Source: a virus | Virus record (IMG/VR): IMGVR_UViG_3300017593_000211 | Location: 1-34,858 of that record | Length of the DNA stretch: 34,858 bases | Reading direction: 5' to 3' (one strand) | In this document: piece by piece, positions 1 to 34,858 of the stretch | Numbering within the stretch: the first letter of the stretch is position 1 | Layout: the number at the start of each line of letters is the position of its first letter | Position numbers and translations under genes: made by a program | The notes under the pieces: model-generated | Told to the model about the DNA's origin: nothing | The model's input: the letters and a program-made list of their open reading frames with translations, nothing else | The model's database searches: none

Positions 1-8
1 GTATAATA

Positions 9-674
9 ATGGGGAAACATATGGATAGAGAACAATTAATTAAAGATTTTGAAAAACAGTTGAAACTTGGCGAAACATGGCGATTAGTAGATTTTATAGG
101 TGATTTTAATGATTATATTGTTACAAGTTATGGGAGATTATATTCTTTAAAAAGTAGAAAGTTCTTGTGTTGTAGCAAAGCAAGAGGTTATAAATTATGT
201 AATTTATATAAAAACAGAAAAAGAAAAACAATTTATTTACATAAATTAGTCGCATTAGCTTTTATTCCAAATGATAATAACAAGTTAATAGTTCATCATG
301 TGGATGGCAACAAGTTAAATAATTGTATCACAAATTTAAAATGGGTTTCTTATTCAGAAAATATAAAACAAGCTTATGAAGATGGTTTAAATCATGCTGG
401 TAAATTACTTAAATTAAATAATGAAAATGTAGCTTTGATTAGATATTTGCACAAAAAACAAATAGGTTATAAAAAAATAGCAAAATTATTAAATATAAGC
501 CAACAAACAATCGCTGATATAATAAAAAAGAGAAGAAAACAGAAAGCTAAAGGAAAGTTGGCTTATTTAAAATTTAATTTGACTAGGCACACCATAATTA
601 TTGATGGTGTAGAAATCAAAGTTTCTGACGAAGATTATAAAGCATTGAAAGAGAAATTGTGCAAAGGAGAATAA
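9..674 (+). CDS. HNH homing endonuclease with NUMOD4 and C-terminal helix-turn-helix
   Basis: Free-standing HNH endonuclease of the kind that cuts DNA and spreads itself between phage genomes. Residues about 20-50 look like a NUMOD4 DNA-binding segment (a Trp followed by a YIVTSYGRLYS stretch). Residues about 70-115 are an HNH_3-type nuclease with LHKLVALAFIP, then HHVDGNKLNN, then NLKWVSYSEN. Residues about 135-175 form a helix-turn-helix (IAKLLNISQQTIADI) typical of NUMOD1-like tails. The start is unresolved: the frame is open to the left edge, ATG at 9 has no visible ribosome site, and ATG at 21 follows GGGG at 11-14 with reasonable spacing. The stop directly precedes the next ATG, so it is in operon with the downstream genes. 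The nuclease family call is firm from motifs. Mobility, and any link to the intein further right, is inference. Confidence 0.9.
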   Translation: MGKHMDREQLIKDFEKQLKLGETWRLVDFIGDFNDYIVTSYGRLYSLKSRKFLCCSKARGYKLCNLYKNRKRKTIYLHKLVALAFIPNDNNKLIVHHVDGNKLNNCITNLKWVSYSENIKQAYEDGLNHAGKLLKLNNENVALIRYLHKKQIGYKKIAKLLNISQQTIADIIKKRRKQKAKGKLAYLKFNLTRHTIIIDGVEIKVSDEDYKALKEKLCKGE

Positions 675-1106
675 ATGAAAGATACTCGCAGAGAAAAAGG
701 ATTAAGATTCCAAAAATGGATTAAGGATTGGCTAGAAGAATTAGGCTGGGCTGTTCATAATCAAAAGCCTGTAGGGAGAATGCTTAAAATAAAAGATAAG
801 AAAACGAAGAAAATAAAAACGATTTATGTTAGCCAAAGAAATGACATACTCGGTTGCATAGACCTCGTTGCTAAAAAAGAAAATAAACCTACTTTATGGA
901 TACAGGCTACACTACATACAGGATTGGGTGAAAAAAAGAAAGCCTTGCAAACAGTGCCTTGGGGTAAAGATGACATGGTGCAAGTATGGGTTAAAAGAGA
1001 TAGGAATGTGGATATATTTATGCTGGGCTGTGATAGTTTGCATTTAATTGGGAAAATAATTAGGAGGAAGTTTTATAAGGGAGAGTATGTAGTATGGGAG
1101 TTTTAA
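675..1106 (+). CDS. PD-(D/E)XK nuclease-like phage protein
   Basis: 143-residue protein with the layout of a small Holliday-resolvase or restriction-like nuclease fold: a basic N-terminal helix (residues 5-25), then a beta hairpin, then RNDILGCIDLVA (residues 56-66) followed by LWIQAT (74-79). In the fold these two segments carry the catalytic Asp (D63 here) and the E/Q-x-K motif. Here the second motif reads Q77-A-T79, so the usual Lys is missing and activity is uncertain. The later KKKALQTVPW segment is typical of phage proteins of this type. It starts right after the HNH gene stop with GGAG at 666-669. It may serve recombination or DNA end processing. The fold assignment is from memory of the family pattern, not from a search. 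Confidence 0.6.
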   Translation: MKDTRREKGLRFQKWIKDWLEELGWAVHNQKPVGRMLKIKDKKTKKIKTIYVSQRNDILGCIDLVAKKENKPTLWIQATLHTGLGEKKKALQTVPWGKDDMVQVWVKRDRNVDIFMLGCDSLHLIGKIIRRKFYKGEYVVWEF

Positions 1107-1495
1107 AACAAAAAGATTTATCATACTATCTCAGCTTGCGTTATCATATCGTAATTAAAAAAGACTTTGATTATGATGGTAAAGGATATTATGTTGCAGA
1201 AATACCTGATTTGCCTGGTTGTGGAGCTGAAGGTAAAACAGTAGATGAAGCACTTGAAAGAATATGGGAAGCAAAGAGAGCATGGATAGAGGTTAGGCTT
1301 GAAAGAGGTTTAAATATTCCTGAACCAAAAGATAATGTAAATGTTGTTACTATATATGATATTGATGTTGTAGATATAGCACCTAATATTGCAATAGAAA
1401 AGGATAATGAAAATAAAGAATTCGACTTTAAAAGTGAAGATTACATAGAAATAGATTTAAGGAGTGAACAAAACAATGAATGCAAAAAAGGCTAG
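1094..1495 (+). CDS. Orphan HicB-like domain protein
   Basis: Residues about 8-78 match the HicB partial RNase-H-like fold: YYLSLRYHIVI, then GYYVAEIPDLPGCGAEGKT, then EAKRAWIEVRLERGLNIPEP. In HicAB toxin-antitoxin pairs this domain binds and blocks the HicA mRNA interferase. The C-terminal 50 residues are acidic and show no ribbon-helix-helix or helix-turn-helix, so the DNA-binding part that usually autoregulates the operon is absent. No HicA-like gene lies beside it: the next gene (1476-1640) is a basic 54-residue protein without the HicA Gly/His pattern. ATG at 1094 overlaps the previous gene by 13 bases, with AAGGGAG upstream. It could be a housekeeping HicB-like protein or a decoy antitoxin against host HicA. 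The fold is sure, the role is not. Confidence 0.85.
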   Translation: MGVLKQKDLSYYLSLRYHIVIKKDFDYDGKGYYVAEIPDLPGCGAEGKTVDEALERIWEAKRAWIEVRLERGLNIPEPKDNVNVVTIYDIDVVDIAPNIAIEKDNENKEFDFKSEDYIEIDLRSEQNNECKKG

Positions 1496-1640
1496 ACAGT
1501 TAAGACAACGAGTATATGGTAAATTATATAGTCCTCGTTTTAGAACATATCAAAGAATAGGGGAATGCATAGTAGCTGACCCAAGACGTCGGGCTTATAA
1601 AGAGTTAAAGAAAAAATATAAAAATAAGGAATTACTGTAA
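1476..1640 (+). CDS. Small basic phage protein (54 aa)
   Basis: Short gene in the gap between the HicB-like gene and the first zinc-ribbon gene. ATG at 1476 overlaps the HicB-like stop, has GGAG at 1461-1464 upstream, and runs to TAA at 1638-1640, immediately before the next ATG at 1641. The product is rich in Arg and Lys, begins MNAKKARQLRQRVYGK and ends in a helical KELKKKYKNKELL. Similar small KKARKLR-type proteins occur in phage early regions, with no known function. The tight fit between its neighbours and the coding-like composition support a real gene. Nucleic-acid binding is a guess from charge alone. Confidence 0.75.
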   Translation: MNAKKARQLRQRVYGKLYSPRFRTYQRIGECIVADPRRRAYKELKKKYKNKELL

Positions 1641-1859
1641 ATGCAGTTCAGAGATTTTGATTGCCCAGTCTGCGGTGGGAAGCAAACTTTAAAAGAGCGA
1701 TTTTGGTTTAATTCCCATGGTGACGGTATGGTTTATTGGGAATGTGAGAAATGTGGGGCGAGGAGTAAAAGTTTTGATTCATATCTCGTGTTTTTAAAAT
1801 TTGCTGAGATGCTCAAGTCAGTGTCAGTTTGGCCAAATAAAAATAAAGGAGAGGAATGA
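1641..1859 (+). CDS. Zinc-ribbon protein (72 aa)
   Basis: Two CxxC pairs, CPVCGG near the start and CEKCGA about 25 residues later, form a four-cysteine zinc ribbon. A short helix follows (FDSYLVFLKFAEMLK). Phage zinc ribbons of this size (Lar or primase-ribbon-like) usually contact nucleic acid or the host polymerase, but no specific family is recognised. It begins directly after the preceding stop codon, with AAGGA about ten bases upstream, so it is probably translated by coupling. First of a run of cysteine-paired small genes. Confidence 0.8.
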   Translation: MQFRDFDCPVCGGKQTLKERFWFNSHGDGMVYWECEKCGARSKSFDSYLVFLKFAEMLKSVSVWPNKNKGEE

Positions 1860-1862
1860 ATT

Positions 1863-2114
1863 ATGAAACGAGAAATATTATGTAAGGCCTGTGCGGAAAA
1901 TCAGAAAGAAAAAGTAACACATGAACCAGATGACTGCTTTTATGATGAAAAATGTATTGAAAAATGGGGTAAAGCCCTACACAATTATTATTGTGATTTA
2001 TGTGGTAACATAATTAAAAAAGGGGAGGCATGTCTAGCCCGTTCGTTGATAGGTATAGGGCAAACATATTTCCCTTGGGAAGAAAAATTTATAAATAAAT
2101 TCAAAATTAGATAA
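1863..2114 (+). CDS. Small cysteine-paired protein (83 aa)
   Basis: Contains CKAC at residues 7-10 and CDLC at about 44-47, with further single cysteines, arranged like two zinc knuckles (the second continues CDLCGNIIKKGEACLA). Function unknown. The start has a GGAGAGGAA ribosome site and lies three bases after the preceding gene; the next gene has its own strong site (AAAGGAGG). A structural zinc site is likely from cysteine spacing; nothing points to a particular partner. Confidence 0.75.
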   Translation: MKREILCKACAENQKEKVTHEPDDCFYDEKCIEKWGKALHNYYCDLCGNIIKKGEACLARSLIGIGQTYFPWEEKFINKFKIR

Positions 2115-2128
2115 AGGAGGAAGGGAAA

Positions 2129-2527
2129 ATGGGGAAAATGTCACTAAAAGAAGTTTTAGAAGCAACGGCAAACTCCATAGACCATTGGAAAAAAATGATA
2201 AATTGGGCGAAAACACAAATTCCCGATCAACGAGTTACAGGGTGGAAGATGTTTAAAGAAATAAAAGAAACTTGGTCTAGTGATGATTGTCCTCTTTGCC
2301 AAGCTTTTTTTCATTTGGATGTAACTGATTATGATTTATGCAAGCATTGCCCTCTTAGGGTTATATTTGGAAGCTGTAACAAAAAGCAAGAAATGAATGC
2401 TTGGCAGGATGTTAGTAATGCTAAGACTTGGGGTGAGTGGTTAGAAGCAGCTGAGGTAATGTTACAGCAATTGCAGGCTACTCTTTCAATTATAAAAATT
2501 AAAGGGGGAAAATGGAACAAGAACTAA
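2129..2527 (+). CDS. Phage cysteine-rich hypothetical protein (132 aa)
   Basis: The helical N-terminal third (LKEVLEATANSIDHWKKM) is followed by DDCPLCQAFF, CKHCPLRV and GSC, a spacing seen in many short phage and metagenomic proteins that likely bind one zinc or fold around disulfide-like pairs. The C-terminus is again helical (WGEWLEAAEVMLQQLQ). No function known. A very strong ribosome site AAAGGAGG sits at about 2113-2120. It overlaps the start of the next gene by 16 bases, so the pair is probably translationally coupled. Confidence 0.8.
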   Translation: MGKMSLKEVLEATANSIDHWKKMINWAKTQIPDQRVTGWKMFKEIKETWSSDDCPLCQAFFHLDVTDYDLCKHCPLRVIFGSCNKKQEMNAWQDVSNAKTWGEWLEAAEVMLQQLQATLSIIKIKGGKWNKN

Positions 2528-2892
2528 CTAAAGAACAATATAACCAAATTTTGAAAGAGCTTAGAGAGATTAAACAGATTTTGGCTACAAAGAAAGATAT
2601 TAAAAAAATAGAGAAAAAAGAAAGCAGAGAGATTAAAGAAAATATGGATAAAAATAAAAGTAATGAGGACAATAGAGAGATAAAGGACATCGTTGAGAAT
2701 ATAGGAGATATGACGGATAGTATATGTGAAAGAATTGATAGTATGTGCCATAAAATGAATGAGGCTATTCTTGAAGCGTATGGTATGCCAATTTCTCCTC
2801 GGAGAAGATGCAGAAATGTAACTCGTCCAATTTATTATGGGGAAGATGGCATTAATAGCACGAGGGCAAGAAGAACTAATTATATATATTAA
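2512..2892 (+). CDS. Coiled-coil protein (126 aa), unknown function
   Basis: Residues 1-75 are almost entirely Glu, Lys, Ile and Asn in heptad-like order (QYNQILKELREIKQIL, later REIKDIVENIGD), predicting a coiled coil. The C-terminal 35 residues are basic with an Arg cluster (PRRRCRN). There is no recognised family, no membrane segment and no signal peptide. The ribosome site AAAGGGGG lies just upstream of ATG 2512. It may oligomerise and contact nucleic acid through the basic tail; that is inference. Confidence 0.75.
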   Translation: MEQELTKEQYNQILKELREIKQILATKKDIKKIEKKESREIKENMDKNKSNEDNREIKDIVENIGDMTDSICERIDSMCHKMNEAILEAYGMPISPRRRCRNVTRPIYYGEDGINSTRARRTNYIY

Positions 2893-2910
2893 AAAATTAT
2901 GGAGGCCATC

Positions 2911-3201
2911 ATGAAAGAAATCATTTCACGCCAGTTAAAATGGCAAAGGAAAATGATGGAACAAGGCAGATGCACTATTTGTGGGAAACCTGCTATCCCT
3001 GAAAGTAAGTTATGTGTGCGATGTTGGGTGTCTCAATACCTAAAAAATAGGAAAACAAATAAACGAGGAACAATTAGCAATTCAAAATGTATTAGAATAT
3101 TACAACTACTTGTAAATGAAGATTGGGAAAGAAGGAATAGACCTATTAAAGAAAAAGCTCCTTCGCCTTTTACTGTTTATGGGCAGGTGGATGTGAAATA
3201 A
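2911..3201 (+). CDS. Zinc-binding phage protein (96 aa)
   Basis: A basic helical start (KEIISRQLKWQRKMMEQG) is followed by CTICGKPA and, about 14 residues on, CVRCW: a four-cysteine zinc finger. This helix-plus-CxxCGKPA layout is common in small phage proteins of unknown role. ATG at 2911 is preferred over the in-frame ATG at 2899 because GGAGG at 2901-2905 is correctly spaced for 2911 and would lie inside the longer version. The stop shares its last base with the ATG of the next gene (TAATG), so the two are coupled. Confidence 0.8.
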   Translation: MKEIISRQLKWQRKMMEQGRCTICGKPAIPESKLCVRCWVSQYLKNRKTNKRGTISNSKCIRILQLLVNEDWERRNRPIKEKAPSPFTVYGQVDVK

Positions 3202-3734
3202 TGAGGCGTAATAAAATACTTAAATTAGAAATTTCAAACAAAGAAGCTAAGGAATTATTTGAATGGGCTGATAAGCTTAATTATCCCTTGTCTGCGAAAC
3301 TGAAAAGTGCAATAGTTTCTACTATAACTGCTAGTCCAGCGGGTTCTTTCCTTTGGCATATATTCTATTACTATGAATGTGATGCAGAAAAGGTGAAAAA
3401 AGAACTGGAGCGTCAGTATAATGAAGAAGGAATAAAAGGAATGGAATTGAAATGGGGATTTGAACGAACCACGATTTTGCAAGGACTTAAGAAATTGAGA
3501 ATTAAAACCAAACCTAAACAATATAATCACGCCCCGCATGGTCTTGCTTCTGAAGCTTTTGCTAGGTATGGAGGAATAAAAAAAGTATTAGAAAAATTTG
3601 GAAGTGTAACAAGGTTTGGAAAAGTTTGCAAAATTTCTTATACTAATCTAGCAATTCACCTGAAAAAGAAAGGATATTATTATGACAAAGACGAAAGAAA
3701 ATGGAAACTTAAAAGGAAATCAAATGGAAATTAA
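3201..3734 (+). CDS. Hypothetical protein with possible helix-turn-helix segments (177 aa)
   Basis: Not recognised. The sequence is basic and mixed alpha, with two stretches that could be helix-turn-helix units: around residues 85-105 (LKWGFERTTILQGLKKLRIK) and 135-160 (VTRFGKVCKISYTNLAIHLK). No cysteine pairs or nuclease motifs are seen. It is translationally coupled to the preceding zinc-binding gene through TAATG. DNA binding or transcription control is a reasonable guess for a gene placed here, but no more than that. Confidence 0.75.
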   Translation: MRRNKILKLEISNKEAKELFEWADKLNYPLSAKLKSAIVSTITASPAGSFLWHIFYYYECDAEKVKKELERQYNEEGIKGMELKWGFERTTILQGLKKLRIKTKPKQYNHAPHGLASEAFARYGGIKKVLEKFGSVTRFGKVCKISYTNLAIHLKKKGYYYDKDERKWKLKRKSNGN

Positions 3735-3745
3735 AGGATTTATTT

Positions 3746-3991
3746 GTGGGCCAAGGCGTGGTAGGTGGAGCAAGCCCAAACCAAATTTTGCATGGTAGAC
3801 GGTTATGGTATCCAACTGAAGATTGTTTTTATGTAACATGGGAATTAACTGAAGAAGAATTTGACGAAGCATTGGAGGAAGGTGATTTATTTTCCTTGGA
3901 TATGCCATCTATGATTTTATGCCCTGACTGTGCGAAATATTTTGAACAAGAATATTTAAAAAGGAGTAAGCAATGCCAGAAAAAAAAGTAA
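3746..3991 (+). CDS. Small hypothetical protein, possibly frameshifted at its 5' end
   Basis: The in-frame start is GTG at 3746 with AAAGGA about eight bases upstream. The body is coding-like and acidic (ELTEEEFDEALEEGDLF) and ends with CPDC. The first 15 residues are odd (Gly and Val rich), while a competing frame opens at ATG 3724 behind a good AAAAGGAAA site and reads a plausible peptide to a stop at 3798. One base fewer in the TTTT run at 3786-3789 would fuse that peptide to this frame just before GRRLWYP. So this is either an intact GTG-started gene or a gene with a one-base indel or sequencing error. Function unknown. Confidence 0.6.
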   Translation: MGQGVVGGASPNQILHGRRLWYPTEDCFYVTWELTEEEFDEALEEGDLFSLDMPSMILCPDCAKYFEQEYLKRSKQCQKKK

Positions 3992-4200
3992 ATCAAATGA
4001 ATTTAAACAGAGACTATTGGTTACGCATTGCATTGCAGATAGATTCAATTATCAGCCTTGTGCGTAGTTCTATTAAATTGGAAGATGTGGAGAGGTTAAA
4101 CCGTTTTTTAATGAGCCAAGAGGCACTGGATTTATTTAAAGAGGATTATCCTAGGCTAGTAACACGGGTAAGGTTGATAGAAAATGCATTTAAGTGGTGA
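3973..4200 (+). CDS. Small helical hypothetical protein (75 aa)
   Basis: Mostly helical, charged protein with no cysteine, membrane segment or known motif. It overlaps the end of the preceding gene by 19 bases, has an AAAAGGAG ribosome site and ends just before the next ribosome site, so it is part of the same operon. No function can be suggested. Confidence 0.7.
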   Translation: MPEKKVNQMNLNRDYWLRIALQIDSIISLVRSSIKLEDVERLNRFLMSQEALDLFKEDYPRLVTRVRLIENAFKW

Positions 4201-4211
4201 GGAGAAATACA

Positions 4212-4427
4212 ATGAGTGAAAAGTTAATTATTGAAAATCGGACTGAATTACCTATGAAAGAAGTATTAAGCTATGTAAAGAAGGTAGTTGAGAAAGGTAA
4301 AATTTCAAAAACTTCTAAAGGCAAACAATATTGTTTTGTAACTGTTTTTCGTGATGGGATTATAGTTTATGCGGACAAGAATAAAAAATCAGATAGATTG
4401 ATTGTGATTAAGGAGAATAACCAATGA
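4212..4427 (+). CDS. Small conserved-looking phage protein (71 aa)
   Basis: Alpha-beta protein beginning MSEKLIIENRTELPMKEVLS and ending in a hydrophobic strand with KSDRLIVIKE. The ENRT...LPM...VL.YV layout with a central GKQYCFVTVF strand resembles short hypothetical proteins common in phages, with no known role. ATG at 4212 is chosen over the upstream GTG at 4194 because GAGGAGA at 4199-4205 is ideally spaced for it and the longer version would place that site inside the coding region. It overlaps the next gene by ATGA. Confidence 0.75.
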   Translation: MSEKLIIENRTELPMKEVLSYVKKVVEKGKISKTSKGKQYCFVTVFRDGIIVYADKNKKSDRLIVIKENNQ

Positions 4428-4651
4428 CTGATAAAGTTAAAAAACAGGTTGAGTGGGTAGTGGATAAGCTACTTTCTCAATTTGAGGAAAGTATTATTGT
4501 TTGCGTAATATATGAAAAACGGAAAAATGAAGCCAGAATTTATTTAGATGGTGAAAAGGTAGCTACTATATCCGAGGTAATGAGTAGATTTGGTTGGCCA
4601 TTAACTAAAGAAAAGATAGAGGAACTTTATAAGGAGCTGGCTCATGATTAA
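4424..4651 (+). CDS. Small hypothetical protein (75 aa)
   Basis: Alpha-beta protein: an N-terminal helix (KVKKQVEWVVDKLLSQF), two strands (SIIVCVIYE, EARIYLDGEKVATI) and a C-terminal helix with FGWPLTKEKIEELYKEL. No recognised family. It begins by ATGA overlap with the preceding gene, has AAGGAG upstream, and overlaps the P-loop gene by eight bases. Operon membership is clear, function is not. Confidence 0.7.
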   Translation: MTDKVKKQVEWVVDKLLSQFEESIIVCVIYEKRKNEARIYLDGEKVATISEVMSRFGWPLTKEKIEELYKELAHD

Positions 4652-5195
4652 GGTATATGCATTATCTGGTAGCCACGGTATTGGTAAGACAACTACCTTT
4701 GTCTATCTCCAAAAGCTATTATCACCTGATAAATTTGCTTTTGTGGGTGAGTTTGGTCATTGGATATTAACGCAGATGGGGATAAGAGATACTTGGAGGG
4801 AAAAGATTTTTACTGACCGCCTAGCTTATGGATTGTTTGAAGATGCATTGGATAACTGCACTATTGCTAGTTATCTGGTGCATAAAGACAAGATAATTGT
4901 GGCAGACAGAAGCATCATAGACAACTGTGCTTACCGATTATTAGCTAATTTGCCTTATATCCTCTCTTTGTGTGATTTGGAATTTCGGGGTATTGATTTA
5001 TATACTTTCTTTCTGCGGTCTAAAGAGAGAGAGGATGTTAGGGTAGTTAAAGCTATGAAAGAAATATTAACCAAACATTACTATCCTTATGAACAAATAT
5101 GGATAATTAAAAATAAGCCAAAAGAAACTGCTAGAATAATTGCAGATAAAATTTTGGAGATGGAGGGAAACAATGCCCCATTTCAAAGTAGGTGA
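4644..5195 (+). CDS. P-loop ATPase/kinase-like protein (AAA_28 or nucleotide-kinase-like)
   Basis: 183-residue single-domain P-loop protein. Walker A is GSHGIGKTT at residues 9-17. A Walker B-like strand reads IIVADRS (84-90), followed by IIDNCAY, the DRSxxDNxAY pattern of AAA_28 and deoxynucleoside or thymidylate kinase-like proteins, where it helps bind the acceptor. The size fits a small nucleotide kinase, but the acceptor cannot be read from sequence. In an early phage operon, a role in supplying nucleotides, or in phosphorylating a small metabolite, would fit. ATG at 4644 follows AAGGAG and overlaps the previous gene. The gene overlaps the next start. Confidence 0.75.
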   Translation: MIKVYALSGSHGIGKTTTFVYLQKLLSPDKFAFVGEFGHWILTQMGIRDTWREKIFTDRLAYGLFEDALDNCTIASYLVHKDKIIVADRSIIDNCAYRLLANLPYILSLCDLEFRGIDLYTFFLRSKEREDVRVVKAMKEILTKHYYPYEQIWIIKNKPKETARIIADKILEMEGNNAPFQSR

Positions 5196-5394
5196 TAAGG
5201 TGAGGATTTTACCTACTTTCTTTACTAAATTGTTTGATATATGTAATGAAGAAGCTACTGTGGTGTGGATATGCAATGATGAGCCTAGACAAGTAAGAGT
5301 GGAAGTGCCAGATAAAGGAAAGTTTTATTTGTTCTTGAGTGAGATAGAAAAAATAGGTGGGGGGATTTATGAAGAAGCATACTATCATTATTGA
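5173..5394 (+). CDS. SH3/KOW-like small protein (73 aa)
   Basis: Begins MPHFKVGDKVRILPTF, the F-x-V-G-D-K-V-x-I start of an SH3- or KOW-type beta barrel, followed by EATVVWI and VRVEVPDKGKFYLFL strands, as expected for a five-stranded barrel. Such domains bind RNA, protein or cell-wall peptides. Here it lies between a P-loop protein and the endolysin. ATG at 5173 is chosen because GGAGGG at 5162-5167 is correctly placed; the in-frame ATG at 5140 would read through the preceding gene's end. The role is unknown. Confidence 0.75.
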   Translation: MPHFKVGDKVRILPTFFTKLFDICNEEATVVWICNDEPRQVRVEVPDKGKFYLFLSEIEKIGGGIYEEAYYHY

Positions 5395-5926
5395 CCCAGG
5401 GCATGGAGGCAAAGACCCAGGGGCTGTTTATGCAGGATATAAAGAGAAAGATATTGTTTTACCTATTGCATTATATTTGGGTGGGTTTTTATCTTATATT
5501 CCTGATGAAACTAATCTAAAAGTAAACTGCGTTTATACCAGAACGGCTGATGTATATGTGCCATTACGAGATAGAGTTTTTATTGCAAATAGTATGAAAG
5601 CAGATATGTTTATTAGTATCCATGTTAATGCCTCTCCTAAACATAATGCTAGAGGAGAAGAAATCTGGATTTATCCTGGTTCAATTAAAAGTGCCAAATT
5701 AGCAGACAGCATTGCTATATTTATTGATGAGATTGTCCCAGATAAGTTCAGAGGAATTAAAGAAGGAAATTTTTATGTATTAAGAAGAACTAAAATGCCT
5801 GCCGTTTTAATTGAAGTTGGTTTTATAGATAATCCTATTACACCATTACATTCTTCTCATATTCAAATTAGGGCGGCATTTTTAATTGCTAGTGGGATTA
5901 AAAGATATTTGTTAAATATTGAATAA
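5369..5926 (+). CDS. N-acetylmuramoyl-L-alanine amidase endolysin (Amidase_3)
   Basis: Zinc amidase that cuts the bond between muramic acid and the stem peptide of peptidoglycan. All expected ligands are present: H12 (IIIDPGHGGKDPG), E26 (YKEKD), H85 (SIHVNASP), with catalytic E149 in VLIEVGFIDN. The 185 residues are a bare catalytic domain with no cell-wall-binding repeat and no signal peptide, as in endolysins of phages of Gram-negative hosts that rely on a holin. ATG at 5369 follows a G-rich ribosome site (GGTGGGGGG); an upstream GTG at 5357 is less likely. It is the last gene of the rightward operon, so it lies on the strand opposite to the structural and other lysis-related genes, which is unusual. 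Confidence 0.93.
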   Translation: MKKHTIIIDPGHGGKDPGAVYAGYKEKDIVLPIALYLGGFLSYIPDETNLKVNCVYTRTADVYVPLRDRVFIANSMKADMFISIHVNASPKHNARGEEIWIYPGSIKSAKLADSIAIFIDEIVPDKFRGIKEGNFYVLRRTKMPAVLIEVGFIDNPITPLHSSHIQIRAAFLIASGIKRYLLNIE

Positions 5927-5932
5927 TTTGCA

Positions 5933-5960
5933 CGAGAATGCCCTGTATTGCATTTTCTCG
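5933..5960. terminator. Possible stem-loop between convergent operons
   Basis: In the 105-base gap between the two convergent operons, CGAGAATGC and GCATTTTCTCG pair with a two-base bulge around an eight-base loop. No run of T follows on either strand, so it is a weak candidate for a bidirectional terminator. Nothing else in the gap (5927-6031) looks like a gene. Confidence 0.35.
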
Positions 5961-6031
5961 GCCTTACCCATATCAAATATCCTGTTTTGGCTCAAACCTG
6001 CCTCAGAGGCTAAATATGTGGCACTACCCCC

Positions 6032-6730
6032 TTAAAAAAGATAAACTGTATTTCTAAACCGCCTTTCCAATTGTTGTAAAGTCCAGTCTGGTTTAAATTT
6101 ATTCCAACACTTACTGTCCAATTCCATCATCCGTGCCCATAAATGAGGATAAAAACGATAAATATTTTCTAAGTCTTTCATTCTCTTAAACGGACACCAA
6201 AAACAACCTGTGCGATTTATTTTTTCATATAATCCATTCCAATCAAAACCATAGCGGTAACATATCTTTAATGCTTCTTGGCCATCAATCCCAAATTCTA
6301 CAAGAGGGTAACTTTCTTGTTTACGATATTTCATTCTTTTTATTTCACTTGCACTTATTCCCATAAGTCTATGTATATTTTTTAATTGCTTTTTTTTAAA
6401 ATATGACCTTTCTAATAAATATTTAAAAAGTCTAGTGCACCACCTTAAATGCATCCGAGGCCATCCATAACCAGTATATCCCTTTCTAGTTTTGTGTTCA
6501 CACATCCAATATTCAAAATGTCTCTCAGGTTTTAAACAAGTTATTTCAACTCCAAGTTTCTTTTGAACTAAATTTATATGTGTATATATTTCTGGGAACT
6601 CCGCTCCAGTATCATTAAAAATGATTTCATCAAATGGTATTTGATTTTCTAATAGCACTATTAACATAGCAGTGCTATCTTTACCACCAGAAAAGAAAAC
6701 AACTCTATATGGCTTATTAGAGTTCGGCAT
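6032..6730 (-). CDS. PP-loop ATPase, PAPS-reductase/DndC-like
   Basis: The PP-loop SGGKDST (residues 14-20) adenylates a substrate in PAPS reductases, DndC-type sulfur enzymes and tRNA thiolation enzymes. Cysteines C98 (RWCTR), C157, C176 and C179 (GCFWCP) are spaced like the four ligands of an iron-sulfur cluster in DndC-like proteins, which favours sulfur transfer over simple sulfate reduction. The length (232) suits a stand-alone phage version. It is the last gene of the leftward operon; its ATG overlaps the preceding stop (TAATG), with AGAGGTAAGG upstream. Phage PAPS-reductase-like proteins are common and mostly uncharacterised. A part in DNA or RNA sulfur modification is possible but no partner dnd genes are in view. 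Confidence 0.85.
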   Translation of the reverse strand: MPNSNKPYRVVFFSGGKDSTAMLIVLLENQIPFDEIIFNDTGAEFPEIYTHINLVQKKLGVEITCLKPERHFEYWMCEHKTRKGYTGYGWPRMHLRWCTRLFKYLLERSYFKKKQLKNIHRLMGISASEIKRMKYRKQESYPLVEFGIDGQEALKICYRYGFDWNGLYEKINRTGCFWCPFKRMKDLENIYRFYPHLWARMMELDSKCWNKFKPDWTLQQLERRFRNTVYLF

Positions 6731-7224
6731 TAGACCTTACCTCTTTTAATCAATCTTCCACCACAAGCCTGAATTATCTGTATGAAATTTTCAGGTGTAA
6801 CTTTCCACGGTTTAATATGTGTCCAATCAAATATTTTTACGAGTGGTGCAATGCAACCCTCACTGCAAAAGTATTGTCCTTTCCTCTCCCTCCGCCACTT
6901 AGCAAACAAGCCAAGTCCAGCAACATAGTCAAACTTAGCTTTCTTTTCTACAAGCCCTAAGAAGAAGTTATGTATTACACAAACCTGTCCACTAGAAACC
7001 TCCAGACCCCATATTTCATACTCATCGCCTTTTTTGTATCCTTTAAATATCGGTCTAATATTCCATCTTACATTCAACAACTGATACCAATGCTCAGGCC
7101 AGCATTCTATTGTATGGTTGTCATCATAAAGATATGCAATATGGCTGTAATCTGATTGAGTTTCCCACTTAATTACCTTAGCTAGCCAATCAGTGCCTTT
7201 GTAGGCGAGGAATTTAATCAGCAT
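6730..7224 (-). CDS. Permuted papain-like hydrolase (YiiX/NlpC-P60 type)
   Basis: 164 residues with the order seen in circularly permuted NlpC/P60 enzymes: His first (H28 in SDYSHIAYLY), an acidic residue after (E40 in TIEC), and the Cys near the C-terminal third (C120 in QYFCSEGC), preceded by a FDYVAGLG helix. Such proteins act as amidases or peptidases on cell-wall peptides or lipids. It lies directly after the lipoprotein gene and near the end of the operon with the holin-like gene, so a lysis or wall-processing role is plausible. ATG at 7224 is preferred: the longer frame would need a TTG start at 7242, and GGGGG upstream is placed for 7224. Confidence 0.75.
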   Translation of the reverse strand: MLIKFLAYKGTDWLAKVIKWETQSDYSHIAYLYDDNHTIECWPEHWYQLLNVRWNIRPIFKGYKKGDEYEIWGLEVSSGQVCVIHNFFLGLVEKKAKFDYVAGLGLFAKWRRERKGQYFCSEGCIAPLVKIFDWTHIKPWKVTPENFIQIIQACGGRLIKRGKV

Positions 7225-7225
7225 T

Positions 7226-7600
7226 TTACAAAGCCCCCACAAACTTAATCATATAAGGCACTACCTTTTCTATTATATCTTTACCAACCAAAGAACCAAA
7301 CCTCTGCCACAGTCCTAATAACTTTCCTTTCTCACACTCCGTTAGTTCATCTACCGTTTTCCCTTTTGTTATTTGTTCAATTTCATCTAGTATATTCAAA
7401 GCTTCAGCAGGTAGCTTATTTATATCATCACCTAATGCTGCCTGCCAATAACAGGTAGAAAATTCACTATGTTCACATAAAACCTGAGCCAACTCATTAG
7501 CCTGTTTCATAAAACCTTCATATCCCTTTGTTATTTTACCCGTATGCCCAGCACAGCCTAGAAATACAAAACAAAGAAAAATAATGGATAATTTTTTCAT
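7226..7600 (-). CDS. Phage lipoprotein (possible outer-membrane lysis protein)
   Basis: The N-terminus MKKLSIIFLCFVFLGCAG is a classical signal peptide ending in a lipobox (FLGC), so the mature protein would be lipid-anchored at Cys 16. The remaining about 108 residues are helical and charged. ATG at 7600 is preferred to 7612 because GGAGGG lies four bases upstream of it. The size, lipobox and place beside a papain-like hydrolase resemble the outer-membrane subunit of a two-component spanin, but no paired inner-membrane partner is evident and the sequence is not a recognised spanin family. The lipoprotein call is strong; the lysis role is inference from context. Confidence 0.8.
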   Translation of the reverse strand: MKKLSIIFLCFVFLGCAGHTGKITKGYEGFMKQANELAQVLCEHSEFSTCYWQAALGDDINKLPAEALNILDEIEQITKGKTVDELTECEKGKLLGLWQRFGSLVGKDIIEKVVPYMIKFVGAL

Positions 7601-7612
7601 TTTACCCTCCAT

Positions 7613-7798
7613 TTAATCTTTAAAATATTTAATTAAATTAGTCAATCTTCCAAAGTTTTCACATAGTTTTAATAATTGTTTCATAAGTTTTTGACATTCC
7701 TCTGGGTCTTCTGTTTCAGAGCATCTAGTTCTAGCCTCCACTGCCCACTGCTTGATTAAAGTAGTAAGTCTTCTAGCTTCTATCTCTTGCTGGTTCAA
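7613..7798 (-). CDS. Small helical hypothetical protein (61 aa)
   Basis: Helical, charged protein with three cysteines (RCSETEDPEECQKL is the middle). Its frame opens with TTG three bases after the upstream stop; an in-frame TAA lies two codons earlier, and no ATG occurs until residue 39, so TTG is the only reasonable start. GGAGG lies about 12 bases upstream, longer spacing than usual. It fills the space between the radical SAM gene and the lipoprotein gene exactly. Function unknown. Confidence 0.55.
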   Translation of the reverse strand: MNQQEIEARRLTTLIKQWAVEARTRCSETEDPEECQKLMKQLLKLCENFGRLTNLIKYFKD

Positions 7799-7801
7799 TG
7801 G

Positions 7802-8488
7802 TTATCTAACCTCCAAATTATACTTTGGAAACTCTTTTGTAAATGCCTCCAAATCTTCTTTAGTATATTCATTTTTTTCTTTATAAAAAGGTGTTGGACG
7901 GGCTACCTGTAAACAAAGAAGGTGGTTTTGGCCAACTATATAAATAATCTTCTCTAAGTCTGTGAATGTCAATAAACTGCTATGCACGGTAGTTCTGAAT
8001 TCACAAGGAAGTTTAGCACTTTTAAGAAGAGTGACTGACTTTTTAACAGGTTCAATTGGGAGCTTGGTGTTGGTGACAGCTTGATATTTATCCCAAGGGG
8101 CTTTAATGTCCATAGCAATATAATCCACTAGTTTCTTTCTTATAAGCAAGGTCAACATAAAAGGCCTAGTGCCATTGGTATCCAGTTTTACCGCAAACCC
8201 CATATTCTTTAACCATGCACAGAAGGCAGGTAAGTCTTTATGTAAGGTAGGTTCACCACCAGTAATAACCACTCCATCAATAATCCGCTTCCTTGTTAAT
8301 AGAGATTTGTGGATTTTTTCGTAAGGAATGGAGGGCTGTAGACAATCTACTAATTGGAGATTGTGGCAATAAGGGCAACGAAAGTTACATCCTTGAGTAT
8401 AAATAACAGCAGATAAATGGTTAGGGAAGTCAATCGTGGAAAAAGGAGTAAATCCTCCAATATTTAGGTTAAATTCTTGCTGATTCAT
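7802..8488 (-). CDS. nrdG: Anaerobic ribonucleotide reductase activating protein (NrdG2-type radical SAM)
   Basis: Radical SAM enzyme. The cluster motif is C34-x3-C38-x2-C41 (GCNFRCPYCHN) and the SAM-binding GGEP motif is at 77-80. The opening GGFTPFSTIDFPNHLSAVIY matches the NrdG2 form of the activase, which installs the glycyl radical on class III ribonucleotide reductase NrdD so that deoxynucleotides can be made without oxygen. Length (228) is normal. The start ATG overlaps the phosphoesterase stop by ATGA. No nrdD is present in the window, so either it lies outside or this enzyme activates the host reductase or another glycyl-radical protein. Family call is strong, exact partner inferred. 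Confidence 0.85.
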   Translation of the reverse strand: MNQQEFNLNIGGFTPFSTIDFPNHLSAVIYTQGCNFRCPYCHNLQLVDCLQPSIPYEKIHKSLLTRKRIIDGVVITGGEPTLHKDLPAFCAWLKNMGFAVKLDTNGTRPFMLTLLIRKKLVDYIAMDIKAPWDKYQAVTNTKLPIEPVKKSVTLLKSAKLPCEFRTTVHSSLLTFTDLEKIIYIVGQNHLLCLQVARPTPFYKEKNEYTKEDLEAFTKEFPKYNLEVR

Positions 8489-9156
8489 AAAGTTTTAATT
8501 TCCACCTTACCTCTCTCAATCTCCAACCAGCTTCTACTATCTAACCAATCTCCACAATTAGCTAATTTCTGCCCTGTTTCCAATGTATGAATAGAGGGAT
8601 AATGGGTATGTCCTATAACCAATATCCTACACCAATCAGCTTTTTCTAAAAAAGAAAATGCTTCTGCATATATCTGTCCTATTTTTTCATGCCATTTTTC
8701 TCTATTTCTCTGCTTCCATTTAGAAGGTGGATTAAAAAACCATGGTGCAAATTTTGATAATAATTTCCAATCCCAGTGCTTGCATAGTGGGTCAAATTGA
8801 TAGCCATGCACAAATCCCATTCTGCCTATGCGGTAAAAAGGGAATGATTGTATTTCCATTCCTAATAATTCAGTTAGACTTTTCCCTAACTCTGGGTCAT
8901 GATTACCTTCAATAAAAACTGTTTGGGTTGCCTTTATAATCTTTTTTAATGCCTTTAATAACTCTTGTCCAATATAGCTATTTTTAATATCTTTAATATT
9001 ACATCTTACTAAATCTAAAATATCACCACAAAAAACAACCTTATCTGCCTTAGAAGCATAATCAGCAAAAGGAATGAAATATTGACTAGTATAAGGAATA
9101 TGAAGATCACTGATGCATATAATTTTTTTAGCCAACCTTATACCATCCTGAACCAC
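8485..9156 (-). CDS. Calcineurin-like metallophosphoesterase
   Basis: All signature blocks of the calcineurin-type two-metal phosphoesterase fold are present: SDLH (D17, H19), CGDILDL (D45), EGNHD (N85, H86), VHGYQFD (H117) and a C-terminal GHTHYP. The layout resembles LpxH-type UDP-diacylglucosamine pyrophosphatases and MPE proteins found in phages. The substrate cannot be deduced; nucleotides, DNA ends or lipid precursors are all possible. Start is GTG at 9156 with GGGGAGG about six bases upstream; it overlaps the end of the protease gene by 29 bases. It is coupled to the radical SAM gene that follows. Confidence 0.88.
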   Translation of the reverse strand: MVQDGIRLAKKIICISDLHIPYTSQYFIPFADYASKADKVVFCGDILDLVRCNIKDIKNSYIGQELLKALKKIIKATQTVFIEGNHDPELGKSLTELLGMEIQSFPFYRIGRMGFVHGYQFDPLCKHWDWKLLSKFAPWFFNPPSKWKQRNREKWHEKIGQIYAEAFSFLEKADWCRILVIGHTHYPSIHTLETGQKLANCGDWLDSRSWLEIERGKVEIKTL

Positions 9157-10114
9157 TCCAGCCTCCCCGTATTACATCTTCATTATGAACCAAAATTACA
9201 TCTTCAAATACGGCTGTAAAATCACCATAACTAACTTGGATGGTAGCACTTTCATCTTGAACCGTAGTTTGATAATCTCCCCAAAAAGAAGAACCCCAAA
9301 CGACATCCATTTGTTTTACTTCAATAGAAGAAACCCTTGGCGTAAAACCCTCATCTATTATATATTTTACCTTGCATATCACTCCTACTTTATCACTTCC
9401 AGCAAAGAGTAACCCAATAAAATTACCAGGGAAGTCTTGGTTATCAGGAAGCTTACATAAATGTTCAACCAATGGCCTATATACTCCAAAGTCAATATGA
9501 TTTACATTTTCTTGGAATGCTTGAAATCGTGTATTACGGTTAAATAAGCTCCAGATAAAATTTAGACATGCAACAATCCCTTTTGATATTTTACAGGGGC
9601 TTGGAGTAGTAGCGGGTTTAATTTGTTTATGCCAAATATATTCACCACAAATATTTTCTTCTGGTGTGCCTCCGTGATAAGGGCCCGGCTGATATATTCT
9701 TTTTTCTTTCACATCATTTGGGTTCATACCAGCATCAGGCGATATAACATGGGCATTACTTCCTACTACTATTTCATCAGCAACAAACATCATTCCCAAA
9801 GAACCAGCAGTTATATCATGATTACCCACAGATAAACCCAATAAGACAGGTCTAACCTTTTGCGTTCTATCAATATTTAAAGCTTCAACCTTACCAATCT
9901 CAATTACTTTAATTCTCATCCCCTTCACATACCGAGGAATAAGGTCTTGCTTTGATAAAAATTCTTCTTTCTCTTTCTTTCTAACATAAACAATTACAGT
10001 ATCCACCTTCTTGCCAAGTTGCTTATCAAAATACTGTATGATTTGATTGGAATGACCAATCACATTTTTTTTGCCCTTTACTTTGCTGTAAACTTTTTTA
10101 ATTTTCTTTTCCAT
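9128..10114 (-). CDS. Chymotrypsin-fold serine protease-like protein
   Basis: Resembles a family of trypsin-like proteins with the pattern G-x-S-V-G-x-x-x-x-T-A-G-S-L-G, then a His, then QPGPYHGG. Putative triad (numbering from ATG at 10114): H122 (SNAHVISPD), D208 (NHIDFGVYRP) and S320 in GGWSGSGW. The usual GDSG reads GWSG here, and the protein ends eight residues after the Ser, so the last strands are short. Activity is plausible but not assured. No signal peptide; the first 65 residues are lysine-rich. ATG at 10114 overlaps the holin-like stop (TGATG) with GGGGAGG upstream. It may process virion proteins or act in lysis; neither is shown by the sequence. Confidence 0.72.
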   Translation of the reverse strand: MEKKIKKVYSKVKGKKNVIGHSNQIIQYFDKQLGKKVDTVIVYVRKKEKEEFLSKQDLIPRYVKGMRIKVIEIGKVEALNIDRTQKVRPVLLGLSVGNHDITAGSLGMMFVADEIVVGSNAHVISPDAGMNPNDVKEKRIYQPGPYHGGTPEENICGEYIWHKQIKPATTPSPCKISKGIVACLNFIWSLFNRNTRFQAFQENVNHIDFGVYRPLVEHLCKLPDNQDFPGNFIGLLFAGSDKVGVICKVKYIIDEGFTPRVSSIEVKQMDVVWGSSFWGDYQTTVQDESATIQVSYGDFTAVFEDVILVHNEDVIRGGWSGSGWYKVG

Positions 10115-10371
10115 CACTTACCTCCCCAAAAAAATCCTTTAGTAAAAATGGCTAAAAAACCACCAAATGCTCCCCCTGCAAACGAAGTGGTCTTATACCA
10201 CCTTGTCTTTTTTTCTACTTTTTCTATTTTTTGTTCTATTTCTTTTTTATTATTTGTTATTTGAACACAAACAGCATCTATTTTTTTAGATAGGGCATTA
10301 AGCTCTTTATTTATATAAGTTGTATGCGTCTCCAATAAATCCTTTACATATTCCATTTCTTTATTGTTCAT
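10114..10371 (-). CDS. Holin-like protein (XhlA-type layout)
   Basis: 85 residues with a coiled-coil N-terminal half (residues 5-57, repeated NKE/KKIEKVEKK) and one glycine-rich hydrophobic segment near the C-terminus (about 62-80, SFAGGAFGGFLAIFTKGFF). This is the layout of XhlA/hemolysin-type proteins that sit in the inner membrane and help release endolysin. A strong AAAGGAGA ribosome site precedes the ATG. The position just after the giant virion protein and before other late genes fits. Primary sequence similarity to XhlA is weak, so the holin role is inferred from topology and context. Confidence 0.65.
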   Translation of the reverse strand: MNNKEMEYVKDLLETHTTYINKELNALSKKIDAVCVQITNNKKEIEQKIEKVEKKTRWYKTTSFAGGAFGGFLAIFTKGFFWGGK

Positions 10372-10383
10372 GGCTAATCTCCT

Positions 10384-13300
10384 TTACAGACCATAATTTA
10401 ATAATCCTGTTGTGGATTTTGGCCTTGTAAAAGACTGTATTTCTTTAGTCTTTTTTCTTTTTAAAAATTCATACTTTGCTCGTCTTTTAGCATAACGCAA
10501 ATATCTTGTTAGCTCCTTTGGTGTCATTTTCAAAAGAAGGTCTAGCTGGTCTTCATCGTTTAAAGCACTAAAAACTCTAATGTCAGGTGCTAACCTTATA
10601 GTCTTCCAGAACCTTTTACTTAAAACTATATTCTTCTCTTTCACTTCTTTTAAAGTCTCTACAAACTCAGCCCAAGCCTTCTTTCTTCTTTCAGGGTCAT
10701 GATGATTTTCTGCAACCCAAAGCAAGCTTCTTAACTGTGCTTTGATTTGATTTGTTTCATATTTTTCTCCACGCTTTTTAATTCCTTGAAACCGCTTAGA
10801 ATATAAATTGTAAATTTCATTTTGAATTTTTGTCCTTGTTATATAACGAGGTGCAACGCCTATACCTAAAATAGGTAGAATGCTTTTTTCTCCACTGATT
10901 TTTTCATGCCGTATAAAATTAGCAATTGAAATTGGGACTAAACCGCTTGTGCCCAAAAATACAGCGACTTGCTCTGCCTGTTTAAGCAATGGTGCATTGG
11001 GGTCTCTTATTTCTGTTTTGAAATAGTCTTGATTGGTAAACAAATCCAAAGTTAAACTAATTACTGGATTTAATTTATGCCAAGCAACAGTAGATATTCC
11101 TTTAAAAATTCCATGCTTTTCTAATGCAGCTTTAGCAACCCAGTATTCTTTAGTCATTGCAGGCAATTGTAATCTCTCATCACTTCCATCAGGGTTTTTC
11201 TCGCCCGTTTTAGGATAGAAATAATCTAACAATTCTTGAGGGGGTTTTCCTGTAAAAAGATAACACATTAATCCGCCAATCATTCCAACTACAAAAGGAT
11301 ATGTAATAGAGAATTGTATCCTGCCAGCCCACAAAGGCATTTTCTTTTTCATAATAGCTTCTTTAATGTCAAGACCTGCTCCTCCCCATTCTCTTATAGT
11401 CCCTAATTGCCAACTTAACGATAAAGAACTTGCTACCGCCAAATCTCTTATAGTTCTATTCCAGAAAAGATTATCATAAACCATCTGCCCAAAATTATTA
11501 TCCATACTATCCCATATCTTTTGTAATGCCTTATCCAGCTTTGCTCCTTTTATTTCTGGATGTGCTGATGTAAAATCTTTTGCTTGCTTTAAAAAAGCTC
11601 CTATTTTCAATCTAGGCACATACCATTCCATAAGAGGTGCTTGTATTTTCTCAGCAATAGCTGGAATTAATTTAATAGTTCCTCCTATAATGTTTTTCTT
11701 TCTAAAATCTCTTATTGCTTTCTTCCAGTTATCTTCAAGCCCTATTTTGTAAGCCTTAGAAAGTTTATATCTTGCACCTGCCCTTATTAAATAATTTACA
11801 ATTTCTTTGTCTAAATCAGTTTGGATGCTTCTCTTGCCAAGCCAAAGCTCAACGGCTTTATGCCCTAATTTAAGAGAAGAAACGGGGCCAGTTAAAATAT
11901 CTGCAAAACGGTCTAAAGCAACGTCAATATCTCCTTTTAAAGTGCTGTTTGTAAGCCTCATTACATTATAAGTTAAGTCTGATAAAGTAACATTCAAAAA
12001 GTGAAACCCGCTAAGACCAAGTTTAACAGCGACAAAAGGATTTTTGACTGCCATAAATGCTTTGAAAACCTTACCCCAATTATCTGGCCGAGACCATAAA
12101 GAAGGAGAAAGCCATTTATCTACTATGTTGGCAGCTTCTTTGGGCATTATCCATTCGCCTGTCCGCACCATTCCCTCTTTGCCTCTAAAGAAGACTTGAA
12201 GGGATGGGTCTTTAGGAACTGCCCAGCCTTTTGGTGGTTTTTTAAAACCTCTTTTAAATTTCAAAAGTTCATATGCTTTCATTTCATTAAGAAAGTCTTT
12301 CCGCATCTTATGATGAAGTGCACTGAAATATCTCCAAAGAACCATCTCTTGGGGATTGGTAGTAATAGGTTCTAGTCCTGCTTTAATTCCATCACTCATT
12401 AACTTATAAAATTTATGTTTATAATACCCTGGTGTGGTATTTAACTTTTTCTGTATCCATGCTTCTGCTTTTTCTCTGTTTTTCCATATTCCAGGCCAAT
12501 AATTTTCTAAATAATCAAGCCTTTCATTAACGCTCTTATCTATCTCATAAGCTTTATCAAGCAAAGCACGGTGCTGTTGAGCCATGTCTTTAACAACTTT
12601 ACTATCTTTACCAAACTCAGAAAAATCCGTATCACCTTTCATCATCTTATCAATATAAAGTATCTGCTTATCTACAGGCTGTCTGTCCCACCATTCATGA
12701 GAGATTTTTGTTGCTTCTACAATGGCATCAATCTCTCTTGCTCTTTCTGCCATTAATCTTCTAGCAGATATTCTAACCATTGCAGCAGGTTCTTCAGGTG
12801 TAAATATTTTATCTACTTCTCCTGTTTTCTTAGCTATATCCTTTGTAATTACAGGTTCTTTTTTTACTTCTTTTTTTAGTCCTTCCTTTGCCTTTATTCT
12901 TTCAAGATATTCCTTAGCCCAAGCAATGCGTTTTGAATATTCCTCTATAGGTTCTCCTAAACGATATTCAGGAATTTGTCTTAATCCCCAAATCTCATTC
13001 GCTTCTGCATGAATATTAGTTGCCTGTCGTATAGTTGTCCCTGAAAACGCGGCATCAGTTAAAATATTCTTACGGATTAACTCAGTAGAGGTATTGTATA
13101 AATCTTTGGTTTCTTCATATTTACCACTAAAAACAGCAAAGACATGATTTGTGCCAAATTCTCTGACACGCCCCCTTATATAATTTGTTATTTGTTCAAC
13201 ATTAGTAAATAACCTAGCAGGGACTTCCTGTATAAGTCTAATCTTATTACCTGAACAATATATCAATGTTACAACCTTAGAATCGTCTTTAAAGCTGCGG

Positions 13301-16300
13301 CTAATTAACGCCAAGTCTTTTTCTGTTTTTATTTTAAAACCTAACAATCCATGAGGTTTTGTTGGAGATAATAAAGGGTCAACCCAATCTTTAGGAATGC
13401 CTGGTAAGGGCAAAACATAAGCAACTCCATCTTCTCTAATTGCACCATATTTACCAGAATTTATTATAATGTGATGCTTTAACCCTGGTATTTTATCTGC
13501 ACAAGCCAATGTAAAATTTATATCATCTAAAGAAGGAGAGGGATTACCACTGGGATGGTTATGCACTAGATAGTATCCATCAGCCCCAAGCCTTTTCATT
13601 CTATTTTTAATTTCCCATATAAATTTAGGAGTAAGCTCACTTGCAACAAAATTAGGCATTCTATTTGTTATGCCTTCATGAGCAACTATTTTATTACCCT
13701 TCATATAGAATATTCTTAAAGTTTCAAATCTTGGGTCACGATAGACTTGAGCTACAACTGCCAAATCAGCGGGATGTTTAATTTCTTTACTTCTTAAATC
13801 TACTCTGCCTGTTTTGATAAGGTCTTTGCGTATTCCTTCGGCAATTGTTTTAATTCCGCCACCTTCCTTTGCTGGTTCTGCTTTTTCAGAAACTGGAATA
13901 AACTTTGGTGGCTTAGGAATAAACCATTCCAGTCCCTGTAATTCATTAAGGATTTCTTTTCTTGTTTTTGATGCTGTTTCTTCATAATCTTTATCCCTTA
14001 CTATATATTCTTCTCCATGTTCATGAACTTTAATTGTTTTTTCAGGTTCAGGCTTCTTTTCTACAATTTCTTTTTGAGCAAACTTTTTTGCTTCTTCTAA
14101 GGAGTTGAAAAACTTTGTTTCAATGCCCTTGTTAATAGTTACTTTCTTTCCTTCGTATGTAGTTTCATAAGGCTCAAATCTTACAACTCTCCATTGCTCT
14201 GTTTCTGGGTCTTCTTTGATTTGATACCATGTCTTTTTCTCTGGATGACGCACTTCATATAAATTTTCTTTGGGTTGAGTTATTATAGGTTCTTTCTCTT
14301 TAACTTCCGCTTTTGCTTCTTTAACAAGCTTAACCTCTTTCTCTGCCTTAATCCAGTATTCTGCCCTAGATGTCCAAGGCATATATTTTGTTTTGCCTTC
14401 TGGAGTTTTTACTCTATGATAAACAAAGCCTGTTTTACGCTTCCCTATTTTACCTGTAGCTATTCCTTCCCCTTCCTTGCCTCTATATCTCCATTTGACA
14501 TGAGTTCCTTCGGTTATTTCTTTGCCGTAATTCTTTACTGGTTGCCATTCGGTTTCTGCTTTAGCAACTTCCTTACCCTTTTCTTCAAAAGACCGTGGAA
14601 ATAACTCTCTTGCTCTTTTCTCACTTAAACTAGCCCAAGTAACCTTACCTGTGTTTTTATCCACCAGCTTAACCACATAATCAACACCAAGCCTATGTTC
14701 AGGAAATTCCTCACTGGCTTTACTTAATTCAATGGGATAAGAATTTTCATAAAGTGTCTTAGTTAAAGGCACTACTGAAGGTTTTTCTTTGGGAGGTTCT
14801 TTCTTATACTTCTTTGCTAAATCGGGATATTCTTTTAATACTTCTTCGGGAACGGGCTTGTTTTGTTTGAGGTTTTGTTCAATTTGTTCTTTATGTTTAT
14901 CAAGATAATTACGTAGCCAAGCATCCCCTAATTTACTTGCTTCTATTGCTCTTTTTTGATGAAGTTTTTGATATTTTCCTTTGTATCGTAGTAAATTAAC
15001 TGCCCAATCTTCAGGAATACCTTTTATATGTGCAAATTCATGCAATAAACTATATATTGCATTTATCTTATCATTGTCTATTTTTAACACTTTAGTTAAT
15101 ATATCAGGTTTTGTATCAAGATTTAAATAAATTTTATTTCCTGTTTTATCATAAAATGTAGGAGTTTTACTTTGTCTATTAGAATATATTATTATTTTAA
15201 CATCTGGAAATTGTGGATTTATTTCTTTTGCATTTATCTCAATTGTTTTATTATTATTTCTTACTTGTTCAATATGCGGAGTAATTTTTTTAATATAGCT
15301 ATCTTGTTTATTAACAAATTCCTCCTTCGTCATTTCCCAAGGTTCTTTTTTAGCTTTAACCTCTGGCAAAGCCTTTTCCTTCTTACCTTCTTCAACTATC
15401 TGCTTCTGGCGTATTTCAGCCATTTCTTTTTGCAGTTCTGGATGCTCTTTCCAGATTTTCATCCACTCTGCACTACCAGGTTCAACACCTTCGTAAGGCT
15501 TGGCTTTCTTTTCAGGCTTAGGCTTTTCTTTGACTTCTTTTGCTGGAGGCTTCTCTTCAGTAACTTTCCTTTCTTCTCTAGCCTTTTCTTTTTTTACTTC
15601 ACCTTCAGGAACTATAATCTCTCTCTTTCTTTCTTCAGGAGCTGTCTCAATTTTTGGTTTTTTTTTGCCCTTTTCATACCTTTCTAAGGTTAATTTTTCT
15701 TCAGCGGTTCTAAGGAATGCTGGCTTGGCCTGTATCCGTGCTATTTCAGCAGGAACTCCTTCAGGTGCTACAATTTCTTTTGCAGGAGGTTTTTCTTCTT
15801 CTCCCAATACAACAGGTCTTTCTTCTTTATAAGGCTTCTTTTCTGGTTCTACTACTGGTCTTTTAGGCAATAACTCAGCAACATTAACACGCTCTGGTGG
15901 GGGTTTGGCCTGTTCTTCTATAATAAGTTTGTTAATCTCATCATCCAGTCCTAGCCTTTGTATTTCGGGATGTTCTTTTAATGCAAATAACTCATCAATA
16001 CCAAAGGAATTACCAGCTTCATCCCTACCCCTAGCCAAGTCTCTTTTAACCGCAGTTATAATAGCTTCCCTTGCTCTTTCTGGTTCTACAACTTCTGCTT
16101 CTGGTCTTTCAACTTCTTTTGCAGGAGATTTCTCTTTTGGAGGTAATGTAGTTTCCTTTATTTCTTTAACTGCCTGCCTTACTTCTGGTCTTAATTTTTC
16201 ATTGGTAGAAAGAGCATCAAACTCTTTTTCTATATCTTCAAAACGGCCTTCTCTGTAAGCCTTCTCTATATTTCTTTGAGCTTTATTAAGTATAGTCCTT

Positions 16301-17121
16301 TCTATGCCTACTTGAGTTTTTTTAGCTAGCCAAGGTAGCATAGAAAATAACGTCCCTAAGGCCATGCCATGAGCAACGCCTTCTTCTATTTCTTCTTTAG
16401 TCGGTAATCTTCCTTCTTTAGATGCCTGATAAGTAGCTTCGGCTGCACCTAAAGCTCCAAACTTAGGTATTTGATACCTGCCTCCTAATCTTCCATAGAT
16501 AACTCCCCATGCTAAATTTTCAGCTCCTTTCTTTAAGGCACTAATTGTTCTTTCTGGGATAGTTTCTCCTTCTTTAGCTCCTGCGATAGCACCTCTTATC
16601 CCCATTCCCACTGCAAAATCAGGTATTCTAGATAATATTTCTGCTACCCTAGGAATAACCCTGCTACCTAAAGACAATTTAGTAGCACCACCTGTCATAA
16701 CATCTAGAGGAAGAGTAGTTCCAAGACTTCCCAAAGTTTCCATAAATTTATATCCTACTTTTTCCAGTTTACTTTTGGGTTGAGTTTCCTGCCTTATTTT
16801 TTGAATTTTTCTTTCAGCAGGTTTAACAAGCCGACTTTCAGGAGAAAAACCTAAAAGCCTATTGATACTGGTTGCTGTTTCTAAAGCCCCTGCATAAAAT
16901 CTTTTAGCTAATCCTTTTACAAAATCCCTTTGCTCTTTTTCAGGGAAAGTAGCCCAAGGTTTCATTGCGGTAAACGCTGCTTTTTCTAAAACTCCTTCTT
17001 TTTGTTCAGAAGCAAAGGGGTCATAATCAACAGGAACTAATTTAAGCCCCTGTGTTTCTGATGGTTGTGCGGGTTGCTTTGTTTCTTCAAAAGGGTCGTA
17101 ATCAACTGGAGTTAATGGCAT
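10384..17121 (-). CDS. Giant polyvalent virion protein with HExxH and JAMM/RadC-like domains (2245 aa)
   Basis: Mosaic protein, probably packaged and ejected with the DNA. Residues 5-11 and 30-36 repeat PVDYDPF. Residues 140-260 are Gly/Ala-rich and hydrophobic. Residues 325-600 are Lys/Glu/Pro-rich linker with repeated KPPAKE. H694-E-F-A-H698 is an HExxH zinc-peptidase signature. Residues about 1115-1230 form a JAB/MPN domain of RadC type: E1149, H1187-x-H1189, D1200 (VHNHPSGNPSPSLDD). Residues about 1600-1930 include MDNNFGQMVYDNLFWNRT, typical of the large polyvalent-protein domain LPD38, followed by a hydrophobic segment at 1940-1957. The C-terminus is helical and basic. It plays the part of the large internal proteins of podoviruses; that role is inference from size and place. 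A strong AGGAGAG site precedes the ATG. Confidence 0.88.
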   Translation of the reverse strand: MPLTPVDYDPFEETKQPAQPSETQGLKLVPVDYDPFASEQKEGVLEKAAFTAMKPWATFPEKEQRDFVKGLAKRFYAGALETATSINRLLGFSPESRLVKPAERKIQKIRQETQPKSKLEKVGYKFMETLGSLGTTLPLDVMTGGATKLSLGSRVIPRVAEILSRIPDFAVGMGIRGAIAGAKEGETIPERTISALKKGAENLAWGVIYGRLGGRYQIPKFGALGAAEATYQASKEGRLPTKEEIEEGVAHGMALGTLFSMLPWLAKKTQVGIERTILNKAQRNIEKAYREGRFEDIEKEFDALSTNEKLRPEVRQAVKEIKETTLPPKEKSPAKEVERPEAEVVEPERAREAIITAVKRDLARGRDEAGNSFGIDELFALKEHPEIQRLGLDDEINKLIIEEQAKPPPERVNVAELLPKRPVVEPEKKPYKEERPVVLGEEEKPPAKEIVAPEGVPAEIARIQAKPAFLRTAEEKLTLERYEKGKKKPKIETAPEERKREIIVPEGEVKKEKAREERKVTEEKPPAKEVKEKPKPEKKAKPYEGVEPGSAEWMKIWKEHPELQKEMAEIRQKQIVEEGKKEKALPEVKAKKEPWEMTKEEFVNKQDSYIKKITPHIEQVRNNNKTIEINAKEINPQFPDVKIIIYSNRQSKTPTFYDKTGNKIYLNLDTKPDILTKVLKIDNDKINAIYSLLHEFAHIKGIPEDWAVNLLRYKGKYQKLHQKRAIEASKLGDAWLRNYLDKHKEQIEQNLKQNKPVPEEVLKEYPDLAKKYKKEPPKEKPSVVPLTKTLYENSYPIELSKASEEFPEHRLGVDYVVKLVDKNTGKVTWASLSEKRARELFPRSFEEKGKEVAKAETEWQPVKNYGKEITEGTHVKWRYRGKEGEGIATGKIGKRKTGFVYHRVKTPEGKTKYMPWTSRAEYWIKAEKEVKLVKEAKAEVKEKEPIITQPKENLYEVRHPEKKTWYQIKEDPETEQWRVVRFEPYETTYEGKKVTINKGIETKFFNSLEEAKKFAQKEIVEKKPEPEKTIKVHEHGEEYIVRDKDYEETASKTRKEILNELQGLEWFIPKPPKFIPVSEKAEPAKEGGGIKTIAEGIRKDLIKTGRVDLRSKEIKHPADLAVVAQVYRDPRFETLRIFYMKGNKIVAHEGITNRMPNFVASELTPKFIWEIKNRMKRLGADGYYLVHNHPSGNPSPSLDDINFTLACADKIPGLKHHIIINSGKYGAIREDGVAYVLPLPGIPKDWVDPLLSPTKPHGLLGFKIKTEKDLALISRSFKDDSKVVTLIYCSGNKIRLIQEVPARLFTNVEQITNYIRGRVREFGTNHVFAVFSGKYEETKDLYNTSTELIRKNILTDAAFSGTTIRQATNIHAEANEIWGLRQIPEYRLGEPIEEYSKRIAWAKEYLERIKAKEGLKKEVKKEPVITKDIAKKTGEVDKIFTPEEPAAMVRISARRLMAERAREIDAIVEATKISHEWWDRQPVDKQILYIDKMMKGDTDFSEFGKDSKVVKDMAQQHRALLDKAYEIDKSVNERLDYLENYWPGIWKNREKAEAWIQKKLNTTPGYYKHKFYKLMSDGIKAGLEPITTNPQEMVLWRYFSALHHKMRKDFLNEMKAYELLKFKRGFKKPPKGWAVPKDPSLQVFFRGKEGMVRTGEWIMPKEAANIVDKWLSPSLWSRPDNWGKVFKAFMAVKNPFVAVKLGLSGFHFLNVTLSDLTYNVMRLTNSTLKGDIDVALDRFADILTGPVSSLKLGHKAVELWLGKRSIQTDLDKEIVNYLIRAGARYKLSKAYKIGLEDNWKKAIRDFRKKNIIGGTIKLIPAIAEKIQAPLMEWYVPRLKIGAFLKQAKDFTSAHPEIKGAKLDKALQKIWDSMDNNFGQMVYDNLFWNRTIRDLAVASSLSLSWQLGTIREWGGAGLDIKEAIMKKKMPLWAGRIQFSITYPFVVGMIGGLMCYLFTGKPPQELLDYFYPKTGEKNPDGSDERLQLPAMTKEYWVAKAALEKHGIFKGISTVAWHKLNPVISLTLDLFTNQDYFKTEIRDPNAPLLKQAEQVAVFLGTSGLVPISIANFIRHEKISGEKSILPILGIGVAPRYITRTKIQNEIYNLYSKRFQGIKKRGEKYETNQIKAQLRSLLWVAENHHDPERRKKAWAEFVETLKEVKEKNIVLSKRFWKTIRLAPDIRVFSALNDEDQLDLLLKMTPKELTRYLRYAKRRAKYEFLKRKKTKEIQSFTRPKSTTGLLNYGL

Positions 17122-17134
17122 CTTTCTCTCCTAA

Positions 17135-17902
17135 CTAATCAATTCTATACCATTTCCCTTCTCTTTTAACATACCAATTTCCATCAGGTGCTTTCTTTGC
17201 ATCTGGATAGCGTTTAAGCACTTCCTCATCACTAAGTTGCCGAGTAGCAGGAGTTTGTTCAGTAACAGGTTGTTCAATACCAGTAGTTGTAGGTGTCTTT
17301 TTAGGCACATATTCTAAAAGAGGACGTGCTATCCCAGTTTCATGCTCAAATACATAAACATCAGGTATACCAGTTGGGTTAGGAACTTCAACAATTGAAT
17401 ATTTACCTTTTCTTTGTCCTTGCTGTTTCGCCAGTGTTTTATAATAATCTGCAATTGCTTTTTTCTCCATTTCGGACAATTCCAACTTTTTCCGTTCTAA
17501 TCCTTCAGACCAATCAGTTCCGTATAAAGCCTCAATTCTTCTTCTTTCAATGCCCTGTGGCCCCCAGCGTAAAGCACGCTCTGCTGCCTTTCCTGCTTCT
17601 ATCATTGCTTGGCGCCTTGTAGCTTCTTTTTCTCTTTCCATCAATCCTTTTTGGCTTAACCGCTCCCGAGCAAGTTCGTATTCGCCTCTTATCCGTCCAT
17701 AAGTAGGATATTCTTGGGCCTGCAATTCCTTTATTCTGTATTTTTCTTGAAGCCATTTATTCCAATCAATTTTATCTAAAGAAGATGGGAATTGTATATA
17801 GCTAGGCAAGGAAGTTCCATACGAGCTAGTGCCCTGCGATAACCTTGTTGGTGCTTGTCCTCCTGCTATTCTCCATTTTTTTGTCCTATATTCAAACGGC
17901 AT
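17135..17902 (-). CDS. Putative internal virion protein (255 aa)
   Basis: Not recognised as a named family. The middle (residues 45-165) is helical and charged, with Arg/Glu/Lys runs. Around residue 200 is a Thr/Pro-rich linker (KKTPTTTGIEQPVTEQTPAT). The C-terminus ends APDGNWYVKREGKWYRID, a small WY-repeat unit seen in phage structural proteins. It starts after a strong GAGGAGGG site and stands just upstream of the giant protein in the transcript, so it may be a companion ejection or tail-knob protein. Function is inferred only from position. Confidence 0.7.
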   Translation of the reverse strand: MPFEYRTKKWRIAGGQAPTRLSQGTSSYGTSLPSYIQFPSSLDKIDWNKWLQEKYRIKELQAQEYPTYGRIRGEYELARERLSQKGLMEREKEATRRQAMIEAGKAAERALRWGPQGIERRRIEALYGTDWSEGLERKKLELSEMEKKAIADYYKTLAKQQGQRKGKYSIVEVPNPTGIPDVYVFEHETGIARPLLEYVPKKTPTTTGIEQPVTEQTPATRQLSDEEVLKRYPDAKKAPDGNWYVKREGKWYRID

Positions 17903-17904
17903 TT

Positions 17905-18867
17905 TTATCCCTCCTCGTAAAAACTAATTGGGGCTAATCTCCAATCTTGTGAAAAATTTTTATCATCCTCCCATGTCTGGGATGTTTTAGAGCTACCAAC
18001 ATTTTTTAATATAGTTGCCCTTTCCCCTTTCTCATAATTAAAAAAATCGGTTGGAGTAATTTCTTCTGTTTGATGTCTTCTCTGTATTTTATATCTATAA
18101 TAATCTTTAAATACATCTGGCTCTATTACTTCTTTAATTCTTCCACTGCTATAATATACCGTATCCATCCAGTTTCCACTGAACAAAAACGGATTGCTTT
18201 CTTGGCTTCCCCAAGGCAAATTAGGGAATATTCTAACTCCTAACCCTAAAAACTCTCCAGGCACAGGCCATTTTATTTCTTTATTCTCTGTTATAAAATA
18301 TCTTAGCCACCAATGAGGGTTCTGTGGTTTTGGAACTCCTGCAACTTGAGGAGCTAAAGGTATAACATTTTCACTTGCTATCCACATCTGATTAAATAAT
18401 ACTCTATTCTCGCCAAATCCTTGGAAAAGACGATAGGGAATAGGTGGAACAGGCATATTATTCCCCTTTTTAACTTGAATGTCCTCTCTAGTAGAAGAAT
18501 ACTCTCCAATAATACCTAGCATTTCAATATCACCAAAAGGCATTCCACCAAGAAAATCTATCCATCCTATTGTTAAATCGGGCTTATCTGGAATATGAAA
18601 AGAAAAATCATTGCTATATGTGGGGAATTCATAACAAGCCATAAACAACTTTTTTTCATTATTTATTACAACGGGACTTACTTGTAACTCACTAAACATC
18701 GTATCCAAGCTACCCTCTGCTTCCTGTAAAATAAAATCAAGTGCAGGCTCATCAAAAATAAACCATGTAGCTTCCAAGTATGGTGCAAATATACCTACTT
18801 GAGCATATATATTAACTGCTTCATGTATAAGGTCTTCAAATGCTTCGTCAAATTCTTCTTCTGGCAT
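17905..18867 (-). CDS. Uncharacterised structural-region protein (320 aa)
   Basis: Mixed alpha-beta protein rich in aromatic residues and Pro, with segments such as NPHWWLRYFI and FPNLPWGSQESNPF. No catalytic motif, signal peptide or membrane segment. It starts two bases after the upstream coiled-coil gene's stop and is followed two bases later by the next gene, so it is translated as part of the tail-side cluster. A virion component is likely from context; no closer identity can be supported. Confidence 0.72.
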   Translation of the reverse strand: MPEEEFDEAFEDLIHEAVNIYAQVGIFAPYLEATWFIFDEPALDFILQEAEGSLDTMFSELQVSPVVINNEKKLFMACYEFPTYSNDFSFHIPDKPDLTIGWIDFLGGMPFGDIEMLGIIGEYSSTREDIQVKKGNNMPVPPIPYRLFQGFGENRVLFNQMWIASENVIPLAPQVAGVPKPQNPHWWLRYFITENKEIKWPVPGEFLGLGVRIFPNLPWGSQESNPFLFSGNWMDTVYYSSGRIKEVIEPDVFKDYYRYKIQRRHQTEEITPTDFFNYEKGERATILKNVGSSKTSQTWEDDKNFSQDWRLAPISFYEEG

Positions 18868-18869
18868 CT

Positions 18870-20045
18870 TTACACACTCGCCTGTTGCACTATTCTTTGT
18901 TCTAATTTTTCGCTATGAGATACTATACCACGGATTTGATGTTTAGCCGCCCATTTCCTAGCTTCATTAAGCAGAATTTCATCATCAATTTTCCGTTTCA
19001 TAACTTCAATATCAGCCAATGATAACTGCTCTAAAAGTTCTTTTTGTTTTTCCACTTCACTATCTCTAATAGTTTCTTCTTGTTCTATTGCTGAAATTTG
19101 CTGGCCTTTTTCATGTTCAAATATCTCTCTTTCTTTTTGCTGTTCTAAAATCCTTTGATTTTCTATACTTTCTTTTATTTCCTGCAATGCAGTCACTTCT
19201 TCTAAGAGATTATTCCTTTCACTTTCATTTTCTTTTTGCTGTAATATTCTTTGTTGTAATAATTCTAATTCAACTTTTAATCGGTTAGTAATCCTATCAA
19301 ATGCTTTATCTATTTCTCTCCTACGAACTTTATACTTAGTTCTTGTAAGTTCTCTAGTCACTATTTCAGCAAATGTAGAAGCTATATCTGCTGCTAACCT
19401 AGCTCTGGTAACTTCTACCATTGCCTTTTCAACTTCGGCCTGTGTTTTCCTGTTTTCAGCTTCTACAACTCTTATATCAGCCAAAACAGCATTCGTCTTT
19501 GTTCTTTCAACATCCAGCAAGGCTTTTAAGACATCAAGCTCAACCAGTTTTTTCCTTATTTTTTCCGTTTCTATTTCTATATCCAATTCTTCTAGTCTTA
19601 TATCTGTCCTGTCACGCTCAACTTCATATCTTGTTTGTTGATAACTTTTTTCTGCCTCACCAACCAATCTCGCTGCAACAAATTTAGCATCCATCATAAG
19701 CCTTTGAACTTCCAGACCATACTGCAATGTCTGCAATATATAATTATTGGTTTGCCTTTGTAAAGCTAATATCTTTCTTCTATTTTCAGCTATGGCATCA
19801 ATATTTGTTTTATCAGTATCAATAGCTGTATATTTATATTCAATAGTTTTTTGTAATTGCTCTTGCTTTCTATCAAAAACATCATCAATGACTATTAAAA
19901 ATGTTTCAATACCAGGCAGTCCAGTTTTGTTAATATTTTCTTCCCAATGCTCTAAATAATTATTGATGCCCATATAATTTAAGTTAATCAGCCTTGTCCA
20001 TATTGCACTATTTCTTTCTTTTGCTCTATTTTTTTCTTCTGTCAT
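18870..20045 (-). CDS. Long coiled-coil virion protein (391 aa), candidate ejection protein
   Basis: Nearly all residues from 50 to 375 form charged helices (for example LEELDIEIETEKIRKKLVEL, and repeated Gln/Glu-rich heptads near residues 265-330). No enzyme motif, signal peptide or membrane segment. A short folded N-terminal part (about 1-50) contains WTRLINLNYMGINNYLEHWE. It follows a similar all-helical protein encoded immediately upstream. Two consecutive long helical proteins before a giant protein resemble the set of internal core or ejection proteins in podoviruses such as T7 gp14-16 or P22 gp7/16/20, but there is no recognisable sequence match. Confidence 0.72.
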   Translation of the reverse strand: MTEEKNRAKERNSAIWTRLINLNYMGINNYLEHWEENINKTGLPGIETFLIVIDDVFDRKQEQLQKTIEYKYTAIDTDKTNIDAIAENRRKILALQRQTNNYILQTLQYGLEVQRLMMDAKFVAARLVGEAEKSYQQTRYEVERDRTDIRLEELDIEIETEKIRKKLVELDVLKALLDVERTKTNAVLADIRVVEAENRKTQAEVEKAMVEVTRARLAADIASTFAEIVTRELTRTKYKVRRREIDKAFDRITNRLKVELELLQQRILQQKENESERNNLLEEVTALQEIKESIENQRILEQQKEREIFEHEKGQQISAIEQEETIRDSEVEKQKELLEQLSLADIEVMKRKIDDEILLNEARKWAAKHQIRGIVSHSEKLEQRIVQQASV

Positions 20046-20047
20046 CT

Positions 20048-21268
20048 TTATACCTCTGCACTCACTGCTTTAATCTTCTGAGTGATTACAGTCCAGCGTC
20101 CAACTCGTTGTATTGTCCAAGCACAATCCCTAATCCTTTGGTCGGTAGAATTAGCCAATTCTATTAGTTTTGCTATTTGTTCAGTCGTAGCAGATTGGCT
20201 TAAAGCAATTCTTTTCTCTTTTATTTCATTTTCATCTTCTACACGAATATCCAGCTTTTTAATATAGTTGTCCAATTGAGTAGTGATTTTTTCTTTAGCC
20301 AATTCAGTGCGTAATTCTAAAATGGTATCAGTATTTTCTTTGGATAGCTGAGATAAAACAGTCTGCATATGAGCTTTAGCTATACTTAAAGCATTGGCTG
20401 CCTTAATATAATTTAAACGGGCTATTTCCAATTCTTTCTCTTTTTCTGCCCTTTCAATCTCTGCGTTAGCTTGAGCATCTTTTAAATCTGTTTCTTTATA
20501 TCCAAGTTTTATTAAAAGTTCTTTCCATTTTGCTTCATTTATAATAGCATCAGCTAACTCTTGTCTTTTTTCTGCCAGTTTTAAATAATCTGGAATTAGT
20601 CCTTTTTTTAATAAAGCTATTTCTTTTTCTATCTCTAAAACTATTTTTAAAGCCTCTGCCCTTCTTTTTTCGGCAGCAATTACCAATGCCTCTGCATCAA
20701 TAGCTTGCTGTAATGGCTCTATTAGTTTCATTTTTTCTTGAGCAGTTTCCATTTTTGCCTCAGCAAGCTGTAATTCCTTATCAAGTGTCTCTCCTCTTAA
20801 ACTTTCTATTTTCTGCCTATATTCCCATATTTCACTATCAATTTGAGCCTTAAACTCAATCAACTCTGCATTTCTTTTATTTATTTCAGTTTCTAACCTT
20901 CTAATATAGTCTTTGCCTAATTTAAAATCTTCTTCTAATTTTGAGGCTTCCCATTCTAAAGCATTTAAAACCCACTGCTTATATAATTCAAATTCAAGTC
21001 TGGCATAATTAACTGCAAGATTTAAACTAAACTCGTCTATATCATATTGTATTTGCCTTTCTTCATTATAAGTTTGTGCATTGGCTTCTGTTAAAGCCTT
21101 TTTGGTTTGTTTAGCCATTTCAATTATACCAGCAAGCATATTCCCAGGGATAAAAGTAAATCCCCGTGCAGCCATTGCTGATATTACTTTTTTATAGCCA
21201 TCATCAAACTCTTTTACTTTACCTTCTTTTTTTTGTAGCCATCTGTAATGTTCTGCGTCCGTTGCCAT
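20048..21268 (-). CDS. Long coiled-coil virion protein (406 aa), candidate ejection protein
   Basis: A folded N-terminal segment (residues 1-70, containing AMAARGFTFIPGNMLAGIIE) is followed by about 280 residues of charged helix with many EKE, AEA and KLI heptads, and a compact C-terminal end with WTIQRVGRWTVI. No catalytic or membrane motif. Same build and size as the adjacent 391-residue protein, although direct sequence similarity is not obvious, so they may be paralogues that have drifted or simply functional partners. Position between the fibre gene and the giant protein supports a virion or ejection role. Confidence 0.72.
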   Translation of the reverse strand: MATDAEHYRWLQKKEGKVKEFDDGYKKVISAMAARGFTFIPGNMLAGIIEMAKQTKKALTEANAQTYNEERQIQYDIDEFSLNLAVNYARLEFELYKQWVLNALEWEASKLEEDFKLGKDYIRRLETEINKRNAELIEFKAQIDSEIWEYRQKIESLRGETLDKELQLAEAKMETAQEKMKLIEPLQQAIDAEALVIAAEKRRAEALKIVLEIEKEIALLKKGLIPDYLKLAEKRQELADAIINEAKWKELLIKLGYKETDLKDAQANAEIERAEKEKELEIARLNYIKAANALSIAKAHMQTVLSQLSKENTDTILELRTELAKEKITTQLDNYIKKLDIRVEDENEIKEKRIALSQSATTEQIAKLIELANSTDQRIRDCAWTIQRVGRWTVITQKIKAVSAEV

Positions 21269-21271
21269 TGT

Positions 21272-22888
21272 TTAATACCCCAATATAACAGGTTCTATTT
21301 CTACAAAATCTAACTTTGAAAAGTCTTTTATAATTACTTTAACTTCTTTGCCCTGTAAAGCTCTAGGAATAAAAAGTTTCCCTTTAGTAGTATTACCTTC
21401 ATATTCATTGCTATCTATTTTTACTTTTATTGTCGCATCGCCTTCATTAACAGTTACAGTCCGTAATCTTTTCTGGTTATTTGTGCCTAGGTGTGTAGAT
21501 ATTAATTCAATCCCTGTATGTATTTCCTCTCCATTGTCGCTAGTCCCTTCCAATACATATATACCGTCTTTATTTGCAGCATAATATTTACCTTGATGTT
21601 GGCAGTATGAGTTGAAGTTGTAATTGCTGTATATAGAAGGATTAAAATTAGTTCCGCTTAATACCCATGTTTGATAAATATCTTCAATATTCTCCCCACC
21701 TAATTCTAAACCACCGCTCGCAATAATAGAAACAATAACTGGGTAGACAAAACTAATAATTGAGTTGCTTGAAAGTTCTAAACCTCCTTTGCTGGTTAAA
21801 AAATAAGTAAGCTCCCCTGGGGTAATAAAAGAGTAATATTCACCTCCGCTTACAGTTATGCCACCAGAGGCAATGACAGAATAAATTAAATCACGAGGGG
21901 TAATAAATTGCTTCCTTGTATTGCTTGAAAAGACAAAACCACCCTCAGCGATTATTTCTTCTACGGATGGAAGTTGAAAAGTAATATCAGTTGCACTTGA
22001 AAAAGATAATCCACCGCTAGCAACGAGTTCAAAGGGAAGCAAGGGTGGTCTTACAAAGTCAATATCACTTTCACCATTGACTTTTATTTTTACTATTCCT
22101 GTTTTCTCATAAACAGTTGGAGTAACAAACTCATAAACAGTAGTAGCCTTTATTTCAAATCCGCCTGACGCTGTTACTTCATAAACGGTTGGAGTAGTAA
22201 AAGCTTTTTCACCTTCACCGCCAAACTCCAATCCACCAGTAGCTGTTACAGGATATTCTGTGAATTGAGAGGCAAGTTCAGCCGTTGGGTCAATAGTAAC
22301 AGTAATATCCCCTGTTAAACATATATAAGGTGGTGTTTCGGTAAGAAAAGTTAAATCTGCTAGACCATAACCAGTATAGGGGTCTCGCCCTGGGATAGGA
22401 GTATGATATTGGCTTGTAAGCTCTAATTTAAAAGAAATTTCTCCTACATATCCCCAACTACCTACGGTTGAGGCTTGAGGAGTAAGTTTGATGTTTATTT
22501 CGCCTTCATAATGAAATTCATTCGCTGTATAATAGCTACCAGCAGGAGCAATACTTACAGGAATATTAGCATCATAAAGAAAGTCATTATCATCACCATA
22601 TAAAGTTCTTGTGCCTAAGTTAATATTTATTTGCCCATAATAAGCAAAATCAACAAGTATTTCATGAGACGGAGTAATATTGATAGTAATATTGCCCTGA
22701 TATACATAATCAGCGTGATAAGATGAATTAGGAGTTAAAGATAAAGAAATAGACCCATTGTAAACAAACTCATTACTATCATATACATTAAAAGGTTGGC
22801 CATTATGCCAATATTCTAAATGGCCTTCATTGGAAAGTTTATTGACATTAAGAGGTTGTCCATCATGCCAATATGATAAAGCATTCAT
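21272..22888 (-). CDS. Repeat-built beta-rich tail fibre or virion protein (538 aa)
   Basis: The whole protein is made of short beta repeats. Residues 6-15 and 26-35 repeat YWHxGQPxNV. Residues about 41-200 hold six or seven units of about 22 residues with the core Y-x-G-x-I-x-I-x-L-T-P. Residues about 211-400 hold about eight units of about 24 residues with the core A-S-G-G-L-x-F-S-S...F-x-T-P. The C-terminal 135 residues are non-repetitive (YQTWVLSGTNFNP, later KVKIDSNEYEG), a segment type I associate with phage tail proteins. No enzyme motif. The start overlaps the tailspike stop (TAATG) with only a weak ribosome site, so translation is probably coupled. Fibre or particle-surface role is inferred. 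Confidence 0.8.
   Translation of the reverse strand: MNALSYWHDGQPLNVNKLSNEGHLEYWHNGQPFNVYDSNEFVYNGSISLSLTPNSSYHADYVYQGNITINITPSHEILVDFAYYGQININLGTRTLYGDDNDFLYDANIPVSIAPAGSYYTANEFHYEGEINIKLTPQASTVGSWGYVGEISFKLELTSQYHTPIPGRDPYTGYGLADLTFLTETPPYICLTGDITVTIDPTAELASQFTEYPVTATGGLEFGGEGEKAFTTPTVYEVTASGGFEIKATTVYEFVTPTVYEKTGIVKIKVNGESDIDFVRPPLLPFELVASGGLSFSSATDITFQLPSVEEIIAEGGFVFSSNTRKQFITPRDLIYSVIASGGITVSGGEYYSFITPGELTYFLTSKGGLELSSNSIISFVYPVIVSIIASGGLELGGENIEDIYQTWVLSGTNFNPSIYSNYNFNSYCQHQGKYYAANKDGIYVLEGTSDNGEEIHTGIELISTHLGTNNQKRLRTVTVNEGDATIKVKIDSNEYEGNTTKGKLFIPRALQGKEVKVIIKDFSKLDFVEIEPVILGY
21692..22258 (-). repeat. Second beta-repeat array of the fibre protein
   Basis: Codons for residues 211-399 encode about eight units of about 24 residues with a Gly-Gly turn (TATGGLEFGG, TASGGFEIKA, VASGGLSFSS, IAEGGFVFSS, IASGGITVSG and others) followed by a Phe-x-x-Pro strand. 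The units are distinct from the upstream array, so two different expansions occurred in one gene. Confidence 0.75.
22289..22768 (-). repeat. First beta-repeat array of the fibre protein
   Basis: Codons for residues 41-200 encode six to seven imperfect units of about 22 residues. Each has an aromatic, then Gly, then an alternating Ile/Asn/Ser strand ending in Leu-Thr-Pro or a variant (for example YNGSISLSLTP, YQGNITINITP, YEGEINIKLTP). The units differ enough that the repeat is clearer in protein than in DNA. Confidence 0.75.
22784..22873 (-). repeat. Tandem YWHxGQPxNV motif, two copies
   Basis: Residues 6-15 and 26-35 of the 538-residue fibre protein are the same motif with a 20-residue period. 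This is the start of the repeat-rich gene and marks duplication within it. Confidence 0.8.
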
Positions 22889-24651
22889 TAGTTAAAACCT
22901 ATATCATCTATAAAAATATCACCTGCCGTTCCTTTACATTCTATTCTTAATTCTAAACTCCCTTGCTCATCTATTTCGTCAGTTGGAACTACCAAGGATT
23001 TTTGCTCATAAGTATCTGTTTGTGTTGGAGTTATATCATCCCAACCATCTATTCTTTTGCCTAAGAAATATAATGCTGCCCTTACCGAACCATTAAAGCT
23101 TGAATTCTTTTTAATATACAAACTTACTGTGGGAGTATTACCACTATTAACAGGAAACAGAAATGTTTGTTTTACATAATTATCTGCATCTGAAGGAGTA
23201 ATTTGCAAACATTTGCCACTCCTCGCATTAGCAGTATCACATTTTATCAAACCATATTGGTATTGAGTGCGGTTGTCATCAGTAGTCTTAAAATGTTGCA
23301 TCATATAAATAGGATGCTCTTTCCAATCTGCATAGCCAAAGGCCGCCCAATATATATCTCCTGAAGAATTACCAGTTCCAGAATATCTATAAAATTTGTT
23401 ATTATAGCTATTGTTATAAAGATAAATCCCATATCCACCATTATTATTACAAGTAAGATTTACAAAAGTATTACAACGAGAATTATATAAATATATTCCA
23501 TGATTACCAACGCCACTATTAGAAACTGTTAAATCAATAAAATAGTTATGATGGCTACCACTTATATATAAACCATCATATCCTGCATGTTCAATTGTTA
23601 ATGAAGAAAAACTATTTTTATCGCCACTTAAGTTTAAATAAGCCCTTCTAAGCACACAATCAGAAAAAGAGCTTTTATCAGTTGATATATAAAAATTACC
23701 GCTTGAACGAATATTAATATTGGATACAGTATGATTACTGCCTGGCAAACGAATACTATTATTATTAACACATACCGCATCAATATTATTCATTTCCCAA
23801 TTAGTTGAAGCTGTGGATTGCTCTATCCCATAAGTTCCTATTCCACCTACAAAAATAGTTTCATATTTAATGTAGTTGCAAGTGCCTGATGTAGAAATAC
23901 CGTAATAATATCTTAAAAAGCTTACTTTTTCTATTTCAAGATAACTTTTAGCACTAATGTATAATCCACATCCATTACGACTACTTCCTGCCTGCCTAAA
24001 ATAAGTTTGTCCAGTTTGTGTTTCAGTGGATAAATCCCAACCTCCAGATATTTTTAATCTGCTTGCACTAGAACTTCCAGCAGACATAACTTCTTGGACA
24101 TGCTCTGTTGAAGAACTAGCAGTGCCTGTGCTGGTAATTCCCAATTTTTGGCTTGAAACGCCACTAGCATTATCTCCTGCATAAGCCTTATAAAGTGTAA
24201 GCTGTGTATCAGAGGTTATTGAAACTACTTCATACCAAAAACCATCAGCCCCTTTTATAAAATCATTTGCTGCAAGTTCAGTTGTAAAGCTCGTTCCAGT
24301 GCCAGTTACAGTAGTGCTACCAAGAGTAAAATCCAAAGTGCCTGTTAAATCTGTGGGGTCAGGACTTTTAGCAACCCTTACCTCATCCCCACCTGTCAAC
24401 CCTCTAGAGGCATCAGTAATTGTCTTAAATGGCTTAGAAGCAGTCCCATCTGCCTCTAATGTCCAGTAAGTTTCCCAATTAGCACCTACACCTGGTTCAT
24501 CATCAGCACTAGATGTATGGGCTTGAATACATTTATATCTTTTTGAATTATTTTTAACTAACTCATCTACTACATAAGCAGTGCTTACTGTCCAAGCATC
24601 TAAATCGTAATAATCTAATCCATTAGCAAAATCACAATACTTTATTGCCAT
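22888..24651 (-). CDS. Beta-helix tailspike/adhesin with inserted carbohydrate-binding-like module
   Basis: Tailspike-like protein. Residues about 19-64 (WTVSTAYVVDELV, then YKCIQAHTSS, then NWETYW) have the Trp and Tyr spacing of CBM5/12-type carbohydrate-binding modules, set into a leader whose second half reads ASKPFKTITDA, typical of pectate-lyase-like entry segments. Residues 103-165 are a small phage beta domain (TTVTGTGTSFTTEL). Residues about 220-435 are Asn/Ser/Gly-rich with GIYLYN and GLYISG turns, a right-handed parallel beta-helix. Residues about 440-587 form a beta sandwich ending IDDIGFN, probably for trimerisation or sugar binding. Polysaccharide recognition or cleavage at the host surface is likely from fold; catalytic residues cannot be named. 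GGTGG precedes the start. Confidence 0.85.
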   Translation of the reverse strand: MAIKYCDFANGLDYYDLDAWTVSTAYVVDELVKNNSKRYKCIQAHTSSADDEPGVGANWETYWTLEADGTASKPFKTITDASRGLTGGDEVRVAKSPDPTDLTGTLDFTLGSTTVTGTGTSFTTELAANDFIKGADGFWYEVVSITSDTQLTLYKAYAGDNASGVSSQKLGITSTGTASSSTEHVQEVMSAGSSSASRLKISGGWDLSTETQTGQTYFRQAGSSRNGCGLYISAKSYLEIEKVSFLRYYYGISTSGTCNYIKYETIFVGGIGTYGIEQSTASTNWEMNNIDAVCVNNNSIRLPGSNHTVSNINIRSSGNFYISTDKSSFSDCVLRRAYLNLSGDKNSFSSLTIEHAGYDGLYISGSHHNYFIDLTVSNSGVGNHGIYLYNSRCNTFVNLTCNNNGGYGIYLYNNSYNNKFYRYSGTGNSSGDIYWAAFGYADWKEHPIYMMQHFKTTDDNRTQYQYGLIKCDTANARSGKCLQITPSDADNYVKQTFLFPVNSGNTPTVSLYIKKNSSFNGSVRAALYFLGKRIDGWDDITPTQTDTYEQKSLVVPTDEIDEQGSLELRIECKGTAGDIFIDDIGFN

Positions 24652-24653
24652 AA

Positions 24654-25049
24654 TTAAGCCACCTTAATTTTAGGAACAATTTTTATTCCCTTTTGCCCTT
24701 CTATGTAATAACCTTCTGTAAATTGCTCTATTGACAATAAATATCCTGAATTATCAATCGTAGTAGCTATGAAATAGCCATATACATATCCCCATGCAGC
24801 TCCACTACAAAAAAAGGTTTGTTCTGGATAAGTGACTGTATCACCATCAATTGTAGCATCTGCTGATTTAAGTTCCTTTCTTGCATATCCTGCTCCTGTT
24901 ACTTCAGTAAGGTTTGATAAGGTATCACTTTCTTCAGGTTCAGCAGAATTTTTATAGAGACCTAGATATAAAGTAGTTACAGGGTTAATTTTACCAGCTA
25001 TTAGTTGAGCAAGATAATTTTCTCCTTCATCCATCCATTTCCCTGCCAT
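24654..25049 (-). CDS. Phage tail-associated small beta protein, copy A (131 aa)
   Basis: Starts MAGKWMDEGENYLAQL and has LYLGLYKN, then a GYARKEL strand, YGYFIATT and KIVPKIKV. It is clearly a paralogue of the next gene on the transcript's 5' side (same length, shared KW.DEGEN, TTLYLG.YKNS.EP, YGYFIATT.DN.G and I.PKI blocks). No enzyme motif. Its place directly before the tailspike and after the subtilase suggests a fibre-attachment or chaperone-like part of the particle. AGGAGA lies upstream of the ATG. Confidence 0.8.
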   Translation of the reverse strand: MAGKWMDEGENYLAQLIAGKINPVTTLYLGLYKNSAEPEESDTLSNLTEVTGAGYARKELKSADATIDGDTVTYPEQTFFCSGAAWGYVYGYFIATTIDNSGYLLSIEQFTEGYYIEGQKGIKIVPKIKVA

Positions 25050-25058
25050 AATATTCTC

Positions 25059-25454
25059 CTAAGAACAAGTTATCTTAGGCGTAATCTTAATAGAACCACC
25101 GTTTACTACATTGTAAGGACCATCACTGAAATGTTCTACAGCAAGTAATTTCCCAGTGTTATCAGCAGTAGTAGCTATAAAATAACCGTAACAATTACCC
25201 CAATCTCCACCAGAAGCAGTGAAGGTCTTTTGGGGTTGGGTTGCTTCACCACCAGATATAGACCAGTCCGATGGGGATAAAGCTATCCTAGAATATCCAT
25301 TGCCATTTGGTTCTGTTAAAGAAGACAATACAGCATCTTCCCCAGGCTCTTCAGAATTTTTGTAAATCCCCAAATACAAAGTAGTGTTTTGAGCAGCGTT
25401 TTTTAAATAAATATTAAGAACATCATTTTCACCTTCATCTACCCATTTTGCCAT
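25059..25454 (-). CDS. Phage tail-associated small beta protein, copy B (131 aa)
   Basis: Tandem paralogue of the 24654-25049 gene with the same length and block order: MAKWVDEGENDVL, TTLYLGIYKNSEEP, GYSRIAL, YGYFIATTADNTG and IKITPKI. Roughly four in ten positions appear identical by eye. It follows the subtilase gene with a strong AAGGAGGA ribosome site. A third, larger relative occurs at 28008-28682. Structural role inferred from context. Confidence 0.8.
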   Translation of the reverse strand: MAKWVDEGENDVLNIYLKNAAQNTTLYLGIYKNSEEPGEDAVLSSLTEPNGNGYSRIALSPSDWSISGGEATQPQKTFTASGGDWGNCYGYFIATTADNTGKLLAVEHFSDGPYNVVNGGSIKITPKITCS

Positions 25455-25468
25455 TTTATCCTCCTTAC

Positions 25469-27037
25469 TTATAAGTCTTCAGCATTGTTATTTAAAAAAT
25501 CTCTTATTTCCTGATTGGTTGCCCTTGGATACCATTGTTTAACCAAACAAGCTGCCCCTGCGATATGGGGTGTCGCTCCAGAATTATGAACTACTATACC
25601 ATTAGCAAGAAAGTTATGTGAATTTTCTACTTCAATATCAAATACCTCTCTCATACCCACTGGCTCTATATTTTTAACTGATATAGAAAAATCAAAGGTT
25701 TCTAATGACTTATTAACAGCTACTAATAAATCACCAATCTGTAATTCACTTACTGGTTTCCAAATCAATCTGCTTGACCTTGTTTCGCTAACTAAGAATG
25801 GATGATTTGATGTAGCTTTTATATTTTTCCCATCGCTAGTCTCTATTTTAAAAACTTTTTTAACCCCTTGTCGTAATAATTTTTTAACTTTATTTTTTGT
25901 AAGCTGTCCTTTATCAAAACAAAAAACTTCATCACCTTCTTTGAGGTCTTTGATTTGTTTAGGCCCTGACGGAGTATAAATCTCAGTATCACCAGTAAGA
26001 CATGTCCCATTTGCCCAATACCAGTAATCTCCTACGAAATGTTGACCATCTCCATACATATCTAAATGCCTGCCAGGCCAACATCCCGTTACTCCTACTC
26101 CTGGTGCAGCTATTTCCACTTCCGCTCCTCTACTTGAAAACCATGCAACATATTTTTGATAATCTATTGCTGCCACTGCCATACAACTGCTATATTTGGC
26201 TGGATAAGTAACAGTACCCATCCCAGGGCCATTATTACCAGCAGCTACCACAATAACAATGCCTCTTGCCCACGCATTAGCACAAGCATTCTCAACCGTT
26301 TCATCAGGCATAGTTCCTCCTAAACTCATAGAAATAACATCTACTCCTTGTTGAGTTGCCCAATCAATACCCGCAGCTACATCTGCCCAAGTCCCACCAC
26401 CTCGTGCGCTTAAAACTTTCGCTGCATATAAATCTACTTCAGGAGCAACTCCTTTGTAACCAATATCATTTGCCGATGCACAGGCAATACCCGCACACCA
26501 CGTTCCATGTCCGTGATCATCAAGAGGGTCATCTGAACCAGTAATAGCATTATAACCAGCTATATATCTATCTTTTAAATCAATATGATTATAAGCTACT
26601 CCTGTATCAATAATAGCTAGTTTAATTCCTTTACCTGTATAACCAGCACTCCAAGCTGTTGGAGCATTTATAGCCGATACTCCCCAATCAATATTTTCAT
26701 TATCTGGGTCAAAATCAGGATAAGGATAACTAATCATAATTCCTACTTCGTCTTCTTTATGCTCAACAATCTTTTCTATTATGTCTGTATTTTTCTTTAA
26801 ATCTTCTATTTCTTTTGCTGTTAAATCACAGGTAAAAATTCTATCATCAAAATTAAAAGTCCATTTTCTTTTTGTGCCGTAAAATCGTGAAATAGCCTCT
26901 TGCAGTTTTACTCTTTCAGAATAAAGCCCATCTACTTTAGGGCCTCTTAAATATACTGTTACTCTCCTTTTTTCTTCTGGACTGATAGTTCTTCTGGTTC
27001 TTACTTTTCTTACAGGTTCGTGTAATGTTTTTTTCAT
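25469..27037 (-). CDS. Subtilisin-like serine protease (S8) interrupted by a mini-intein
   Basis: Residues about 24-97 look like an I9-type propeptide. The S8 catalytic domain then shows D144 (AIIDTGVA), H177 (DHGHGTWCAG) and oxyanion N268 (VVAAGNNG). The fourth block, normally GTSMATPH, is split: GT at 344-345, an intein from C346 to N485, then S486-G-A-T-P-H. The intein has an A block (CLTGDTEIYTP), B block TxxH at T409-H412, and a C-terminal VVHN, with S486 as +1 residue. Unspliced, the protein lacks a formed active site; excision would rebuild GTSGATPHIAG. No signal peptide, so it acts in the cytoplasm or particle. The end (FLNNNAEDL) is short for the family. Start follows AAAGGAG and overlaps the upstream stop by ATGA. 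The protease target is unknown; virion maturation would suit the location. Confidence 0.93.
   Translation of the reverse strand: MKKTLHEPVRKVRTRRTISPEEKRRVTVYLRGPKVDGLYSERVKLQEAISRFYGTKRKWTFNFDDRIFTCDLTAKEIEDLKKNTDIIEKIVEHKEDEVGIMISYPYPDFDPDNENIDWGVSAINAPTAWSAGYTGKGIKLAIIDTGVAYNHIDLKDRYIAGYNAITGSDDPLDDHGHGTWCAGIACASANDIGYKGVAPEVDLYAAKVLSARGGGTWADVAAGIDWATQQGVDVISMSLGGTMPDETVENACANAWARGIVIVVAAGNNGPGMGTVTYPAKYSSCMAVAAIDYQKYVAWFSSRGAEVEIAAPGVGVTGCWPGRHLDMYGDGQHFVGDYWYWANGTCLTGDTEIYTPSGPKQIKDLKEGDEVFCFDKGQLTKNKVKKLLRQGVKKVFKIETSDGKNIKATSNHPFLVSETRSSRLIWKPVSELQIGDLLVAVNKSLETFDFSISVKNIEPVGMREVFDIEVENSHNFLANGIVVHNSGATPHIAGAACLVKQWYPRATNQEIRDFLNNNAEDL
25583..26002 (-). mobile_element. Mini-intein (140 aa) at the catalytic serine of the subtilase
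   Basis: Hint-fold splicing element without a homing endonuclease domain. The first residue is Cys346 and the last two are His484-Asn485; the following host residue is Ser486. The B-block Thr409-x-x-His412 (TSNHP) and an F-block stretch (VFDIEVENSHNFLANG) are present, so every residue needed for class 1 splicing is visible. Only about 140 residues separate the splice sites, the size of a minimal intein. Alternative view: a bacterial-intein-like domain that cleaves rather than splices; the precise GT/SGATPH junction argues for splicing. Confidence 0.9.
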
Positions 27038-28008
27038 GCTGGCACTCCTTTATATCCCAAGTCATCATCCCATGCCTGCCTATAAATATCTGTCCAATAC
27101 CAAGAAATAGGTGGTGCCTGATGTTTCCTATCAATTGCATTAAAAAGCTCTATAAATTTTGGTTGCTGAGTAAAACCACTATATAAAGTAACTGGAGGCA
27201 TACTTTTAAGTGGACGATTGTAGCGAGCATTCATAGTCTGCCATGTGCTATCTTCTAATTCCTTTGTCCATATTGCAGTTCCTACATTGAATATATTATT
27301 AAATCCATAAGAAAGAGGAGCATATATACCTAATGGAGCTGATATTGTTCCATAACTACGATATAACCATACTATGGCTATTGGCCCCACTTTAATAAAC
27401 CAATCGCCATAGGAAGTTATTTCCCAATATGCCCAGTATCCAGTAGCTTTTTTCTCTCCTACCATTGTCGCTATATATAATGTATCCCAACAACAACCTT
27501 TTGGCTCTTGCCATATCTCTTCTTGTTTGGAAACCCTAAAGTATTTTATTCCTAAAGCATCACCCCTTGCCGTCATATCTGGCCAAGCAGGATAACCACC
27601 TTTAAAAGCAGGATATAGATATAAATCCATTCTAAAATAATTTAGACATCTCCTAGGATAATCAGCTCCTAAAATATACATGGGGCGTCCTTTATGAAGT
27701 AAAGCAATAGCCTCATCGCCTACCTGAAATGCCCTTACTCCACCTTTCAAAGAATTATTGTCTTCCTTCTGCCTCCATTCGTCTTCTATGGGCGGAGAAG
27801 TCCCGTTTTGGTCGCAATGATAAAATACTGGTAAAGTATATTCTCTACTTTTGTATCTTGCCTTAACTTCTCCTGTTAAACTCATTGTTTGTCTATCTTC
27901 TACACAAACATCCGTAATTTTTAACTTATCGTATGTCGTGTAATAAACATCCTGAAAATTGGAATGATTTATTATATGATTGATTTTATTTAAGCTAATT
28001 ATCTTCAT
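27034..28008 (-). CDS. Uncharacterised virion-region protein (324 aa)
   Basis: Mostly beta protein, very rich in Trp and Tyr (for example WYWTDIYRQAW, YWAYWEITSYGDW). No enzyme motif, signal peptide or membrane segment. It overlaps its upstream neighbour by TAATG and its downstream neighbour, the subtilase, by ATGA, so all three are translated together. Proteins of this composition in tail-tip clusters are usually structural; the adjacency to the subtilase makes it a candidate partner or substrate, which is only inference. Confidence 0.72.
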   Translation of the reverse strand: MKIISLNKINHIINHSNFQDVYYTTYDKLKITDVCVEDRQTMSLTGEVKARYKSREYTLPVFYHCDQNGTSPPIEDEWRQKEDNNSLKGGVRAFQVGDEAIALLHKGRPMYILGADYPRRCLNYFRMDLYLYPAFKGGYPAWPDMTARGDALGIKYFRVSKQEEIWQEPKGCCWDTLYIATMVGEKKATGYWAYWEITSYGDWFIKVGPIAIVWLYRSYGTISAPLGIYAPLSYGFNNIFNVGTAIWTKELEDSTWQTMNARYNRPLKSMPPVTLYSGFTQQPKFIELFNAIDRKHQAPPISWYWTDIYRQAWDDDLGYKGVPA

Positions 28009-28682
28009 TATGCCGTGCTCATTGTTAATTTAAGAGTATATTTAATTGTAAAACCAACCTGATTGATTTCCTGTCCAGTGGTAAAGGCTTCTACAAAAAG
28101 CAATCTTTTTTCTGAGTTACCAGCAATAGTAGCACAATCATTTGCATCTATTTTAATTCCTTCTGCTTGGAATGTGCCTGTTTGATTTTTAATACATAAT
28201 TCTCCAGCAGCATCTCCACCTGCCCACGAACCAGAAGTTAAACGAATAGCAGTGACCTCTGCAGTTGCACCACTGGTAATACCTGTAATTGTGCTTCCAA
28301 CTTTAATTTCATCAGTGCCTCCAGATGTAAAAGGCAAAACTAATGTCCATGCAAATACCCCATATACGGTATTGTTATTATCAACATCAGATTGGCTGGC
28401 TACCCATTCCAAAGCAGCGTTTGAGTATTGTGCTTCTGCTTTGCCATCAGAGTTTGTATATACATACCATTTGTCTGCTGTAGCTTGGTCAAAAACTACA
28501 TCATTTGTTAACTTTTTGGGTTGGTATCCATCAGCTTCCTTATCTAGCTCCTCTAAATGTTCAAAAGTAGTATTACCATCCACATTAACATTGTTTTTAT
28601 ACAAGCCAACTATCATTGCTTGAGAAACTAACAAATCTTTAAGAGCTTCCTTTTCACCTATGTTTACTACATAAATTGCCAT
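28008..28682 (-). CDS. Tail-associated beta protein with inserted domain (224 aa)
   Basis: The ends match the 131-residue pair at 24654-25454: LYKNN near the start, then GYQPKKL, VYGVFAWT, LLFVEAFTTGQEI and TIKYTLKL at the end. Between VYGVFAWT and LLFVEAF lies an extra segment of about 73 residues (116-188) with KVGSTITGITSGATAEVTAI, a small beta domain often found inserted in phage particle proteins. So this is the third member of a paralogous family, enlarged by domain insertion. GAGGGAGG lies upstream of the ATG. Confidence 0.78.
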   Translation of the reverse strand: MAIYVVNIGEKEALKDLLVSQAMIVGLYKNNVNVDGNTTFEHLEELDKEADGYQPKKLTNDVVFDQATADKWYVYTNSDGKAEAQYSNAALEWVASQSDVDNNNTVYGVFAWTLVLPFTSGGTDEIKVGSTITGITSGATAEVTAIRLTSGSWAGGDAAGELCIKNQTGTFQAEGIKIDANDCATIAGNSEKRLLFVEAFTTGQEINQVGFTIKYTLKLTMSTA

Positions 28683-28694
28683 TTTATCCTCCCT

Positions 28695-29909
28695 CTAGTT
28701 TAATGTGCCATTTTTAAAAACTTGGTTAAGAGAACCATCACCCCAAAAAGGCGAGGACATAGTTACAATTAGCTGATTATAACCATTGATTTTACGAGCC
28801 AATGCCGCTGCTCTTCTGCCTAAACTAATATTTACAATCTCCTCTGTTAAATTCACCAACCTAGCGTGCTGTGTGCCTGCCACAAATCCCTTTCTGCTTA
28901 ACCATACAGGCAACATTGTCTTATGTCTCCATGTGGGAATTTCCCTTCCACTTTCTTCTACTTCTGCATATACAAGTGAATTTTCAACTGCACCAATTCC
29001 TATTCTTCTTATTTCTATTTTATTAGGGTCTGTTCCCCAAAGAACCCATGTTGAATATTTAGAATTTATGTATATTCCCTCTTTAACAGGAGCTATCATA
29101 TTAATTTCCTCTGGTAAATCAAAACGATTAGCTTCTTTAAACCATTCAGGGGATAAAGGTTCTGAAAAATAAAGACTTTTATGATAGCTTCCCCAAATTC
29201 TTCCAAAAGCCTCTGTTAAATGCTTCATTGGTTTTGGAGGTATAACATAAAGGCTAGGAAGTATTTGATTGTAATACTTATCGGTTATTTTATTATTTTG
29301 AACTTCTGCTAAATAAAAAATATCTCCATTGGCATCCGTTATCCAGCAAAGAAAAGAATTATCGTAATTTAATAACTCAATACCAGCGGTATTTGTAAAC
29401 TCTATTTGAGCTATTTCTCCATTTCCACTAATAATGCCTTTTTCATTTATTTTTGTGTAACATACCGAATATTTACCAGGAAACAAATTCCCATCTGTTA
29501 TTCTTAATTGTGGACATGGAGGCAAATTAACTCCCCATTGTCTTATTTCTCCATTATCGTAAACACCAGACCAGTAACCATTGGACATATAAATTACATT
29601 ATTGTAATCAACATAATACATAGGAGCATTTTCATTACAAGAACATAGCTCAATAGCTTTATCGTTTACTATTTTGTAAAGTTTTGCTTTGGCTACACAA
29701 AGCATTACCTCGTTGTTACTAAATAAGGAATGCGCCCCAGATAAAGAACATACTTTTGTGTATCCTCTTTTTTTAATGCATGCCCCTTCAACAACATCTA
29801 CATTTAAAGCAATAAAAGGAGAGGCAATGCCATTAGCATCTGTAAAAGCACTGCCTGCCCTGTTTAAGTTATTCATTCCATTAAAGCCAAATATTTTTAT
29901 AGGTTTCAT
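28695..29909 (-). CDS. Beta-propeller-like tail hub protein (gp10/gp12-like)
   Basis: 404 residues of repeated short strands. The start GMNNLNRAGSAF continues to FIALNVDVVEGACIKKRGY, then later FGRIWGS and LYFSEPLSPEW, which is the recurring core of podovirus tail-tube or hub proteins of the P22 gp10 or T7 gp12 kind. These plug the portal channel and hold the tail fibres. The gene directly follows the adaptor gene with no visible ribosome site and its ATG abuts the adaptor stop, indicating coupled synthesis. The identity rests on position and recalled pattern. Confidence 0.7.
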   Translation of the reverse strand: MKPIKIFGFNGMNNLNRAGSAFTDANGIASPFIALNVDVVEGACIKKRGYTKVCSLSGAHSLFSNNEVMLCVAKAKLYKIVNDKAIELCSCNENAPMYYVDYNNVIYMSNGYWSGVYDNGEIRQWGVNLPPCPQLRITDGNLFPGKYSVCYTKINEKGIISGNGEIAQIEFTNTAGIELLNYDNSFLCWITDANGDIFYLAEVQNNKITDKYYNQILPSLYVIPPKPMKHLTEAFGRIWGSYHKSLYFSEPLSPEWFKEANRFDLPEEINMIAPVKEGIYINSKYSTWVLWGTDPNKIEIRRIGIGAVENSLVYAEVEESGREIPTWRHKTMLPVWLSRKGFVAGTQHARLVNLTEEIVNISLGRRAAALARKINGYNQLIVTMSSPFWGDGSLNQVFKNGTLN

Positions 29910-30815
29910 TTAAATCAAATACATCTTCCAATTTATTTCTTCTTCAATTTCTTCTGGTTCTTTTCCTTCTGGTCCAATAAAATCTTCTAAATCAGCCATA
30001 GCTTCTCTTAATAAGTTATGATGAAACAATGTATTTACTTTTTCTCCTTCCAATCCTTGTTCAATCTCACTAAAAATTTCACGGCAAGCATAATTAACCA
30101 GAAGAGGTCTTACTAGATGCTCAGGCAAACAATCGGGCTTACTATTACCATCTGTAAGAAGAGTTGGCATCTTATAATAATGTATGCGTAGAGTTTCAGG
30201 AGAAGAGGGTATCCTTTGATAATATAAATTAGAACCTCTTACAGCTACTCCTACAACAACACCTGAACGATTAACCAGAGAAAAACGCCGAAGTAATAAA
30301 GCAACGCTTTCATAAATCTCAACCTTCCTATTATTTGTTACGCTGTAACAACGAAAAAGATTTTTATGATAATCAGAGGGCAAAGGCACATAACTAACAT
30401 TTGGGCCAGTAATAGTAACTTCACTTCCAGCACTTTCATCAACAAGAGTGCCTTCTACTACCATTGAACTTCCATCACTTTCAATACTTGTTATAGTAGT
30501 GGTTTGATTATTTTCAGCTTCAGATGCTCCAGTAATAGTAATGGTATATCCTTGACGAAAACCAGCCTTTACCAATCCCTTACCGCTGTCCGCAATAGTT
30601 TTTGTGCTAGCGGTAAATGAAATGGTTGTTGCTGTTATCTTAGGCGTGCCAACTGGTATTTCAGTGGATGTTTCAAGCTCAGGAAGTAAAAATTTACCTG
30701 CAATTTCTTTTAAGCCTTTATTCAGAATAGACAAAACATTAGACAATGTATAAGAAGTATCATGAACTTTACTTACTATTTCATCATATAAATCCTGTGC
30801 GGTTTCTATTGCCAT
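29910..30815 (-). CDS. Head-tail adaptor protein (gp4/gp11-like) with inserted Ig-like domain
   Basis: The N-terminal helices (IVSKVHDTSYTLSNVLSILN, then a GLKEIAGKFLLP turn) and the C-terminal half (SYVPLPSDYHKNLF, RIHYYKMPTLL, LPEHLVRPLLVNYACREI) match the helical-bundle adaptors that bind below the portal. Residues about 60-137 form an extra beta domain (FTASTKTIADSGKGLV, TITITGASEAENNQT) of the small Ig-like type common in phage proteins, placed between two adaptor helices. GAGGAT precedes the ATG. The next gene in the transcript is the tail hub, as expected. Confidence 0.78.
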   Translation of the reverse strand: MAIETAQDLYDEIVSKVHDTSYTLSNVLSILNKGLKEIAGKFLLPELETSTEIPVGTPKITATTISFTASTKTIADSGKGLVKAGFRQGYTITITGASEAENNQTTTITSIESDGSSMVVEGTLVDESAGSEVTITGPNVSYVPLPSDYHKNLFRCYSVTNNRKVEIYESVALLLRRFSLVNRSGVVVGVAVRGSNLYYQRIPSSPETLRIHYYKMPTLLTDGNSKPDCLPEHLVRPLLVNYACREIFSEIEQGLEGEKVNTLFHHNLLREAMADLEDFIGPEGKEPEEIEEEINWKMYLI

Positions 30816-30837
30816 TTATTATCCTCGGCAATTTCAT

Positions 30838-31134
30838 TTAAATACCTATTACCATTACTTTAACGCCTGTAAGACTACTTAAGTCTGTGCCATTGCTTAC
30901 CTCATTGCCATCGCTAATATTTCGGACTACAATCTTATTGTTTGTATAATCAAAATCAAAAGTATAGCCACCCTTATTAGTTACATTGACAAAATCAAAA
31001 CGCCTTAATCCTAAAGTTGCAGGCTTTAACTCTTCTCCACCAGTTGGATAAGCATCATCAAAATCAACCTCAAAAAACATTACTCTTTTATTCCCAAAAA
31101 CTGTATATTCTTTGTTTTTTACAGTAAGTGCCAT
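30838..31134 (-). CDS. Small head protein (98 aa)
   Basis: Beta-rich protein of a recognisable phage type: VFGNKRVMFFEVDF, then YPTGGEELKPATLGL, then GYTFDFDYTNNKIVV, ending in LSSLTGVKVMVIGI. Proteins with this pattern sit next to capsid genes in podovirus-like genomes and are taken to be minor capsid or decoration proteins; no direct function is known to me. AAGGAGTG precedes the ATG. A strong hairpin separates it from the gene on its 5' side. Confidence 0.75.
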   Translation of the reverse strand: MALTVKNKEYTVFGNKRVMFFEVDFDDAYPTGGEELKPATLGLRRFDFVNVTNKGGYTFDFDYTNNKIVVRNISDGNEVSNGTDLSSLTGVKVMVIGI

Positions 31135-31160
31135 TTTTCACTCCTTGTTAATTTAGTTTA

Positions 31161-31180
31161 GGGGTCTCCAAAGAGACCCC
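31161..31180. terminator. Perfect stem-loop after the head-decoration-like gene
   Basis: GGGGTCTC and GAGACCCC form an eight-base-pair stem closed by a four-base loop, seven bases past the stop of the 31187-31912 gene as read on the minus strand. No long T-run follows on the minus strand (TAAACTAAATT), so it may be a partial terminator or an RNA-stabilising hairpin rather than a full stop. Confidence 0.55.
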
Positions 31181-31186
31181 GCTATT

Positions 31187-31912
31187 TTAATCAATTAACA
31201 AAAATACAGGTTTATATTCAGTATTAACACCAACAGTTCCCCACGCAATTGCCACATAAGGCTGGTCAACATCCAAACTAGAATTAATAGCAGTTAAAGC
31301 ACCTTTGGTTGCAGCCAAAGTAAGCATAGAACCTACGGCAGGAGTTCCACTAACCAATGCTATCGCCGGCCCACCAGTCTGTGCCCAATAATAATAATTA
31401 GCAGGCACAGCTACAGGTGGAATACCAATGGGTAAATTTTCCTCAGTAGTGCTTTCCACAACACCCATCCAAGGACTATGGACTAAGGTATATTCTGAAC
31501 TTGTGGTAAGAGCTACTTTAATTCCTTCAGACAATGTAACAGTAATAGAAGTCCCATTGCTTACCGCAGTGCTACTTTCAATGGGATAAGCATGTCCTTC
31601 TCCAGTAGCATCGTTGATATGTAAATATCCACCTGCAAAATAATCTTCGGCATAAGTTAATGCCCCGCCAAGGGTCAAGGTAAGCTGTTTAGCTCCTACC
31701 GATGTAGCAGGACAAGATTGGTTTACAGCATTGCTGTTAATAGCAGCTGCAACCCCCATCTTTCCTTGCCCTAAAGCACTTGAACCAGCTCTAGCATACC
31801 TAAACTTTCTTCCATCACGCAAAATCCGCAGTGCTCCTATCTGTTCTTTCTTGGTTTTAGAAACCTCATAAATTCCTTGGCTAAATCCTGTTCTTTTCAT
31901 TGGTTTGCTCAT
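31187..31912 (-). CDS. Putative head decoration/structural protein (241 aa)
   Basis: Begins MSKPMKRTGFSQGIYEVS and contains DGRKFRYARAGSSALGQGKM near residue 35, a pattern I recall from capsid-adjacent proteins of podovirus-like genomes. The rest is Gly/Ala/Thr-rich beta structure (KQLTLTLGGAL, later YYYWAQTGGPA). It lies immediately after the coat gene. ATG at 31912 is chosen over one at 31957 because GGAGG lies right before it, while the longer frame would start inside the preceding stem-loop. Function by position only. Confidence 0.75.
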   Translation of the reverse strand: MSKPMKRTGFSQGIYEVSKTKKEQIGALRILRDGRKFRYARAGSSALGQGKMGVAAAINSNAVNQSCPATSVGAKQLTLTLGGALTYAEDYFAGGYLHINDATGEGHAYPIESSTAVSNGTSITVTLSEGIKVALTTSSEYTLVHSPWMGVVESTTEENLPIGIPPVAVPANYYYWAQTGGPAIALVSGTPAVGSMLTLAATKGALTAINSSLDVDQPYVAIAWGTVGVNTEYKPVFLLID

Positions 31913-31943
31913 TTTCTTTTCCTCCTTTTCGGAAGCCAGCAAA

Positions 31944-31985
31944 GCTTGACCCACCACGCTTCCTGTGGACTTATTTGGGTCAAGC
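31944..31985. terminator. Stem-loop between coat gene and next head gene
   Basis: GCTTGACCCA (31944-31953) pairs with TGGGTCAAGC (31976-31985), ten base pairs, and within the loop CCAC can pair with GTGG. It falls in the 84-base space between the coat stop and the next ATG. Only TTT follows on the minus strand, so a weak terminator or mRNA-processing and stability element is more likely than a complete stop. Confidence 0.5.
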
Positions 31986-31996
31986 CCAAAATAAAA

Positions 31997-32977
31997 TTAC
32001 GATAAATTGCTGTATCCTATATGTGCCTTCCTGTTATTCACTATCAAATTCCCATCAAAATAAATCTTCATGGTGCGGTCTTCAGGACTATCAGGAATAA
32101 CTTTCCATTTGCTTCTCATGAAATAACCGTCTCTATGAACCGCAAACCCGATATGGTTTGAGTTAAGTGCAAAGGCATGTTTAGCTGGACAAAAATCATC
32201 AGGAAAAACATCCTTTCCTTCAAAATAAAGTCCAGTAAAGCCAGCCTTTGCAGTTTCTTTACCATCGGTAAACCTCTGTTGAACCTGAAGTATATCAGCA
32301 ATAATATTCCAAAGGTCTTCTGGCATAACAATTAAATCAGGCTTCCCACCAGCTCCATCACGGAGTTTGGCAGCGGTAGCCATATCCCTAAGAACGCCAA
32401 GAGTAAGATTTGTAGCTGTGGAAACCATTTTACCTTCCCAAGGCTTTGTGCCATCAGCAGCTACCAAATCATTCTCAGCAATCTCGCCATAAGGCAAATC
32501 AGCATCCTCATTGCAACATGCCCTAAGTCCAGTAAGCCGTGCACTATCTCCACTAGGCAAATCATAAATACTTTCTGCCAATAATTTTGTAAGGGATTTT
32601 TGAGCACCAGCTACTCTCTGAACCACTAATTCAACCTCTGCATATCTACCAGCGTTTTCCAATTCATCAACACGATAAATAGTCGCATTTCCGTAGGCAT
32701 GTTTCCATCTGAAATATGCAGCGGTCACACTTTCTTTGTCATCACTAGAGATAGTGTCGCCCCGTTTATAAAAACTTGCTTCCTGTCCAGAATATTCCAG
32801 TGGAACTCTTATTTTTTGTCCGCCTTCAGGTCTTTTCCAAATTCCCTTTTGCTGTTTTAATAAATAATTAAGAAGGAAAGACGAATAAAAATAAATATCT
32901 ACCGCCTTCCCATCATCAGCCATAAAATAATCGTTTGTTATTGCTTCTAGTTCTTCAAATGGTAATGCCATCGCCAT
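31997..32977 (-). CDS. Major capsid protein (HK97-fold type)
   Basis: 326-residue coat protein. Segments include KRPEGGQKIRVPLEY, then SFYKRGDTIS, then AAYFRWKHAYGNATIYRVDE and a C-terminal MRSKWKVIPDSPEDRTMKIY, matching the layout of HK97-fold capsid proteins of podovirus-like phages (extended arm and E-loop, spine helix with SLTKLLAESIYDL, then A-domain strands). It follows the scaffold gene, as usual. Two in-frame ATGs (32977 and 32971) are possible; AGGAGG is three bases from the first and nine from the second, so 32971 is somewhat favoured for translation. No delta-domain or protease cleavage site can be read. Confidence 0.88.
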   Translation of the reverse strand: MAMALPFEELEAITNDYFMADDGKAVDIYFYSSFLLNYLLKQQKGIWKRPEGGQKIRVPLEYSGQEASFYKRGDTISSDDKESVTAAYFRWKHAYGNATIYRVDELENAGRYAEVELVVQRVAGAQKSLTKLLAESIYDLPSGDSARLTGLRACCNEDADLPYGEIAENDLVAADGTKPWEGKMVSTATNLTLGVLRDMATAAKLRDGAGGKPDLIVMPEDLWNIIADILQVQQRFTDGKETAKAGFTGLYFEGKDVFPDDFCPAKHAFALNSNHIGFAVHRDGYFMRSKWKVIPDSPEDRTMKIYFDGNLIVNNRKAHIGYSNLS

Positions 32978-32997
32978 TAACCTCCTTTATATGTTTT

Positions 32998-33936
32998 TTA
33001 CCCTCCTCTTAGTCTTTCACGCTGTTTTGAGCGTTCAACTAAGACGGAAAGTAAACCACCAAATTTTTTTGTATCTTTTAAATCTGGTGTAGCAGTTTCA
33101 TTTAAAATTCCTGTGCTAGCAGGCCCCGCAGGAAGAACCTTGGCATGCTTTTTAGCCTTGAATTGTTTAATCATCTTCTCTTCAGTCTCTTTAACAGCCT
33201 TTGCAACGGCTTCTTCAATCCGCTTTTGTATCTCAGCCTCTCGTTTTTCCTGAGTGAGCATCATATGAGCAGAAATAGGAGTATGGCCTGGGTGCTTTTC
33301 CATATATCGCTGTATCTCGCCAGCATCCCACATCTCATCAAAATCAGGATGGGCTTTTGCATACTCCTCATATGTTCTTTCAATTTCCTCATCCATCCTA
33401 TGTTTTTTCAAAATTTCATTTATATCGGGAATTTCCTGTTGCAGTTCATACCTAATCTGACGAGCTAAATTGGCCGCATACCCTTTAGGGTCTGACTGTT
33501 GCCATTCAAGAAGCTCTTCATCAGTTTTAGTAGTAATATCCACAAAATTAAGCTCTTTCTCTTTCTCTGGTTCTTTACCCTTTATTAACGCTTCTAATTG
33601 AGCTTCTGCCTTTAATGCTCGCTCTTCTGCTGCCTTTACACGCTTGATAAGCTCTTGAAACCTGGGATGCTTATCAAAACGTAATGGCTCTTCCTCTTTT
33701 TCTTTCTCTTCTGTTTCCTTAGTTTCCTCTTTGGCCTTCTCTTCTTTCTCTTCTGTTTCTTTTTCTTTTGTTTCTTCTTTTTCTGGTGTTTCGGTGTTTA
33801 GCGTCTCCTCAGACGGCTGAGCACTAATTACTTTTTCTACTGTGCTCAGTAAATCACCAGAAGAACTTACCGAGAGGGACGAACTCTCAGTATTATTAAC
33901 TTCTTTAGCGTCCTTTTTTTCTTCTGTTTCACCCAT
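32998..33936 (-). CDS. Capsid scaffolding protein (312 aa)
   Basis: Highly charged helical protein directly before the coat gene. Residues 1-85 are Ser/Glu/Lys/Thr-rich and disordered (EKEETKEKETEEKEEKAKEE). Residues about 88-125 start HPRFQELIKRVKAAEERALKAEAQ, a coiled coil. Residues about 165-250 are helical with AHPDFDEMWDAGEI and HPGHTPISAHMML, and the C-terminus is basic (RSKQRERLRGG), the usual coat-binding end of scaffolds. No protease motif. AAAGGAGG lies before the ATG, 27 bases after a strong intrinsic terminator. Confidence 0.85.
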   Translation of the reverse strand: MGETEEKKDAKEVNNTESSSLSVSSSGDLLSTVEKVISAQPSEETLNTETPEKEETKEKETEEKEEKAKEETKETEEKEKEEEPLRFDKHPRFQELIKRVKAAEERALKAEAQLEALIKGKEPEKEKELNFVDITTKTDEELLEWQQSDPKGYAANLARQIRYELQQEIPDINEILKKHRMDEEIERTYEEYAKAHPDFDEMWDAGEIQRYMEKHPGHTPISAHMMLTQEKREAEIQKRIEEAVAKAVKETEEKMIKQFKAKKHAKVLPAGPASTGILNETATPDLKDTKKFGGLLSVLVERSKQRERLRGG

Positions 33937-33957
33937 CCTCTTGTCCTCCTTTCAAAA

Positions 33958-33996
33958 TAAAAAACCCGCTACTCAATGAAATCTTGAGTAACGGGT
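33958..33996 (-). terminator. Intrinsic terminator directly upstream of the scaffold gene
   Basis: On the minus strand ACCCG-T-TACTCAA pairs with TTGAGTA-G-CGGGT (13 positions, one mismatch) around a seven-base loop, followed at once by TTTTTTATTTT. This is the textbook form of a rho-independent terminator. It ends transcripts from the right edge just before the scaffold ribosome site, so scaffold and coat need read-through, antitermination or processing. The symmetric + strand copy has no T-run. Confidence 0.88.
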
Positions 33997-34032
33997 CTAG
34001 TTACTACCTTAAAGGGTTAGACTACCGTCTTT

Positions 34033-34206
34033 TTAATTTTTCCTTATTTTTATCTCTCTCCTATTTGTCATAAAAGTCCTCAAAATATTACCCTGGTTTA
34101 AATGTATCTCTAATATTATAGAGCCTGTGTAAGTTTTGTCAACCACAACTGCTGTAACTTGCTTCTTATCCACAGTTACAATAGCTACTTCTTTCTCTTT
34201 ATTCAC
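34033..34206 (-). CDS. Small hypothetical protein (57 aa)
   Basis: Reads from GTG at 34206 (overlapping the preceding TGA as GTGA) to TAA at 34033-34035, with GGAGGG about ten bases upstream inside the previous gene. The product is a small beta protein with alternating Val/Ile/Thr strands (VAIVTVDKKQVTAVVV, SIILEIHL) and a basic end (NRREIKIRKN). It is too short for usual length cut-offs. The remaining bases to the scaffold start (33937-34032) hold only the terminator. The tight stop-start overlap makes a real, coupled gene likely. Function unknown. Confidence 0.65.
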   Translation of the reverse strand: MNKEKEVAIVTVDKKQVTAVVVDKTYTGSIILEIHLNQGNILRTFMTNRREIKIRKN

Positions 34207-34577
34207 TGTAACTTATTCCCTCCTTTATTTGGATAGGAAATTATCTCTTCTTCAACCTGCATTTGTTTCTCAGCCTCTGTTACTGGAATTGCCTCAAGTA
34301 AAAATTTAATGTCTTTAATAAGTAATGCTATGCAAAATTCCATAGGTTGTTGAGGACTATCAAAACATAACGTCCATAAATTTTCTTTTTTATCACTCTC
34401 CTCATAAGATTTAATAATTGTTTGTAGTTTTTTATAAAATATCAACTTTTCTGTTCTGCCATATAAATAAAATGTGTATCTTCCTGATGCCTTTGTAATA
34501 GCGTATTGTTCTTCTCCCATTTCTGTTCTTGCCCGAACACGCCAATTTTGGTTTTGTGCTATAAGGCTACTTTGCAT
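34203..34577 (-). CDS. Hypothetical protein (124 aa)
   Basis: Mixed alpha-beta protein (SGRYTFYLYGRTEKLIFYKK, FCIALLIKDIKFLLEAI) with an acidic C-terminal end. No recognised family, membrane segment or signal. It follows the LamG-domain gene with an AGGAGAA ribosome site, and its stop overlaps the GTG of the 57-residue gene. In similar gene orders the place between portal and scaffold is taken by small unknown proteins; no role is suggested. Confidence 0.7.
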   Translation of the reverse strand: MQSSLIAQNQNWRVRARTEMGEEQYAITKASGRYTFYLYGRTEKLIFYKKLQTIIKSYEESDKKENLWTLCFDSPQQPMEFCIALLIKDIKFLLEAIPVTEAEKQMQVEEEIISYPNKGGNKLQ

Positions 34578-34586
34578 TGTATTCTC

Positions 34587-34858
34587 CTACGGGACATAAA
34601 TCCCTCCTCTTTTAACAAACATGTAAGAGTTAATTCCCCTTCCTAAAAGGTATAGCGGGTGATGGGTGTAGTTGTGCATAACTTCTGCTGGAGTTAAGGC
34701 TGCTTTGTAGATGCGGACGAGTGGTATTGTGCTGTTTAAAAACTGTAGATAAGATTGGTTATAAAATCTACAGCCGATGGTATTAATATTGGGAGCAATG
34801 CTAAAACTGGTTGTATCCGCAACCACTTCATAATCCGCCTCGCCATTGACATACAACT
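34587..34858 (-). CDS. LamG/concanavalin-like domain protein, C-terminal part (cut by the right edge)
   Basis: The visible 90 residues are the end of a LamG-3-type jelly-roll: a YVNGE strand near the start, then IGCRFYNQSYLQF, and the diagnostic LVRIYKAALTPAEVMHNY, in which the R-x-Y-x-x-A-L-x-x-x-E motif closes such domains. The tail ends YMFVKRGGIYVP. The frame is open to the edge, so the N-terminus and any other domain are missing. LamG domains in phage proteins bind surface sugars or hold fibres together. It is the first gene of the leftward block visible here. Confidence 0.8.
   Translation of the reverse strand, partial: LYVNGEADYEVVADTTSFSIAPNINTIGCRFYNQSYLQFLNSTIPLVRIYKAALTPAEVMHNYTHHPLYLLGRGINSYMFVKRGGIYVP

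Follow-up and report, generated by a model that had tools for sequence, protein, structure and literature searches.

The window analysed here, a complete IMG/VR record of 34,858 bases with 35% GC, carries on its minus strand one uninterrupted frame of 2245 codons, whose length and position agree with the original prediction, in which the strand was left unstated. The giant gene closes a cluster of virion genes for capsid, SU10-type adaptor, head closure, tail fibre and two long helical proteins. The arrangement of the window is identical across 20 kb in a second record, L002. The open reading frame, its two ends and its upstream neighbours are as follows.

10384-17121, minus strand: ORF of the 2245-residue giant protein (P0001); same sequence in IMG/VR contig 3300017593_000582 (L002)
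17135-21268, minus strand: four upstream late genes, with two long helical proteins (391 and 406 aa), from gene order and sequences
17014-17121, minus strand: N-terminal repeat PVDYDPF, residues 5-11 and 30-36, present in four of four close relatives
16186-16926, minus strand: N-terminal residues 66-312, with homology to the giant proteins L117 and L103
10387-12804, minus strand: C-terminal part (residues 1440-2245), with conservation in the giant proteins L060, L061, L086, L038 and L067/L164

The PVDYDPF repeat was absent from the other giant ORFs examined and is possibly a packaging or targeting tag; the roughly 450 residues that follow it are only 26-28% identical to those of L004 and L005. 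Residues 66-312 matched L117 and L103 with phmmer E-values of 4e-42 and 3e-39, and according to Pfam both of these proteins carry ddrB-ParB and RadC. The Lys/Glu/Pro-rich (K/E/P) linkers that had been predicted are borne out, as these three residues make up 44-64% of most 50-residue blocks between residues 400 and 600. The four upstream late genes gave no family matches but form a plausible ejection-protein cluster. The position of the giant gene resembles that of ejection proteins in short-tailed phages, and from this position we infer that the protein is present in the virion and ejected with the DNA.

Several other genes were seen in the neighbourhood, all on the minus strand. A gene near the giant protein (9128-10117) matches PHROG 20754 'protease' (E 5e-28), and its product could act in trans on the giant protein. 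Behind the giant gene follow genes for PAPS-reductase-like, QueE-like radical SAM and calcineurin-like phosphoesterase proteins (6032-9156), a block that perhaps serves nucleotide or DNA modification. The tail gene cluster contains a subtilase (25469-27037; Pfam Peptidase_S8, E 3e-50) with an intein/Hint segment at residues about 343-489, and a tail-fibre-like protein (22888-24651) combines a chitin-type carbohydrate-binding module (CBM_5_12) with a beta-helix.

Between the linkers and the JAB domain described further below, two slots and their contents were distinguished.

14803-15345, minus strand: slot 1, residues 593-773, different or absent in L003, L004 and L005 by DNA and protein comparison
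15316-15342, minus strand: socket head PWEMTKEEF, residues 594-602
14917-15282, minus strand: HExxH domain inside the socket, residues about 614-735, a candidate zincin and sequence orphan
15028-15042, minus strand: HEFAH, residues 694-698, read from the translation
14818-14895, minus strand: socket tail HKEQIEQNLKQNKPVPEEVLKEYPDL, residues 743-768
14287-14766, minus strand: pair of small domains that separate the slots (residues 786-945), DNA 90-94% identical in L004/L005
14281-14331, minus strand: slot 2 joint, residues 931-947, empty in the window and filled in L003, L005 and L004
14047-14289, minus strand: small module, residues 945-1025, with a second copy in slot 1 of L004

The HExxH motif is indeed found at residues 694-698, as the original prediction had it. 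By itself the motif is weak evidence: HExxH was present in 5.7% of shuffles of this protein, and together with its hydrophobic context in 0 of 5000. Downstream of it, E704 (HEFAHIKGIPE) is by analogy a candidate for the third zinc ligand. Searches for relatives of the domain gave no meaningful E-value in deposited phages, plasmids or the PDB, and in viral contigs none beyond the socket ends. A motif scan (HE, a hydrophobic residue, AHIKG) found one further viral protein, L185, of weak similarity, which served solely to seed the two-row alignment for an AlphaFold2 model of the domain. This model was poor (pLDDT 54.7) and has the order helix, three strands, helix, the same order that is given for zincins of polyvalent proteins in PMC5512222. 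Its best Foldseek match, with an E-value of 0.46, was not significant, yet the first nine matches were all zincins (selecase, Wss1). We regard the domain as a likely, though putative, zincin. Two sets of possible relatives were rejected. Socket matches that reach into the domain (L053, L063, L040 and L093) are without HExxH and were judged compositional, and an HEMLH domain in L005 does not align with the domain of the window and therefore represents a separate cassette.

The contents of the slots differ between sister phages. Window and L003 share more than 20 kb, over which their DNA is about 96-97% identical. In slot 1, L003 has 144 unrelated helical residues in place of window residues about 590-773, L004 has an extra copy of the small 945-1025 module, and L005 is empty (KKEEALPEAKPEKEPPKEKPPVVPLTKT). 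In slot 2, L003 has 288 residues added near residue 931 (L003:12707-13570), L005 has about 207 residues, and L004 has other sequence. The 288-residue insert shows YRGE and FFTTS motifs and is ART-like by eye; Pfam found no match in it, and a partial relative occurs in L029 (phmmer E 8e-16). The HEMLH domain of L005 lies at a third position, where L004 has none, and the L003 protein has no HExxH anywhere. The C-terminal parts of the window and of L004/L005 do not match. A duplicated linker flanks the slot-1 insert of L003 (residues 578-594 of the giant protein match L003 731-747), which suggests recombination between K/E/P linkers. The L003 protein is encoded in one open frame of 2504 codons on a 59-kb contig with colinear flanking genes; all four alleles compared are from metagenomic contigs, and that of L004 carries a frameshift. 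The comparison marks the HExxH domain as a cassette that can be exchanged: between sister phages the content of a slot is swapped or missing.

These swaps bear on what the HExxH domain might do. One possibility is self-processing: as a protease, the domain could divide the polypeptide into separate units, either ahead of packaging or once injected. This is the favoured general role for polyvalent proteins in PMC5512222, DdrB of phage P1 is processed before packaging, and the linkers around the HExxH domain would be accessible. However, L003 is about 97% identical elsewhere and does without HExxH altogether, which is hard to reconcile with an enzyme that processing depends on; L005, whose HExxH lies at another position where L004 has none, likewise speaks against this role. 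The objection would lose force if a second protease, such as the neighbouring phrog_20754 'protease' or the subtilase, acted in trans. We regard self-processing as unlikely overall and, because L003 is without HExxH, prefer with moderate confidence an effector role of the domain over obligatory processing.

The ends that enclose the HExxH domain, PWEMTKEEF and HKEQIEQNLKQNKPVPEEVLKEYPDL, belong to a recurrent bracket, PWEMTxEEF ... GKPVPxEVLxxYPDL. A scan for PVPxEVLxxYPDL in IMG/VR found at least 119 stretches of viral contigs, and among the matches listed there were 112 distinct sockets in 108 ORFs. The ORFs among these listed matches had a median length of 1535 aa and in 83 of 108 cases at least 1000 aa, with many ending at contig or locus edges. 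In the same matches, W.MT stood at most 320 residues upstream in 68 of the 112 tails versus 0.6 in shuffles, and insert length ranged from 14 to 258 residues in the 59 sockets with a stricter head, where the longest spacings could reflect missed intermediate heads. The insert of L014 is a GNAT domain above the Pfam cut-off, and the sole insert to pass a curated cut-off. HExxH also occurs within socket inserts of L035 and L086, and inserts of L034, L073, L046 and L105 were labelled ART-like or ParB-like from motifs judged by eye. Pfam searches of the scanned socket proteins showed no family at the bracket, and the motif strings were not found in the literature searched; PMC5512222 may list the socket among its supplementary domains, with an LPD number. 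A similarity search with the socket consensus, which differs in method from the IMG/VR motif scan and its at least 119 stretches, matched one of 50,697 deposited phage genomes. This match, Methanosarcina virus MetMV (L190:2818-11826), encodes a 3003-residue protein with socket head and HELTH, and the kind therefore reaches archaeal tailed viruses. Plasmid matches to the consensus were 'strawberry notch' and methylase proteins. A further giant ORF (L009:7685-13066) carries an SLT transglycosylase at its N-terminus and at least two sockets, of which one is almost empty.

We tentatively suggest that the bracket, in its extended form PWEMTxEEF ... H..V..AL.EGKPVPxEVLxxYPDL, might be a general unnamed plug-in socket of phage-delivered giant proteins. 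Zincin, GNAT, ART-like and ParB-like enzymes might be exchanged via this socket and via slots in the K/E/P linkers, with the injected repertoire evolving much like polymorphic toxins, mostly in uncultivated phages. The socket motif offers a sequence handle for new injected enzymes in viral metagenomes.

Downstream of the slots lies a fixed part with two JAB domains, in which the following features were recognised.

13390-13782, minus strand: RadC-type JAB domain, residues 1114-1244 (Pfam PF04002, partial TIGR00608, AlphaFold2 model, Foldseek match to 2QLC)
13723-13725, minus strand: E1133, at the N-terminal end of strand beta1 and the likely glutamate of the JAMM/RadC metal site, E in 44 of 44 aligned homologues
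13675-13677, minus strand: E1149, the originally predicted glutamate, poorly conserved (E in 18 of 45)
13522-13563, minus strand: HNHPSGNPSPSLDD, comprising H1187, H1189 and D1200; both histidines, S1197 and the aspartate invariant in 45 homologues
13015-13347, minus strand: residues 1259-1369, a second copy of the JAB that has no metal ligands, from AlphaFold2 secondary-structure order and hhalign

The Pfam RadC match of the first domain clears its gathering cut-off (E 1.9e-6, 28.2 versus 22.1 bits), and RadC 2QLC was retrieved by phmmer. The NCBIfam TIGR00608 alignment covers residues 1125-1233 with 36 bits, below the whole-protein cut-off of 133.85 for RadC family proteins. Structure prediction had been proposed as a check on both enzymatic domains. 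The model of the HExxH domain was, as described, not confident, but that of residues 1095-1425 showed a confident JAB fold (mean pLDDT 85.5), albeit with a different glutamate than expected. The best Foldseek match of this model was again RadC 2QLC (E 9e-8, TM-score 0.76 over the target), with PfJAMM1 in complex with SAMP2 (5LDA, E 2.5e-4) as runner-up. H1187, N1188, H1189, S1197 and D1200 are unchanged across 45 homologues, and a JAMM-like HxHx7SxxD occurred in 0.02% of shuffles of the giant protein. Thus, of the JAMM set in the original prediction, H1187, H1189 and D1200 hold, whereas E1149 was dropped for E1133 on the basis of their conservation. In RadC-like domains a glutamate is located at the N-terminus of strand beta1 (PMC11981726), and E1133 (position 39 of the modelled fragment) lies just ahead of strand 40-47. 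E1133, not E1149, is probably the JAMM glutamate, and the domain would accordingly have a full metal site of E1133, H1187, H1189 and D1200 that is expected to bind zinc and support catalysis. The JAB family, retrieved with a profile built from six proteins, comprises 38 viral loci and 15 loci in bacterial metagenome-assembled genomes (MAGs), the viral members lying mostly within ORFs of more than 1000 aa.

In the AlphaFold2 model the helix/strand order of the first JAB recurs in residues 1259-1369, and hhalign aligned this stretch to the first JAB with an E-value of 1.4e-4 and a probability of 53%, compared with 0.3-0.6 for unrelated controls. The second copy reads FSGKYE at the HNHPSG position, and sequence aligned to this dead copy was found in most members of the JAB family. 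Stand-alone proteins of about 319 aa with both JAB domains occur in Clostridia and related MAGs (L174, L177, L183), and the JAB pair therefore forms a unit. On a Nitrosomonas conjugative plasmid (L191:2895-6918) a two-JAB gene adjoins the gene for an ArdC-type zincin, the latter assigned from its N-terminal sequence by eye. By analogy with the MPN-minus partners of MPN-plus enzymes, the dead copy may hold the substrate in position.

The assignment to RadC alters the picture of two metal-peptidase signatures that had been drawn originally, as RadC-type JABs are without demonstrated peptidase activity and the literature examined describes no biochemical activity of RadC. It had also been suggested that the JAMM domain removes conjugated proteins, and the JAB could accordingly be an isopeptidase that takes off ubiquitin-like tags added by host defence systems. 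The full set of JAMM ligands would fit such an enzyme, as would the second fold match to PfJAMM1 with SAMP2, and a DALI search with another RadC-like domain also retrieved JAMM proteases (PMC11981726). Against this, the domain is nearest to RadC in both sequence and fold, and the RadC clade is argued, in PMC5512222, to lack the groove for a ubiquitin tail, its predicted targets being nucleic acids or nucleotides. For this reason the stripping of conjugated proteins is not specifically supported, and together with the want of a described RadC activity this makes the isopeptidase reading doubtful.

The reading of the giant protein as a phage polyvalent protein is supported by its late position among virion genes and by homologues of its modules that carry ddrB-ParB, LPD38 and RadC. 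Several unrelated domains lie in one chain, as expected for this class: the RadC-type JAB and other modules, with the HExxH domain as candidate second enzyme. Iyer et al. (2017, PMC5512222) reported RadC only from polyvalent proteins of conjugative elements and LPD38 only from phage-type ones. The JAB pair of the giant protein is, however, shared with L126, which has RadC and LPD38 in one chain, and L103 and L117 combine RadC with ddrB-ParB; RadC therefore belongs to phage-type proteins too. An LPD38-type segment, which had been predicted in the giant protein itself, was sought in three ways and not accepted. Neither Pfam LPD38 (PF18857) nor a local LPD38 profile built from relatives matched the protein at E <= 10, and a profile-profile comparison was suggestive at most (probability 36%, single-comparison E 4e-4).

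On balance, we favour the explanation that the giant gene encodes a phage-type polyvalent protein in which the constant N- and C-terminal parts form a carrier for several exchangeable cassettes in series, connected by K/E/P linkers. This carrier would probably sit in the phage head and leave it together with the DNA. In slot 1 it bears the HExxH domain within its socket; this domain is most likely a protease of the zincin type, whose target would be a host protein and not the carrier itself. Slot 2 has no insert here, and the fixed part carries the RadC-type JAB backed by its dead copy. The enzymatic domains might instead be neutral or decaying passengers on a protein that is mainly a structural scaffold of the ejection channel, given that sisters share constant N- and C-terminal parts and that ejection proteins serve as channels in short-tailed phages (PMC9509320). 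This seems rather improbable, since the inserts are in frame and resemble intact domains, and the JAB ligands, invariant in 45 homologues, are therefore under selection. Misassembly, with similar linkers from different phages being joined, is a very improbable source of the allele differences: the four genomes are all metagenomic, the linkers are repetitive and L004 is frameshifted, but the window arrangement recurs unchanged over 20 kb in L002, L003 has its single 2504-codon frame on a 59-kb contig with colinear flanks, and sockets with different inserts recur in more than 100 other cases among the matches listed.

The dead JAB copy and the exchangeable HExxH cassette are the two most informative features, and both were absent from the original prediction. 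If exchange is confined to the slots and the carrier itself is kept, a comparison of sister phages amounts to a natural single-domain swap for each effector; such a comparison isolates each effector domain, and the role of an injected domain for the phage would therefore be directly testable. The RadC-type JAB, for its part, now has a phage context and a consistent dead second JAB.

Compared with known systems, the first JAB resembles RadC / UPF0758 proteins (PF04002, TIGR00608; 2QLC) in its HNHPSGxxxPSxxD motif, the glutamate ahead of strand beta1 and the JAB fold. Unlike those proteins, it is without the remaining RadC architecture (36 bits against a TIGR00608 cut-off of 134) and is embedded in a giant protein, where a dead JAB copy follows. 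The pairing of an active with an inactive JAB recalls the MPN-plus/MPN-minus JAMM pairs (Rpn11-Rpn8, BRCC36-KIAA0157), a likeness that is structural only, as both JABs here are RadC-type and stand in tandem in one chain. The HExxH domain has its motif preceded by predicted strands, as in ArdC and other zincins of polyvalent proteins, but no sequence similarity to any plasmid-borne or solved zincin was found. Phage-type polyvalent proteins, as described by Iyer et al. (2017, PMC5512222), share with the giant protein its size, its many domains and its late position among virion genes, as well as HExxH, RadC and ART-like modules and the occurrence of homologous modules alongside ddrB-ParB and LPD38. 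RadC, which that paper reports only from conjugative elements, was found here within a phage gene cluster and on 38 viral contigs, and neither the bracket socket nor the fast slot-by-slot exchange was found in the sections of the paper examined. Polymorphic toxin systems (PMC3482391) likewise exchange effector cassettes on constant delivery parts; there, however, a single C-terminal toxin tip is replaced, no immunity gene was seen with the giant protein, and the exchange described here concerns several internal slots of a virion-linked protein.
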